A stretch of DNA of 64,000 bases, from positions 1 to 64,000 of the forward strand of contig JAFTID010000035.1 in the NCBI GenBank assembly GCA_017457085.1, given 5' to 3'. Position numbers and translations under genes: made by a program. Origin of the DNA: Phascolarctobacterium sp. Its GTDB lineage: Bacteria > Bacillota > Negativicutes > Acidaminococcales > Acidaminococcaceae. Every line of letters starts with the position of its first letter. Within the stretch, counting starts at the first letter, position 1. The notes beneath the pieces are model-generated. The model did not search any database, was not told the DNA's origin, and saw nothing but the letters and a program-made list of their open reading frames with translations. Below are positions 1 through 64,000 of this stretch, one piece after another.

Positions 1-2
1 AT

Positions 3-110
3 AGTCAAGTAATGTTCCATCTCGGATACGAGTTTGATGAAAATGATGTACATGATGTGAAGTTATTGTGTGAGACATTTCATATCGAAGTTCCAAATGA
101 GTATAGATAA
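3..110 (+). CDS. C-terminal end of an unidentified protein (5' truncated by the window)
   Basis: A plus-strand frame is open from the window edge to TAA at 108-110 and encodes 35 residues ending in VPNEYR. The stretch is acidic and contains a YEFDEN segment; it matches no family I recognise. A good rho-independent terminator lies 38 bases after the stop, which is the main support for a real gene end. The frame is short enough that chance cannot be excluded. Confidence 0.4.
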   Translation, partial: SQVMFHLGYEFDENDVHDVKLLCETFHIEVPNEYR

Positions 111-148
111 CGACAAATTCCAATTTGGTGAATTGAATACTGACCGAT

Positions 149-182
149 AGGGGCGAGGTTGAAATACACCTTGCCCCTTTTC
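149..182 (+). terminator. Rho-independent terminator
   Basis: The 11-bp stem AGGGGCGAGGT / ACCTTGCCCCT (one G-U pair) has an 8-nt loop and is followed by TTTT. It closes the plus-strand gene ending at 110. Confidence 0.7.
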
Positions 183-277
183 ATTTGCCTATGGGTATTC
201 ATAGAAAATGAATAAAAAGGTCAGTTATACGCACCAATACTTATCTCGGACAGAGAGTTAATTTAAGGAGGGATATT

Positions 278-391
278 ATGTTCAGAGAAATGGAAAGCAT
301 TATGGAAGTATCGGTCATAACATTCACAGTACTATTATGTATTACAGTCAAAGCTATAATGGTTTTCACACTCTGGTGTTGTTCGTTTTAA
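278..391 (+). CDS. Small hydrophobic peptide (37 aa), possible membrane peptide
   Basis: The ATG at 278 follows a strong Shine-Dalgarno sequence (AAGGAGGG, about 5 nt spacing). The 37-residue product has a short charged N-terminus and one hydrophobic stretch, roughly residues 11-35, ending in WCCSF. No family is recognised. Size and layout resemble small phage membrane peptides or type I toxin-like peptides, but nothing here proves a toxin, and no antisense RNA promoter was identified. A CCTGTCC/GGACAGG hairpin (395-412) follows the stop. Confidence 0.45.
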   Translation: MFREMESIMEVSVITFTVLLCITVKAIMVFTLWCCSF

Positions 392-467
392 CGCCTGTCC
401 CAATGGACAGGTGCGGGGATCGCACAAAAAGGGTGGGAGGTTTGTGTGTTCCTGTGTGATTGATGAT

Positions 468-501
468 AAAAAAAAAAGAAAGGTTGCCCTTTCTTTTTTT
501 T
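468..501. terminator. Bidirectional terminator
   Basis: A-rich arm ending in GAAAGG, loop TTGC, then CCTTTC and a long T run. The A run and T run make it work on both strands: it ends the small plus-strand gene and the minus-strand operon whose last gene stops at 506. Confidence 0.75.
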
Positions 502-505
502 AGGA

Positions 506-862
506 TTAGATGGTAATAAGTTTACCATTGTATAACATGAATTTTACAGGATGCTCGAACATCTTCAAGTATTTCTCTGTAAGTTCAGGATTAAGGCTTT
601 GCAACTCATCAGCAGAGCAATCACAAATAAATGCTTTGCCAGCTATCACGTCTATGATTTCACCGTCCTTATCAAGGATAGCTCGATTCAAAGGCAAACC
701 ATTAAGCTTACCTTCTTCGTTGCAAACAAGACCAACGTATTGATCCGTAAATGGATAAATTATTTCGAGAAAACCTTCCACTTCTTCTTGCATTGAAGCT
801 AAATCATTACCTATTTCTTTGAGGTAAGCAGCTTTGTCAGGTTCCAACATAATTACTTGCAT
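506..862 (-). CDS. DUF3846-family protein
   Basis: This 118-aa protein matches the DUF3846 pattern seen in phages and ICEs: an N-terminal QVIMLEPDKAAYLKEIG segment, then VCNEEGKLNGLPLNRA and DVIAGKAFI. The molecular role of the family is unknown. The start is set at the ATG at 862, which has AAAGGAG 7-8 nt upstream; a longer frame would begin at a TTG inside that ribosome site. It is the last gene of the minus-strand element operon and ends at a bidirectional terminator. A weak 6-bp hairpin (892-907) lies in its leader. Confidence 0.75.
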   Translation of the reverse strand: MQVIMLEPDKAAYLKEIGNDLASMQEEVEGFLEIIYPFTDQYVGLVCNEEGKLNGLPLNRAILDKDGEIIDVIAGKAFICDCSADELQSLNPELTEKYLKMFEHPVKFMLYNGKLITI

Positions 863-971
863 TAATGTTTCTCCTTTCAAGATTTTCTACGGGGATATTC
901 TTATCCCTATAGGAACTAATAGATGATATATATTTTATTTTTGGGGATATACGGTTGAGGGAGCAGTGCTT

Positions 972-1391
972 CTAAAATATTTCCTCTGAGGGAGTATCAC
1001 CTTCCTCATCATTTGTCACGTAACTGTCAAAGGTATCTGTGTTGCGTAACCATACGCTCATTGAATAGCTGTCATTATAGATTACGATTATCTTTGTCCA
1101 TTTTTCCCCATCAATGAAGAAATTGTAAGCAACTTCTGGTAGTATTGCCTCCAATCCATCAGTTAGCCCAAGGTCTTCAATTTCTTGGTCTGTTTCCGTT
1201 CCTTCAAAAATTGCAATGTAACCATAATCATAGTCGTCAGTATGGAAAGTTTCAAGCGTAGTCTCGCCATCTTCATCGCTCCAGCTCTTAATCCTAACTA
1301 ATTCTTCTTTGAGCATAGTGATAATGCGATCAGGAACACTATTATTAGCTTCTAAAGCTAAGATATCTTTATAACATTTTACTTTAATCAT
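972..1391 (-). CDS. Unknown acidic element protein (139 aa)
   Basis: The start is the ATG at 1391, just after TTAGGAGGAAAT, whose GGAGG overlaps the stop of the upstream Rad52-like gene, so the two are probably translationally coupled. The product is strongly acidic (DEDGETTLETF, HTDDYDYGY, TNDEEGDTPSEE) with no membrane segment and no recognised domain. Strong acidity is common in phage-encoded inhibitors that mimic DNA, but that is only a compositional remark. It lies between the annealing protein and DUF3846. Confidence 0.6.
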   Translation of the reverse strand: MIKVKCYKDILALEANNSVPDRIITMLKEELVRIKSWSDEDGETTLETFHTDDYDYGYIAIFEGTETDQEIEDLGLTDGLEAILPEVAYNFFIDGEKWTKIIVIYNDSYSMSVWLRNTDTFDSYVTNDEEGDTPSEEIF

Positions 1392-1399
1392 ATTTCCTC

Positions 1400-2116
1400 C
1401 TAAGCAGCGTTCATTTTCTTTTGGCACTCATAACAGATGGGGACTCCATATTTGCTTACTGCATAATCAACAACTTTTTGTGATTTAATGGTCGCATGGC
1501 ATTGGTTACATACGTTACCACCTGTAAATGGTACTTCAAAAGATTCTGAAGCTTTAGGAGTAGTGACCATAGTGTCAGTATTTTTAGAGGATTTGTTAAC
1601 GGTGAATCGTTCAGCACCATTCTTATCTACTACCAGGAACGTAGTAAACTTGTTTTGCTCTTTGTCATAGCTCATATCTGCAACGTAAAACTTAGCCTTG
1701 CACTTAGGCTTTCCATTCTTGTCGAGGTAGAACTCTTCTTCATTAAGCTTAATTAGAATATCAGGAGCAGTATAAAGTTCTCTGCCTATACCCCAATTAA
1801 AGCAAGCACGTTTGAATGCATCACTGGCTTCACCCTTAGTAGCTTCTGAATTGCTAGGTACACCTACGTCTTGTTTGGAAATCCATTCCTTCTTATCTTC
1901 ATCCCACACGCTAACTGTGCAGAACAGTCTGCCATCAATAGTGCTATGGTCTCTAGTCCAGTTCATTGAGCCAAATACTTCGTCGAGAATACGCATATCA
2001 ACACGAGCATTCTTGTAGACGAGCAATACTGCAAAAGTTCCTTGATTGGTTTGGTAGATTTGAGCCACTCTAAGTTCTACATCTGAAGAAGTTAATAGTG
2101 GTATTTCTTTTTTCAT
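1400..2116 (-). CDS. Rad52/Rad22-type single-strand annealing protein with C-terminal zinc ribbon
   Basis: This 238-aa protein carries the phage-type Rad52 signature: about residues 82-118 read through SKQDVGVPSNSEATKGEASD, AFKRACFNWGIGRELY and TAPDI. The C-terminus has two CxxC pairs (C203/C206 and C228/C231), a probable zinc ribbon seen in related phage proteins. Family members bind and anneal ssDNA during phage recombination or replication. The start ATG at 2116 has GAGGT 8 nt upstream. A 12-bp hairpin with a T run lies in its leader (2142-2168). The nuclease gene upstream fits a paired exonuclease and annealing module. The C-terminal residues are NAA. Confidence 0.85.
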   Translation of the reverse strand: MKKEIPLLTSSDVELRVAQIYQTNQGTFAVLLVYKNARVDMRILDEVFGSMNWTRDHSTIDGRLFCTVSVWDEDKKEWISKQDVGVPSNSEATKGEASDAFKRACFNWGIGRELYTAPDILIKLNEEEFYLDKNGKPKCKAKFYVADMSYDKEQNKFTTFLVVDKNGAERFTVNKSSKNTDTMVTTPKASESFEVPFTGGNVCNQCHATIKSQKVVDYAVSKYGVPICYECQKKMNAA

Positions 2117-2134
2117 AACTTTACCTCACATATA

Positions 2135-2168
2135 AAAAATTAAAGGACTATCAATTTGATAGTCCTTT
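2135..2168 (-). terminator. Terminator or attenuator hairpin before the Rad52-like gene
   Basis: On the minus strand, AAAGGACTATCA / TGATAGTCCTTT forms a perfect 12-bp stem with a 3-nt loop followed by AATTTTTTAT. It sits between the 66-aa gene and the annealing gene, so it either ends the upstream transcript or attenuates the downstream gene. Its 3' foot is exactly 25 nt from the next start codon, the same as the hairpin at 4277-4310. Confidence 0.75.
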
Positions 2169-2188
2169 TGCTTATCAGTTAGTAGTTG

Positions 2189-2389
2189 TTAGGCTGCGTT
2201 GAACACTTCATCATCGTCCATTTCAGCCACCAAAATGATAACCTTTGGCAAATCCTTCTTGAAAATGATTTTCACTCCAGTAACGCAAGAATCAATTTCC
2301 GAAGTGTATTTCCCTTTATAGCAAGCCATAACCTGGTCTTCATCTTGCAGAACAGATAATGCCTGGATAAGTTGTTTTTTAGTCATCAT
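2189..2389 (-). CDS. Small unknown element protein (66 aa)
   Basis: The start is the ATG at 2389 (or the adjacent ATG at 2386), 9 nt after AGGGAG, a site overlapping the end of the bS6-like gene. The layout KKQLIQAL, then DEDQVMA, then a VKIIF...VIILVAE beta segment resembles common small phage proteins of the 'x-eLi..L...p.dx-v' type, but no named family is certain. It ends DDDEVFNAA, sharing the terminal NAA of two neighbours, and is followed by the hairpin at 2142-2168. Confidence 0.55.
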   Translation of the reverse strand: MMTKKQLIQALSVLQDEDQVMACYKGKYTSEIDSCVTGVKIIFKKDLPKVIILVAEMDDDEVFNAA

Positions 2390-2403
2390 CAAGTTACACT
2401 CCC

Positions 2404-2685
2404 TTAGCATTCTTTACGCACAATCATATGGCGAAGAATAGTTTCATTGATTTTCAGATAACGATCAAGTTCTTTAGTAGCATTAGAAGTACTGGAATAG
2501 GTGATTAATGCATAGATGCCTCTAGTAGAACCCAAGATTTCATAAGCAAGAGCTTTTTCGCCCCAGATATCAACCTTATCAACCTTGCCTTCAGCATTGA
2601 TGATGGATTTGGATTTTTCGATGATTGCGTTAAGCTCTTCATCACTAATAATTTTGGTGACAATCATGATTTCATAGTTGTTCAT
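2404..2685 (-). CDS. Ribosomal protein bS6 homologue encoded on a mobile element
   Basis: The 93-aa product reads like a complete bS6: an N-terminal NNYEIMIVTKIISDEELN, central KVDIWGEKALAYEI, then RGIYALITYSS and C-terminal NETILRHMIVRKEC. These match the bS6 hallmarks (YE.M.I, V...D.WG...LAY.I, G.Y.L...., LN...LRH.IVRK). The start is the ATG at 2685, 5-6 nt after AAAGGAG; that ribosome site overlaps the stop of the nuclease gene. Host rpsF normally sits with ssb and rpsR, and neither is adjacent. Here the gene lies between a nuclease and an annealing protein, so it is an element-borne paralogue, not the housekeeping copy. Whether it enters ribosomes is unknown. Confidence 0.85.
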   Translation of the reverse strand: MNNYEIMIVTKIISDEELNAIIEKSKSIINAEGKVDKVDIWGEKALAYEILGSTRGIYALITYSSTSNATKELDRYLKINETILRHMIVRKEC

Positions 2686-2698
2686 AATAGCTTCTCCT

Positions 2699-3607
2699 TT
2701 AAGCAGCATTGATTAAATTATTTTGAATAACGTCTTGTTGTTCCATATAAGCCTTACAAGCTTCAAATACATTGCAGTAGTCCTGACATTTTCGTCCATT
2801 CCAGGATTCTCTTTTACTGCAGAAAGCAGGAATTGCACCAGTAGCCATAGCTTCTTCTAGTCTGCGTTTCTTGATTGCAAAGTAACGTTTAAGCCAATGG
2901 TCACTAATACGATTGACCTTAATAAGATATATAGGCTTTTCTACATTCCTTTCAGCTGCGATTCGAAGTGAGTAGTCACGTACATACATCTGAATATGCA
3001 TATCATCTACCTTGAAGTTATGCTCTTCTAAAAGCATTCGGTAAGCATTGACTTGAATAGCCCATTCTAAGATATGTCTAACCCCACCCGTTTTTATTAC
3101 CTTACGAGTCTTTTCCTGACCTTTCTTAGCTCCGGTTTTATAGAATTCTCCAGTAGGTTCATCTACCTTATAGTAGCCAAGAGCCATGGCAGCCTTAAAA
3201 GAAGAAGTAACCTTGTAATCAAGAAGTATCTTTTTACCATTACCCAAAAGGTCACCATAGGCATCAATCTGCCCAGTGTAAATATCGTTAGAAAGCCTTA
3301 CTTCGGTTAAGGTGAATGATGAAGAATGTTTTTCACAGATAGAATGGACAGCAGTACCGTGCATGGCAAAGATTTGGTCTTGAGGATCTACGGCATAGTC
3401 GGTAGTTTTCTTGAGGTAAACCTCTCTAGTCCCAGATATAAGTTCTGTGACGGAATAGATTTCACCCAAACCTCTATCCTTTACTGAATTAGCGACAGCT
3501 TCAAGAGTAGGCTTACCCATACAACGAATTGCGTTAGGACAAGCACTTAGGCATTCAGATATTCCTATGCGTTCTTTGCTAGGGCAAATGAATTGAGTAG
3601 CTCCCAT
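2699..3607 (-). CDS. PD-(D/E)XK nuclease, RecB/Cas4-like, with cysteine cluster
   Basis: This 302-aa protein has the RecB/Cas4-like order: H83 (AMHG), D115 in GQIDAYGD, D130-Y-K132 in ILLDYKV, and Q185xxxY189 in IQVNAYR. Four C-terminal cysteines (C263, C274, C278, C284) are placed like the Fe-S ligands of Cas4/AddB-type nucleases, and the N-terminus holds C8, C19, C23 and C29. It probably acts as a DNA exonuclease supplying single strands to the annealing protein downstream. The start ATG at 3607 follows GGAGG at about 10 nt, a site inside the end of the preceding gene. An Fe-S cluster is inferred, not shown. No cas1 or cas2 is present. Confidence 0.75.
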   Translation of the reverse strand: MGATQFICPSKERIGISECLSACPNAIRCMGKPTLEAVANSVKDRGLGEIYSVTELISGTREVYLKKTTDYAVDPQDQIFAMHGTAVHSICEKHSSSFTLTEVRLSNDIYTGQIDAYGDLLGNGKKILLDYKVTSSFKAAMALGYYKVDEPTGEFYKTGAKKGQEKTRKVIKTGGVRHILEWAIQVNAYRMLLEEHNFKVDDMHIQMYVRDYSLRIAAERNVEKPIYLIKVNRISDHWLKRYFAIKKRRLEEAMATGAIPAFCSKRESWNGRKCQDYCNVFEACKAYMEQQDVIQNNLINAA

Positions 3608-3609
3608 TT

Positions 3610-4251
3610 TTAAGCGACCTCCTTCTTAGCCATAAATTCAGCCATTTCATTGTGGTACTCCTTAAATCTATGAATGTAGAAATAATATTCTTTGTCAGAA
3701 GAACCATAGATTTGGTCAATGCTACGCTCGATATCGTCTAAGGTATCGAAATAACCAAAGTAAGCTTTAGGGAAGCTAGTTCTAAGATAAGTGAATAAAG
3801 CCTTATATGTCTTGAAGTATTCAGATTCGGAAACACCATTAATTCGCCATTCAACTTTATAGCGGTCAGGATAAAATACTCCAGTATCGTCTTTAACAAT
3901 GAAGATATCGCCACCATCTTCTGAGCAAAAGCTGAGATGGATTTCGTTATGGTACTTTTCTTTCAAAAGATTAATGATAGGAAGCATATTTTCGCTCCAA
4001 GCGGTGGTTGTTTCACAACTGAAATAATGCACACCTCTCTTGCTGGTGATGAACTCGTCACAATGGCTAAAATGATCGGTATTGTTCACGCCCAACGGAA
4101 GCAGATAGCCATGGGATTTGAGAAGATCCCTAACGAGATTTTTACCCTTTACTGCATCGTCATAGCAGCTAAGGACTTTCTTATGCAGTTCTCTAAGCAG
4201 CTTAATGTTACGAGAACTAAAAGTTATGGAATTGACAGTATAATTACACAT
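3610..4251 (-). CDS. Api92-like (ferredoxin-like fold, DUF1281-type) protein
   Basis: This 213-aa protein opens with CNYTVNSITF and carries a middle ETTTAWSENMLPIINLL segment followed by a beta-rich acidic stretch (LSFCSEDGGDIFIV). This layout resembles Api92-like proteins found on phages and plasmids, whose function is not established. It is the first gene of the minus-strand operon; its ATG follows AAGGAGG at 8 nt and a terminator-like hairpin at 4277-4310. The family call rests on pattern only, so it is moderate. Confidence 0.5.
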   Translation of the reverse strand: MCNYTVNSITFSSRNIKLLRELHKKVLSCYDDAVKGKNLVRDLLKSHGYLLPLGVNNTDHFSHCDEFITSKRGVHYFSCETTTAWSENMLPIINLLKEKYHNEIHLSFCSEDGGDIFIVKDDTGVFYPDRYKVEWRINGVSESEYFKTYKALFTYLRTSFPKAYFGYFDTLDDIERSIDQIYGSSDKEYYFYIHRFKEYHNEMAEFMAKKEVA

Positions 4252-4267
4252 AGTAACTACCTCCTTG

Positions 4268-4310
4268 AAAAATAATAAAGGTAGCCATACTTAATAGCAT
4301 GGCTACCTTT
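4268..4310 (-). terminator. Leader terminator/attenuator hairpin of the element operon
   Basis: On the minus strand AAAGGTAGCCAT / ATGGCTACCTTT is a perfect 12-bp stem with a 10-nt loop, followed by ATTATTTTT. It lies in the 5' leader of the first operon gene, 25 nt before its ATG, so attenuation is more likely than simple termination. No clear operon promoter could be picked in the AT-rich 4311-4450 stretch, which has several TATAAT-like hexamers. Confidence 0.65.
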
Positions 4311-4542
4311 TGATAGTTATATAGGAATTTATAAATACCCGTTGTTGATGGCATTTCTCTATACTTATATATAATATATGTTCATGACATAGATAAATAC
4401 GATTTGAAATACTGATTGCTAAAGAAAGCCAAGCAATGAAAGGTATTTAAAACTATAAGTAGAATATATTAGTATACTTTAAGACTACTTGTATTATTAT
4501 GTTGTGATTTTGATGGGAACGGGTTAACGGGAGGAATTTGAA

Positions 4543-6312
4543 ATGAAAACAAATGACAGGCAAATCACTGATTTAATGAAATCTGTGCATGAAGGTAAAG
4601 CGCAATTACCTGAATTCCAAAGAGGTTGGGTTTGGGATGATAATCGTATTAAAGCATTAATTGCAAGCATTACAAACAACTATCCTGTTGGTGCTGCAAT
4701 GTTTTTAGAATATGGGAGTAAGAATCTTCGCTTTAAATACAGAGTGATTGAGGGCGCTCCTATATCGACTGTAACTCCTGAAGAATTGATTCTCGATGGA
4801 CAACAAAGATTAACTTCTATATATTCTGCTCTTTATAGTGATAAGCCTGTTGCAACTAGAACTGATAAGGGAAAAGATATTAAGAGGTTTTATTACATTG
4901 ATATTGAGAAGGCTTTGGATCCTAGAACTGATAGAATAGATGCAATAATTTCAATTCCTGAAGATAAAGTTGTAACATCAAATTTCGGAAGAACTGTTGA
5001 ACTTGACCTTTCTGATCGTGAGAAAGAATTTGAGAAAAAGATGTTTCCACTAAACATTATTTTAGATAATGTCAAAGCGCAGTATTGGCAAAATGATTAT
5101 TATGCATATCACAAATACGATAAAGATATTATTGAGGAATATATTAAGTTCAATAATAGCATTGTAATGAAGACTATGCAGTATATGATGCCAGTTATTT
5201 TATTAGAAAAAGATATAGCCAAAGAAGCTGTATGCCAAGTTTTCGAAAATGTTAATACAGGTGGTGTATCACTCACTGTTTTCGAACTCATAACAGCAAT
5301 CTTTGCTATGGAAGATTTTGATTTACGAAAAGATTGGGAAGATCGTAAAGAGAAATATTTTACAGGGGATATTCTAAGTGTTGTTACTGCAACTGATTTT
5401 TTAGCCGCTTGTACATTGTTGTCCTCTTATAACAAGGGTGGAACTGTAAGCTGTAAGAAGAAAGACATATTAAATCTTACTCTCGCAGACTTTAGAGCTA
5501 ATGAGAAAGCTTTGAGTGAAGGCTTTGTGAAAGCCGAAAAGCTGCTGCAGGAGGAAAGGATATTTGTGAGCCATGATTTACCTTATTCATCACAGCTTAT
5601 TCCTTTAGCAGTAATATGTACACTTCTTGATAAAAGAATTGATATCACAACAAATAAAGATATGGTTAAGCAGTGGTATTGGTGTGGGGTATTTGGTGAA
5701 TTGTATGGTAGTGCGAGTGAAACTAGATATGTCAGTGATGTTATTGGTGTGATGGATTGGATTGATGATCTGGAGGCGATACCTAAAACGATTCAAGATG
5801 CATATTTTAACCCTACAAGACTGCTTTCTTTGAAAACTAGACAAAGTGCTGCATACAAAGGTGTTATGGCATTGATTTTGAAAAATCATTGTAAGGATTT
5901 TATAAGTGGTAGTGAAATGGATTTTGTCCTGTATAAAGCTGAAAATATAGATATACATCATGTTTTCCCAAAAGCATATTGTGAAAAAATGAAGTATTCA
6001 GAAGACAAATGGAATTCTGTTGTAAATAAAACACCTATCACATATAGAACAAATAGAGAAATTGGTGGTGTAGCACCTAGTAAGTATATTGAAAAAATAG
6101 AAACCAAAGGTAAAGTAAAAAGTGATGTGCTTAATGAATATTTAGAAACTCACTGGCTTGATGTTGGATTCTGTAGAACTGATAATTTTGACGGACATAT
6201 TATATTTAGAGCTAAGAAGCTACTTGATGCTATCGAAAAGGCAATGGGAAAAACTATTTCTGGTAGGGATAGCGAAGAAGTCATCAAGAATTTTGGCGAT
6301 AAATTGATATGA
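4543..6312 (+). CDS. DUF262-DUF1524 fusion nuclease (GmrSD/SspE-like defence protein)
   Basis: This 589-aa protein has an N-terminal DUF262 (ParB/sulfiredoxin-like NTPase fold) domain with FQRGWVWD (25-32) and the hallmark LDGQQRLTS (DGQQR 85-89). The C-terminus holds a DUF1524 HNH motif, IDIHHVFPKAY with H472-H473, then paired Asn around NKTPITYRTNRE. The same two domains form GmrS and GmrD of the type IV enzyme GmrSD, BrxU, and the phosphorothioate sensor SspE, which cut DNA carrying or lacking particular modifications. Which modification this one senses cannot be told. GGAGG lies 7 nt before the ATG. It is the last gene before the att site, a common cargo position, with no modification gene beside it. 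Confidence 0.8.
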   Translation: MKTNDRQITDLMKSVHEGKAQLPEFQRGWVWDDNRIKALIASITNNYPVGAAMFLEYGSKNLRFKYRVIEGAPISTVTPEELILDGQQRLTSIYSALYSDKPVATRTDKGKDIKRFYYIDIEKALDPRTDRIDAIISIPEDKVVTSNFGRTVELDLSDREKEFEKKMFPLNIILDNVKAQYWQNDYYAYHKYDKDIIEEYIKFNNSIVMKTMQYMMPVILLEKDIAKEAVCQVFENVNTGGVSLTVFELITAIFAMEDFDLRKDWEDRKEKYFTGDILSVVTATDFLAACTLLSSYNKGGTVSCKKKDILNLTLADFRANEKALSEGFVKAEKLLQEERIFVSHDLPYSSQLIPLAVICTLLDKRIDITTNKDMVKQWYWCGVFGELYGSASETRYVSDVIGVMDWIDDLEAIPKTIQDAYFNPTRLLSLKTRQSAAYKGVMALILKNHCKDFISGSEMDFVLYKAENIDIHHVFPKAYCEKMKYSEDKWNSVVNKTPITYRTNREIGGVAPSKYIEKIETKGKVKSDVLNEYLETHWLDVGFCRTDNFDGHIIFRAKKLLDAIEKAMGKTISGRDSEEVIKNFGDKLI

Positions 6313-6404
6313 AAAATTAAATAACATAATGATATTTAGATAAGTTGGTTGGTCTGTGAAAGTATTAGCTGAGGAACTCATTAAAGTTGCTTGCGTACTG
6401 TACA

Positions 6405-6490
6405 TTTTCGTGAAAATCGCGTGCAACTTTTCGTGCAACTTTCTGTGAAAATAGTGTCCCAAAAGGTGGTTTTAGGACTTTTTGTTGCAC
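6405..6490 (+). repeat. Short repeats beside the att site (possible integrase arm sites)
   Basis: GTGCAAC occurs at 6421-6427 and 6433-6439, 12 bp apart, and inverted (GTTGCAC) at 6484-6490. GTGAAAAT occurs at 6410-6417 and 6445-6452. Clusters of short repeats within 200 bp of a core site are typical of tyrosine integrase arm-type sites. That role is inferred from position only. Confidence 0.4.
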
Positions 6491-6574
6491 TTTTCAAATA
6501 GGAGCAAAAAACCTGAAACTCCAGTCCCAGAGCTGATTTAGAGGTGTTTTCATATAGGGGTAAAAATATACTCC

Positions 6575-6625
6575 AACTGCCTCCTAAGCAGTAGGTCGCC
6601 AGTTCGACTCTGGCCGGGATCACCA
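6575..6625 (+). other. Att site: 3' fragment of tRNA-Arg(CCU)
   Basis: This contains the anticodon arm ACTGC/GCAGT with loop CTCCTAA (anticodon CCT, 6583-6585), the T arm GCCAG-TTCGACT-CTGGC, the acceptor 3' strand CGGGATC, discriminator A, and encoded CCA at 6623-6625. The matching 5' acceptor strand GATCCCG and a D arm are absent upstream, so it is not a full tRNA gene. A 3' tRNA fragment at an element edge is the direct repeat left by integration into a tRNA 3' end. Confidence 0.8.
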
Positions 6626-6634
6626 TTAAAAATT

Positions 6635-6666
6635 AAAGCCTGTGCTTTTTAGCACAGGCTTTTTTG
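6635..6666. terminator. Terminator between the att site and gatB
   Basis: AAAGCCTGTGCT / AGCACAGGCTTT gives a 12-bp stem, a 4-nt loop and a T run on the plus strand. It would be the original tRNA-Arg terminator, and can also serve gatCAB on the minus strand, where TAATTTTTA follows. Confidence 0.8.
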
Positions 6667-6714
6667 TATAAATTTCAATTAAATATTTAAATGATAGCAA
6701 TAGGTTTAGCAAGC

Positions 6715-8157
6715 TTACCCCAAAGCTTCTCTCAGTAATTTTTGCACAATTTCAGGATTTGCTTTGCCTTTAGATTTTTTCATGATTTGTCCAACGAGGA
6801 AGCCAATGGCACGTTCTTTGCCAGCCTTGAAATCTGCGACGGATTGGGGATTTTCTGCAAGAGTTTCTTCAACCAGTTTTATAATTGCGCTTTCGTCGCT
6901 AACTTGCTCTAAGCCAAGTTCTTTGACGAAAGTTTTGGGTGCTTTATCTGCTTTGAGCATTTCAGCAAAGACTTTTTTAGCAAGTTTGCTAGAAAGTACG
7001 CCCTCTTTTGTCAAGTTGACAAGCTCTGCCAAGTGCGCAGGGGTAACATTAAATTCAGAAATAGTTATGCCCTCGTTGTTCAGATAAGCGGAGACGTCAC
7101 CTAAGAGCCAGTTGGCAATACCCTTGGCATCTTGGGTGGTTTTTACTGCTTCGTCGAAGTATTCTGCCATGGCTTTGGTGGCAACGATAATGGAAGCATC
7201 GTATTTGGGCAAGCCAAAGTCTTGCATCAGACGTGCTTGTCGTTGGGCAGGAAGCTCCGGCAATTCTGCACGCACCCGTTCAATCCAAGCTTCGTCTAAT
7301 TCCACGGGGAGCAGGTCAGGCTCAGCAAAGTAACGGTAATCGTGTGCTTCTTCCTTGGAACGCATGGACTTAGTTACGCCTGCTGTATCGTCCCAAGTGC
7401 GAGTTTCTTGGACAACTTCTTCGCCTTTTTCTAGCACTGCTTTCTGACGTTCCACTTCGTAGTCAATGGCGCGCACCAAAGCACGGAAGGAGTTCAGATT
7501 CTTGATTTCAGCACGGGTGCCAAATTTTGTGGCACCTTCCGGCATTATAGAAATGTTGGCATCGCAACGAAGACTACCTTCTTGCATCTTACAGTCGCAA
7601 ACGTCGATGTATTCTAAAATTGCTTTCAGATTTTCCAGATAAGCACGCGCTTCTTCCGCACTACGCATGTCAGGCTCGGAAACAATTTCAATTAGCGGTA
7701 CGCCTGCACGATTGTAGTCAACAGAAGACGAACTGGAACTGCTGATAGTTGCTCCGTTGTGCACTAGCTTACCTGCATCTTCCTCCATGTGAATGCGGGT
7801 AATCCCAATGCGTTTTTCACTGCCGTCAAGATTAATATCAATATGACCATGCTTGCAGATGGGCTTGTCGTATTGAGAGATTTGATAATTTTTGGAAAGG
7901 TCTGGGTAAAAATAGTTTTTGCGGTCAAATTTATTGAAGACTTTAATTTCACAGTTCAAAGCCAAGCCTGCACGAATAGCGAATTCAACGACCTGTTTGT
8001 TTAAAGAAGGCAAGGCACCGGGCATGCCAAGACAAACTGGGCATACGTGAGTGTTGGGTACACCACCAAATTCCGTGGAGCAGGAGCAGAAGGCTTTAGA
8101 TTTAGTTTTCAGTTCGGCGTGAACTTCCAAGCCGATTACGGTAATATATTTAGTCAT
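6715..8157 (-). CDS. gatB: Aspartyl/glutamyl-tRNA(Asn/Gln) amidotransferase subunit B
   Basis: This 480-aa protein is the full length of GatB. The family start [16 protein letters not shown] is present, followed by zinc-type cysteines (CSC and CPVCLGMPG) and the tRNA-binding C-terminal YqeY-like domain ending in [13 protein letters not shown]. GatB, the kinase and transferase core, phosphorylates Glu-tRNA(Gln) or Asp-tRNA(Asn) and uses ammonia channelled from GatA. It overlaps gatA by the ATGA tetranucleotide, so the two are coupled. It is the last gene of the gatC-gatA-gatB operon. Confidence 0.97.
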
Positions 8158-9623
8158 TTGTTGTTACCTCCCAAAGGAGCGAAGACTTTGTGGTATTCAG
8201 TAGCTTGTTCAAAGGTGTAAGCTGCACGCAAAATGGTTGCTTCGTCTAAGATTTTGCCGATTAGTTGCATACCCACAGGCATTCCGTCTGCGAAGCCACA
8301 GGGAATGGAAATACCCGGCAAGCCTGCCATATTTACAGGAATGGTAGTTACGTCAAGCATATAAATTTGTAGCGGGTCCATTTTTCCGTCAAGGGGATAA
8401 GCCACAACGGGAGAAGTGGGAGTTAAGATAACATCACATTTTTGGAAGGCTTCTTCAAAGTCGCGACGGATAAGTGTACGGATTTGCATTGCCTTGTTGT
8501 AATAAGCATCGTAGTAGCCACTGCTTAAAACGTAGGTGCCAAGCATAATGCGACGGCGTACTTCTGCACCAAAGCCTTCGGTACGGCTCAGAGTAACCAT
8601 TTCCGGAGTAGAAGTAGCTTCCATATTGCGGTAACCATAGCGTACACCGTCAAAGCGTGCCAAGTTGGCAGAAGCTTCTGCAGGAGCGATTATGTAGTAG
8701 GTAATTACTGCGTATTCAGTGTGGGGAAGGCTAATCTCCACGATTTCGGCACCCAGTTCTTGATATTTCTTTACTGCCTTTTCGATTTCGGCTTTCACTT
8801 TTTGGTCAATGCCTGCGCCAAAATATTCCTTGGGCAAGCCGATGCGCAAGCCTTTAACGTCCGGTACTAAGGCTTTGGTGAAATCAGGCACTTCTACATT
8901 TAAAGAAGTAGCATCTTGTTCATCTTTACCGCAGATGGTATTGAGAACGATGGCGGCATCGGTAACGTCTTTGGTAATGGGACCGATTTGGTCAAGGGAG
9001 GAAGCGAAGGCTACGCAACCGAAACGGGAAACACGTCCGTAGGTTGGTTTAATGCCAACGCAACCATTAAAAGCAGCAGGTTGGCGAATGGAACCGCCCG
9101 TATCAGAGCCTAAAGTCCAAATAGCTTCGCCTGCGGCAATGGCTGCAGCGCTACCTCCGGAGGAACCACCGGGAACTCTGTTCAAGTTCCAAGGGTTGCG
9201 TGTTGCTCCGAAGAAGGAGCTTTCCGTAGTGGAACCCATGGCGAATTCGTCCATATTTGTTTTGCCAAGAAAAATAGTTTCGTCAGTGCGGAGTTTCTTA
9301 ATTACGTGGGCATCGTAAATGGGAACAAAGTTGCTCAGTATTTTCGAGGAGCAGGTGGTGCGCAAGCCAAGGGTAGAAATATTATCTTTAATTGCACCAG
9401 GAATGCCTGCTAGGGTGGGAATTGCTTCGCCTGCGGCAAGCTTCTTGTCAACCTTAGCGGCTTGCACCAAGGCAACTTCCTTGTCCAAGGTAACGTAAGC
9501 GTTTACTTTATCTTCAACTTCATAAATGCGTTTATAAAGAGCATTGGTCAGTTCAACGGAACTGATTTCTTTTTTGACGAGCTTTTTGTGTAGCTCGTGA
9601 GCTGTAAGTTCATATAATTTCAC
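8154..9623 (-). CDS. gatA: Aspartyl/glutamyl-tRNA(Asn/Gln) amidotransferase subunit A
   Basis: This 489-aa amidase-signature protein releases ammonia from glutamine for GatB. The catalytic Ser-cisSer-Lys region is visible as GAIKDN and [16 protein letters not shown], followed by [11 protein letters not shown]. The chosen start is the GTG at 9623 ([11 protein letters not shown]), 8 nt after AAGGAGG; upstream in-frame codons would run back into gatC. It lies 17 nt after gatC and overlaps gatB by 4 nt. Confidence 0.96.
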
Positions 9624-9639
9624 GGCGGGAGCCTCCTTG

Positions 9640-9927
9640 TTATTCAATAACGCGCGGTACTTTGAAACCGTCTTTTTCCACGGCAGGAGCATTCTGCAAG
9701 GCAGCTTCGTGACTTACGCCCGGTTTAACAATGTCTTCGCGGAAGGCGTTGCTGATAGGTAAAACGTAGGGAGTAGGCTCAATGCCCGTTGTATCAATTT
9801 TTTTCATAATCTCAGCGTAATTTAAGATTTGGTTGAATTGCTCAGTAAAGATTTCCAGCTCAGCTTGGGGTACTGCCAAGCGGGAAAGCTGAGCGATATA
9901 CTTAACATCTTTTTCAGTTACTTTCAT
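9640..9927 (-). CDS. gatC: Aspartyl/glutamyl-tRNA(Asn/Gln) amidotransferase subunit C
   Basis: This 95-aa protein has the GatC pattern: [12 protein letters not shown] near the N-terminus, [18 protein letters not shown] in the middle and REDIVKPG toward the C-terminus. It wraps between GatA and GatB and stabilises the complex. First gene of the operon; the ATG at 9927 has AGGAAGG about 7 nt upstream, and a near-consensus promoter lies about 110 bp upstream. Confidence 0.95.
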
Positions 9928-10038
9928 GTTATCACCTTCCTGTATTTATAAGCTTTCCGAAACGAATTTTTCTGCGAACAAGAAACCTTTGTCGCAGGGA
10001 TAAACGTTCGGGATTTTACACATAGATTTTTCGTGGTT

Positions 10039-10068
10039 ATTATATTCTTCTAAATACTGGAAAGTCAA
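10039..10068 (-). promoter_or_regulatory. Sigma-A type promoter of gatCAB
   Basis: On the minus strand: TTGACT (10063-10068), 18-nt spacer, TATAAT (10039-10044). It points at gatC. Confidence 0.75.
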
Positions 10069-10165
10069 TGTACACGGAAAAATTCACAATTTTTTGTATT
10101 AACTGAAAATTAAAATTCACAATTTAGTAAAAGGTAATGTTCGTAATGGTATGTATGTTAGCAAA

Positions 10166-10199
10166 TAAAAAAGCTCCCAGCTAAAAAGCTGGGAGCCTC
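10166..10199 (-). terminator. Terminator after trxA
   Basis: On the minus strand, AGGCTCCCAGCT / AGCTGGGAGCTT with a 5-nt loop and a T run. It ends the mscS-trxA transcript. Confidence 0.85.
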
Positions 10200-10212
10200 A
10201 AGTTTCTACATA

Positions 10213-10518
10213 TTATCTTACCAAGTCTTCTAAGGCACCTTTAGATTGCAAACCAACTGCGCAGTTAACTGCTTTGCCGTTTTTGAAAACAATCAAGGAA
10301 GGAATGCTGGTAATTTTAAATTGCATTGCCAGTTCTTGGTTATCGTCTACGTTGATTTTAACAACCTTTATATCAGGATTTGCTTCTGCGAATTTGTCTA
10401 AGACGGGTGCTTGCATACGGCAGGGACCGCACCAAGGTGCCCAGAAATCTGCCAGAACAGTTTCTTTTGCTTCTAAAACTTCTGCGCTGAAGTTGCTTTT
10501 GTTAATTTCTAATGCCAT
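10213..10518 (-). CDS. trxA: Thioredoxin
   Basis: This 101-aa thioredoxin has the active site WCGPC at 29-33, the conserved cis-Pro loop ITSIPSL, and the KVVKINVDDN strand. It reduces protein disulfides in the cytoplasm with thioredoxin reductase, which is not in this window. The start is the ATG at 10518; an ATG two codons earlier sits right against the AAAGGAAG site and is too close. It follows the MscS-family gene by 14 nt and is probably co-transcribed with it. Confidence 0.95.
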   Translation of the reverse strand: MALEINKSNFSAEVLEAKETVLADFWAPWCGPCRMQAPVLDKFAEANPDIKVVKINVDDNQELAMQFKITSIPSLIVFKNGKAVNCAVGLQSKGALEDLVR

Positions 10519-10532
10519 AGTCATCTTCCTTT

Positions 10533-11633
10533 CTAAACTTTTTGTTCAGGAGTGAATAAATCTTTTGTGTTGATAAGCTCGTTTTTCAACGGAGTTTCAA
10601 AATAAATGCTCGTGCTGGGGAATGCGCAGCTTACGCCAACTTGTTCCATAATTTTCATTAAATCAAGGTTGATGCGTTGCACGATGTCTAGGTATCTTAA
10701 ACTTTCACCAGTTTTAGCGTGGCAGGTTACGCGAATATCCAAACTGCTTGCGCCATATTGGAAGAAGTGTACACGCACGTCATCGGTGTGCAGGTCTTCT
10801 TGTGCTTCCAAGTAAGCTTGAATTTTTTGGATTACTTCCAGCATTTGGTCGTGGGTGGTGCCATAGGTCAAACCCAAGAGAAAGTCGATGCGACGTTTTT
10901 CGCGACGGCTATAGTTAATGATGGGAGTGTTGCTCAGTAGGGAGTTAGGGATATAAACCAGCTCGTGGGGGAAGGTACGCAGGCAGGTGCTACGGAAGGT
11001 AACTTTTTCTACGATGCCTTCATAGCCGTTTGCCAATACCCATTCGCCAACTTGGAAGGGTTTATCCAAAATGATTACGAGGCTACCAAAAACATTAGCA
11101 AGGGCATCTTTTGCCGCAAAAGCTACTGCCAAGGAACCAATGCCCAAGGATGCAACAAAACCGCTGATATCGTAGTTCCATTCTTTGGCAACAGTTACGA
11201 AGCACAGAATAACGATTAACAAGCGCAAAATTGTAGAGAAAATATTGGAAACAGCTTCTTCAGAACGAATGCCTGCCCGTTCCAAAACCTTCAGTAAAAC
11301 ACCATGGGTAGTATCGCTCATATTGTAGCAGCCCCAGAAGAAGCACAGCACGATGGCGCTACGCAAAACTCTGTCTAAAAAGGCTGCCCAGTAATCGGTG
11401 GAGATAGGTGCCAAGTTGATGGCACTGTAAATACCGCCGATGAAGAGCATTACGTTAATAGGATGCTCAAAGGCATCTAAAATATCTTCGTCGTAAGAAA
11501 AGGGACTAAGCTCAGTCGCCTTTCTTAAAATGTTCAGAATAACTTTCTTATAAAGATAGCGAACAATTGTGAACCCAAGGAGAGCAAGAATGGAGCTTTG
11601 CCAAGGCTTCAAAAGAGTTAAAAATTCTTCCAT
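10533..11633 (-). CDS. MscS-family small-conductance mechanosensitive channel
   Basis: This 366-aa membrane protein has about four hydrophobic segments before the MscS core: the pore helix region GFVASLGIGSLAVAFAAKDA, then the beta domain with GEWVLANGYEGIVEKVTFRST and IPNSLLSN. Such channels release solutes on hypo-osmotic shock. The ATG at 11633 follows GGAGG by 6 nt. It is longer at the N-terminus than the 286-aa E. coli MscS, as in many Firmicutes homologues. It heads a two-gene operon with trxA. Confidence 0.9.
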   Translation of the reverse strand: MEEFLTLLKPWQSSILALLGFTIVRYLYKKVILNILRKATELSPFSYDEDILDAFEHPINVMLFIGGIYSAINLAPISTDYWAAFLDRVLRSAIVLCFFWGCYNMSDTTHGVLLKVLERAGIRSEEAVSNIFSTILRLLIVILCFVTVAKEWNYDISGFVASLGIGSLAVAFAAKDALANVFGSLVIILDKPFQVGEWVLANGYEGIVEKVTFRSTCLRTFPHELVYIPNSLLSNTPIINYSRREKRRIDFLLGLTYGTTHDQMLEVIQKIQAYLEAQEDLHTDDVRVHFFQYGASSLDIRVTCHAKTGESLRYLDIVQRINLDLMKIMEQVGVSCAFPSTSIYFETPLKNELINTKDLFTPEQKV

Positions 11634-11664
11634 AAAATCCTCCAATTTCCTAATTTGTGTTTAT

Positions 11665-11693
11665 ATTCTATCATCTTAGTATGTCTAAAACAA
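11665..11693 (-). promoter_or_regulatory. Probable promoter of mscS-trxA
   Basis: Minus strand TTGTTT (11688-11693), 17-nt spacer, TAGAAT (11665-11670), about 32 bp before the start codon. Confidence 0.55.
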
Positions 11694-11780
11694 TGAGTTT
11701 ACATATTTTTCAATATAATTAAATGAGGAGATTATTTTATATGTTATAATAATTCTAATACAAACCCTAGGAGGTAGCTT

Positions 11781-12290
11781 ATGCATCTTTTTTTAGATTG
11801 GCTTGTGGCAGGTATCATTGTGGTATTGGGACCACTGCTTACTGTTTTCGATTTGCCTGGTAACAGTTTAATGATGTTGACCAGTTTGGGGTTTGCTTTT
11901 TATGATGAAGCTATGTATTTTAACTCACGCTTATTGTCAGCTATGATACTGATTTACGTATTGGGGGAAAGCTGGGAATTTTGCGTGTCTTTGTTTGGAA
12001 TCAAGAGGAATAAGGTTTCTTGGTTCGCTGTGTTTGTCATTGGTGTAGGTGGTTTCATCGGTACCATGATTGGCACAGGCATTTTTCCGATTTTAGGTTC
12101 CTTCATTGGCGGTTTGATGGGCGCCTTCGTCGCAGCCTTTCTGTATGAATACTTGCATAGCGGTATGCGACAGGATGCTTGGAATTTGGCGTGGGAGACT
12201 GCCAAGATGAGGTTTTTGGCGTTGATTGGGAAGATGTGCGCAGGCATCGCCTTGGCTATTCTCTTGGTGAAACAAATTTTTATGGTTTGA
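11781..12290 (+). CDS. DUF456-family membrane protein
   Basis: This 169-aa protein has four to five hydrophobic segments and the DUF456 traits: a DLPGNSLMML motif near residue 25 and glycine-rich repeats GVGGFIGTMIGTGIFPILGS, FIGGLMGAFVAAFLYEYL. The family has no assigned function. AGGAGGT lies 5 nt before the ATG. It is followed after 11 nt by the dehydrogenase gene, so they are likely co-transcribed. Confidence 0.75.
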   Translation: MHLFLDWLVAGIIVVLGPLLTVFDLPGNSLMMLTSLGFAFYDEAMYFNSRLLSAMILIYVLGESWEFCVSLFGIKRNKVSWFAVFVIGVGGFIGTMIGTGIFPILGSFIGGLMGAFVAAFLYEYLHSGMRQDAWNLAWETAKMRFLALIGKMCAGIALAILLVKQIFMV

Positions 12291-12301
12291 GGTGATAATT
12301 T

Positions 12302-13273
12302 ATGACTGACTTGAAAAAATACACCGTCGTAGCTAGTGGTAAAATGCGTGACGTTGCTTTTGAAAAACTGAATGAAACCGTAAATCTTTTGGGCTGGCAA
12401 AAGGGTGGCAGGGTTCCTGCTGAACAGTTCGATGAATGGCTGGCAAAGGCAGATGCCCTTTTCTCCACTGGTAATATTAAAATTAACGAGGAACTTTTGG
12501 CGAAGGCTCCCAATCTGAAAGTAATTGCGCAAGCTGCCGTTGGTTATGACAATATTGATATTGCTGCCTGCACTGCTCGTAATATTCCTGTTGGCAACAC
12601 TCCGGGCGTATTGGTAGATGCTGTTGCTGATTTGGCTTATGCTTTGATTTTAGACAGCGCTCGTAAAATTGTACACGCTAATGCACACGTTAAGAGTGGC
12701 AAATGGGGAGAAAATAAACCCTTTGGCTTGGCAACCGATTTAGCGCACAAAACTTTGGGCGTTGTTGGTATGGGCGATATTGGCAGCGCCATTGCGGAGC
12801 GTGCCAAAGCTAGCAAAATGAAGATTATTTATCACAACCGTAATCGTCGTGCAGATGATGAAAAGCTGGGTGCAACCTACGTTACCTTTGACGAACTTTT
12901 GGCGCAAGCAGATTTCATAGTTATCGCCGTAACCTTGAACCCTTCTACCAAGGGTATGTTTAATGAAGAAACTTTTGCAAAAATGAAGGACGGCGCACGT
13001 TTGGTAAACATTTCCCGTGGCGCTGTTATCGATACTGAGGCAATGTACAATGCGCTGGTTAGTGGTAAGCTTGCTTATGCTGCCATGGACGTTACTGATC
13101 CGGAACCTTTGCCGGGAGACCACAAGCTGCTTAGCTTGCCCAACGTAACCGTTACTCCCCACATTGCTTCTGCAACTACGGAAACTAGAGATGCCATGGC
13201 ACTCTTAACCGTTGATAATATTTTGGCTGCTTTGGAGGGTAAACCCATGCCTGCCCAAGTAAAGGCTAAATAA
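12302..13273 (+). CDS. D-isomer specific 2-hydroxyacid dehydrogenase
   Basis: This 323-aa NAD(P)-dependent enzyme has the Rossmann motif VGMGDIGSAIAERA with HNRNRR after it. A basic residue pair after the second strand suggests NADPH use, as in glyoxylate/hydroxypyruvate reductases. The catalytic Arg lies in NISRGAVIDT, Glu in DVTDPEPLPGDH, and His in TPHIASAT. The exact substrate (glyoxylate, hydroxypyruvate or another 2-ketoacid) cannot be read from sequence. GAGGTGA precedes the ATG. Confidence 0.9.
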   Translation: MTDLKKYTVVASGKMRDVAFEKLNETVNLLGWQKGGRVPAEQFDEWLAKADALFSTGNIKINEELLAKAPNLKVIAQAAVGYDNIDIAACTARNIPVGNTPGVLVDAVADLAYALILDSARKIVHANAHVKSGKWGENKPFGLATDLAHKTLGVVGMGDIGSAIAERAKASKMKIIYHNRNRRADDEKLGATYVTFDELLAQADFIVIAVTLNPSTKGMFNEETFAKMKDGARLVNISRGAVIDTEAMYNALVSGKLAYAAMDVTDPEPLPGDHKLLSLPNVTVTPHIASATTETRDAMALLTVDNILAALEGKPMPAQVKAK

Positions 13274-13286
13274 TTTAGAGGCTAGA

Positions 13287-14570
13287 ATGAAATATAAAAT
13301 TTGTTTACACGGGCTGGCTTTGAAAAACAAAGGTCAGCTTGTGACTGTGGTGCAAAAACTTTTGCTACCAGCTAACATAAAAACCAAAATAAAAGAAAAG
13401 TATCTTACCAATAATGATTTGCTCAAGTACAAACGCACAAGATTCAGCCCTGTCAACGATGTGGGCTACAAGGTAACCTGCATCAGCGGCGTAATGATGA
13501 TTTGCGACAGCTTGCAACCTTTAAATGAAGTAATCATTCAATATGAGGAAGAAGCTGTGGAAGAAGTGCGCAAGCTGCTGCAAAAATTACTGGGAAGTAA
13601 AATTAAATTCGTGCTTGATGAGCCGGATTTAGTTTTACGTGCGAAGCAGTTACGTGGACGTTCCAATATGCTAGATATGGCGCATTATGACGAGGCTACC
13701 ATTGCTACTGCTCTGTATTGTCATTTGCCTTGGCATATTTACGCTACCAGTAAGGCGTGGGGAGATTTACTTACCAGTACCAATGAACGTAATTTAGTAC
13801 GTCAATTGCGTGTGAAACTAAGACGTTTGCGTTCCAGCTTAACCTTTTTCAAGGAACTTCTGCCTATGACTACCTTTGAGCAGTATAAAATGCTCATTAA
13901 GGGTTGGGCGAATAGCTTGGGTGATGCCCGTGAGTATGATGTAGCGCTCTTAACCTGTATGAAGATTAGGCACGGACAACGTGAGGAAGAAAATGTAGAA
14001 GAAGTTTCCCGTTTAGAAAAGATTTTGCAGGATTTGCGGGCCAAAGCTTCTAAAAAAGTTCTGAACGTAAGTAAGCTGAACACTTTAACCTTGCAATTGG
14101 CAGAGATGCTTTTGACCTTGCACACTGCCAAGCTTCCAGAAAATTTAGCAGACGTACGTTTAAAAGCGTTTATTCGCTTGCGACTGGGGTGCTGGTGTGA
14201 TAAGCTTATGACATTGAAGGATAAGTATCCAGATTTTTCTGATATGGAACAATTACACAAGGTGCGCATCAAGGTGAAACGCTTCCGTTATTCCTTGCAG
14301 GGCGTGCCTGAAATTGCTTCTTCCGTCAGTTTGCGAAGATGCATGAAATCTTTGCAGGATATGCTTGGCTTTTTGCACGATGACTACGTTAACGATATGC
14401 TCATCAGCGAAATCTTGAAGCAGTATCCTGAGGATGCGGCACTGCAATATGAGGGTGCCATGTTCTGTGGTTGGGAACGTGCTAAGGCGGAAGCTGCCTT
14501 GGCTAGCTTGCCGGAACTGTGGGATTCCTTTACGGCGCAGTTAGGTGAGTGGCAGGAAGAACATTTATAA
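13287..14570 (+). CDS. CHAD-domain protein
   Basis: This 427-aa protein has a C-terminal CHAD domain from about residue 150, with the conserved basic helices VRQLRVKLRRLRSSL and LHKVRIKVKRFRYSLQ and the SLQDMLGFLHD signature. CHAD domains bind inorganic polyphosphate and often follow a CYTH triphosphatase domain. The N-terminal 140 residues here show no clear ExExK motif, so a working triphosphatase is not supported. Its stop TAA overlaps the next ATG by one base (TAATG). Confidence 0.85.
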   Translation: MKYKICLHGLALKNKGQLVTVVQKLLLPANIKTKIKEKYLTNNDLLKYKRTRFSPVNDVGYKVTCISGVMMICDSLQPLNEVIIQYEEEAVEEVRKLLQKLLGSKIKFVLDEPDLVLRAKQLRGRSNMLDMAHYDEATIATALYCHLPWHIYATSKAWGDLLTSTNERNLVRQLRVKLRRLRSSLTFFKELLPMTTFEQYKMLIKGWANSLGDAREYDVALLTCMKIRHGQREEENVEEVSRLEKILQDLRAKASKKVLNVSKLNTLTLQLAEMLLTLHTAKLPENLADVRLKAFIRLRLGCWCDKLMTLKDKYPDFSDMEQLHKVRIKVKRFRYSLQGVPEIASSVSLRRCMKSLQDMLGFLHDDYVNDMLISEILKQYPEDAALQYEGAMFCGWERAKAEAALASLPELWDSFTAQLGEWQEEHL

Positions 14571-14980
14571 TGGAGGCTACTTTGAATAAGTGGGAAGAAT
14601 TACTGCAAGATTACGGTTTTGTTCCGTGGCAGAGTGGAGGCATGAAAGGCTGGCATCGCCATACTGATTTTGTCAAAGACTGCCTTGCGGGTGAGATTGG
14701 TCGCTATTCTGCAGATGATTTTATAATTTTTAAGCACAACGGTAGAGTTTCGGAAAACTGGCTCAAAGAAAATTGGCAGCCTAAAGAAGACGTGATGAAG
14801 CATCGCTTCCTTCTTTTAGACAGCGAGTTTTCTGACGAGGTAGTGAAGTCCTACTGGTGGGGCATTAAAGGTTGGCTTGAAATTTTACATTATAGGGGGG
14901 GAGACAAGGTTAAGCGTTTTGAGGATTTGATTTTTTTGGTTGAGCAACGTGCATTACTCAACGAAGGCAAAAATATATGA
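14570..14980 (+). CDS. Unknown cytoplasmic protein (136 aa)
   Basis: No family recognised. The protein is soluble-looking and rich in tryptophan, for example GGMKGWHRH, ENWLKENWQ and SYWWGIKGW. The ATG overlaps the stop of the CHAD gene (TAATG). An alternative start is the TTG at 14582, which has GGAGG only 5 nt upstream and so may be the better initiator. It ends 14 nt before the CstA-type gene and probably belongs to the same transcript. Confidence 0.7.
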   Translation: MEATLNKWEELLQDYGFVPWQSGGMKGWHRHTDFVKDCLAGEIGRYSADDFIIFKHNGRVSENWLKENWQPKEDVMKHRFLLLDSEFSDEVVKSYWWGIKGWLEILHYRGGDKVKRFEDLIFLVEQRALLNEGKNI

Positions 14981-14994
14981 AGGAAGGGAATTAA

Positions 14995-16587
14995 ATGTTA
15001 TTAACCTTATTCGTAATCACTATCGTATGCTTTGCCTTGGCATACAAATTCTATGGCGGATTTCAAAGCCGTTACTATGGCTTGGATCCTGACCGTACTA
15101 CTCCTGCAAAAGAATTGCAGGATAACATCGACTACTGCCCTGCCCATCCCGCAGTGCTTATGGGTCACCACTTTGCTTCTATTGCAGGTGCTGGTCCTGT
15201 AGTTGGTCCTATTGCCGCAGCTGCAATGCTGGGCTGGCTGCCTACTTTCTGCTGGATTATTGTTGGTTGTATTTTCTTTGGTGGCGTACATGATATGGGC
15301 GCACTGGTTGCTTCCATTCGTCATAAAGGTTTGTCCATCGGCGAAGTTGTTCGTCAATGGATTGGCGCTCGTGGTCAAAAATTGTTCTTGGCATTTACCT
15401 GGCTGAGCTTGACCTTGGTTGTTGCTGTATTCTTGGAATTGGCAGCGCAAACCTTCGCGGCTGACCCGGCTGTTGCATTCACTGCAACCTTGTATATTTT
15501 TATGGCAATGGTATTTGGTGTAGCAATTTATCGTTTTGGTATCTCTTTAAAAGTAAGTACCGTTGTTATGCTGCCCATTCTGTTTGGCTCCTTGGTGTTT
15601 GGCTTGGATAGCGCTTGGGTGCAAAGCACCTTTGCTGCTGATGTTGCTTTCTGGCGTGTCCTTTTGATTGGTTATATCTTCGCAGCTTCCATTCTTCCCG
15701 TTTGGTTACTGCTCCAACCTCGTGACTACTTGGCATCCTATATGCTGTACTTCAGCGTATTCCTGGGTGGCGTAGGTATGATTTTTGGCGGCGCGAGCTA
15801 CGAAGTAAAATTGCCGGCTTTCAAAGGTTTTGTAACTGCTAGTGGCGATTACCTGTGGCCCTTGCTGTTCATTACCGTTGCCTGTGGTGCAATCTCCGGC
15901 TTCCACTCCTTGGTTGCTTCCGGTACCACTTCCAAACAATTGACTCGCGAAACTGACGCTGTTCCCGTAGGCTACGGCGCAATGCTTCTGGAAGGCGTTG
16001 TTGGCGTAATTGCACTGGGGACCATCATGATGAGTGGCGAAATGCTTAAAGGAGGTCCCACTGTTGTTTATGGTCACGGCTTAGGTCAATTTGCAACCTT
16101 GATTGGCATTTCCCCGCGTTTGGGTACTGCTATCGGGTTGTTGGCATTGAACTCCTTTATTTTAACTTCTCTTGATACTGCTACCCGTCTTGCACGTTAC
16201 CAATTGCAAGAATTTACCGGTATGAGCCTGAACAAATACTTGGCAACTGGTATTTCCGTAGGCGTAGCGTTGGCACTTATCTTCTACAAAGCTGGCAACG
16301 TTCCCGCTTGGACTCTTATCTGGCCCATCTTCGGTGCTTCTAACCAATTGGTTGCTGCTATCGGTCTTATGGCTTTGGGCGTTTGGGTTATCCGTGCTCT
16401 CAAAAAGAGCGCTGCTTTCATTATGTATCCCATGGGCTTCATGCTCATTACCACCATCGTGGCATTGGTACAAATGCTGCTCAATCCCAAAACTAATATG
16501 GTAGTATTCTGCTTTGACGTAGTACTGTTAGTTTTGACATTACTGTTGCTCAAAGAAGCGTACAATGCTCTTAAACAAGATAAATAA
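14995..16587 (+). CDS. cstA: CstA-family carbon starvation / pyruvate transporter
   Basis: This 530-aa polytopic membrane protein (about 14-16 hydrophobic segments) shows CstA-family hallmarks: ARGQK-type loop, the N-terminal HPAVLMGHHFASIAGAGPVVGP segment (conserved positions 53-73), GGVHDMGAL, and FHSLVASGTTSKQL. E. coli CstA and BtsT import pyruvate. This is the shorter family form (E. coli CstA is about 700 aa). GGAAGGG precedes the ATG. It is the last gene before a strong terminator. Substrate is inferred from the family. Confidence 0.88.
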   Translation: MLLTLFVITIVCFALAYKFYGGFQSRYYGLDPDRTTPAKELQDNIDYCPAHPAVLMGHHFASIAGAGPVVGPIAAAAMLGWLPTFCWIIVGCIFFGGVHDMGALVASIRHKGLSIGEVVRQWIGARGQKLFLAFTWLSLTLVVAVFLELAAQTFAADPAVAFTATLYIFMAMVFGVAIYRFGISLKVSTVVMLPILFGSLVFGLDSAWVQSTFAADVAFWRVLLIGYIFAASILPVWLLLQPRDYLASYMLYFSVFLGGVGMIFGGASYEVKLPAFKGFVTASGDYLWPLLFITVACGAISGFHSLVASGTTSKQLTRETDAVPVGYGAMLLEGVVGVIALGTIMMSGEMLKGGPTVVYGHGLGQFATLIGISPRLGTAIGLLALNSFILTSLDTATRLARYQLQEFTGMSLNKYLATGISVGVALALIFYKAGNVPAWTLIWPIFGASNQLVAAIGLMALGVWVIRALKKSAAFIMYPMGFMLITTIVALVQMLLNPKTNMVVFCFDVVLLVLTLLLLKEAYNALKQDK

Positions 16588-16630
16588 ATCCTCAGCACAA
16601 TTACTTATCTCGTAATGTAAAATGCACATA

Positions 16631-16666
16631 AAAACTCCCCATTCACAAGCGTGAGTGGGGAGTTTT
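16631..16666. terminator. Bidirectional terminator between cstA and cysE
   Basis: A 16-bp stem (AAAACTCCCCATTCAC / GTGAGTGGGGAGTTTT, one G-U) with loop AAGC. A and T runs on either side serve both convergent genes. Confidence 0.9.
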
Positions 16667-16687
16667 ACTTGCTCTTATAAAATTTTA

Positions 16688-17383
16688 TCAGTCATTGTCT
16701 CTGGGATGGTGATTGTTTACATATATGGAGGCTTCCAGTTCCTTGAGACGTTTATTGATTTCTTCCATGTGGCGTGCCAAACGTTCTTCGTATTCAGCAA
16801 CCGGGTCAGGAAGCACGTCGTGGTCAAGGTCAATGGCGCTTTCAATATCATCAGGACGAACACGCACACCATCAAGGGCAACTATACGTCCGGGAACACC
16901 TACTACTACGGAATTAGGAGGAACCTCGTGGAGAACGACACTACCACTACCAATCTTGGAATTGTCGCCAACCTTGAAGGAACCTAAAACCTTGGCACCA
17001 CTGGAAATTACCACGTTATTGCCAATGGTAGGGTGGCGTTTGCCTTTTTCCTTACCAGTACCACCAAGGGTAACACCTTGGTAAAGGGTAACGTTACTGC
17101 CAAGCTCGGCAGTTTCGCCAATAACAAGTCCCATGCCGTGGTCAATAAAAAGACCAGGGCCAAGAGTTGCACCAGGGTGAATATCAATTCCGGTCAAAAA
17201 GCGGGAGAAGGTGTTAACCAAACGGGGGAAAACTACCCAACCCTTTTTGTAAAAATGATGGGCTATGCGATGGAGCCAAATGGCATGCAAACCCGGATAA
17301 CACAGTGCTGCCTCCAACCTAGATTTAGCGGCAGGGTCACGCAGCATAATGGCATTCAAGTCTTCTTTTATCTGAGCAAACAT
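16688..17383 (-). CDS. cysE: Serine O-acetyltransferase
   Basis: This 231-aa protein matches the short CysE/EpsC form. A helical N-terminus is followed by left-handed beta-helix hexapeptides from DIHPGATLGPGLFIDHG through SVVLHEVPPNSVVVGVPGR. It makes O-acetylserine from serine and acetyl-CoA, the first step of cysteine synthesis. The C-terminal tail (about residues 180-231) is an acidic-basic helix. The ATG follows AAGGAG by 8 nt. No T-box leader or cysK was seen next to it. Confidence 0.93.
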   Translation of the reverse strand: MFAQIKEDLNAIMLRDPAAKSRLEAALCYPGLHAIWLHRIAHHFYKKGWVVFPRLVNTFSRFLTGIDIHPGATLGPGLFIDHGMGLVIGETAELGSNVTLYQGVTLGGTGKEKGKRHPTIGNNVVISSGAKVLGSFKVGDNSKIGSGSVVLHEVPPNSVVVGVPGRIVALDGVRVRPDDIESAIDLDHDVLPDPVAEYEERLARHMEEINKRLKELEASIYVNNHHPRDND

Positions 17384-17465
17384 GAGCAGGCTCCTTTCTT
17401 TAGAAATTGGTAATTCTATTGTAACACGATTGATATTGTGTGGTAAATAAAAGTGTAGCTTTTTA

Positions 17466-17494
17466 TTGAATTTGTGGCGACGTTAGAGTAAAAT
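17466..17494 (+). promoter_or_regulatory. Promoter of the 17528 gene pair
   Basis: TTGAAT (17466-17471), 17-nt spacer, TAAAAT (17489-17494), about 33 bp before a strong ribosome site. Confidence 0.6.
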
Positions 17495-17527
17495 AAACCT
17501 AATGAAAGTTTTAAGGAGGAATGAAAA

Positions 17528-17974
17528 ATGTCCGAAGTTTTGGCTGAAACTACTTTTACCAGTGTAGTTCAGAAAAATGAAGTTTGCGATGAAATCGTTA
17601 AATGGGGTAACGCTAATGGCTTCCCTCTGCAAAAAGCTAAATTGTACAATAAAATGGATGCTTATGTAGGCTTCTCTCCTGAAGGTTACTACATTAAAGC
17701 TAAACGTTTGCCGCCTATTCCTGGTGGTTGGAGCGTTGTAGTTGAAAAATACGAACCGGAAGAACGCATCATTCCCTTGAACGTTAACAAAGAAACCGGC
17801 GAAGTAAACAAATTCATCGTTAAAATGATGGAAGAATACGAAAAAGACGGTTTGAAAATGGACTTGGCTGCTGAATGGTACGAATCCTATGGCACCGTAC
17901 TCCGCGACTTGAAAGTAACCGGTCACTACGTTGTAATCAATACATTCGAAGACTTTATCGAAAACATGCGCTAA
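17528..17974 (+). CDS. Unknown protein (148 aa), probably well expressed
   Basis: No family recognised. Soluble, mixed alpha/beta, with segments FPLQKAKLYNKMDAYVGFS, LPPIPGGWSVVVEKYEP and FIVKMMEEYEKDGLKMD. A near-ideal AAGGAGGA site lies 8 nt before the ATG, and codon choice resembles that of the highly expressed genes here (hup, ftsH, pyrG copy 1), suggesting strong expression. The next gene begins one base after its stop. Confidence 0.75.
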   Translation: MSEVLAETTFTSVVQKNEVCDEIVKWGNANGFPLQKAKLYNKMDAYVGFSPEGYYIKAKRLPPIPGGWSVVVEKYEPEERIIPLNVNKETGEVNKFIVKMMEEYEKDGLKMDLAAEWYESYGTVLRDLKVTGHYVVINTFEDFIENMR

Positions 17975-17975
17975 G

Positions 17976-18260
17976 ATGGGCGTCTTGGAAAAACAATTGG
18001 CACTTGCCATTGATAGACGACTGACAGTTTTTGCAGGTAAGGTGCGAGACGGCAGCTTGCTTGCTGATGAAATGCAGTTGCGTAGCGCAGGCTTTCTTAT
18101 TGGCGAAATCATGCTTCCTTGTTGTTGCATGATGAGCAATAAAGCTCGCTTGCAGGAAGTTTTGGGTGCTACTGAAATTTTTGCAGGACACACAGAGCTG
18201 ATTGAGAAGCTGGCAGTTTTAGTCTACGACGATTTGGCAAGATGTAATGGTTTAGGATAA
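17976..18260 (+). CDS. Unknown small protein (94 aa) with a CCC motif
   Basis: No family recognised. The ATG follows the previous stop by one base and no separate ribosome site is obvious, so it probably depends on translational coupling. It is mostly helical in appearance and carries three consecutive cysteines in IMLPCCCMMSN near residue 50, plus a late cysteine. An IS remnant starts 18 nt downstream. Confidence 0.6.
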   Translation: MGVLEKQLALAIDRRLTVFAGKVRDGSLLADEMQLRSAGFLIGEIMLPCCCMMSNKARLQEVLGATEIFAGHTELIEKLAVLVYDDLARCNGLG

Positions 18261-18457
18261 AAGTTCATAGAAAATTTAAGAGGTTGGGACAAAACCTCTG
18301 GATAAGAACTGAAAAATGCAGACGAAAATTAGTATTGCACTAATAATTCGTCTGCCTTTTCTATTTTTGTAGTAAAATAATATAAGAACACCCCAACCAA
18401 ATAAACAATCAAGATTTGACATCCACGAAAAATCTTGAGAGAAAGAAGTGTCCTTAT

Positions 18458-18643
18458 ATGTTTAAAGGTTATAACATAAATCAGCTTGTTCTGCCTATGA
18501 ATTTAGAAATAAAATTACAGGAAAATGACATCGCCTTCCACCTACGACAAGCTCCTTGAGGAAAGGTTCGCAACGAGATAGCCATTGCGTTAATGGCGGT
18601 AAACATGAGAAAAATAGCAAGCCAAGGCTTGAAAATTGGGTAG
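18458..18643 (+). pseudogene. Internally deleted IS1182-family transposase
   Basis: The N-terminal part MFKGYNINQLVLP...KLQENDIAFH matches IS1182-type transposases, and the tail KVRNEIAIALMAVNMRKIA matches their C-terminus. Both lie in the same frame, split by a TGA at 18557-18559, so several hundred codons are missing between them. The join is near FH codons (TTCCAC), which occur in both family regions, suggesting deletion between short repeats (inference). Confidence 0.75.
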
Positions 18644-18650
18644 AAATACG

Positions 18651-18697
18651 AAGAAGTGGAATTGAGAATGTATGAAAACATCTCAATTCCACTTCTT
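18651..18697 (+). terminator. Hairpin/terminator at the IS right end
   Basis: A perfect 17-bp stem AAGAAGTGGAATTGAGA / TCTCAATTCCACTTCTT with a 13-nt loop and TTTT. It would end transposase transcription. Confidence 0.7.
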
Positions 18698-18753
18698 TTA
18701 ATTCTCAGAGGCTAGTTTTGTCACGACCTCTTTCGTGTAGATTTAGTTTTTTA

Positions 18754-20205
18754 TTAGTCTTGGAAGTTAACTGCTTTGTCGAAAAGTTCTTCAACTTCTT
18801 TGGAAGGAGCGGGGCTGCACAGAGTAGCGATTACTGCTGCTGCCAAGCTTGCGAAGAAGCCGGGGATAATTTCGTAAATGCCAAGGTCTGCCAAGTAGGT
18901 GAACCAGTAGATGTCAATAACTGCACCTACAACGATACCAACCAATGCGCCTATGTAGTTAAAGCGTTTCCAGAACAAGCTGAGCATAATTGCAGGACCG
19001 AATGCTGCACCGAATACGCCCCAAGCGTTTGCTACCAAGCTCATGATGGAACCGGAGTTAGGACTTGCTGCGATGAATACGGAGATGATGGAAATTGCCA
19101 TTACAACTATACGGCCAACCCAAAGCATTTCGTTATCGGAAGCTTTGTTGCTGCGAACGATGGGCTTGTAAACGTCGCTGGCGAAGGAAGAAGCTGCTGC
19201 CAAAAGTTGGCTATCTGCAGTACTCATGGAAGCTGCCAAAACTGCGGAAAGCAGTAAGCCGGACAAGAGAGCAGGGAAGATGGTGCGAACCATAGTGATG
19301 AATACCAAGGAGTTGCTGTTGATGGTTTCGTCAAAACCTAAGAACATACGACCTACAACACCGATAACGCCTGCGAACAATACTACGGAAGTAGTCCAGG
19401 AAACTGCGATAACGGTAGATTTTTTCATGTTACTTTGTTTGTCCAAGGACATGAAGCGTACAATGATGTGAGGCATACCAAAGTAGCCAAGACCCCAACC
19501 AAGACCAGAAACGATGTCTTTCCAGTTGGAAACGGGGTTCCAGAATTCAGCGGGAATAGCTGCAGCTTTGCCTGCATCTACAAATGCGTAAGCAAAAAGC
19601 GGAGCGATGAGCATTGCACCGAAAATAAGGAGTGCTTGCAGGAAGTCAGTCCAGCAAACTGCACTGAAACCGCCGAGGAAAGTAATTGCAATGATGATGA
19701 ATGCTGCCAAGTACATTGCTAAGCCTGCATCAAGACCGGTTACGGTGTTGAACAAAGTGCCGCAAGCTTTAATACTGGAAGCGGAATAGATGGTATAAGC
19801 TACCAAGAATACGATTGCGCAAACGATTTGCAATGCGCGGGATTTGGATAAGAAGCGATGAGTTAAATATTCGGGAATGGTGATGGAGTCATTTGCCACG
19901 ATGGAGAAGCTGCGCAGACGGGGAGCTTGGTATACCCAGCTGAGGGTATAACCCAATGCCAAGCCAACGGCAATCCACATTTGACCAAGACCAAGAGCGT
20001 AAACAGAAGTGGGCAAGCCCATCAAAACCCACGCACTCATATCAGAAGCACCAGCAGAAAGCGCTGCAACCCATGGACCCATTTGTCTGCCACCGAGGAA
20101 GTAACCTTTTTCGCTACCATCTTTATCTTTCAAAAAGAACCAAATGCCTACACCTAGCAAGCCTGCTAAGTAGACTATAAATACACCAACTTCAACTATA
20201 TTCAT
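18754..20205 (-). CDS. putP: Sodium/proline symporter (SSS family)
   Basis: This 483-aa protein has about 13 hydrophobic segments. It matches PutP closely: GYFLGGRQMGPWVAALSAGASDMSAW early, then SAVLAASMSTADSQLL, whose Ser residues bind Na+. It imports proline with sodium. The start is the ATG at 20205, after GGAGGGG; an upstream in-frame ATG lacks a ribosome site. No proline catabolism gene is adjacent, so osmoprotection or nutrition are both possible. Confidence 0.93.
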   Translation of the reverse strand: MNIVEVGVFIVYLAGLLGVGIWFFLKDKDGSEKGYFLGGRQMGPWVAALSAGASDMSAWVLMGLPTSVYALGLGQMWIAVGLALGYTLSWVYQAPRLRSFSIVANDSITIPEYLTHRFLSKSRALQIVCAIVFLVAYTIYSASSIKACGTLFNTVTGLDAGLAMYLAAFIIIAITFLGGFSAVCWTDFLQALLIFGAMLIAPLFAYAFVDAGKAAAIPAEFWNPVSNWKDIVSGLGWGLGYFGMPHIIVRFMSLDKQSNMKKSTVIAVSWTTSVVLFAGVIGVVGRMFLGFDETINSNSLVFITMVRTIFPALLSGLLLSAVLAASMSTADSQLLAAASSFASDVYKPIVRSNKASDNEMLWVGRIVVMAISIISVFIAASPNSGSIMSLVANAWGVFGAAFGPAIMLSLFWKRFNYIGALVGIVVGAVIDIYWFTYLADLGIYEIIPGFFASLAAAVIATLCSPAPSKEVEELFDKAVNFQD

Positions 20206-20239
20206 AAATACCCCTCCAAAGATATGTATAGATACAGAT

Positions 20240-20269
20240 ATTATACACAAAATAACATAAACTTTACAA
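20240..20269 (-). promoter_or_regulatory. Promoter of putP
   Basis: Minus strand TTGTAA (20264-20269), 18-nt spacer, TATAAT (20240-20245). Confidence 0.65.
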
Positions 20270-20328
20270 GTGCTAATATACTTACAATAAAGTATACATA
20301 ATTATCGTTAAGCTGGTTCGGAGATTTC

Positions 20329-20357
20329 TTGACGGCTTTTTTTGCCTGTTATATAAT
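20329..20357 (+). promoter_or_regulatory. Promoter of the DUF1934-argS-pyrG run
   Basis: TTGACG (20329-20334), 17-nt spacer, TATAAT (20352-20357). A leader of about 130 nt follows; no T-box AGGGTGG element was found in it. Confidence 0.75.
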
Positions 20358-20493
20358 GTTGTAGGATATGGATGTTTTGATTTTCACCCTTAGAAATTAA
20401 AACAAAATCTTGTAAGAGCTTGTACCCCTTTAATGAAACAACCTTTTTTGAGTAGTGATGGGGCAGGCTCTAAACGTGTTTACGGAGAAAGTA

Positions 20494-20928
20494 ATGAAAC
20501 CTGTAAAGATACGCATCATCAGTACTGTTAAAGATGAAAAAGGCAAGCCCCAGTCCACGGAACAAATTTGTGTGGGACGTATGGCTGAAAAGAACGGCAC
20601 CAATTATGCTTTTTATGAAGAAAGCGCTTTGACTGGTCTTGAAGGAACAAAAACTACCATTAAATGGAATGATGAAAGAATAATCATTTTGCGTAGTGGT
20701 ACCCTTGAACATCGTCAGGAGTTTTGCCAAGGCTTGGTAGATAAAAGCTTGTACCAAACTCCTTACCTTAAAATACCTTTGGAAACTGTAACTAAGTATC
20801 TTTATACAGGGTTCCGTAAGGGTGTGTGGAATTTAGAAATAGAATATACCTTATCACACGGTGACCAACCCTATGGTGATATGAAGATTTTAATAGAGAT
20901 TGAGGAGGACACGGAAGGTGGACATTAA
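20494..20928 (+). CDS. DUF1934 (YwiB-like) protein
   Basis: This 144-aa beta-barrel type protein matches DUF1934 with YEESALTGLEGTKTTIKW, then KIPLETVTKYL and the C-terminal LEIEYTLSHGDQPYGDMKILIEI. B. subtilis ywiB also precedes argS, so the neighbourhood supports the call; the function is unknown. The start is the ATG at 20494 after GGAG; the longer frame lacks a ribosome site. It overlaps argS by 11 nt. Confidence 0.85.
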   Translation: MKPVKIRIISTVKDEKGKPQSTEQICVGRMAEKNGTNYAFYEESALTGLEGTKTTIKWNDERIIILRSGTLEHRQEFCQGLVDKSLYQTPYLKIPLETVTKYLYTGFRKGVWNLEIEYTLSHGDQPYGDMKILIEIEEDTEGGH

Positions 20929-22582
20929 ACAAATTTTGGCGGCAGCTATTAAAGCGGCAGCTCAAAAGGCAATTGATGAAGGCACTGTTAAAGGCGGCGA
21001 TTTGCCGGAGGTATTATTGGAAGTACCTCCCCAAAAAGAGTTTGGTGATTTTGCAACCAACTTTGCCATGCAATCTGCACGTGCTTTAAAATGCAATCCT
21101 CGTATGATTGCTCAAGCAGTTGCAAATAATTTGGACTGCGCTTATGTGGAAAAAATGGAAATTGCAGGTCCTGGCTTCATTAACTTTTATCTGAAGCAAG
21201 ACTGGATGTACGATATGCTGGCAGGCATTATTGCTGAAGGCGAAAATTACGGTAATCTGGTAAGCGACTGCAAGGAAAAAATCCAATTGGAATATGTTAG
21301 CGCGAATCCCACCGGTCCTTTGCATGTAGGTCATGGTCGTGGCGCAGCAGTTGGCAGTGCTTTGGCAAACTTGATGAAAGCGGCAGGCATGAATGTTAGT
21401 CGTGAATATTACATCAACGATGCAGGCAACCAAATCAACAACCTTGCTGCTTCCGTAAATGCTCGTTATTTGGAGCAACTTGGTCAAACCGTAGAGTTCC
21501 CTGAAAACGGCTACCACGGTCACGATATTATTGAAACTGCAGAACGCATTGTGCGTATCTATGGTGATAAATTCCTTAATATGAGCGAAGAAGAACGTCT
21601 GCAAGAGTTCCGCACCATCGCTCTGAAAGAAAAGCTGGCAGCTTTGAAAGAAGACTTGGAAGCTTTCAATGTAACTTATGACGAATGGTTCAGCGAGCAA
21701 ACTCTGCACGATGCTAATGCAATTAAGAGTGCTTGCGACCTTTTGAGTGAACGTGGCTACCTTTATGAAGAAGGTGGCGCTCTGTGGCTGAAAGCTACTG
21801 AATATGGCGACGACAAAGACCGCGTAGTTATCCGTGACAACGGCATACCTACTTATTTTGCAGCAGATATCGCTTACCATCGTGATAAATATGCTCGCGG
21901 TTTTGATAGAGTAATCAATTTGTGGGGCGCTGACCACCACGGCTACATTGCCCGCATGAAAGCGGCAGTTGGAGCTTTGGGTTATCATCCTGACCAACTG
22001 GAAGTGCTTATCCTGCAAATGGTAAGCCTGTACCGCAATGGCGAGCTGGTTAAAATGTCCAAGCGTACCGGTCAAAGCGTAACCTTGAACGAATTGATTG
22101 AAGAAGTTGGTACCGATGCAGCACGTTTCTTCTTTGTAATGCGCTCCATCGACAGTCAATTGGATTTTGATTTGACTTTGGCAACTGAAAAATCCAACGA
22201 AAACCCTGTTTACTACATTCAATACGCTCATGCCCGCATTTGCAGCATCATGCGTCAATTAGACGAAGCAGGAATTGTGGTAATGCCTGCAACCGAAGCT
22301 AAATTGAACACTTTGACTGAAGCAAGCGAGCTGGAGCTTATTAAAAAATTAGGCGAATATCCTGAAATGCTGGCAGGCGCAGCTAAGGAACGTGCAGTAC
22401 ACCGTGTTGCACATTATGTACATGATTTGGCTGGCTTGTTCCACTCCTTCTACAACCAATGCAGAATTTTGGGTGTAGATAGTGATTTGCAACAAGCACG
22501 TATTGCCCTGGTAAAAACTGTAGGTCATGTAATTAGACACGCTTTGAGCATTCTTGGTGTATCCGCACCTGAAAGAATGTAA
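20918..22582 (+). CDS. argS: Arginyl-tRNA synthetase
   Basis: This 554-aa class I synthetase has the HIGH-type motif HVGH (136-139) in GPLHVGHGRG and the KMSKS-type KMSKRTG. The arginine-specific N-terminal Add1 domain (GDFATNFAM) and C-terminal DALR anticodon domain are present. The chosen start is the GTG at 20918, 9 nt after GAGGAGG and inside the end of the DUF1934 gene; an upstream start would skip this site. Confidence 0.95.
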   Translation: MDIKQILAAAIKAAAQKAIDEGTVKGGDLPEVLLEVPPQKEFGDFATNFAMQSARALKCNPRMIAQAVANNLDCAYVEKMEIAGPGFINFYLKQDWMYDMLAGIIAEGENYGNLVSDCKEKIQLEYVSANPTGPLHVGHGRGAAVGSALANLMKAAGMNVSREYYINDAGNQINNLAASVNARYLEQLGQTVEFPENGYHGHDIIETAERIVRIYGDKFLNMSEEERLQEFRTIALKEKLAALKEDLEAFNVTYDEWFSEQTLHDANAIKSACDLLSERGYLYEEGGALWLKATEYGDDKDRVVIRDNGIPTYFAADIAYHRDKYARGFDRVINLWGADHHGYIARMKAAVGALGYHPDQLEVLILQMVSLYRNGELVKMSKRTGQSVTLNELIEEVGTDAARFFFVMRSIDSQLDFDLTLATEKSNENPVYYIQYAHARICSIMRQLDEAGIVVMPATEAKLNTLTEASELELIKKLGEYPEMLAGAAKERAVHRVAHYVHDLAGLFHSFYNQCRILGVDSDLQQARIALVKTVGHVIRHALSILGVSAPERM

Positions 22583-22615
22583 CCATAATATTGAACTAGA
22601 AAGGGACGGTTAATT

Positions 22616-24232
22616 ATGACAAAGTATATTTTCGTAACCGGCGGCGTAGTTTCTTCTTTAGGTAAAGGCATTACCGCAGCTTCCTTGGGTCGCTTGCTGA
22701 AAAGCCGTGGTTTTAAAGTAACCCTTCAAAAATTAGACCCCTATCTTAACGTTGACCCGACCAATATGAACCCCCTGCAACACGGTGAAGTTTTCGTAAC
22801 TGACGATGGTGCAGAAACAGACTTGGACTTAGGTCACTATGAACGTTTTGCTGACGTTAACTTGTCCCAAGCATCTAGCAGCACCGCTGGTAAAATCTAT
22901 GTTGCTGTTTTGAACAAAGATCGTCGTGGCGAATATGGCGGTGGTACCGTACAAGTTATTCCCCACGTAACCAACGAAATTAAAGAACGCATCTGGCGTG
23001 CAGGTCGTGAAGACAATGCAGATTTCGTAATCACTGAAATTGGCGGTACTGTTGGCGATATCGAAGGCTTGCCCTTCCTCGAAGCTATCCGTCAAGTTAA
23101 AAAAGCAGTTGGCCGTAACGACTGCCTCTACATTCACGTAACCTTGGTTCCCTTCGTAACCGGCGCAGGCGAGCTGAAAACTAAACCGACTCAACACAGC
23201 GTTAAAGAATTGCGCAGCTTGGGTATTCAACCGGATATCCTCATCTGCCGCAGCGCAAAACCCATTCCCCAAGATATGTGCGAAAAAATGGCAATGTTCT
23301 GCGACGTAGATGCAGATGCTGTATTCCAAAACTTGACTGCTCGCAGCATTTACGAAGTTCCCGTACTCCTTGAAAAACAAGGCTTGGACGAAGTTGTACT
23401 GCGTAAACTTGACGTGGACGTAACCAACCATCCGCTTGACATGTCCGAATGGCACGATATGGTAGAACGTATGTTGAAAGACTACGACCGCAAGGTAACC
23501 TTGGGTGTAGTTGGCAAATACGTTGAACTGCAAGACTCCTACATCAGCTTGACCGAAGCTCTCCGTCACGCTGCTATGGATAACGAAGTTAACCTTGACA
23601 TTAAATGGATTAACGCAGAAGTTGCAGAAGAAGGTGGCATTGACCTTGAAGCTGAACTGAAAGATGTTGATGCAATCCTCGTTCCCGGCGGCTTTGGCGA
23701 TAAAGGCTTGGAAGGCAAAATCGCAGCAATTAAATATGCTCGCGAAAACAAAGTTCCCTTCTTCGGTATCTGCTTAGGCATGCAATGCGCAGTTGTAGAA
23801 TATGCTCGCCATATTGGTATGACTGATGCTAACACTACCGAAACTTCTAAGGCAACTACCCACCCGGTAATTGACATTATGCCTGAACAAAAAGATGTTG
23901 AGGAAAAAGGCGCAATGCGTTTGGGCTTGTATCCCTGCAAAGTTGCAGCTGGCAGCTTAACTGAAAAAGCTTATGGCGAAGCTTTGATTTACGAACGTCA
24001 TCGTAACCGTTACGAAGTAAACAACGCATATCGCGAAGAATTAGAAAAGAACGGTATGGTAATTGCTGGTACCCTGCCCAACGGTCGTTTGGTAGAAATC
24101 ATCGAATTGCCCACCGATATTCATCCTTGGTTCATGGGCGTACAATTCCATCCGGAATTGAAATCCCGTCCCACCAATCCCCATCCCTTGTTCCGTGATT
24201 TCATCGCAGCTGCTTTGAAGGAACAAAAATAA
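22616..24232 (+). CDS. pyrG: CTP synthase (copy 1)
   Basis: This 538-aa, full-length enzyme converts UTP to CTP with ATP and glutamine. The synthetase domain starts [17 protein letters not shown]; the glutamine amidotransferase domain has the nucleophile in GICLGMQ and the His-Glu pair in [11 protein letters not shown] second pyrG lies at 42143. Compared with that copy, residues 49-50 read T-N (VDPTNMNP) instead of G-T (VDPGTMSP), next to the conserved QHGEV. AAAGGGAC precedes the ATG. It sits 33 nt after argS and ends at a terminator. Confidence 0.96.
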
Positions 24233-24241
24233 TTTGCAACT

Positions 24242-24277
24242 AAAAGCAGACTGTACAAATGCAGTCTGCTTTTTTTA
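24242..24277 (+). terminator. Terminator after pyrG copy 1
   Basis: AAAGCAGACTG / CAGTCTGCTTT stem with a T run of seven or more. Confidence 0.85.
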
Positions 24278-24291
24278 CAAAGGAGTATTTT

Positions 24292-25224
24292 ATGCTTAAA
24301 AAATTATTCATTAGTGCCATCCTGCTCATTGCAGTTTTAAGCTTTGTTATTTCCTTGCTCAATGGTAACAACAATGCTGAAAAAACTGTTTCCATTCCGG
24401 ACAGGGTGGTTGTGATTAACATTCAAGGTCCCATCATGAGCGGTGATGGCGAAGAAACCTTGTTTAACCAAACTACAGGTGTTACTAGCGGTAGCGTAAT
24501 GCGACAAATTCGTGATGCTGCTGAAGATAAAACTGTTAAGGCTTTGGTATTGCGTATTGATTCTGGCGGTGGTAGTGCGACTGCTGCGGAAGAAATTAGC
24601 CGTGAGCTGTTACGCTTTAAGGAAAAAACTAATAAACCCATTGTTTCCACCATGGGTGATATGGGTGCCAGCGCTGCTTACTGGATTGCTGCTTGTGCCA
24701 GCGATAAAATTTATGCAAACTCCACTACTTTGACCGGTAGCATTGGCGTGTACATGCCTTATATGAACACTGAAGAACTGTTCAAGAAAATTGGCATTAG
24801 CACTGGCAAAATTAAAAGCGGTACCTTTAAAGACATTATGAGTACCGACAGACCTATGACTGAAGAAGAAAAAGCAATTTTGCAACGCATCGTTAACGAA
24901 ATTTACGAAGACTTCATCGAAACTGTAGCAGCAGGTCGCAAAATGGATACTGGCAAGCTGCGTTCCTTTGCAGATGGCCGTATTTATACTGGTGCTCAAG
25001 CAAAAAATATTGGTTTAGTTGACGAGCTTGGCAACTATTACGATGCTTTGGAAGTAGCAGGCAAACTGGCTGGCTTCGAAGGTATGCCCCCCGTTAAGGA
25101 AAGAGAACAAAAGCAGCCTTGGGAAATTCTCTTGGGCGCAGAAATTGCTAAGATTGTGAAAGTACAATTTTTTGAACAAGTATTAGGTGATTTGCAGGGT
25201 GCTTCTCCCCGTGTTGCGAGGTGA
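24292..25224 (+). CDS. sppA: Signal peptide peptidase SppA
   Basis: This 310-aa membrane-anchored serine protease has an N-terminal hydrophobic segment (about 4-22). The S49 protease fold shows RIDSGGGSATAAEEI, the nucleophile Ser in GDMGASAAYWIA and LTGSIGVYM. The Ser/Lys dyad Lys is likely in GKIKSGTFKD. It degrades cleaved signal peptides. The short, single-domain form is typical of Gram-positives. The start at 24292 follows AGGAG; the longer frame begins inside the upstream terminator. Confidence 0.92.
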   Translation: MLKKLFISAILLIAVLSFVISLLNGNNNAEKTVSIPDRVVVINIQGPIMSGDGEETLFNQTTGVTSGSVMRQIRDAAEDKTVKALVLRIDSGGGSATAAEEISRELLRFKEKTNKPIVSTMGDMGASAAYWIAACASDKIYANSTTLTGSIGVYMPYMNTEELFKKIGISTGKIKSGTFKDIMSTDRPMTEEEKAILQRIVNEIYEDFIETVAAGRKMDTGKLRSFADGRIYTGAQAKNIGLVDELGNYYDALEVAGKLAGFEGMPPVKEREQKQPWEILLGAEIAKIVKVQFFEQVLGDLQGASPRVAR

Positions 25225-25229
25225 GCTAG

Positions 25230-25793
25230 ATGAGGCGCAAAACCTTTGATGTGCTGTTTGAAACTCAAGCTGGTATGACCGCTTTGGTGAAACAGCCTTG
25301 CTTATGGCGAAGCGGCTTCTATTACACTCTTAGCGTAGGCTTGTTTACCGGTGTTGTATCTAATTCCTGGTTACACCATGAACCTTTGGAGGTAAGGCTT
25401 GCCATTGTCATCGCTGCCATTATTGTTTGTGGGACGGCTTTGGCGCTGTATGGCTTCTTGCTCCATGGGATTTTGGAAACCTTCGGTGCTCTTGCCGGAG
25501 ATGCTAAAGGCTTGGTTTGCCTTTTAGGTTACACAACCTTGCCCTTCCTTTTATTAACGCCATGTGCGCTTTTGGCAGGGAAGCTTGGGTTTGACGGACT
25601 TTTCCTTTTAGCAGGAATTACGCTCATAGGGTGTTGTTGGATGTTGTATTTATTAGTACGCTCCTTAGAGGTCGTGTACATAATAGATTTTTACCGTGCA
25701 ACGGCAACTGTGCTTTTTAGTTTGCTGTTACTTTATGTTGTAATTGTTTTGCCTTGGCAGGTAGGCTTTAACCTGCTCCTCAGACACTTCTAG
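25230..25793 (+). CDS. Yip1-like multi-pass membrane protein
   Basis: This 187-aa protein has five hydrophobic segments and a short polar N-terminus (RRKTFDVLFETQAGMTALV). Layout and the ILETFGALAGDAKGLVCLLGYTTLPFLL region resemble Yip1-domain proteins. No catalytic motif is visible. GAGGTGAG, overlapping the sppA stop, precedes the ATG, so it is co-translated with sppA. Confidence 0.6.
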   Translation: MRRKTFDVLFETQAGMTALVKQPCLWRSGFYYTLSVGLFTGVVSNSWLHHEPLEVRLAIVIAAIIVCGTALALYGFLLHGILETFGALAGDAKGLVCLLGYTTLPFLLLTPCALLAGKLGFDGLFLLAGITLIGCCWMLYLLVRSLEVVYIIDFYRATATVLFSLLLLYVVIVLPWQVGFNLLLRHF

Positions 25794-25805
25794 GAAGATT
25801 TACTG

Positions 25806-25834
25806 TTGCGTAAATAATTGGAAAGTGTCATAAT
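25806..25834 (+). promoter_or_regulatory. Promoter of glpX
   Basis: TTGCGT (25806-25811), 17-nt spacer, CATAAT (25829-25834), 45 bp before the start. Confidence 0.55.
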
Positions 25835-25878
25835 AAAAAGAGGTATTAAAGAATTTTTCACAAGGAGTGGTGTGAATA

Positions 25879-26841
25879 ATGGACAGAGAATTATCCATGG
25901 AATTTGTACGCGTAACTGAAGCTGCTGCTGTAGCTTGCGGTCGTTTGATTGGTAAAGGTGATAAAAATGGTGCTGATGGTTTGGCAGTAGACGCTATGCG
26001 TCAAATGTTTGATACCGTTAACATCAGCGGTACTGTTGTAATTGGCGAAGGCGAAATGGACGAAGCACCGATGCTCTACATTGGCGAAAAAGTTGGTGCT
26101 GGCGGACCGGAAGTTGACATTGCAGTTGACCCCGTTGAAGGTACTAACCTAACTGCTAAAGGTCAAAACGGTGCAATCGCAGTAATGGCAATTGCTCCGA
26201 GAGGCTGCCTGCTTCACGCTCCCGATATGTATATGGACAAAATCGCAGTAGGCCCTCGCGCTAAAGGCTGCATTGATATTGATGCTCCTGTTAAAGAAAA
26301 CTTGGCTCGCGTTGCTAAAGCTTTAGGTCGCGAAATTGCTGACTTGAACGTAGTAGTTTTGGATAGAGAACGTCACGCTGATATTATCCGTGAAGTTCGC
26401 GAAGCTGGCGCTCGCATTTCCTTGATTACCGACGGTGACGTAAACCCGGTTGTAGAAGCTTGCGTTGAAGGTAGCGGCGTGCACATGTATATTGGTCGCG
26501 GCGGTGCTCCCGAAGGCGTACTGGCTGCAGTAGCAGTTAAATGCTTGGGTGGCGATATGCAAGGTCGTCTGTATCCGGAAGATGAAGAACAAGTTAGACG
26601 TTGCCATGAAATGGGCATTACCGATGTAAACCAAGTGCTTACTTTAGAAGACATGGTTAAAGGCGATGACTGCATGTTCACTGCAACTGGTATTACCAAC
26701 TGCAACATGCTCAATGGCTTGCGTTACTTTAATGGTGGTGTTCGCACCCATACCATTTCTGCTCGTTACAAAACTGGTACCGTTCGTTTTGTAGATGCTA
26801 TCCATAATCTGGAAAGAAAAGATTTTGAAGTAAAACTCTAA
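25879..26841 (+). CDS. glpX: Fructose-1,6-bisphosphatase, class II (GlpX)
   Basis: This 320-aa protein matches GlpX end to end: MEFVRVTEAAAVACGRLIGKG, the metal-binding GEGEMDEAPML and DIAVDPVEGTNL, GRGGAPEGVLAAVA and GITNCNMLNGLRY. It hydrolyses fructose-1,6-bisphosphate in gluconeogenesis. GGAGTGGTG precedes the ATG. It is monocistronic, with its own promoter and terminator. Confidence 0.95.
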   Translation: MDRELSMEFVRVTEAAAVACGRLIGKGDKNGADGLAVDAMRQMFDTVNISGTVVIGEGEMDEAPMLYIGEKVGAGGPEVDIAVDPVEGTNLTAKGQNGAIAVMAIAPRGCLLHAPDMYMDKIAVGPRAKGCIDIDAPVKENLARVAKALGREIADLNVVVLDRERHADIIREVREAGARISLITDGDVNPVVEACVEGSGVHMYIGRGGAPEGVLAAVAVKCLGGDMQGRLYPEDEEQVRRCHEMGITDVNQVLTLEDMVKGDDCMFTATGITNCNMLNGLRYFNGGVRTHTISARYKTGTVRFVDAIHNLERKDFEVKL

Positions 26842-26851
26842 TCTAAAACAC

Positions 26852-26884
26852 AAAGCTGTCTCAGAAAATGAGGCAGCTTTTTTA
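26852..26884 (+). terminator. Terminator after glpX
   Basis: AAAGCTGTCTCA / TGAGGCAGCTTT with one G-U pair, 5-nt loop, T run. Confidence 0.85.
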
Positions 26885-26948
26885 TTGCCTTTTTGCTCTA
26901 AAATAATGGCTTGCTTTAAAATAAAGCTCTTGCTAAATTATAAAAATT

Positions 26949-26988
26949 TTTCGAATATTAAATGGCGGGTTGTGAAAAATATTCGAAA
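26949..26988. promoter_or_regulatory. Perfect inverted repeat upstream of purB (putative operator pair)
   Basis: TTTCGAATATT (26949-26959) and AATATTCGAAA (26978-26988) are exact reverse complements, 18 nt apart. Each contains the palindrome TTCGAA; the two TTCGAA centres are 32 bp apart, about three helical turns. The repeat abuts the -35 box of the purB promoter, so it is well placed for a dimeric regulator. The regulator is unknown. Confidence 0.55.
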
Positions 26989-26991
26989 TAA

Positions 26992-27020
26992 TTGCAAATG
27001 AAAGTAACTGGGATTATAAT
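26992..27020 (+). promoter_or_regulatory. Promoter of purB-purA
   Basis: TTGCAA (26992-26997), 17-nt spacer, TATAAT (27015-27020). A leader of about 75 nt follows, containing AAAATACGAACGTTATT. Confidence 0.75.
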
Positions 27021-27102
27021 GTGTCTGGAAAATCTATTGATAATGTTCAAAAATACGAACGTTATTAAATTTTCTTAGACTATGCTTGAGGGGGCATACA
27101 TT

Positions 27103-28395
27103 ATGATTGAGCGTTATACTCATCCTGAAATGGGGAACATCTGGTCTTTAGAGAATGAGTTTCGCACCATGCTAAAGGTAGAAATTTTAGCGTGCGAAGC
27201 TATGAACAAATTAGGCATTGTTCCCGATGCAGCGTTGCGTGAAATTCAGACCAAGGCTGATTTTCGTGTGGAACGCATAAAAGAAATTGAAGCTGTTACC
27301 AACCATGACATCATTGCGTTTTTAACAAATGTTGCTGAATATGTTGGTGACGCTTCTAAGTATATTCATAAAGGTTTAACTTCCAGTGATGTTAAGGACA
27401 CTGCCTTGTGCTATATGATGGTGCAGGCAACAGATTTACTTTTGCAACATTTAGAAAAATTTCTCGCCGTTTTAAAACGCCGTGCTGCAGAACACAAATA
27501 TACGATTATGATTGGTCGTACCCATGGCATACATGCAGAACCTATGACCTTTGGTTTGAAGTTTGCGCTGTGGATGGACGAAACAGAACGTAACATTGAA
27601 CGTTTAAAACAAGCTAGAGAATTTGTGCGTGTGGGTAAGCTTTCCGGGGCAGTTGGTACTTATTCCAACGTTGATCCCTACGTAGAAGAATATGTGTGCG
27701 AACATCTTGGTTTACAACCGGTGAAGCTGGCAACCCAAGTCATTCAAAGAGATAGACACGCAGATTTTTTGACAACCTTAGCGATTATTGGTTCTTCCTT
27801 AGACAAAATGGCAACGGAAATTCGCAATTTACAACGCACTGATATCCGTGAAGCCGAAGAATATTTTGCATCGGGGCAAAAAGGTTCCTCGGCAATGCCT
27901 CACAAACGTAACCCCATTACCTGCGAAAAGGTTTCCGGCATGGCTCGCCTTTTGCGTGGTTATGCACTGGCTGCGTTAGAAGACGTTGCCCTGTGGCACG
28001 AAAGAGATATTTCTCATTCTTCTGTCGAACGTGTTATTTTGCCTGATGCCTGCATTGCTCTTGACCATATGCTGCGTAAATTTACTAATATCATCGACAG
28101 GCTTCTGGTTTATCCAGAAGCCATGCTGGCAAATCTTAATAAAACCGGTGGACTGATTTATAGTCAAAATTTGTTGATTGCTTTGGTGAGCAAAGGCGTG
28201 CTGCGTGAAGATGCCTACAAGTGGGTGCAACGCAATGCTATGGCGCGTTGGCTAGAAGGTGCCGATTTCAAAACTAACGTAGCAAATGATCCTGATATCA
28301 AAGAATATCTTGCTACTGACGAAATTGAAAAATGTTTTGACCCGAAGCCTATGCTCCGTCATATTGATTTGATTATGTCTAGGTTTGGCTTGTAA
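27103..28395 (+). CDS. purB: Adenylosuccinate lyase
   Basis: This 430-aa fumarase-superfamily enzyme acts at two purine steps: SAICAR to AICAR, and adenylosuccinate to AMP. The signature loop SSAMPHKRNPITCEKVSG is intact, as are TSSDVKDTA and GRTHGIHAEPMTFG. The start is the ATG at 27103 after GAGGGGG; an earlier in-frame ATG overlaps that ribosome site. purA follows after 15 nt. Confidence 0.96.
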   Translation: MIERYTHPEMGNIWSLENEFRTMLKVEILACEAMNKLGIVPDAALREIQTKADFRVERIKEIEAVTNHDIIAFLTNVAEYVGDASKYIHKGLTSSDVKDTALCYMMVQATDLLLQHLEKFLAVLKRRAAEHKYTIMIGRTHGIHAEPMTFGLKFALWMDETERNIERLKQAREFVRVGKLSGAVGTYSNVDPYVEEYVCEHLGLQPVKLATQVIQRDRHADFLTTLAIIGSSLDKMATEIRNLQRTDIREAEEYFASGQKGSSAMPHKRNPITCEKVSGMARLLRGYALAALEDVALWHERDISHSSVERVILPDACIALDHMLRKFTNIIDRLLVYPEAMLANLNKTGGLIYSQNLLIALVSKGVLREDAYKWVQRNAMARWLEGADFKTNVANDPDIKEYLATDEIEKCFDPKPMLRHIDLIMSRFGL

Positions 28396-28410
28396 GAGGG
28401 AGATGATATT

Positions 28411-29694
28411 ATGGCATCTGTAATCGTATTAGGCGCTCAATGGGGAGATGAGGGCAAGGGTAAAATTGTAGATTACTTGGCGCAAGAAGCTGATGTGGTT
28501 GTACGTTATTCCGGTGGCTCCAATGCTGGGCATACTGTTGTGGTTAATGACATTGCTTATAAACTGCGCTTGCTTCCTTCCGGTGTATTGTTTCTTGACA
28601 AAATAAATGTTTTGGGTAATGGCGTGGTTGTAAATCCCAAGGTTTTGCTGGAAGAAATTGCAGGCATGCAGGAGAAAGGTATTGCTTGCAAAAATTTAGT
28701 TATTTCAGACCGTGCCCATGTTGTCCTGCCCTATCATCAAAAGCTGGACGAACTGCAGGAAAATGCTTTGGGCAGTCATAAAATAGGCACTACCAAAAGT
28801 GGCATAGGCCCTTGTTATATGGATAAGGTGGCAAGGGTTGGTATTCGTATCTGCGATTTGCTGGAGGCAGAAACCTTTGCTGAAAAGTTGAAGATTAATT
28901 TGCAGGCGAAAAACGAAATCATCACCAAAATTTACGGCGCAAAACCTTTTGGTTACCAAGAGATTTTAGAAGAATACTTAGGCTACGCAGAACAATTGCG
29001 CCCCTACGTTACTGATACAGGTGTGATTTTGGACGAAGCTTTTGCTTCTAGCAAAAAAGTTTTGTTTGAAGGAGCGCAAGCTACATTTTTAGATATAGAC
29101 CATGGCACTTATCCCTACGTTACAAGCTCTAACCCCACAGGTGGCAATGCTTGTACGGGGAGTGGAATTGGTCCGAAAAATATTGACCACGTTGTTGGTG
29201 TAGTAAAAGCTTATACCACTCGTGTAGGCGAAGGCCCCTTTGTAACGGAACTTTTTGATGCAGATGGTAACTATTTGCGCGAAACAGGACGTGAATACGG
29301 AACAGTTACTGGTCGTCCGCGTCGTTGCGGTTGGTTAGATGCGTTTATGCTTCGTTATAGCGCTCGCTTGAACAGCTTAGATTATTTGGCGATTACTCGT
29401 CTTGATATTTTAGACGGTTTGTCCAAAATTAAGATGTGTGTTGGCTACAAATATCAAGGTGAAGTATTAAAACGCATTCCTGCCAGCCTAAACGTTTTGG
29501 CGCAAGTAGAGCCTATCTATGAAGAATTCGACGGTTGGCTTACGGATATCAGCAGTGTTCGTAAATATGAAGACTTGCCTGTAAATGCAAAGAAGTATCT
29601 GGAACGTTTAAGTGAGGTTGCAGGCGTTGAACTTAGTATAGTTTCCGTAGGACCCAATCGTGAGCAGACCATCGTGCTAAAAGAGTTGTTATAG
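28411..29694 (+). CDS. purA: Adenylosuccinate synthetase
   Basis: This 427-aa enzyme joins IMP and aspartate using GTP. Motifs: GAQWGDEGKGKIVDYLA at the N-terminus (catalytic Asp), then YSGGSNAGHTV, GTTKSGIGPCYMDK and the GTP site late in the chain. AGAGGGAGATG precedes the ATG. With purB it forms a two-gene IMP-to-AMP operon, apart from the rest of the purine genes at 39.8-45.2 kb. Confidence 0.96.
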   Translation: MASVIVLGAQWGDEGKGKIVDYLAQEADVVVRYSGGSNAGHTVVVNDIAYKLRLLPSGVLFLDKINVLGNGVVVNPKVLLEEIAGMQEKGIACKNLVISDRAHVVLPYHQKLDELQENALGSHKIGTTKSGIGPCYMDKVARVGIRICDLLEAETFAEKLKINLQAKNEIITKIYGAKPFGYQEILEEYLGYAEQLRPYVTDTGVILDEAFASSKKVLFEGAQATFLDIDHGTYPYVTSSNPTGGNACTGSGIGPKNIDHVVGVVKAYTTRVGEGPFVTELFDADGNYLRETGREYGTVTGRPRRCGWLDAFMLRYSARLNSLDYLAITRLDILDGLSKIKMCVGYKYQGEVLKRIPASLNVLAQVEPIYEEFDGWLTDISSVRKYEDLPVNAKKYLERLSEVAGVELSIVSVGPNREQTIVLKELL

Positions 29695-29729
29695 TGCTAT
29701 AACTTTCAAGTAAAAAATTGTGAGAGACA

Positions 29730-29762
29730 ACACCCGTCATTTTTGTGTGGCGGGTGTATTTA
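29730..29762 (+). terminator. Probable terminator after purA
   Basis: ACACCCGTCA / TGGCGGGTGT stem (one G-U) followed by ATTTACT; the T tract is weak. Confidence 0.5.
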
Positions 29763-29770
29763 CTGTAGTT

Positions 29771-29787
29771 TTAACACAGATTTTACA
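29771..29787 (+). promoter_or_regulatory. Pho box upstream of phoB
   Basis: TTAACA (29771-29776) and TTTACA (29782-29787) are direct repeats on an 11-bp period, the layout of Gram-positive PhoP sites (TT.ACA repeats). A TATGAT -10 candidate is at 29809-29814. Suggests autoregulation. Confidence 0.6.
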
Positions 29788-29854
29788 TTCTATCCGTAGT
29801 ACTTGGTTTATGATATGAAATAGATTAGTAAAAGTTTTGTGAGGAATTTGGCAA

Positions 29855-30529
29855 ATGATTATTTGTGTTGAAGATGAACAGAATATTCGCGAGCTGGAGG
29901 TTTATACTTTGCAGTCTGTTGGTTTTGAAGCTAAGGGGTGCGGTTCAGGCAAAGAGCTTTTTTCTGAACTGGGAAATAATGTACCACAGCTTGTTTTACT
30001 GGACATTATGTTGCCGGATGAAGATGGTTTAAGCATTTTACGAAGACTGCGTAGTGATGCGCGCTATGCCAATATACCTGTTATTATGGCTACTGCGAAG
30101 GGAATGGAGTTTGACAAGGTAAAAGGATTAGATGCAGGTGCAGATGATTATATTGCTAAACCCTTTGGAATGTTAGAGATGGTTTCCCGTGTCAGGGCGG
30201 TGTTGCGCCGTTGCAATAATGATAAGCCTCAAGCACAGCTTCTTACTTATGGTGAGTTAAGTGTAAATACTGCCAGTCATACAGTCGTTGTTGCTGGGGA
30301 AAATATCGTGTTGACCTTAAAAGAGTATGAACTGTTGAAAAAGTTTCTCTATAATCCAAGCATTGTTTTTTCGCGTGATAAATTGCTTTTGGAAATTTGG
30401 GGTTATGAGTTTAGTGGGGAAACTCGCACGGTAGACGTGCATATCCGTACCTTGCGACAAAAGCTTGGTGTTGCAGGAGAATATATTGAAACAATTCGTG
30501 GCGTTGGCTATCGCTTGGCAGGTAAATAA
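29855..30529 (+). CDS. phoB: Phosphate regulon response regulator (PhoB/PhoP)
   Basis: This 224-aa OmpR-family regulator has a receiver domain with acidic pocket E6-D7 (CVEDE), phosphoacceptor D50 (LVLLDIMLP) and conserved Lys in IAKPFG. The winged-helix DNA-binding domain ends TVDVHIRTLRQKLG and ETIRGVGYRL. The assignment to phosphate rests on the adjacent phoR and pst genes and the Pho boxes. Its stop overlaps the phoR start by one base (TAATG). Confidence 0.9.
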   Translation: MIICVEDEQNIRELEVYTLQSVGFEAKGCGSGKELFSELGNNVPQLVLLDIMLPDEDGLSILRRLRSDARYANIPVIMATAKGMEFDKVKGLDAGADDYIAKPFGMLEMVSRVRAVLRRCNNDKPQAQLLTYGELSVNTASHTVVVAGENIVLTLKEYELLKKFLYNPSIVFSRDKLLLEIWGYEFSGETRTVDVHIRTLRQKLGVAGEYIETIRGVGYRLAGK

Positions 30530-31827
30530 TGAGAAAGAAAATAGTTTACAGTTTATTTTTGCTGACATTCACAGTGCTCTTTTTTGCTACGGCATTATTT
30601 TTATGGATAAGCTATCGCCAGGTTACTGAGGTGAATGTTCAAAGCTTAAGAAACCAGGCGCAAATACTCTTAGCTTTAGATGAACAAGGTGAGTTGGATT
30701 ATGAAAATCTTTTCCATGCAAAAATAGAGGACAGGCTTACAGTGCTTTCCGCTGATGGAAGGGTTTTATTTGATAATTATGCTAACGCTCAGCAGATGGA
30801 AAACCATTTGAAGCGGGAAGAAGTGCAACAAGCTTTGGAGAAAAATATAGGATTTGCTACAAGGTACTCCTCTACTTTGAACAAAGAAGTAATTTATTAT
30901 GCAACCCGTTTAGCCAATGGCGATATTATTCGTTTCGCCCGTACTAATGACGCAATATACGTTCAGTTCGGCGATGTGTTGCAATATTGTGTGTTAGCCT
31001 CGCTATTACTTTTGGCGGTAGCATTCATTGTAGCGCGTAAAATTACGGCAAATGTGCTTGCGCCTTTAGAAACTTTCGATTTAGAGCATCCTCAGAAAGC
31101 AAAGGCTTATCCAGAGCTAAAACCAATTCTTCGGAGGTTGGCGAACCAGCAGCAAATGCGCAGAGAATTTTCTGCAAATGTATCCCACGAATTAAAGACT
31201 CCCTTACAGTCCGTGCTTGGATATTCCGAGATTATGCTTAACGGCTTAGTGAAACCGGAGGATCAGAAACGCTTCCTGCAGAAAATTTATGATGAAGCTA
31301 AAAATCTTTTACAGCTGATTGATGACGTCATTAGATTATCTAAATTGGATGAACAGCAGAAGAATTATACGGAGCATTTTAATTTGCGAGAAGTTATCGA
31401 AAATGTTATGCTGCGTTTGCAAAATAAGGCTGACCAAAATAACATTACCTTAAAGTTTGAAAGCAGTGTGAATTCTATGCCTGTAATCGGTAGCAAAGCA
31501 ATGCTGGAAGAAGTCTTTAGTAATCTCATAGACAATGCCATTAAATACAATTGCGAAGGTGGAAGTGTTATCGTTTCCCTAGAAGAAACACCTAAAAAAT
31601 GGGTGATTAGCATTTCTGATACAGGTATAGGTATAGAGCAGGATGAGCAGGAGAGAATCTTTGAACGCTTCTACCGCGTTGACAAGAGCAGGCATTGTGA
31701 AGGAACTGGTTTAGGTTTATCCATTGTTAAGCATGGAGTAATGATTCATCGCGGAAGCATCAGTGTTCGTAGTGCTTTAGGCAGTGGTACGGTCATAGTT
31801 ATCAAGTTACCTAGAATTGAAGATTAA
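30529..31827 (+). CDS. phoR: Phosphate regulon sensor histidine kinase (PhoR)
   Basis: This 432-aa kinase has a first membrane helix (about 8-28), an extracytoplasmic stretch of about 120 residues and a second helix (about 153-169). The HisKA domain has H220 in NVSHELKTPLQS. The ATPase domain has the N box LIDNAIKYN, DTGIGIEQDE, the F box ERFYRVDKSR and GTGLGLSIVKHG. There is no clear PAS domain between helix 2 and HisKA, unlike some PhoR proteins. Confidence 0.9.
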   Translation: MRKKIVYSLFLLTFTVLFFATALFLWISYRQVTEVNVQSLRNQAQILLALDEQGELDYENLFHAKIEDRLTVLSADGRVLFDNYANAQQMENHLKREEVQQALEKNIGFATRYSSTLNKEVIYYATRLANGDIIRFARTNDAIYVQFGDVLQYCVLASLLLLAVAFIVARKITANVLAPLETFDLEHPQKAKAYPELKPILRRLANQQQMRREFSANVSHELKTPLQSVLGYSEIMLNGLVKPEDQKRFLQKIYDEAKNLLQLIDDVIRLSKLDEQQKNYTEHFNLREVIENVMLRLQNKADQNNITLKFESSVNSMPVIGSKAMLEEVFSNLIDNAIKYNCEGGSVIVSLEETPKKWVISISDTGIGIEQDEQERIFERFYRVDKSRHCEGTGLGLSIVKHGVMIHRGSISVRSALGSGTVIVIKLPRIED

Positions 31828-31832
31828 GGTTT

Positions 31833-31866
31833 AGCGGCAGATGAATATCTGTCGCTTTTACTTTTA
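31833..31866 (+). terminator. Terminator after phoR
   Basis: AGCGGCAGAT / ATCTGTCGCT (one G-U) with a GAAT loop, then TTTTACTTTT. Its T tract overlaps the first Pho repeat of pstS. Confidence 0.6.
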
Positions 31867-31882
31867 TTTAACAATTTTTTAC
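31856..31882 (+). promoter_or_regulatory. Pho box upstream of pstS
   Basis: TTTTAC (31856), TTTAAC (31867) and TTTTAC (31877) are spaced 11 and 10 bp apart, matching the period of PhoP repeats. It lies about 92 bp before the pstS start. Confidence 0.6.
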
Positions 31883-31973
31883 ATGACGCATACCTTTCTC
31901 TAATAAGGGCTTTACTTTGGCGGCTTATACTTACCTTGTAAACTCAAAAAAGTTTTTTAGGAGGAAGATTAAA

Positions 31974-32849
31974 ATGAAAAAACAAAAACTTGTAAGCTTA
32001 GGTTTGATAGCAATGTTGGCATTAGGCATTATGGGCTGTGGGAATGAAGGCCAAAATGCAACTGCCGCTAAAGATGATGGCATAGTTGTAATCTCCCGTG
32101 AAGATGGCAGTGGTACTCGTGGTGCTTTTGTGGAACTGTTTGGAATAGAGAAGAAAGATGCCAATGGCAAGAAATTTGACCTTACTACAGAAAATGCTGC
32201 CATTACCAACAGCACAGCGGTAATGTTGACGACTGTTAAAGGTAATAAAAATGCTATTGGTTATATTTCCTTAGGCTCTTTAAATGATAGCGTTAAAGCG
32301 TTAAAGATTGATGGTGTTGAGGCAAGTGCTACCAATGTAAAAAGTGGTGCCTACAAAATTTACCGTCCCTTTAATGTTGTGACTACTGGAAAAACTAAAC
32401 TTGCTGCTCAAGATTTCATCAACTACATTATGTCCCAGGAAGGGCAAGCTGTTATTGCTAAGCATGGTTACATCGGTAATGAAAAGGCAGATGCTTATTT
32501 GGGCATTGATGTGGAAGGCAAGGTTGTTGTAGCAGGTTCTTCCTCAGTAACTCCGATTATGGAAAAGCTTAAGGAAGCATATCAAAAAGTTAATGGCAAG
32601 GTTAAAGTTGAGGTTCAACAAAGCGATTCCACCACTGGGATTAAGGCAACCATAAATGGCTTGTGCGATATTGGTATGGCATCCCGCAATTTAAAACAAA
32701 GTGAAGTAGATAAAGGCTTGCATAATTTTAAGATTGCCAATGATGGTATCGCTGTTATCGTGAATAAAGAAAATAAAATTGATAATCTTAGCAAGGCAAA
32801 TGTAGCTGATATTTTTACTGGTAAAGTAAAAACTTGGCAAGAGTTTTGA
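31974..32849 (+). CDS. pstS: Phosphate-binding lipoprotein PstS, circularly permuted domain order
   Basis: This 291-aa protein has a lipoprotein signal peptide (lipobox IMGC, C22). It binds phosphate outside the membrane for PstCAB. Unusual order: the mature chain begins with the motif normally in the second half, ISREDGSGTRGAF (40-52), continues through NAIGYISLGSL, VKALKIDGV and FINYIMSQEGQAV, which normally end the protein, and then starts the usual N-terminal half, VVVAGSSSVTPIMEKLKEAY (184-203), DIGMASR (232-238), ANDGIAVIV. It stops at DIFTGKVKTWQEF, just where a normal PstS would enter the SREDGSGTRG part. All ligand motifs are kept, so it is likely functional. Start ATG at 31974 after AGGAGGAAG. 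Confidence 0.88.
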   Translation: MKKQKLVSLGLIAMLALGIMGCGNEGQNATAAKDDGIVVISREDGSGTRGAFVELFGIEKKDANGKKFDLTTENAAITNSTAVMLTTVKGNKNAIGYISLGSLNDSVKALKIDGVEASATNVKSGAYKIYRPFNVVTTGKTKLAAQDFINYIMSQEGQAVIAKHGYIGNEKADAYLGIDVEGKVVVAGSSSVTPIMEKLKEAYQKVNGKVKVEVQQSDSTTGIKATINGLCDIGMASRNLKQSEVDKGLHNFKIANDGIAVIVNKENKIDNLSKANVADIFTGKVKTWQEF

Positions 32850-32858
32850 TTAATAGTT

Positions 32859-33716
32859 ATGAACTTGCAAAAAGATAAATTTTTTAAAAACAGCTTTTTC
32901 TGTATAGCGTTTGTGTCAGTAGTAGCAGTAGTGATGATTTGTAGTTGTTTATTTGTTGGAGGCATGCCTGCTTTAGAAAAGATTGGCGTAAAAGAATTTT
33001 TGCTCGGTACAAAATGGAGACCAAGCAGTGAACTTTACGGTATTCTGCCTATGATTTTGGGAAGTATGTACGTTACGATGGGCGCGTTAATATTTGGCGT
33101 ACCCATCGGAATTTTAACAGCAATTTTTATGGCACGCTTTTGTCCACGTAAGCTTTACCGCTTTTTCAAACCGATAGTAGAGCTTATGGCAGGTATACCT
33201 TCCGTCATTTATGGCTTCTTTGGCTTAGTAGTACTAGTTCCCTTGGTGCGTGATAATCTTGGCGGTACGGGAAGCAGCATGCTAACAGCAGCCTTGCTTT
33301 TGGGAATTATGATTTTGCCTACGATTGTTACAGTTGCAGAAGCGGCGTTAAGGGCAGTACCGGAAAGTTATTATGAGGGAGCCTTGGCTTTAGGTGCTGA
33401 CCACGTACGAAGTGTGTTTTTCACCATTGTTCCAGCTGCGAAGAGCGGGATTTTGGCGGCGATAATCTTAGGCTTAGGCAGAGCAGTGGGCGAAACTATG
33501 GCAGTAATAATGGTGGCAGGTAATCAGACGCGTATGCCCCAAGGTTTATTGGAAGGCGTGCGTACTATGACAACAAACATAGTCATTGAAATGGGTTACG
33601 CTACAGATTTACATTATGATGCCTTGATTGCTACAGCGTTAGTGTTGTTTTTATTTATTGTGCTATTAAATTTAAGCTTCTCTTATTTTAAAGGTAGGAT
33701 GTTTGGTAATGGTTAA
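32859..33716 (+). CDS. pstC: Phosphate ABC transporter permease PstC
   Basis: This 285-aa permease has six hydrophobic segments and the EAA-type loop: EAALRAVPESYYEGALALGADH. MAGIPSVIYGFFGLVVLVP is the family signature. It forms the channel with PstA. The ATG is 9 nt after the pstS stop without a clear ribosome site, so coupling is likely. It overlaps pstA by 8 nt. Confidence 0.93.
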   Translation: MNLQKDKFFKNSFFCIAFVSVVAVVMICSCLFVGGMPALEKIGVKEFLLGTKWRPSSELYGILPMILGSMYVTMGALIFGVPIGILTAIFMARFCPRKLYRFFKPIVELMAGIPSVIYGFFGLVVLVPLVRDNLGGTGSSMLTAALLLGIMILPTIVTVAEAALRAVPESYYEGALALGADHVRSVFFTIVPAAKSGILAAIILGLGRAVGETMAVIMVAGNQTRMPQGLLEGVRTMTTNIVIEMGYATDLHYDALIATALVLFLFIVLLNLSFSYFKGRMFGNG

Positions 33717-34554
33717 TTGTTTAAAAATGCAAGCTGCTACAACTGCGTCCAATCTTTTAGGAATAACAGTGTGGGTGGCTGCTGGAGTAAATATTTTGAG
33801 CCTTATTTTTTTAATAGGATACATCTTAGCACAGGGAATTTCCTATTTAAATTGGGAGTTATTCGCCTTTGAATATACAACTCAAAATGTTTCCTTATTT
33901 CCAGCTTTGGTAAATACCGTTCTAATAATAGTGATAGCTTTAAGTTTGGCAGCTCCACTTGGGATATGTACTGCCATCTATTTTGTAGAGTACGCTAAAA
34001 AGGGCAACAAGCTTGTTTCGGTAATGGATATTACTACTGATACTTTAGCAGGGATTCCCTCGGTGGTTTATGGCTTGTTTGGATTATTGTTTTTCGTGAG
34101 CTACTTACAGTTTGGGTATTCCTTGCTAGCTGGTGCCTGCACTGTGGCGATTATGATTTTGCCTGTCATTATCCGTACTACGGAAGAAGCTTTGCAAGCT
34201 GTACCTGTTTCCTACAAGGAAGGAAGCTATGCTTTAGGCGCAAACAAATTGCGTACGGTATTTGTAGTAGTTTTGCCTGCGGCAGTGCCTGGAATCTTAA
34301 CAGGAATAATCTTGAGTATTGGACGTATTATCGGAGAAACAGCAGCCTTGATTTATACTGCTGGTACTGTTGCTCAGTTGCCGGAAAATATGTTTTCTTC
34401 AGGACGGTCTTTGGCAGTACATTTATATGTTCTTGCTAGTGAGGGGCTGTTTATGGAACAAGCCTTTGCGACTGCGGTTGTATTAGTGATAATCACTGTT
34501 ATTATTAATTTGGCTTCTACTTGGATGGCTGGCAAGTTAATGAGAGGGAATTAG
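33709..34554 (+). CDS. pstA: Phosphate ABC transporter permease PstA
   Basis: This 281-aa permease has six hydrophobic segments with [18 protein letters not shown] and the EAA loop [22 protein letters not shown]. The start is taken as the ATG at 33709; a TTG two codons earlier, nearer to AAGGTAGG, is a real alternative. It ends 1 nt before pstB. Confidence 0.92.
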
Positions 34555-34555
34555 G

Positions 34556-35305
34556 ATGAACAAATTTGAAATTACTAATCTGAATTTATATTATGGTGAC
34601 TTCCAAGCACTTCATAACATAAATATGGAGATACAGGAAAAAGAAGTTACTGCGTTCATCGGACCAAGCGGTTGTGGTAAAACCACATTATTGAAAACAT
34701 TAAATAGAATGAACGATTTGGTTGAGGGCTGTAAAGTTACGGGCAGGGTTCTGTTTGATGGGAAAGATATTTTCCAGGTGCAGGATGTTAATTTGTTACG
34801 CAAACGAGTAGGCATGGTCTTCCAAAAACCAAATCCATTTCCCATGAGTGTTTACGATAACATTGCTTTCGGACCGCGCACCCATGGCGTAAAGAAAAAA
34901 GAACTTCTCGACGATATTGTCGAAGAAGCTCTAGTTAAGGCTGCAGTCTGGGATGAAGTGAAAGATAGGTTATCAAAGAGTGCGTTAAGCTTTTCTGGCG
35001 GACAACAGCAAAGGCTTTGTATTGCGAGGGCGTTGGCAGTAAAGCCGGAAGTGCTTTTAATGGATGAACCTACCAGCGCACTTGACCCCATCAGCACCAT
35101 GAAGATTGAAAAATTAGTCTTGAATTTGAAAAAAGAATATACCATCGTCATAGTTACCCATAATATGCAGCAGGCTGCACGTGTTTCTGATAAGACAGCG
35201 TTCTTTTTCTTAGGAGAATTAGTTGAATTTGATAAGACTAGTAAAATATTTACTGCTCCTTCTAATAAAAAGACAGAGGACTATGTGCAAGGACGGTTTG
35301 GATAA
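34556..35305 (+). CDS. pstB: Phosphate ABC transporter ATP-binding protein PstB
   Basis: This 249-aa ATPase has Walker [13 protein letters not shown], signature [17 protein letters not shown], Walker [14 protein letters not shown] and the switch His in VIVTHNM. GAGAGGG precedes the ATG. It is the last gene of the pst run: no phoU follows, which is unusual for this operon. Confidence 0.95.
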
Positions 35306-35312
35306 AATAAAT

Positions 35313-35340
35313 AGCACCACCCGTTATGGATGGTGCTGTT
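35313..35340. terminator. Terminator between pstB and the ANTAR gene
   Basis: AGCACCACCC / GGATGGTGCT with one mismatch, flanked by AAATAAAT and TTTATTT; can serve both convergent genes. Confidence 0.6.
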
Positions 35341-35924
35341 TATTTGTATCTGCTTATAATTTCGAGAGCGATTTTTTTGCGGGAAGTGCAAGAATCCATG
35401 GCTTGCCTTTCTATGTAGTGGTGTGCCTCCTGCTCAGTCATACCCTCCTTGCCAATCAAAAGCCATTTAGCTTTATTGGTAAGGCGAATTTCTGCAAACA
35501 GTTCTTCAACGAGGTGAACTTTATTAGTCAAGGCGCGCATTCGTTCTTTGGCACTTACCATACACGAAATGGTTGCGAGTAAGGTTTGCTTGCTAAGAGG
35601 TTTGCCAAGGAGAAAGATGCCTTGTTCAGCCACCTTATCATAGGTTTCAGCATAGTCTTCGCTTTTGACTAAGAGAAGCACTATACTGTTATTTCTTTTG
35701 CAGGCATTCAAGGCGAAACGAATACCAACATTTGCTTGAGAAGGCGTGTTGATAATTATAAAGTCGTAGCTTTTTACTTCCAGTACTTTTTCTGCATTGG
35801 CAAAACTGGAAAAGAAGTGTTTTTCTGGATAAGTGTCTTGAGGAAGTATGTTGTCTAAAATTGCATTGAAGCTTTCGGATGAAGAAAGAATTAATACGCT
35901 ATAGGTGTGTTCTTTTAAACTCAT
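35340..35924 (-). CDS. ANTAR-domain antitermination regulator with a degenerate receiver
   Basis: This 194-aa protein has an N-terminal receiver-like domain whose phosphoacceptor position is Asn (N59 in YDFIIINTP, normally Asp). A coiled helix leads to a C-terminal ANTAR domain (about 140-190): LVEELFAEIRLTNKAKWLL, then EGMTEQEAHHYIERQAMDS, matching the A-K-x-x-L and A-M-x alanine pattern. ANTAR proteins (AmiR, NasR, EutV) bind paired RNA hairpins and block terminators. It is divergent from glnA-amt, whose leader has such structures, so it probably controls them. Start ATG at 35924, 8 nt after AAGGAGGG. How its activity is switched without an Asp is unknown. Confidence 0.87.
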   Translation of the reverse strand: MSLKEHTYSVLILSSSESFNAILDNILPQDTYPEKHFFSSFANAEKVLEVKSYDFIIINTPSQANVGIRFALNACKRNNSIVLLLVKSEDYAETYDKVAEQGIFLLGKPLSKQTLLATISCMVSAKERMRALTNKVHLVEELFAEIRLTNKAKWLLIGKEGMTEQEAHHYIERQAMDSCTSRKKIALEIISRYK

Positions 35925-36035
35925 AGGACTTCCCTCCTTCGTAGAAGTTTGTAGGGGAATGGGGTGTTGTTCCGAACAATAATCCCGAAGCATTAGAAAA
36001 ATCATTCGGAAAAACAAGGCTCTTATTTCGTGGAT

Positions 36036-36065
36036 ATTATAGTCCTTAAACTGGCTTGTAGTCAA
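36036..36065 (-). promoter_or_regulatory. Promoter of the ANTAR regulator
   Basis: Minus strand TTGACT (36060-36065), 18-nt spacer, TATAAT (36036-36041). A leader of about 100 nt separates it from the gene. Confidence 0.7.
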
Positions 36066-36130
36066 TAACTAGACGAATTTTCGCAATATTTTAAGAACGG
36101 ATTGGTTTGCGTAAGTTCACAGAAAGTTCA

Positions 36131-36159
36131 TTGACATTGTTCGCAATGGAGTGTATAAT
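36131..36159 (+). promoter_or_regulatory. Consensus promoter of glnA
   Basis: Perfect TTGACA (36131-36136), 17-nt spacer, TATAAT (36154-36159). Such a strong promoter fits control by attenuation downstream. The spacer contains GCAATGGAGT, repeated in the leader. Confidence 0.85.
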
Positions 36160-36168
36160 TCGAAACGT

Positions 36169-36287
36169 AAAAGCAATGGAGTTTCAAAAAAGCCCGAAGC
36201 TTTTTAGGTATGTAATTAGAAAATATAATATGTTTGAAAGGCAATGGCGTCTTTGATGTTTGGAACATCAGAGTCGCTATTTTTATT
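36169..36287 (+). promoter_or_regulatory. glnA leader: ANTAR-type hairpins and attenuator
   Basis: P2: AAAGGC-AATGGC-GTCTTT (36237-36254) is a 6-bp stem with a hexaloop having A at 1 and G at 4, the ANTAR target rule. Its loop and right arm also form the left arm of a terminator (36243-36260 with 36264-36281, about 18 bp, 3-nt loop, then TTTTATTT), so the two structures exclude each other. P1: AAGC-AATGGA-GTTT (36171-36184) has the same loop type but only a 4-bp stem. A separate AAAAAGC/GCTTTTT hairpin lies between them. Confidence 0.65.
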
Positions 36288-36316
36288 TACAAACAAAGTT
36301 AAAGGAGGAGTTCATT

Positions 36317-38413
36317 ATGAGAAGTGTACCTGATTATTTTGGCTGCTTGGTTTTTAACGACAAGGTTATGAAAGCCAAATTGCCTGCAGAGGTATATGAG
36401 TCTCTGAAAAAAACCAGAGAGGAAGGGGCGCGCTTGGATAGCAGTGTTGCTAATGTAGTTGCTAACGCTATGAAAGATTGGGCTGTTGCCAACGGCGCTA
36501 CTCATTTTACTCACTGGTTCCAACCGTTGACGGGTATTACTGCAGAAAAGCACGACAGCTTTATTGCGCCTACTGATGACGGTGGTGTGATTATGGAGTT
36601 CTCCGGCAAAGAGCTTATTCAAGGTGAACCTGATGCTTCTTCCTTCCCGTCCGGCGGCTTGCGTGCCACTTTCGAGGCTAGGGGTTATACTGCTTGGGAT
36701 CCTACATCCTTTGCCTTCATCAAAGACAAAACCTTGTGTATTCCCACAGCCTTTTGTGCTTACAATGGCGAAGCTTTGGATAAGAAGACTCCGCTGTTGC
36801 GTTCCATGGCAGCGCTGAATAAGCAAGCATTGCGTATTCTGAAGCTGTTTGGTAATACGGATGTGAAGCGTGTACACACCAATGTAGGTCCGGAACAGGA
36901 ATATTTTTTGATTAGCAAAGAAATGTATGAACAAAGACCTGACCTTAAATTTACTGGAAGAACTCTTTTTGGAGCAAAACCTCCCAAAGGACAAGAAATG
37001 GACGACCATTATTTTGGCGCCATAAAACCTAAGGTTGCTGCTTTTATGGCAGAGCTTAATGAGGAACTGTGGAAGCTGGGTGTTTTGGCAAAGACTGAAC
37101 ATAACGAAGTTGCTCCTGCCCAACACGAGCTGGCGCCAATTTTCACAACTACGAATATTGCTACTGACCATAACCAACTGACAATGGAAATTATGCAAAA
37201 GGTTGCAGCTAAGCATGGCTTGGTGTGCTTATTACATGAAAAACCTTTTGCTGGAGTGAATGGCAGTGGCAAGCATAATAACTGGTCTATGGCAACTAAT
37301 ACTGGTATTAACTTGCTGGCACCTGGTGCCACGCCTTATGAAAATGCACAATTTTTATTGTTCCTGTGTGCAGTGATTAAAGCCGTTGATGATTACCAAG
37401 ACTTACTGCGTATTTCTGTGGCTACGGCTGGTAATGACCATCGTCTTGGAGCAAACGAAGCTCCTCCAGCAGTAGTATCAATGTTCTTGGGAGATGAGCT
37501 TACGGGAGTTTTAGAGGCTATCGAAACTGGTACTTCTTATAACGGTGCAGCTAAAACACAGTTGAAGCTTGGCGTTGATGTGTTGCCTAAGTTTAATCGT
37601 GATACTACTGACCGCAACAGAACCTCTCCTTTTGCTTTTACTGGCAATAAATTTGAGTTTCGTATGCTTGGCTCTTCCAATAGCATTGCTTGCGCCAACA
37701 TTATGTTAAACGCGGCTGTGGCAGAAAGCTTGAAAATTTATGCAGATAGATTGGAAGGCGTGGCAGATTTTGAAACTGCCTTACACGAAATGATTAAGAA
37801 AACTATCAAAGACCATAAACGTATTATTTTTAATGGCAATGGTTACGATGAGGCTTGGATAAAAGAAGCAACTGAACTAAGAGGCTTGTGCAATTATCGC
37901 ACTACTCCAGACTGCATACCCCATGTGTTAGATAAAAAGAATGTGGATATGCTTGTTGGACATAAGGTCTTTACGGAAGCAGAAATAGAATCCAGATGTG
38001 AAATTCAATTGGAAAATTATTGTAAGACCGTCATCATTGAAGCCAATACCATGGTAAGTATGGCTAAGACGCTTATTGCACCCGCAATTGAGGCTTATGC
38101 CGCTGATGTTGCCAAGGCTGTGGCAGCGAAAAGAATTGTTGATGCAGAGCTGCCTTGTAAATATGAAAGCAAGCTAATCAAAAATCTTTCTGCTTTAACA
38201 GATAGAATTGCAGGCTGTATAGAAGAATTAGAAAAAGCACTGCAAGAACTGCACAAGGCAAAGAAAGTTAGCGAGGAAGCTCTTGCTATCCGTGATAATG
38301 TGTTGGAAAAAATGAATGCACTAAGAGTTACCTGCGATGAAGCGGAACTTTTAACGGCAAAAAAATACTGGCCTTTCCCGACCTATAGCGACTTGCTGTT
38401 TGGTGTGAAATAA
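36317..38413 (+). CDS. glnA: Glutamine synthetase type III
   Basis: This 698-aa protein has the size of GSIII (GlnN type, about 700 aa; GSI is about 450). Motifs: [46 protein letters not shown]/ammonia region [19 protein letters not shown] and a helical C-terminal tail. It makes glutamine from glutamate and ammonia. The start is the ATG at 36317 after AAAGGAGGAG; the longer frame begins within the leader terminator. It is followed by amt, after 38 nt. Its leader suggests ANTAR antitermination. Confidence 0.94.
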
Positions 38414-38451
38414 AAGAAAGGTCATAATGAGGGGAAAATGAGGGGATTTTT

Positions 38452-39747
38452 ATGAATGTAGTAGAAATCACGAAGCTTACTACGGATGTAGCAAGAAGTG
38501 AAGTTTTTGGCGTTTGGTTTTTAATGGGTGCTGCCCTAGTGTTCTTTATGCAGGCAGGATTCGCCATGGTAGAAAGTGGTTTTACCAGAGCTAAGAATGC
38601 AGGCAACATCATCATGAAAAACTTAATGGACTTTTGTATTGGTACAATCTGCTTTATGTTTGTGGGCTTTAGCCTTATGATGGCAGAAGATTATGCCTTT
38701 GGAATTATTGGCATCCCTAATCTGGAAATTATTACAGATTTCTCAGGCTTTATTAAAAACCATGCGTCCAATTTTGTGTTTAATCTGGTGTTCTGTGCTA
38801 CTGCCGCTACTATTGTTTCCGGCGCCATGGCAGAAAGAACAAAATTTAGCTCATATTGTTTATATTCCGCAATAATTTCTCTGTTTGTGTATCCTGTGGA
38901 AGCAGGTTGGGTGTGGAACAGTCAAGGCTGGCTCATCCAAAGGGGCTTCCATGATTTTGCAGGCTCTGCCGCCATCCACACTGTTGGTGGGTTAAGCGCA
39001 CTTATTGGTGCGATTATGGTAGGTCCGCGTTTAGGGAAATACATAAAAGATGAAACTGGGAAAATTATTAAGGTTAATGCCATTCCCGGTCATTCCATAG
39101 TCTTGGGGGCAATGGGCAGCTTCATTCTATGGTTTGGTTGGTATGGTTTTAACGGTGCAGCTGCTTGGGACATATCAGCTTTAACTTCCATCTTCCTTAC
39201 AACAACTATTGCCCCGGCAGCTGCTACCTTTACAACAATGCTTTATACCTGGTATAAAATCGGCAAACCAGATGTTTCCATGTGTATAAACGCTTCTTTG
39301 GCAGGATTAGTAGGTATTACCGCCGGCTGTGATGCGTTGGACGGAGTGGGTGCCCTTGTTGTAGGTGTTGTATCTGGCATTCTGGTGGTAGAAGCCATCG
39401 AATTTTTAGATATGAAGCTGCATATTGATGACCCTGTTGGTGCAGTAGGCGTACATCTGGTTAATGGCCTCTGGGGTACACTGGCAGTAGGTCTTTTAGC
39501 AAGTCCGGAAGCACCGGCTGGCTTGCAAGGATTCTTATACACGGGTAACATAGAGCTGCTTTTGGTACAATGCTTTGGACTTTTAGGAATCTTGGCTTGG
39601 ACAACGGTAATGATGCTTTTAACCTTTAGTCTCATTGATAAAACCTTTGGCTTGCGCGTTAGTGAAGACGAAGAAATTAAAGGTCTTGATACTGCTGAAC
39701 ACGGCCTTGTAAGAGCCTATGCAGACTTTGTACTGGAAAAGAATTAA
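38452..39747 (+). CDS. amt: Ammonium transporter (Amt family)
   Basis: This 431-aa protein has 11-12 hydrophobic segments. Family motifs: GFAMVESGFTRAKNAGNIIMKN, DFAGSAAIHTVGGLSALIGA, the GSFILWFGWYGFN segment and DDPVGAVGVHLVNGLWG with its conserved His. It brings ammonium to glutamine synthetase encoded upstream. No glnK (PII) gene is adjacent, which is unusual, since amt and glnK are often paired. Confidence 0.94.
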   Translation: MNVVEITKLTTDVARSEVFGVWFLMGAALVFFMQAGFAMVESGFTRAKNAGNIIMKNLMDFCIGTICFMFVGFSLMMAEDYAFGIIGIPNLEIITDFSGFIKNHASNFVFNLVFCATAATIVSGAMAERTKFSSYCLYSAIISLFVYPVEAGWVWNSQGWLIQRGFHDFAGSAAIHTVGGLSALIGAIMVGPRLGKYIKDETGKIIKVNAIPGHSIVLGAMGSFILWFGWYGFNGAAAWDISALTSIFLTTTIAPAAATFTTMLYTWYKIGKPDVSMCINASLAGLVGITAGCDALDGVGALVVGVVSGILVVEAIEFLDMKLHIDDPVGAVGVHLVNGLWGTLAVGLLASPEAPAGLQGFLYTGNIELLLVQCFGLLGILAWTTVMMLLTFSLIDKTFGLRVSEDEEIKGLDTAEHGLVRAYADFVLEKN

Positions 39748-39766
39748 ATAAAGTTTATAGAGTGTC

Positions 39767-39796
39767 GAAAAGTTGGATTGTTCATCCAACTTTTTG
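39767..39796 (+). terminator. Terminator after amt
   Basis: AAAAGTTGGAT / ATCCAACTTTT with a 5-nt loop and T run. No strong promoter is visible in the 37 nt before purC; TTGTTC-17-TTATCT (39779-39807) is a weak candidate overlapping the hairpin. Confidence 0.75.
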
Positions 39797-39832
39797 GCGT
39801 TTATCTTAGAAAAGTAAAAGAGGGGAATCAAA

Positions 39833-40546
39833 ATGGAGAAGATTCACGAATTATACGAGGGTAAAGCAAAAAAATTATACAGCACTCCAGATCCGAGGCT
39901 CGTTATTGTTTCTTATAAGGACGATGCGACTGCCTTTAACGGCTTAAAAAAGGGAACCATCGTTGGCAAAGGGGTTATCAATAATAAGATGACTAATCTT
40001 TTGATGCAACGCTTAGAAAAATTGGGCGTGCCTACTCATTTTGTAGAGGAACTCAATGACAGGGAAGCCCTTGTGAAAAAAGTAAGCATCGTACCTTTAG
40101 AGGTCATTGTGCGTAATATCAGCGCAGGCTCCTTTGCCAAACGCTACGGCGTTGAAGAAGGTATTGTGTTTACGAAACCTACCATTGAATTTTCTTATAA
40201 GAACGATGCTTTGGAAGACCCGCTGCTGAATGAGGAGCATGCTTTAGCCTTGAAGCTGGCAACGGAAGAAGAGATTGCGCTTATTAAAAAATATGCCTTG
40301 CAGGTAAATAACATATTAAGGGCATTTTGGAATGAGTGTGGAGTAACTCTGGTTGATTTTAAACTAGAGTTTGGTCGCTTGTATGATGGAACTATCGTTT
40401 TGGCAGATGAGATTAGTCCTGATACCAGTCGCTTGTGGGATAGCAAGACCGGAGAAAAATTAGATAAAGATCGTTTCCGTCGCGACCTTGGTGGTGTGGA
40501 AGAAGCTTATGCGGAAATAATGAAGCGGTTGCAAGAACGCATTTAA
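39833..40546 (+). CDS. purC: SAICAR synthetase
   Basis: This 237-aa enzyme couples CAIR and aspartate with ATP in de novo purine synthesis. Motifs: [13 protein letters not shown] at the N-terminus, [19 protein letters not shown], and [10 protein letters not shown] with [21 protein letters not shown] precedes the ATG. It opens the purC-guaA-pyrG-purF-carA-carB run; it is the only gene there that does not encode a glutamine amidotransferase component. Confidence 0.95.
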
Positions 40547-40589
40547 GAGTAAGGAGATACCTACTCAAAATAATGGATGGAGTTTTGGA

Positions 40590-45174
<4,585 letters not shown>

Positions 45175-45183
45175 GGTGCTCTT

Positions 45184-46281
45184 ATGACCGTGAATTATAA
45201 TAAGAAAATTATTTTAGAAAATGGACAGGAATATTACGGTTTTGGTTTTGGCTATGACGAGGATAAAGTTTGCGAGATAGTTTTTAATACGTCTATGGTT
45301 GGCTACCAAGAAATTTTGTCCGATCCGTCCTATACTAACCAAGCTGTAGTTATGACCTATCCCTTAATTGGCAACTATGGTATGGCAGAAGATGACTACG
45401 AAACTGAAACGCCTACCATCGGAGCATTGATTGTAAGAGAATACAATGACGTGCCTTCCAATTTTCGCAGTACTAAAACCTTAGCTACAGTAATGAAGGA
45501 ATTTGAAATTCCCGGCGTGTATGGAGTTGATACTCGCATGCTGACTCGTGCCATAAGAGATTTTGGTAGTTCTAAAGCTTTGATTACCAAGGCGAGTACT
45601 CCTTTGAAAATAGGCTTAGGAATTTTAAAGGCAAGCATTTTGCCGACAGATGCTGTAGAACAGGTAAGCTGCCAATGTATGTGGCGCTACAATGTGAAAG
45701 CACCCAAGTTTCATGTGGTTGCCATAGACTGCGGTATAAAAATGAACATCATCCGTGAACTCAACAAGTTTGGCTGTCGGGTAACACGTGTGCCTTGGAA
45801 TACAGCGGTGGAAGATATAGAGAGTGTTAATCCTGATGGCATCTTTCTTTCCAATGGACCGGGTAACCCTGAAGATGTGCAGGAGTTAATTGAAAATATC
45901 CGTAAGCTTTTGGGTAAATATCCAATTTTTGGCATTTGCCTTGGGCATCAACTGCTTGCCCTTGCCTACGGCGGACAGACCTACAAATTAAAGTTTGGTC
46001 ATCGTGGTGGCAATCATCCTGTACGCAACCTGTTAACTAATAAAATTGAAATAACTTCGCAAAATCATTCCTACGCTGTTGACCTTGAAAGTATTAAGGA
46101 AACTCCCTTAGAGATAACTCATCTGAACATACTTGATGACACGGTGGAAGGAATGCGTTGCGTAAAGGACAAAGTTTTCAGCGTGCAGTATCATCCTGAA
46201 AGCGCACCTGGTCCTCAGGATGGGAAGTATCTTTTTAAGCAGTTTGTGGATTTAATGGAGGAGGCGAAAGAGCATGCCTAA
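45184..46281 (+). CDS. carA: Carbamoyl-phosphate synthase small subunit
   Basis: This 365-aa glutaminase subunit has the CarA N-terminal domain ([26 protein letters not shown]) and the amidotransferase core [25 protein letters not shown], with [12 protein letters not shown]. It feeds ammonia to CarB. GAGGTG precedes the ATG; it overlaps carB by 8 nt. Confidence 0.95.
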
Positions 46282-49200
46282 AAGAACGGATATTAAAAAG
46301 GTTCTGGTGATTGGTAGTGGTCCCATAGTCATAGGACAAGCTGCTGAATTTGATTATGCAGGAACTCAGGCGTGCCTCGCTTTAAAAGAAGAAGGGTACG
46401 TGGTTGTGCTGTGTAATTCTAATCCGGCAACCATTATGACGGATACCAGTATTGCTGATGAAGTATATATGGAACCACTAACCTTGGAGTACCTGACCAA
46501 AATTATTTATCATGAGCATCCTGATGCCATTCTTCCGGGCATTGGCGGGCAGACGGGTTTGAACCTTGCCATGCAGTTGGAAAAAAGAGGTGTTCTTGCC
46601 GACTGTGGCGTTGAACTTTTAGGAACTTCAAGTAAAAGCATTGAACAGGCAGAGGACAGGGAACTTTTTAAGGAATTATGCCAAAGTTTAGGCGAACCGG
46701 TGCTTCCCTCCGATATTGCTACTAATCTTGAAGATGGTTTGAACATTGCCCACAAAATTGGCTACCCTGTAGTTTTACGTCCTGCCTTTACTTTGGGTGG
46801 TACCGGCGGTGGTTTTGCAGATAATGCTTCTGAATTTAGAGCATTAATGAAAAATGCCCTTGCTCTTTCTCCTGTTAAGCAAGTGTTAGTAGAAAAAAGC
46901 ATTAAGGGCTATAAAGAAATTGAATATGAAGTTATGCGTGATAGCAACGATACTGCCATTACAATCTGCAACATGGAAAATCTTGACCCCGTAGGCATAC
47001 ATACTGGTGATTCCATTGTAGTTTGTCCGTCTCAAACTTTGACTAATAAAGAATATCAAATGCTTAGAGACAGCGCGTTGAAAATTATCCGTGCGCTGAA
47101 AATTGAAGGTGGTTGCAATGTGCAGTTTGCTCTTGACCCACATTCCTTCCAATACTATTTAATAGAAGTAAATCCGAGAGTGTCCCGTTCTTCTGCCTTA
47201 GCTTCCAAGGCAAGCGGTTATTCAATTGCTCGCGTATCAGCGAAAATTGGGATAGGCATGACGCTGGATGAAATAAAATTAGCCAATACGCCTGCTGCCT
47301 TTGAGCCTGCGCTTGATTATGTGGTAACTAAAATGCCACGCTTTCCTTTTGATAAATTTACTGATGCCGATAACACCCTAGGAACCCAGATGAAAGCAAC
47401 TGGCGAGGTAATGAGCATTGGTAGAAATTTTGAGGAAAGTTTTCTGAAAGCAGTACGTTCTCTGGAAGTAGGCTTGTATCACGTGCAACATCCTAAGTTT
47501 GACTCCATAGGTGAGGAAGAACTGCTAAAGTACATTGCCACTGGTACTGATGACAGAATTTATGCCATTGCCCAATTGTTACGTTTAGGCTGCAGTGTTG
47601 AGAAGATAATTAAGGCCACTAGCATCGATAAGTTTTTCATTAGCAAGCTGCAGAAGATTGTAGCCATGGAAGGTTATTTGAAAAACAATAAGCTTGATAT
47701 GGAAGTGCTACAGCTTGCCAAAGAAACAGGCTTCTGCGACCGCACCATTGGTGAGCTTTGGAAAATGTCGGAACAAGAAGTCTATGCTTTGCGTAAAGAA
47801 AATGGTATTATGCCTGTTTACAAGATGATAGATTCCTGCGCTTCAGAATTTGATAGCTACATTCCATATTTTTATTCTACTTACGAAGTTGAAAATGAAA
47901 GTGTTGTTTCAGATAAGGAAAAGGTTGTGGTGTTGGGAAGTGGTCCCATTAGAATTGGACAGGGCGTAGAATTTGACTATTCTACCGTTCACGCAGTTAA
48001 GACCATTAAGGAAGCAGGCTACGAAGCAATCATCATTAACAATAATCCGGAGACTGTTTCTACAGATTATACCTGTTCAGATAAATTATATTTTGAACCC
48101 CTGTGTACGGAAGATGTGTTGAACATCATCAATCTGGAAAAACCTTTGGGTGTTATTGCTACCTTAGGCGGACAGACTGCCATAAATTTGGCAGCTTCTT
48201 TAAAAGCTAGGGGCGTAAAATTGATCGGCACTGATTGTGATGCCATTGAACGTGCAGAAAACAGAGAGGCTTTTGAAGCTTTGCTGAATGAACTGGAAAT
48301 TACGCGCCCCTTAGGCAAGGCAGTAACGAGCATTGAAGAAGGCATTGAGGCTGCGGCAGACATAGGTTATCCAGTTTTGGTACGTCCTAGCTTCGTTCTT
48401 GGCGGTAGAGCTATGCAGATTGTGGCGAAAGAAAAACAACTGCGCCAATATTTGCAGACTGCTGTAGAAATTGATGAAGACAAGCCTGTTTTAGTAGATA
48501 AGTACATTCGCGGTAAAGAGGTTGAAGTAGACGCCATTTGTGACGGCAAGCAGGTTTTTGTTCCGGGAATTATGGAGCTAGTTGAAAGAACTGGTATTCA
48601 TTCAGGTGATTCCATCAGCGTATATCCTTCCTTTAGCATTTCTGAAAAGGTTAAGCAAACAATTTTAGATTATACTAAACGCTTAGGCTTGAGCATTGGT
48701 ATCGTTGGTTTGTTTAACATTCAGTTCATCGTAGATGGCAATGAGGATGTTTATATAATAGAAGTAAATCCACGTTCTTCTAGAACAGTGCCGTTCTTGT
48801 CTAAGGCAACTGGTTATAGCTTGCCAGATATTGCTACCTTGGTAATGGTGGGTAAATCTTTAGCAGAACAAGGCTTCACAGAAATTTATCCTCCCGAAAA
48901 GGAACGCTATTATGTCAAGGCACCTGCCTTCTCCTTTTCTAAATTGCATGGGATGGATGCATATCTTTCTCCGGAAATGAAATCTACTGGCGAAGCCATT
49001 GGTTACGATAAGAAATTGCACAGGGCAATGTACAAAGCATTGCTTGCTTCTGGTATAAAATTACATTCTTATGGAACTGTTATTGCCACGGTTGCAGATG
49101 AAGATAAAGAAGAAGCTTTACCTTTACTCAAACGTTTTTATGATTTAGGTTTTAATATTGCTGCCACCATTGGTACTGCTAGACTTTTAGCAGAGCATGG

Positions 49201-49447
49201 CATTAAGAGTAAAGTTTTAAGAAAGCTGAGTGAGGGCAGTGAAGAAATCTTAGAGGAAATTCGTTCCGGGCAAGTAAGCTATGTGATTAACACTCGTGCT
49301 ATTTTCTCAGGTGTGCATTTTGATGATGGTGTTGCCATCAGAAAATGCACCATCCAAAATAATATAACTATGCTTACGTCTTTAGATACTGTCCGCGCAT
49401 TACTTGATGTGCTGGAAGAAGTTAACATTGGCGTTAGTGTAATATAA
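46274..49447 (+). CDS. carB: Carbamoyl-phosphate synthase large subunit
   Basis: This 1057-aa protein has two homologous ATP-grasp halves, each starting with a [20 protein letters not shown]-type or [17 protein letters not shown] motif (about residues 13 and 550), and a C-terminal MGS-like allosteric domain (from about 930; [11 protein letters not shown]). It makes carbamoyl phosphate for pyrimidines and arginine. GGAGGAGG precedes the ATG, inside carA. A strong terminator follows. Confidence 0.96.
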
Positions 49448-49457
49448 GTGTTTAAAA

Positions 49458-49509
49458 TAAAAAACTTCGGTTAAAATGTAGTAGCTCTACACAATAACCG
49501 AAGTTTTTT
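49458..49509 (+). terminator. Terminator after carB
   Basis: AAAAACTTCGGTTA / TAACCGAAGTTTTT outer stem with an inner TGTAG/CTACA stem, then a T run. Ends the purC-carB operon. Confidence 0.9.
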
Positions 49510-49578
49510 GTTCCCTTTATGTTATAATGAGAGTGGTTCAAATAAATTGTGGGGTTAAAACCCCAGTGGTTGTTTAAA

Positions 49579-52500
49579 ATGAAAAACTTATTGGTACAGC
49601 AGCTTACTGCCATTGCAGAAGTGCAGCAGGCGGCAAGCTATCAAGAAAAACAGAAGGCATGTATTTTAACCGGGTTGGGAGGAAGCTCCAAGCCGGTCTT
49701 TTGTGTTGCCTTAGATAAAATTTTAGGAGAGCAGGGAAGCCTTGCCTTCCTTGTAGCTTCCCGTGAAGAGATACGCGCTTACCGTCGTGAATTAAATTAT
49801 TTTTATCCAGATTTGCCCATGCAGGAGCTTTATCCTGTGAACCTGCCTCGTGTTTTGGCTGATACCCAAAGCTTGGAGGTACAGGCAGGGCGTGCGGCGG
49901 CGTTGCGTTTTTTACAGGGCGAAGAGCGTGGTATAGTTTTCATCACTGCGGAAGCCTTACAGCAAAAACAATTTGTTCCCCGCAATTTTAACAAGCATTT
50001 GCTTATTAAGGTGGGGGAAGAACGTGAACAGCAGGAAGTAATTGCTAGTCTTGTAGCTTTAGGCTACGAGCGTACTGCCCAAGTAGATGCCATCGGTCAA
50101 TTTAGCTTGCGTGGCGATATTCTAGACGTGTTCCCCATTAACAGCAATGTGGCTGTGCGTGTGGAATGGTTCGACAATGAAATAGATGCGGTGCGTAGCT
50201 TTGACATTAATAATCAACGTAGCTTGCAGGCGTTGGAAGAAATTAAGATTGCGCCTTTAGTAATGGAAGAATCTACAGAATGTACTGCTTCCATTTTTGA
50301 CTACTGCGCGCCTACGACTATGGTCATTGTTGATGAGCCTGTCAAGATTTTCGAGCTGCTGGAAAAATTAGATAAAGAAAATAAGGCTCACGCTGAGGAA
50401 CTTTTTACTAAAGAAGAAATTGTTGAGCAATGTGGAGCGAGGGCGCTCTTAGTTTCCGCACTGGCACATAATTATTTGCGGGATGTGCCTAGTATTAATG
50501 TGCCTGTCCGTGGCGTTGCTCCCTACAATAAAAATATTAATATGCTTACGGATGATTTGGAGGGCTGGCTCCGCGAAGGCATTACCCCCATCATTATGTT
50601 AAGCAGTAGCATTAAGGCAAGAGGCTTTGCTGACAACCTTGGCAATTACAAGCTGCCGGCAGTTTACGCAGAGGAAGCCTTACAGGAAAATGTCATCAAC
50701 GTAATGTATGGCGACCTTGACCACGGTTTCCGTTTCTGGAATGAGCAGTGGATTTTTCTGACGGAAAACGATATCTTCGGGATGCAGAAGCGTAAGCGTT
50801 TGCATAGCAAGAACCAAGGTCAGCAATTGCAATATTTTAGCGACATCAAGGCAGGGGACTACGTTGTTCACAAGGTTCACGGCATTGGTCGCTATATTGG
50901 TGTAGAAAATTTAGAAGTCAGTGGTATTCATCGAGATTATTTGCTCCTTGCCTACGCTGGTGAAGATAAATTATACGTGCCTGTGGAACAGGTTGGCATG
51001 CTCCACAAGTACGTGGGCAGCGAGGGTGCAGTGCCTCGCCTGTCAAAAATGGGTGGCGCTGATTGGAAACGCACCACCACCAAAGCTGCCAAGGCAATTA
51101 CAGAACTGGCAGAAGAATTACTGCGTTTGTATGCCCAAAGACAAATTCTTCCCGGTCACGCCTTTGCTCCCGATACGGAATGGCAGAAGGAATTTGAAGA
51201 ACAGTTCCCCTACGAAGAAACTCCTGACCAATTGAAATGCATTGCAGAAATCAAAGGTGATATGGAGCGAACTGCTCCTATGGAACGTTTGCTGTGTGGT
51301 GATGTTGGCTACGGTAAAACTGAGGTTGCCATTCGTGCTGCCTTTAAATGTGTAATGGACGGCAAGCAAGTTGCAGTTATGGTTCCTACAACTGTGCTTG
51401 CTCAACAGCATTACCTTACTTTTAAAGAACGTACTCGTAATTTTGGGGTTAATGTAGAATTATTAAATCGTTTTTGCACACCTAAAGAACAACGTCGTAT
51501 TTTGCAGGATTTGGAAGACGGAAAGGTTGATATCTTAATCGGCACTCATCGTCTTTTGCAAGCAGATGTATTGTTCCCTGATTTAGGTTTACTCATTATA
51601 GATGAAGAGCAACGCTTTGGTGTTGCTCAAAAAGAAAAAATTAAAAAGTGGCGCACTGGTATTGACGTACTCACCTTGTCAGCGACGCCTATCCCCCGTA
51701 CCTTGCACATGGCTTTAGTCAATGGTAGGGATATGAGCGTTATCGAAACTCCACCGGAAGATAGACTGCCTGTAGAAACCTTCGTGGCAGAATATAATGA
51801 CGGTATGATTAAGGAAGCTTTGGAACGAGAGTTGCGCCGTGGCGGTAGAATTTATTACGTTCACAACCGAGTTAATGGGTTGGAACTGATTGCCGGCAAA
51901 TTACGCAAGCTTGTTCCGGGCATCAGCATTAAGGTTGCTCACGGACAAATGAACGAGGAAATGCTGGAGGATGCTATGATTTCTTTCTACGAAGGCAATT
52001 GTGACGTGCTGCTCTCCACAACCATCATTGAAAATGGTTTGGACGTTCCCTTGGCGAACACTATTATCATTGACGGGGCAGATAATTTTGGCTTGTCCCA
52101 GCTTTATCAGATGCGCGGTCGTGTAGGCAGAAGCTCCCGCTTGGCTTACGCCTATTTCGTGTACAAGCCTAATAAGGCGCTCAGCGAAATTGCCGAAAAA
52201 CGCTTGCAGGCGATTCGTGATTTTACAGAACTTGGTGCTGGCTTTAAGATTGCCATGCGCGATTTGGAAATTCGTGGCGCAGGTAATCTTTTAGGTGCCC
52301 AACAGCACGGACATATTACTGGTATTGGTTTTGCTGCCTATTGCGAAATGCTGGAACAAACCATTAAACGCTTAAAGACTGGCGTAGAAACTGCTGCGCC
52401 TGAACCGGAACCTGTATTGGAAATACCTACGGAAGCGTTTATTCCCGACGGTTACATTGCAGACCCACGCTACAAGATGGAGTTGTACCGTCGCTTTGCA

Positions 52501-52854
52501 GAAGTGGAATACAGCCAGCGTGACGATTTGTTAGATGAAATTATTGACCGTTTTGGTAATCCGCCGAAAGAAGTGGAAAACCTGTGGCGTGTTGCCGGCT
52601 TACGTGGCTTGTGCCGTGTGATGAAGATTCGTGGTATTAACGTGCGTGTTGGCGAAATTCGTATTACCTGTTGCGAGCAATCCCTTGTGGCACCGGATGC
52701 TTTAATGCAGCTGATGAATACCTGCAAGGGTAGGCTTACCTATAAGCAAGGCAAGGAACCCCAACTGATTTACAGAACAACAGGCTTAAATATTGATGCC
52801 CTTGCTTGGCTGGAAAAGAATCTACCTGCCTTGGCAAGCTGTGCTATTAACTAA
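49579..52854 (+). CDS. mfd: Transcription-repair coupling factor Mfd
   Basis: This 1091-aa SF2 translocase removes stalled RNA polymerase and recruits UvrA. UvrB-like N-terminal region (GQFSLRGDILDVFP), RNA polymerase interaction domain (AGDYVVHKVHGIGRYIGVE), then helicase motifs GDVGYGKTEVAIRAA, IDEEQRFGV, LSATPIPRTLHMAL and QMRGRVGRSSR; the TRCF domain closes the chain. The start is placed at the ATG at 49579 with only a weak ribosome site; a GTG at 49549 is a less likely alternative. A TATAAT lies at 49523-49528 with no good -35. Confidence 0.95.
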   Translation: MKNLLVQQLTAIAEVQQAASYQEKQKACILTGLGGSSKPVFCVALDKILGEQGSLAFLVASREEIRAYRRELNYFYPDLPMQELYPVNLPRVLADTQSLEVQAGRAAALRFLQGEERGIVFITAEALQQKQFVPRNFNKHLLIKVGEEREQQEVIASLVALGYERTAQVDAIGQFSLRGDILDVFPINSNVAVRVEWFDNEIDAVRSFDINNQRSLQALEEIKIAPLVMEESTECTASIFDYCAPTTMVIVDEPVKIFELLEKLDKENKAHAEELFTKEEIVEQCGARALLVSALAHNYLRDVPSINVPVRGVAPYNKNINMLTDDLEGWLREGITPIIMLSSSIKARGFADNLGNYKLPAVYAEEALQENVINVMYGDLDHGFRFWNEQWIFLTENDIFGMQKRKRLHSKNQGQQLQYFSDIKAGDYVVHKVHGIGRYIGVENLEVSGIHRDYLLLAYAGEDKLYVPVEQVGMLHKYVGSEGAVPRLSKMGGADWKRTTTKAAKAITELAEELLRLYAQRQILPGHAFAPDTEWQKEFEEQFPYEETPDQLKCIAEIKGDMERTAPMERLLCGDVGYGKTEVAIRAAFKCVMDGKQVAVMVPTTVLAQQHYLTFKERTRNFGVNVELLNRFCTPKEQRRILQDLEDGKVDILIGTHRLLQADVLFPDLGLLIIDEEQRFGVAQKEKIKKWRTGIDVLTLSATPIPRTLHMALVNGRDMSVIETPPEDRLPVETFVAEYNDGMIKEALERELRRGGRIYYVHNRVNGLELIAGKLRKLVPGISIKVAHGQMNEEMLEDAMISFYEGNCDVLLSTTIIENGLDVPLANTIIIDGADNFGLSQLYQMRGRVGRSSRLAYAYFVYKPNKALSEIAEKRLQAIRDFTELGAGFKIAMRDLEIRGAGNLLGAQQHGHITGIGFAAYCEMLEQTIKRLKTGVETAAPEPEPVLEIPTEAFIPDGYIADPRYKMELYRRFAEVEYSQRDDLLDEIIDRFGNPPKEVENLWRVAGLRGLCRVMKIRGINVRVGEIRITCCEQSLVAPDALMQLMNTCKGRLTYKQGKEPQLIYRTTGLNIDALAWLEKNLPALASCAIN

Positions 52855-52938
52855 AAGTAGTCAAAATAAGAAGAACTGTTTTATAATTAGAAGATGTTGA
52901 ATTAAAAGATAAAGACTTGCAGAAAGGAGGAACCCACA

Positions 52939-54507
52939 ATGAGCGCAGATAAATTTTTGCGTGGTGCTATGATTTTGACTTTGGCTGGACTAATGGTTAA
53001 GGTTATCGGCTCCGTAAACAGAATATTGCTGTCCCGTTTGCTTGGTGGTGAGGGGATTGGTCTTTACCAAATGGCTTACCCTGTGTATCTGCTTTTAGTG
53101 GCAATTTCCTCCGCGGGTATTCCCATTGCTATCTCCATTATCGTTTCTGAAAAACTTGCTCAAAAGGATTATGCCAATGTAAATCGTGTCTTTAAGGTAA
53201 GCTTGGGGTTGATGTCGGTAACGGGTTTGTTCTTTGCTAGCAGTTTGTTCGTGGCGGCAGGGTGGCTCGTGGAAAGTGGAATTATTACTGACAGCCGTGC
53301 TTACTACGGTTTAATTGCCCTGACTCCTGCTGTGTTCCTGTCAACAATTTTGGCGTGCTTCCGTGGCTTCTTCCAAGGACAGCAGATGATGACGCCTCCT
53401 GCTGTGTCCCAAATTTTAGAGCAGTTCGTCAGAGTTATGACCATGCTCGTTTTGGCATATATTCTTTTGCCCAAGGGCTTGGAATATGCTGCAGCTGGCG
53501 CTGCCTTTGGTGCTGCTCCCGGCGCACTGATGGGACTTGTAGTTTTAAGCTTTTTCTATATTAAATATAAACATCGTTGGCAGCTGCCTAGTGACCAGCT
53601 GGTAGAGCTTGCTCGTGAAAAAGAAAGCGTAGGTACCATTGCTAAAAGGCTTTTGCTTTTGGCACTGCCAGTTTCCTGCGCCAACATCGTTGTACCCATT
53701 ACCAGTAGCATTGACATGTTATTGGTTCCCAATCGTTTGATTGACAGTGGCTACGCAGTAGATGTGGCAACTACTTTGTACGGCTACCTTGCCGGAATGG
53801 CGCAGCCTTTGATTTTACTGGCTACCATTCCCACGACTTCTTTAGCAGTAAGCCTTGTGCCTGCCGTTTCCGAAGCCTTTACCTTGGGAGACAAGGAAGG
53901 CATTGCAAAAAAAGCGGCAACGGCAATGAAGCTGTGCTGTTTAATTACGGTACCTGCGACTGTGGGTATGAGCGTACTTGCAGAACAGCTTTCCTTGATG
54001 CTGTACGGAACCAGCAAGGCAGCAGTAGCCATTATGCACTCTGGTCCTGCGTTGTGGCTTTTAGGTATGCAGCAGATTACTACGGGCGTATTGCAGGGCA
54101 TGGGCAAGATTAACATTCCTATGCTGAATATGGCTTGTGGTTTAGTGGCGAAGGTTGCTGCCGTATGGATGTTGACCAACGCTACCTATAATATTGCTGG
54201 TGCGGCTTGGGCTAGCAATATTAACTTTGGCTTAGCGGCGTTGCTGAACATTTACGTTCTGTACCGCTTTGAAATAAAATTTACTTGGCACCAGATTGCT
54301 AAGATAATTTTGGCAGCAGCCTTGATGGGTGTAAGTGCTCATTATGGCTACGCAATCCTTGTACAGCTTTTAAGAAGCAGTACTTTGGCTACCATTGGAG
54401 CAATTATCGTAGCGGCTGTAGTTTATGCAGTGCTGTTGCCCTGTTTTGGTGCCATTACTAAAGAAGAATTAAAGCATTTACCTATTATTAAAAAGTTTAT
54501 TAGATAA
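52939..54507 (+). CDS. SpoVB/MATE-type polysaccharide flippase-like protein
   Basis: This 522-aa protein has 14 or so hydrophobic segments. It resembles SpoVB/YtgP and MurJ-fold transporters (GSVNRILLSRLLGGEGIGLYQ, SSAGIPIAIS, CFRGFFQGQQMMTP), which flip lipid-linked sugars. Position between mfd and mazG matches the B. subtilis spoVB (yabM) neighbourhood. With no sporulation genes nearby it probably serves cell-wall synthesis. AAAGGAGG precedes the ATG. Confidence 0.88.
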   Translation: MSADKFLRGAMILTLAGLMVKVIGSVNRILLSRLLGGEGIGLYQMAYPVYLLLVAISSAGIPIAISIIVSEKLAQKDYANVNRVFKVSLGLMSVTGLFFASSLFVAAGWLVESGIITDSRAYYGLIALTPAVFLSTILACFRGFFQGQQMMTPPAVSQILEQFVRVMTMLVLAYILLPKGLEYAAAGAAFGAAPGALMGLVVLSFFYIKYKHRWQLPSDQLVELAREKESVGTIAKRLLLLALPVSCANIVVPITSSIDMLLVPNRLIDSGYAVDVATTLYGYLAGMAQPLILLATIPTTSLAVSLVPAVSEAFTLGDKEGIAKKAATAMKLCCLITVPATVGMSVLAEQLSLMLYGTSKAAVAIMHSGPALWLLGMQQITTGVLQGMGKINIPMLNMACGLVAKVAAVWMLTNATYNIAGAAWASNINFGLAALLNIYVLYRFEIKFTWHQIAKIILAAALMGVSAHYGYAILVQLLRSSTLATIGAIIVAAVVYAVLLPCFGAITKEELKHLPIIKKFIR

Positions 54508-54522
54508 GAAAGAGGGAGTATT

Positions 54523-56061
54523 ATGGGAACTATTACTATTGTTGGCCTTGGCCCCGGTGCTGCAGGCAATTTATCCTTAGAAACCATGGACCTGCTGAAA
54601 AGTGAGGCACAAGTTATTTTACGTACCGCAGTGCATCCCACTGTGGCAGAGCTGGAAAAACAAAATGTAAAATTCACTTCTTGCGATAGCTTCTACGAAG
54701 AAGGTGCAAATTTTGAAGAGGTATATGGTCGCGTAGTGGCAAGAGTTTTGGCGGCGGCAATGGAAGGCGACGTAGTGTATGCTGTTCCCGGTAGCCCTCT
54801 CGTTGCAGAACGTACCGTTGTTATGCTCCGTGAACAAGCCAAGGAATACGACGTGCCCTTGGTAATCAAACCTGCCATGAGCTTTCTTGATTTGGCTTAC
54901 GTAGATTTAGGCATTGACCCCATTGCAGGCTTGCGTATTATTGATGCCCAAGATTTTGCTGCTGTAGCTGATGCTGGTAATTATCCCTTGATGATTACCC
55001 AAGTTTATAGTCAGCTGGTTGCTTCTGATTTGAAGATTGCCCTGATGGATAGCGTTGCTGATGATTACGAAATCTTCTTCCTGCGCAACTTAGGCTTGCC
55101 CGATGAAGAATGTCGTCCTGTAAAATTGTACGAGCTTGACCGTCAACCTCACATTGACCATCTGACCAGTGTGTACGTTCCTCCAGTGCCTGCCATGCCG
55201 GAAGGCCTCTTGGAATTTGGCGAAGATGAAGACGAAGTAGAAGTTTTCACCGCTGCGGAAGAAGAGCTTGTGGATACCAGTGCTTATGACGATGTGGACG
55301 TGCAACCTTTGGTAGATGTAATTCGTACCCTGCGTGAACCGGGTGGCTGCCCTTGGGATATTGAGCAAACCCACAAGTCCATTCGTAGCAATTTCATCGA
55401 AGAAGTTTATGAATACATTGAAGCTGTTGATAACGAAGACATTGCCGGTATGCGCGAAGAATTGGGCGACGTGCTGATGCAGGTTGTCTTCCACGCAAGA
55501 ATGGCGGAAGAAGCAGGTAACTTCGACTTGCAGGAAGTTATCGACGAAGTTGTAGATAAACTTATCCGTCGTCATCCTCACGTATTTGGTGACACAGAAG
55601 TTAGCGGTAGCGCAGAAGTGCTGGTAAATTGGGAAGCTATCAAAAAACAAGAAAAGACCGAGCGCAAGAGTGCCCTTGACGGCATTGCTCAAGGCTTGCC
55701 TGCTCTCCTGCGTGCTTATAAAATTCAAAGCAAGGCTGCCAAGGTTGGCTTCGACTGGCAGGACATTGCTCCCGTTTGGGACAAGGTGCAAGAAGAATTA
55801 GGTGAGTTCCAAGAAGCTTTGGCAAGTGGAGATAAGGTTGCCGCTGAAAAAGAATTGGGCGACGTACTCTTTGCCCTTGTAAATTACGCACGTCACCAAA
55901 AAATTGAACCGGAGGTTGCGCTAGAAGGCACCAATAACCGTTTCACTGAACGCTTTTTATACGTGGAAGAACAGGTACATAAAAGCGGTAAAGAGTGGCA
56001 AGAATTTACCTTAGCTGAGCTTGATGAATTTTGGAACGAGGCTAAAAAATTGGGTAAATAA
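54523..56061 (+). CDS. mazG: MazG nucleotide pyrophosphohydrolase with N-terminal methylase-like domain (YabN type)
   Basis: This 512-aa fusion has an N-terminal tetrapyrrole methylase-like fold (about 1-220; VGLGPGAAGNLSLET, VYAVPGSPLVAERTV) and an acidic linker. Two MazG domains follow (about 260-512), the first with REPGGCPWDIEQTHKS, EEVYEYIEAVDNED and EELGDVLMQVVFHARM. The MazG part hydrolyses NTPs to NMPs; the role of the methylase-like part is not known. Architecture equals B. subtilis YabN. AGAGGGAG precedes the ATG. Confidence 0.93.
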   Translation: MGTITIVGLGPGAAGNLSLETMDLLKSEAQVILRTAVHPTVAELEKQNVKFTSCDSFYEEGANFEEVYGRVVARVLAAAMEGDVVYAVPGSPLVAERTVVMLREQAKEYDVPLVIKPAMSFLDLAYVDLGIDPIAGLRIIDAQDFAAVADAGNYPLMITQVYSQLVASDLKIALMDSVADDYEIFFLRNLGLPDEECRPVKLYELDRQPHIDHLTSVYVPPVPAMPEGLLEFGEDEDEVEVFTAAEEELVDTSAYDDVDVQPLVDVIRTLREPGGCPWDIEQTHKSIRSNFIEEVYEYIEAVDNEDIAGMREELGDVLMQVVFHARMAEEAGNFDLQEVIDEVVDKLIRRHPHVFGDTEVSGSAEVLVNWEAIKKQEKTERKSALDGIAQGLPALLRAYKIQSKAAKVGFDWQDIAPVWDKVQEELGEFQEALASGDKVAAEKELGDVLFALVNYARHQKIEPEVALEGTNNRFTERFLYVEEQVHKSGKEWQEFTLAELDEFWNEAKKLGK

Positions 56062-56129
56062 TTTTTAAAATGGAAATATAAAACTATTACCTAGGATATG
56101 GGAAAAAAACTAAATTTCTTATAGACGAA

Positions 56130-56200
56130 CAAGATTTATTCTGATAGAATAAAGCGGTAATAGCTAGGAATACATATTTCTAGATTGTTGGGACCTAGGA
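56130..56200. repeat. Short palindromes in the hup upstream region
   Basis: TTTATTCT-GAT-AGAATAAA (56135-56153) has perfect 8-bp arms. CTAGGAA-TACATA-TTTCTAG (56164-56183) is imperfect. CCTAGGA occurs twice (about 56092 and 56194). They lie in the 233-nt gap between mazG and hup, where no confident promoter or RNA gene was found. They could be regulator sites for hup. Confidence 0.35.
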
Positions 56201-56294
56201 AATCAATGTTTCTGTGCACTTTCAGGTGAGAAGTCATTAGGAAGGTGTCGTGAATATTGAGCGATAACTAACAAAATAAAAGGGGGATTTTCTA

Positions 56295-56567
56295 ATGAAC
56301 AAAACTGAACTGATCACTGCTGTTGCAGAAAAAGCTGGCCTGACCAAAAAAGATGTAGAAAAAACTGTAAACGCTTTGCTTGACACCGTTAAAGAAGAAG
56401 TTGCTGCTGGTAACAAAGTACAACTCATCGGTTTCGGTACCTTCGAAGCTCGTAGCCGTAAAGCTCGCACCGGTAAAAACCCGCGTACTGGCGAAGCTCT
56501 GAGCATTGAAGCTGCTACCGTTCCTGCTTTCAAAGCTGGTAAAGCATTTAAAGACGTTGTAAAATAA
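56295..56567 (+). CDS. hup: HU-type DNA-binding protein
   Basis: This 90-aa histone-like protein compacts and bends DNA. It is a textbook HU: NKTELITAVAEKAGLTKKD, GFGTFEARSRKARTGKNPRTG (DNA-binding beta arm with the intercalating Pro) and FKAGKAFKDVVK. AAAAGGGGGAT precedes the ATG. It lies between mazG and divIC-like, as in B. subtilis-type clusters. Confidence 0.97.
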   Translation: MNKTELITAVAEKAGLTKKDVEKTVNALLDTVKEEVAAGNKVQLIGFGTFEARSRKARTGKNPRTGEALSIEAATVPAFKAGKAFKDVVK

Positions 56568-56580
56568 GGTTTCATATATT

Positions 56581-56612
56581 AACGACTGGTTCAATGAGCC
56601 AGTCGTTTTTTA
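56581..56612 (+). terminator. Terminator after hup
   Basis: AACGACTGG / CCAGTCGTT stem with T run. Confidence 0.85.
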
Positions 56613-56701
56613 ATAAAGTGCCATAAGCTTTAGCAATATGGTGCTTCTGATGATTTTGTGCTAAACTAAATTAAGTAAGTTTGCGAAGTGGGGTGATGAC
56701 C

Positions 56702-57013
56702 ATGAGGAAGAAAAAGAAGCGTAGCGGTAAGTTCTTTACGTATTTTCTAGTTGCTGTTGTTTTGACTTGTCTGGTCATCATTGGCAAACAGGAATATAAA
56801 ATCTATCAGCTGAAGCAGGAAAAAGCTGCTGCCCAAGAACGCATTGATGCTTTGAATGCTACCAAGGCGAATCTGGAAGCTGAACGCAAAAAGCTTGATG
56901 ACCCTAAATATCTGGAGAAGCTTGCTCGCGAAGATTATAATATGGTAGGCAAAAACGAGGTGCCTCTCTTTATCGTAGATGAAAAGAAGGCTGCCAAGGA
57001 GCCTGGAAAATAA
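56702..57013 (+). CDS. DivIC/FtsB-like septum formation protein
   Basis: This 103-aa protein has a basic N-terminus (RKKKKRSGK), one membrane helix (about 13-31), a coiled coil (KQEYKIYQLKQEKAAAQERI and on) and the DivIC/FtsB motif DPKYLEKLAREDYNMVGKNE near the C-terminus. Such proteins join the divisome with FtsL and DivIB/FtsQ. The start is taken as the ATG at 56702, 6 nt after GGGGTG; another ATG lies two codons earlier. Confidence 0.88.
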   Translation: MRKKKKRSGKFFTYFLVAVVLTCLVIIGKQEYKIYQLKQEKAAAQERIDALNATKANLEAERKKLDDPKYLEKLAREDYNMVGKNEVPLFIVDEKKAAKEPGK

Positions 57014-57106
57014 AATGCTGTTGGCGTGTTGCTGGCGGCATTTATTTTTTAGCAGTATAAGTCTTTTGTAATTTTATAACTTAATTAAAACATTGTATTT
57101 CGCCTG

Positions 57107-57136
57107 TTGACACTATGAATTTCTAAAGAGTATAAT
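57107..57136 (+). promoter_or_regulatory. Promoter of the S1-domain gene
   Basis: Perfect TTGACA (57107-57112), 18-nt spacer, TATAAT (57131-57136). Confidence 0.8.
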
Positions 57137-57177
57137 AGTACGGTATTAAAGATTTTTTAAGGGGGATATTTTTCTCT

Positions 57178-57621
57178 ATGTCACTTGAAGTAGGTGCAAT
57201 TGTAGAAGGTGAAGTTTCCGGTATCACCAATTTTGGTGCGTTTGTACAATTACCGGAAGGAAAAGTTGGCTTAATCCACATTTCCGAAGTGTCCAATGTT
57301 TATGTAAAAGATGTACGTGAGTTTTTAAAAGAGCACGATAAAGTAAAGGTTAAAGTATTGTCCATCGATGAGCGTGGCAAGATTGGTTTGTCCATTAAAC
57401 AGCTTACTCCGCCTCCTGCTCCCCAACCGAAACCTCAACGTCCGCAAGTAGAAAATAGAGAACGTCGTGGTCCTCGTCCGCAAGCTGCTAAGGTAGCTCC
57501 GGTACTTTCTTTTGAAGATAAATTATCAAAATTCTTGAAAGACAGCGATGACCGTATGCTGGATTTGAAACGCAATACCGAATCCAAACGTGGTGGTCGT
57601 GGCGCTAAACGCGATAGATAA
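57178..57621 (+). CDS. S1 RNA-binding domain protein (YabR/GSP13-like)
   Basis: This 147-aa protein has an N-terminal S1 fold (about 1-72): GAIVEGEVSGITNFGAFVQL, GLIHISEVSNVYVKD, KVKVLSIDERGKIGLSIK. A proline-rich basic linker and a basic C-terminus (SKRGGRGAKRDR) follow. Homologues bind ribosomes or RNA. GGGGGA lies before the ATG. Position before tilS matches B. subtilis yabR. Confidence 0.9.
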   Translation: MSLEVGAIVEGEVSGITNFGAFVQLPEGKVGLIHISEVSNVYVKDVREFLKEHDKVKVKVLSIDERGKIGLSIKQLTPPPAPQPKPQRPQVENRERRGPRPQAAKVAPVLSFEDKLSKFLKDSDDRMLDLKRNTESKRGGRGAKRDR

Positions 57622-57648
57622 TTTAGTGAATCTGTAAATTTGTAAATA

Positions 57649-57675
57649 GGGCACTCGTAAAGAGTGCCTTTCATT
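57649..57675 (+). terminator. Weak terminator between the S1 gene and tilS
   Basis: GGCACTC / GAGTGCC stem, 5-nt loop, then TTTCATTTT; partial read-through into tilS is plausible. Confidence 0.55.
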
Positions 57676-57690
57676 TTCTTAGGAGTGTAT

Positions 57691-58704
57691 ATGCAGGTAC
57701 ATCCCGGTGTTAAAAAGGTATACAATGCTTTAAAGCTATATATTCCTCAAGGCAGCAGCTTAATTGTTGCGGTCAGTGGTGGCGCTGATTCCATGGCTTT
57801 GGCTGATGGAGTGGCGCAGCTGGCTAACGAAGGCTACTGCCAGCCCCACGTTCTGCACGTTGAACACGGCTTGCGTGGTGCAGAAGCTTTGGCAGATGCA
57901 GAACTTGTCCGTAAGTTTTGTGAAGCAAAGGGCTTGCCTTTTACCTGCGTTCACGTTAAGGTAAAAGAGTACGCAGAATTACACAAGCTTTCCGTTGAGG
58001 AAGCTGCTCGCAAATTACGTTACGCTGCTCTTGAAGCGCAGGCGAAGGAACTAAAGGCAGAATATATTTTGACTGCTCACCATAGTGATGACCAGGCAGA
58101 AACTGTTTTGCTGAAGCTGTTGCGCGGTGCGGGAACGGAAGGTTTAAGCGGTATGCAGGTGCGTAGTGGGAGAATCTTGCGTCCTTTACTGCATTTGACA
58201 AGGGAACATCTTGAAAACTACTGCCAGCTGCAAGGCATTACCTATTGTTATGATAGCAGTAACGATGATGTGCATTACACCCGTAATAAAATTAGACGTG
58301 AGCTTTTACCCTATCTGGAAAGCAATTATAATCCTGCCGTAAAAAAGGCTTTGGTACAAAGTGCAGAAATTTTACGGGAAGATGATGCATGTCTTAACCA
58401 AATGGCGCAGGAAAAATTCAATGTCTTGGCGAATTGCAATGAGATAGGAGTTGTTCTTGACGTGCGTAAATGGCAGGAAGTGCCTGCTGCGCTACGCAAA
58501 AGAATCTTACGCCAGGCGTACTTCTTGGCAGGTGGTAAAGAACTTGGCTACAGGCATACGGAAGCACTTGATGTTTTGTGCTTGCGTAAGACCAGTGGTA
58601 AATACTTACAGCTGCCACAAAAAATGCTTGGCTTTTATAAGCGTGGGAAATTATCAATTCAACAGGCTGATGATGGAGGTACTGATGATGAAGGAAAACG
58701 TTAA
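57691..58704 (+). CDS. tilS: tRNA(Ile)-lysidine synthase
   Basis: This 337-aa N-type ATP-pyrophosphatase converts C34 of tRNA-Ile(CAU) to lysidine so it reads AUA. P-loop SGGADS at 29-34; LTAHHSDDQAETVLLKLLRG and the RNKIRRELLPYLE motif are present. The start is the ATG at 57691 after AGGAG. The 3' end overlaps hpt by 20 nt in another frame. Confidence 0.94.
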   Translation: MQVHPGVKKVYNALKLYIPQGSSLIVAVSGGADSMALADGVAQLANEGYCQPHVLHVEHGLRGAEALADAELVRKFCEAKGLPFTCVHVKVKEYAELHKLSVEEAARKLRYAALEAQAKELKAEYILTAHHSDDQAETVLLKLLRGAGTEGLSGMQVRSGRILRPLLHLTREHLENYCQLQGITYCYDSSNDDVHYTRNKIRRELLPYLESNYNPAVKKALVQSAEILREDDACLNQMAQEKFNVLANCNEIGVVLDVRKWQEVPAALRKRILRQAYFLAGGKELGYRHTEALDVLCLRKTSGKYLQLPQKMLGFYKRGKLSIQQADDGGTDDEGKR

Positions 58705-59224
58705 AGAAATCTTATTAACTGAAGAACAAATTGCGGCTAGAGTAAAAGAATTAGGTGCGCAATTGACTGCTGAATATGAAGGCAAGGATTTAGTTGTTGT
58801 TGCACTGTTAAAAGGTTGTGCTTGGTTCGTTACAGATTTGACTCGCGCTATGGATTTGCCCATGCGTGTTGACTTTATGGTTGCTTCTTCCTATGGCGAC
58901 GGCACCACCACTAGCGGCAAAGTTAATGTAAAATTAGACTTAAGCTGTGATATCGAAGGCAAGCATGTGCTTTTAGTTGATGACATCATCGACAGCGGCG
59001 TAACCTTCGCTGCTATTTCTGATATGCTTAAAGAACGTAAGCCTGCCAGCCTGAAAACTGTTGCTTTGTGCGACAAGGCAGCTCGTCGTATTAACGGTTT
59101 GGATGCAGACTATGTTGGCTTCGTAATTCCTGACGCATTCATCGTAGGCTATGGTCTTGATTATGCCCAAGAATATCGCAACTTACCTTATATTGGCGTG
59201 CTTGACCCGAAGGTTTACGCTTAA
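58685..59224 (+). CDS. hpt: Hypoxanthine phosphoribosyltransferase
   Basis: This 179-aa salvage enzyme makes IMP or GMP from bases and PRPP. PRPP loop VLLVDDIIDSGVTFAAI, the KGCAWFVTDLTRAM segment and the YVGFVIPDAFIVGYGLDYAQ end are typical. GGAGG lies 5 nt before the ATG at 58685 (a second ATG follows directly). The order tilS-hpt-ftsH is conserved widely in Firmicutes. Confidence 0.94.
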   Translation: MMKENVKEILLTEEQIAARVKELGAQLTAEYEGKDLVVVALLKGCAWFVTDLTRAMDLPMRVDFMVASSYGDGTTTSGKVNVKLDLSCDIEGKHVLLVDDIIDSGVTFAAISDMLKERKPASLKTVALCDKAARRINGLDADYVGFVIPDAFIVGYGLDYAQEYRNLPYIGVLDPKVYA

Positions 59225-59245
59225 ATATAGGCTTAAATAAAAATA

Positions 59246-59274
59246 TTGTCTTATTGCCCTTGCTATACTATAAT
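59246..59274 (+). promoter_or_regulatory. Promoter of ftsH
   Basis: TTGTCT (59246-59251), 17-nt spacer, TATAAT (59269-59274). Confidence 0.75.
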
Positions 59275-59314
59275 TATTCTTTAGTATATGTTCTGGTAGA
59301 AGGAGGATTCGGAC

Positions 59315-61198
59315 TTGACAAAGTTTTTTAAGAACGTAATCTTTTATCTGCTGTTGATTATGGTTGTCATTGGCATGTTTGATTATTATTCCGCTGCTCC
59401 TGTGAAGCAAACGGATCTTAGTTATACTAAATTCCTGCAACAGGTAGATGCAGATAAAATTAAACAGGTTACCATTGTTGATAACATCATCAGCGGTAAA
59501 TTGAGCGACGGTAAAGAATTTACTACCATCGTACCTAATAATGATGCAAGTTTAATTGCTAAACTGCAGGCAAAAAATGTTGATATTAAAGCAGAGCTTC
59601 CGCCCCAACCTCCTTGGTGGACCGGCATTTTGAGCAGTGTACTGCCCATGCTGTTAATCGTAGGCTTGTGGTTCATGATGATGAACAACAGCGGCGGTGG
59701 TGGTGGTCGTGTGATGAACTTCGGTAAAAGCCGCGCACGTCGTTACGATGAAGATAAGATTAAAGTAACCTTCAAAGACGTAGCTGGTGCTGACGAAGCT
59801 AAGCAAGAACTGCAAGAGGTTGTAGAATTCTTGAAACAACCTCAAAAATATAATGACCTTGGTGCTAAAATTCCTAAAGGCGTATTGCTGTACGGACCTC
59901 CGGGTACTGGTAAAACTTTGCTGGCAAAAGCTGTTGCCGGTGAAGCAGGCGTACCTTTCTTTAGCATCTCCGGTTCTGACTTCGTAGAAATGTTTGTAGG
60001 CGTAGGTGCTTCCCGTGTACGCGACTTGTTCGAGCAAGCGAAGAAAAGCGCTCCCTGCATCGTGTTCATTGACGAAATTGATGCAGTTGGTCGTCAACGT
60101 GGTGCTGGTTTAGGTGGCGGTCACGATGAACGCGAACAAACCTTGAACCAATTGCTGGTAGAAATGGATGGCTTCGGTGCTAACGAAGGTATCATTATGA
60201 TTGCTGCTACTAACCGTCCTGACATTCTGGATCCGGCACTGCTGCGCCCCGGTCGCTTTGATCGTCAAATCGTAGTTGACCGTCCTGATATTAAAGGTCG
60301 TACTGAAATCTTGAAGGTACACGTTAAAGGCAAACCCATTGGCGACGACGTGCAGCTGGAAATCATTGCCCAACGTACCCCTGGCTTTACCGGTGCTGAT
60401 TTGAGCAACTTGGTAAATGAAGCTGCCTTGATGACTGCCCGCAAGAATAAAAAGAAAATTAATATGCCTGAAATGGAAGAAGCTGCTGAACGCGTTATCA
60501 TGGGACCGGAACGTAAGAGCCGTGTTATCAGCGATAACGAGAAAAAGCTTACCGCTTACCACGAAGGGGGTCATACTGTTGTAGGTATGCTCCTTGAACA
60601 TACTGACCCTGTTCACAAGGTAACCATTATTCCTCGCGGTCGTGCAGGTGGCTACACCTTGAGTTTGCCCAAGGAAGACCGTTACTACGCTACCCGTAGC
60701 GAAATGTTGGACGAACTGAAAGTGCTCTTAGGTGGTCGCGTTGCTGAAGCTCTGGTACTGAAAGAAATTTCCAGTGGCGCAAGCAATGACTTGCAACGTG
60801 CAACTGCGCTTGCTCGTCAAATGATTTGCGAATACGGTATGAGCGAAAAAATTGGCCCTGTAACCTTTGGCCATCGTCAAGACCAAGTATTCTTAGGTCG
60901 TGACATTGCCCGCGATAAGGATTACAGTGAAGAAGTTGCTGCAGAAATTGATAAGGAAGTACGTGCTTTCTTGGATGATGCTTATGCTGTAACTGAAAAA
61001 CTGCTCAACGACAACATGGATAAGCTCCACGTTATCGCACAAGCTTTGATTGAACGCGAAACTCTTGAAAAAGAAGAAATTGCTGACCTGATTGAACATG
61101 GTCGCATTCTGACTAAAGAAGAACGCGAAGCAATGGAAGCTGCCAGCGACCCCGTTGTTGAAGCACTGAACGCAACTCAAGAAACTGAACAAGCTTAA
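59315..61198 (+). CDS. ftsH: ATP-dependent zinc metalloprotease FtsH
   Basis: This 627-aa membrane protease degrades misfolded or regulatory proteins. Helices at about 8-24 and 104-122; AAA domain with Walker A GPPGTGKT (194-201), [12 protein letters not shown] and the arginine-finger region RPGRFDRQI; zinc site H416-E-G-G-H420. The start is a TTG at 59315, 8 nt after AAGGAGG, with no ATG nearby. The C-terminus is acidic (EATQ/ETEQA end). Confidence 0.96.
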
Positions 61199-61204
61199 AA
61201 TTAC

Positions 61205-61238
61205 AATACACCTGATGTGAAAGTCAGGTGTATTTTTT
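61205..61238 (+). terminator. Terminator after ftsH
   Basis: AATACACCTGA / TCAGGTGTATT with an 8-nt loop and T run. Confidence 0.88.
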
Positions 61239-61345
61239 ATGTTAAAAGGGAAGTGCGTTTGAGCATTGCGGTATACTATGGGTGGACTGTACTTGACTTT
61301 TCGTTAACCAAAGCTTAAACTGTGGTTAATAATGGAGGTAAGTTT

Positions 61346-62344
61346 ATGCGTAAATTAATCCTAGAGCTTTTGCGTTCCAATGGATTGGAGCCTGTTTCCG
61401 GTGAAAAAATTTCTGAGCAGCTGGGCGTATCCCGTACTGCCATCTGGAAACATATCCAAGCTTTGAAGGACGAAGGCTATCAAATAGAATCTGTGCAAAA
61501 GCGTGGGTACATCCTGCGTGAAGCTCCCAATAGATTGTATCCCCAAGAAATCAACAGCCATTTGGAAACAAAGTGGCTGGGTAGAAGCGTGTGCTACGAA
61601 GATTGCGTAGGCTCTACCAATAATGTGGCAAAATCCATTGCCAATCAAGGCTGTGAAAATGGTTTGCTAGTTGTTGCAGAAGAACAAGGCGCTGGCAAAG
61701 GTAGGTTGTCCCGTGGTTGGATATCTCCCCACGCCAAAGGCATTTGGTTTTCCGTAGTTTTGAAGCCGCCCTTTTTGCCTCAAGAAGCTTCCAAGTGCAC
61801 TCTTTTGGCTGCGGTTGCCGTAGTTAAAGCGGTGAACAAGATTCAAGGTGTAAATGCTGCCATCAAATGGCCTAACGATATTTTGCTCAATGGACGTAAG
61901 CTTGTTGGCATCTTGACTGAAATGAATGCAGAGTTCGGTCACATTAACTATGTTGTTATCGGTACTGGCATCAACACTCACGGCGAACCGGAAGATTATC
62001 CTGAAGATGTGCGTGACATTGCCATTTCTGTTGCGGATGTGGCAACTGAACCTTTTACCCGCGTAGAACTTTTGGCAGACATCTTAAAAAATATGGAAGA
62101 ACTTTACGAATTGGCTTGTGAGCAAGGCTTTGCTCCTGTGTTAGAAGAATGGCGTAAGTATTCCTGCACTCTTGGTCAAGAGGTAAAGGTTATTGCTCCG
62201 GATATGACTTATTATGGAACTGCCATTGATATTGATGAAGAAGGTTTGTTAATCGTTAAGAAAACTGATGGTGAGCTGGAAAAGGTTGTAGCGGGGGATG
62301 TGTCCATTCGTCCTGCTGCGGCGCAAAACAATGCATATGCTTGA
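61346..62344 (+). CDS. birA: Biotin-protein ligase / biotin operon repressor BirA
   Basis: This 332-aa bifunctional protein has an N-terminal winged helix (LLRSNGLEPVSGEKISEQLG, VSRTAIWKHIQALKDEG). The ligase domain has the biotinyl-AMP motif GAGKGRLSRGW, KWPNDILLNGRKLVGIL and a C-terminal SH3-like domain. It attaches biotin to carboxylases and, given the HTH, may repress biotin genes; none is in the window. The ATG at 61346 follows GGAGG. Confidence 0.94.
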   Translation: MRKLILELLRSNGLEPVSGEKISEQLGVSRTAIWKHIQALKDEGYQIESVQKRGYILREAPNRLYPQEINSHLETKWLGRSVCYEDCVGSTNNVAKSIANQGCENGLLVVAEEQGAGKGRLSRGWISPHAKGIWFSVVLKPPFLPQEASKCTLLAAVAVVKAVNKIQGVNAAIKWPNDILLNGRKLVGILTEMNAEFGHINYVVIGTGINTHGEPEDYPEDVRDIAISVADVATEPFTRVELLADILKNMEELYELACEQGFAPVLEEWRKYSCTLGQEVKVIAPDMTYYGTAIDIDEEGLLIVKKTDGELEKVVAGDVSIRPAAAQNNAYA

Positions 62345-62359
62345 GCGTGATATAAACAG

Positions 62360-62388
62360 TTGCAATATTATGCTCTTTTGTGTATAAT
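62360..62388 (+). promoter_or_regulatory. Promoter of coaX
   Basis: TTGCAA (62360-62365), 17-nt spacer, TATAAT (62383-62388). Same -35/-10 pair as the purB promoter. Confidence 0.75.
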
Positions 62389-62443
62389 ACAAGCGGTTTA
62401 AGCCGCTTAAATGATTGGGAAGGTTTTCCAAGGAGGAAAGTAC

Positions 62444-63220
62444 ATGTTACTTGTTATTGATGTAGGTAACACCAATATTGTTGCTGGTGTTTTTGAAGGT
62501 AAGGAATTAAGAACCCATTGGCGTTTTTCCACTGATCGCTCCAAAACTGCTGACGAATATGGTATTTTACTGCGCAGTATGTTTGATTATTGCGACGTGC
62601 CCATGAAAGAAGTAACTTCCGTAATTTTATCCAGCGTAGTTCCCCCTGTAGTTGTACCCTTGTGCCATATGTGCGAAAGATACTTTGGTGTTAAACCTTT
62701 GGTTGTAGGCCCTGGTATCAAAAATGGCATTTCCATTAAATATGATAATCCTAAAGAAGTTGGTGCAGACCGCATCGTAAATGCTGTGGCTGTACTCGAT
62801 AAATATGCTAAACTGGGCAAACCGATGATTGTTGTGGACTTCGGTACTGCAACAACCTTCTGTGCGCTTTTGCCTAACGGCGAATATTTGGGCGGTTCCA
62901 TTGTTCCCGGCATTGGCATTTCTGCGGAAGCACTTTTCCAAAGAGCTGCTAAACTACCCCGCATTGAACTGATTAAACCTAAAAATGTTATTTGCCGTAA
63001 TACTGTAAGCTCCATGCAAGCAGGCATCATGTATGGTGCTGTTGGTCAAATGGAAGGCATCGTTAATCATATGAAACGCGAACTGGGCGGTGAAGCAATT
63101 GTTATTGCTACTGGTGGCTTTGCAAATATGATGAAAAACGAATCCGATGCTATTGATATCGTAGAGCCTTTCCTGACTTTGGACGGCTTACGCATTCTGC
63201 ATGAAAAGAATTCCAAATAA
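62444..63220 (+). CDS. coaX: Type III pantothenate kinase
   Basis: This 258-aa ASKHA-fold kinase performs the first step of CoA synthesis. Phosphate motif [14 protein letters not shown], then the pantothenate region [10 protein letters not shown] and [23 protein letters not shown], ending in TGGFA. The start at 62444 follows AAGGAGGAAAG. Type III kinases are not feedback-inhibited by CoA (family knowledge). Confidence 0.95.
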
Positions 63221-63227
63221 ATAATAT

Positions 63228-63252
63228 GCCCGCTTCGGCGGGCTTTATTTTG
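63228..63252 (+). terminator. Terminator after coaX
   Basis: GCCCGC-TTCG-GCGGGC hairpin followed by TTTATTTTG. Confidence 0.8.
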
Positions 63253-63285
63253 TTAACCATTTAAATAACTGTGAAAGGAAAAGCA

Positions 63286-64000
63286 ATGAAGCTTGGTAAT
63301 TTAGAATTAAGTGTACCCTTGGCGCTGGCTCCCATGGCAGGCATTACCGATTTACCCTTCCGCCTGATTTGCAGACGTTTGGGCTGTGGCATGACTGTTT
63401 CGGAAATGATTAGTGCTAAAGGTCTCTTATATAATAATGTAAAAACTAAAGAGATGCTTGCCATTGACGAGGGCGAGCGCCCCACGGCTATTCAGCTTTT
63501 TGGCAGTGTTCCTGAGGAATTGGCGCGAGCTGCAAAAATTGTTGAAGCCAGTGGTGCAGATATGATTGATTTAAACATGGGCTGCCCCGTTCCGAAGATT
63601 GTCAATAATGGCGAAGGCTCTGCTCTTATGAAGAAGCCGGAGCTGGCTTACGAAATTTTGGCGACGATGGTAGATGCGGTGCAAATTCCCGTGACCGTTA
63701 AGTTCCGTGCCGGTTGGGATGCTGAGAACCGTAACGCAGTAGAGATTGCCCTTGCGGCAGAACGAGCTGGTGTGGCTGCGGTAGCTGTTCACGGTAGAAC
63801 CCGCGTGCAATTTTACGAAGGCAAGGCAGATTGGAGCATTATCCGTGACGTAAAGCAGGCTGTAAAAATTCCTGTGTTCGGCAACGGAGACATCTTCACT
63901 GCGGCAGACGGTGTGCGTATGCTGGAAGAAACTGGCTGTGACGGCTTGATGGTTGGTCGTGGCGCTGACGGTAATCCGTGGCTCTTTACCCAACTGCAGG
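63286..64000 (+). CDS. dusB: tRNA-dihydrouridine synthase DusB (3' end beyond window)
   Basis: The frame starts at the ATG at 63286, after GAAAGGAA, and is open to the window end (238 codons). TIM-barrel flavoenzyme: LAPMAGITDLPFR, the catalytic Cys in NMGCPVPKIVNNGEGSALM, TVKFRAGWD, VHGRT and GNGDIF with GRGADGNPWLF. It reduces uridines in the tRNA D arm. Adjacent coaX-dusB order matches other Firmicutes. Confidence 0.95.
   Translation, partial: MKLGNLELSVPLALAPMAGITDLPFRLICRRLGCGMTVSEMISAKGLLYNNVKTKEMLAIDEGERPTAIQLFGSVPEELARAAKIVEASGADMIDLNMGCPVPKIVNNGEGSALMKKPELAYEILATMVDAVQIPVTVKFRAGWDAENRNAVEIALAAERAGVAAVAVHGRTRVQFYEGKADWSIIRDVKQAVKIPVFGNGDIFTAADGVRMLEETGCDGLMVGRGADGNPWLFTQLQ

Follow-up and report, generated by a model that had tools for sequence, protein, structure and literature searches.

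A ribosomal protein bS6 gene carried behind the exonuclease of apparently mobilizable integrative elements in Phascolarctobacterium

Single ribosomal proteins encoded by viruses are known, chiefly bS21 and bL12. Mizuno et al. (2019, PMC6375957) already list bS6 itself among the virus-encoded ribosomal proteins that show enrichment in phages from animal-associated bacteria; the phage versions of bS21 and bL12 enter ribosomes, and bS6 is not among the proteins listed there as readily exchangeable (PMC6375957). The pocket holding the anti-Shine-Dalgarno sequence in Bacteroidia is made up of bS6, bS18 and bS21 (PMC9976891). Two further systems are close to the locus described here, namely the S6:S18-regulated rpsF leader (PMC4647458) and the ssb-bet-exo cluster of the SXT/R391 ICE (PMC3118119).

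We analyzed a bS6 gene that lies in an integrated element of Phascolarctobacterium, together with its relatives. Like the virus-encoded ribosomal proteins, these genes are cases of one ribosomal protein encoded by a mobile genome, but their carriers encode an integrase and a relaxase, up to four bS6 elements are found per genome, and the gene occupies a fixed slot behind an exonuclease. With the SXT/R391 cluster they share the setting in an integrative element and the combination of a phage-type exonuclease with an annealing protein and one further nucleic-acid-related gene, whereas this further gene is bS6 instead of SSB and the exonuclease and annealing proteins belong to other families. Judged by the searched papers, the multi-copy mobilizable bS6 elements, the fixed post-exonuclease slot and the lost leader are new. 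They represent another 30S-platform protein captured by integrative elements, with its leader lost, in two module types and in four copies beside the host gene.

The bS6 gene and its cluster

The window, a stretch of 64,000 nucleotides, starts at base 1 of its contig (C26), placing the element at the contig edge with its other end beyond the contig. On the minus strand, positions 2404..2685 encode a protein of 93 residues, with an ATG at 2685 and the Shine-Dalgarno sequence AAAGGAG. The protein matches PF01250 (Ribosomal_S6) over profile positions 1–90 of 90 with an E-value of 8.7e-25 (87.2 bits, cut-off 27) and passes the NCBIfam S6 equivalog TIGR00166 with 77.6 bits (cut-off 42.9), so that the full bS6 pattern read from the letters by the first-pass annotation is borne out by both profiles. 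The AlphaFold2 model (mean pLDDT 96.3) shows the strand and helix order of bS6 (ferredoxin-like b-a-b-b-a-b), and its best Foldseek match was bS6 of the Cutibacterium acnes ribosome (8cwo_F; TM 0.95, rmsd 0.9 Å). These data confirm a genuine full-length bS6, about 45% identical to the host bS6 protein. It shares with ribosomal bS6 the full-length profile match, the fold and the S18-contact residues, and differs in lying outside rpsF-ssb-rpsR, without the rpsF leader, and in being an additional copy borne by a mobile element.

The gene belongs to a minus-strand cluster headed by an Api92/DUF1281-like protein (3610..4251), for which the match was weak and below cut-off (PF18406, E 0.011) and which is 83–98% identical in related elements. 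Directly upstream of bS6 follows a PD-(D/E)XK-type exonuclease of 302 residues (2699..3607; phrog_2139 exonuclease, E 7.4e-21) belonging to family A2, which is conserved across Negativicutes. On the other side of bS6 are a short gene of the MTKKQLIQAL family (2189..2392), also found in L045/L084, L061 and the bS6-less L073, and a Rad52/Erf-like single-strand annealing protein of 238 residues with a C-terminal paired CxxC (1400..2116; phrog_1097 Erf-like, E 6e-24; PF04098 Rad52_Rad22, E 7.7e-5). The cluster continues with a conserved element gene of 139 residues and no assigned function (972..1391), present at the equivalent place in L044, L045 and L061, and with a DUF3846 protein (506..862; PF12957, E 2.8e-29). 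We also observed that the annealing proteins of the Rad52-like type (window 1400–2116 and relatives) and of the ERF type end in a similar paired CxxC zinc-finger-like tail.

The first-pass annotation had placed bS6 between a PD-(D/E)XK nuclease and a Rad52-like protein, with overlapping ribosome sites on both sides. The exonuclease/annealing module stands, both proteins having profile matches, but the annealing gene is not directly adjacent, as the gene at 2189–2392 intervenes. In the window sequence, the stop codon of the exonuclease gene shares nucleotides with the bS6 Shine-Dalgarno (TGCTTAAAGGAGAAGCTATTATG), and in turn the stop of bS6 runs into that of the next gene (GCTAAGGGAG). This arrangement holds for window-type elements, but not for a second type of element, in which a gap of ~55–70 bp with a terminator-like hairpin lies between the exonuclease and bS6.

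A partial tRNA-Arg 3' end on the plus strand (~6575..6625), extending from the CCT anticodon loop to CCA, forms the probable attachment-site border of the element. It is recognized by its sequence and recurs beside the element on contig C40 of a related genome (G024), where the side of that element (L084) is 89% identical to window positions 6405–6667 including the partial tRNA-Arg stretch; a complete tRNA was not detected anywhere in the window by ARAGORN. A GmrSD-type (DUF262) restriction-like gene on the opposite strand (4543–6312) separates the recombination cluster from the attachment site and is probably defence cargo of the window element.

Host operon, copy number and carrier elements

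The source genome (G000; 1.93 Mb, 90 contigs, 92% complete) yielded six bS6 matches over the cut-off. Two of them are the halves of one host rpsF, split between the end of C23 and the start of C28 with a 141-bp overlap and followed by ssb and rpsR, leaving five bS6 genes, namely the host rpsF-ssb-rpsR copy and four element copies (C4, C26 with the window, C27 and C82), each of which sits behind a homologous exonuclease. bS18 and SSB gave one match each over the cut-off in this genome, both in the host operon, and neither was found near its mobile bS6 copies. The first-pass annotation had allowed that the window gene might simply be the housekeeping copy; the separate host operon in G000 rules this out.

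A related genome (G025) contains one host bS6, with its housekeeping operon, and one mobile copy. Three mobile copies were found in G024, one in G023 and a further one on an IMG/VR contig, and the same gene order recurs in independent MAGs and on the IMG/VR contig. From G023 and G024 the host operon is entirely missing, rpsR and ssb included, which reads as an assembly gap. Among 300 Negativicutes genomes, more than one bS6 per genome was present only in Phascolarctobacterium-titled MAGs. In G000, a contig junction (L012 end/L013 end, C28/C23) falls exactly within the host rpsF, and two sister MAGs lack the operon; an assembly-graph repeat or strain variation could be the cause.

Two carriers are complete between perfect direct repeats. 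The C27 element (665–17572) is bounded by 61-bp repeats of a tRNA-Ser 3' part at 665–725 and 17512–17572, and the C82 element (97–19767) by 45-bp repeats of a tRNA-Arg 3' end including CCA at 97–141 and 19723–19767. Both encode tyrosine integrases and MobA/VirD2-type relaxases (PF03432). A PHROGs scan of ten of the larger C27-element proteins gave integrase and primase matches and no virion or structural proteins. The C4 element adjoins a tmRNA gene, with no attachment repeat in the stretch read. Based on the integrases, the relaxases, the tRNA direct repeats and the lack of virion genes in the C27 scan, the carriers resemble integrative mobilizable elements at tRNA/tmRNA genes rather than phages, and from these relatives we infer the same for the window element, which is cut by the contig end. 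In this respect the phage setting suggested by the first-pass annotation would be corrected. The complete carriers are small (17–20 kb), and a non-exhaustive search of the ORF lists noticed no T4SS; in their size and in the absence of noticed conjugation genes they differ from the SXT/R391 ICE. On contig C9 of G024 (L081/L082), second-type modules occur as two halves separated by ~23 kb, one holding the exonuclease and the other bS6 and ERF; the bS6-ERF half neighbors a transposase-like gene and carB, indicating a broken or rearranged element.

Origin of the mobile bS6 and the rpsF leader

A tree of only 93 columns with some long branches placed all nine distinct mobile bS6 proteins in a single clade (95/81) inside the chromosomal bS6 of Acidaminococcaceae (96/93). 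The mobile copies thus apparently go back to one capture from an Acidaminococcaceae-type chromosome. Two deeply separated types of exonuclease occur, each with bS6 carriers of Phascolarctobacterium and with nearest relatives outside the genus that lack bS6; one capture followed by movement between the module types fits best, and several losses also fit. In each of the nine copies that have an exonuclease, bS6 comes right after it, and the annealing protein is either Rad52-like or ERF. Where related elements have no bS6, the gene after the exonuclease is the annealing gene itself, or else other small genes or, in L066, a toxin-antitoxin-like pair come next. As these relatives keep the order of exonuclease and annealing gene, directly or after small genes, we conclude that bS6 was added to an existing module. 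The toxin-antitoxin-like pair (L066, 786–1380), recognized by eye, takes up the post-exonuclease position of its bS6-less element, which suggests a cargo site.

An alternative origin, raised in the first-pass annotation, was the transfer of an rpsF-ssb block in which the annealing protein took the place of ssb. This scenario is not supported and was rejected, since bS6-less modules exist and the mobile copies come without the rpsF leader and, in G000, without ssb or rpsR nearby.

Gene-by-gene identities vary within one element pair, indicating that the modules are mosaics; between the window and L083, DNA identity is 97% for the first cluster gene and 74% for bS6. The window-type bS6 copies are 38–68% identical among themselves and change faster than the neighboring exonuclease.

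Across Acidaminococcaceae, a conserved leader lies directly upstream of chromosomal rpsF. The home-made model R1, which was built from 14 chromosomal rpsF leaders and is mainly a sequence model, as its predicted pairs show no compensatory changes, matched at the host rpsF with E-values of 5e-13 and 2e-13 (76–79 bits) and upstream of none of the mobile bS6 copies. Rfam returned no known rpsF leader family at E-values up to 1. The host operon resembles the S6:S18-regulated system (PMC4647458) in having a conserved leader immediately upstream of rpsF, whereas the mobile copies are without it; the papers found contain no link to a mobile bS6. In the second-type elements, terminator-like hairpins (L009, 6585–6605; L011, ~5790–5815) occupy the gap between exonuclease and bS6, conserved in form and not in sequence. 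They are strong in the C4 and C82 elements (z about -5) and degraded in the C27 element. In this element type, bS6 may head its own transcription unit.

Selection, bS18 contacts and possible roles

Pairs of recent second-type mobile bS6 genes gave dN/dS values of 0.04–0.10, compared with 0.04–0.15 for chromosomal pairs and 0.19 for the window gene against L083, supporting purifying selection on the mobile copies. The residues matching L46, A47, Y48 and R85 of E. coli S6 (mature E. coli numbering) belong to the S6:S18 contact region that Babina et al. examined (PMC4647458) and are identical in 9/9 distinct mobile proteins; these bS18-contact residues, a class that the first-pass annotation had singled out for modelling, are thus kept. 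Other positions of the E. coli loop 44–49 vary, including P49, where E is found here and in the majority of the class's chromosomal copies. The basic residues R40 and K43, near-invariant in host bS6, are variable in the window-type copies, as if some rRNA contacts had been relaxed.

Sequence, phylogeny and element borders support the view that an extra bS6 was captured from an Acidaminococcaceae-type chromosome and kept as a cassette behind the recombination exonuclease of mobilizable elements. Having left the S6:S18-dependent rpsF leader behind, the captured gene would be an unregulated paralogue. Its product would pair with the single bS18 of the host and act through that pair, joining the 30S platform close to the 16S 3' tail with its anti-Shine-Dalgarno region and/or occupying the S6:S18 RNA site, and translation could thereby be adjusted during element replication or recombination. 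We give about an even chance to such an unregulated paralogue working through host bS18, on the 30S platform and/or in rpsF-leader feedback. The kept bS18-contact residues lead us to favor the ribosome/bS18 side over a role in recombination. The fast evolution of the window-type copies and their loss of R40 and K43 speak against the ribosome, and a general role in translation does not account for the constant position within a recombination cluster. Taken together, the elements suggest that mobile DNA uses or interferes with the host bS6 partner system, and they make testable whether it changes the composition of the ribosome or makes use of the rpsF-ssb feedback for its own recombination.

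That position fits a different role, in which the bS6 fold is reused as an accessory nucleic-acid-binding protein that partners the exonuclease or the annealing protein and not the ribosome. The position behind the exonuclease in nine of nine copies, with both exonuclease types and with Rad52-like or ERF partners, would be accounted for, as would a bS6 that changes faster than the exonuclease; the SSB of the comparable SXT ssb-bet-exo operon stimulates its exonuclease (PMC3118119), and the only SSB found in G000 is that of the host. However, the bS6 fold is unmodified and its bS18 contacts persist in every mobile protein, the slot elsewhere holds the L066 pair or small genes in the fashion of a cargo site, and the many homologous modules without bS6 indicate that it is not needed for recombination, so that we regard this role as rather unlikely. 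The cargo-like slot, together with the patchy presence of bS6 and the mosaic module genes, would suit a randomly captured gene without function for the element. dN/dS values well below 1, intact genes in ten loci and two module types, and good ribosome-binding sites make such neutral carriage improbable, and purifying selection already disfavors it.

We assign a similarly low probability to a feedback decoy, in which the leaderless element bS6 would raise S6:S18, which would bind the leader of the host rpsF-ssb-rpsR operon and lower host SSB and bS6/bS18, so that the annealing protein of the element would find ssDNA more accessible. The leader is present at host rpsF and absent at the mobile copies, ssb lies inside the host operon, the S18 contacts are kept next to a linked annealing protein, and S6:S18 represses rpsF in E. 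coli (PMC4647458). The low estimate follows from the finding that E. coli S6 alone gave no repression and that overproduction of bS18 was also required (PMC4647458); moreover, no mobile bS18 was found. If true, this feedback would make a ribosomal protein a regulator of DNA recombination, for which we found no describing paper. Finally, the fragmented MAG and a host rpsF itself split at a contig end could hint at an assembly or binning artefact, or at a housekeeping copy in a rearranged place. This is very hard to reconcile with the equal gene order in independent MAGs and the IMG/VR contig, with two elements complete between perfect tRNA repeats and with housekeeping operons in both G000 and G025, and we consider it highly improbable.

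The window protein also matched 25 phage-database and 56 plasmid-database records, 19 of which were opened (17 'phage' and 2 plasmid). In 17 of the 19, ssb and/or rpsR follows rpsF, marking cellular DNA or a housekeeping operon, and the other two are cut at the contig end; all were dropped. Housekeeping rpsF in such records calls for caution with database counts of mobile bS6. A phage-like IMG/VR contig (L116; 3653–4054, 5995–6459) encodes, next to an Api92-like gene, a bS6 of 154 residues whose tail is extended; this bS6 may stem from the same capture or be independent of the mobile clade (AU p 0.745). It shares the C-terminal peptide DVLLGFAHY with a nearby protein, as if both bind one partner.
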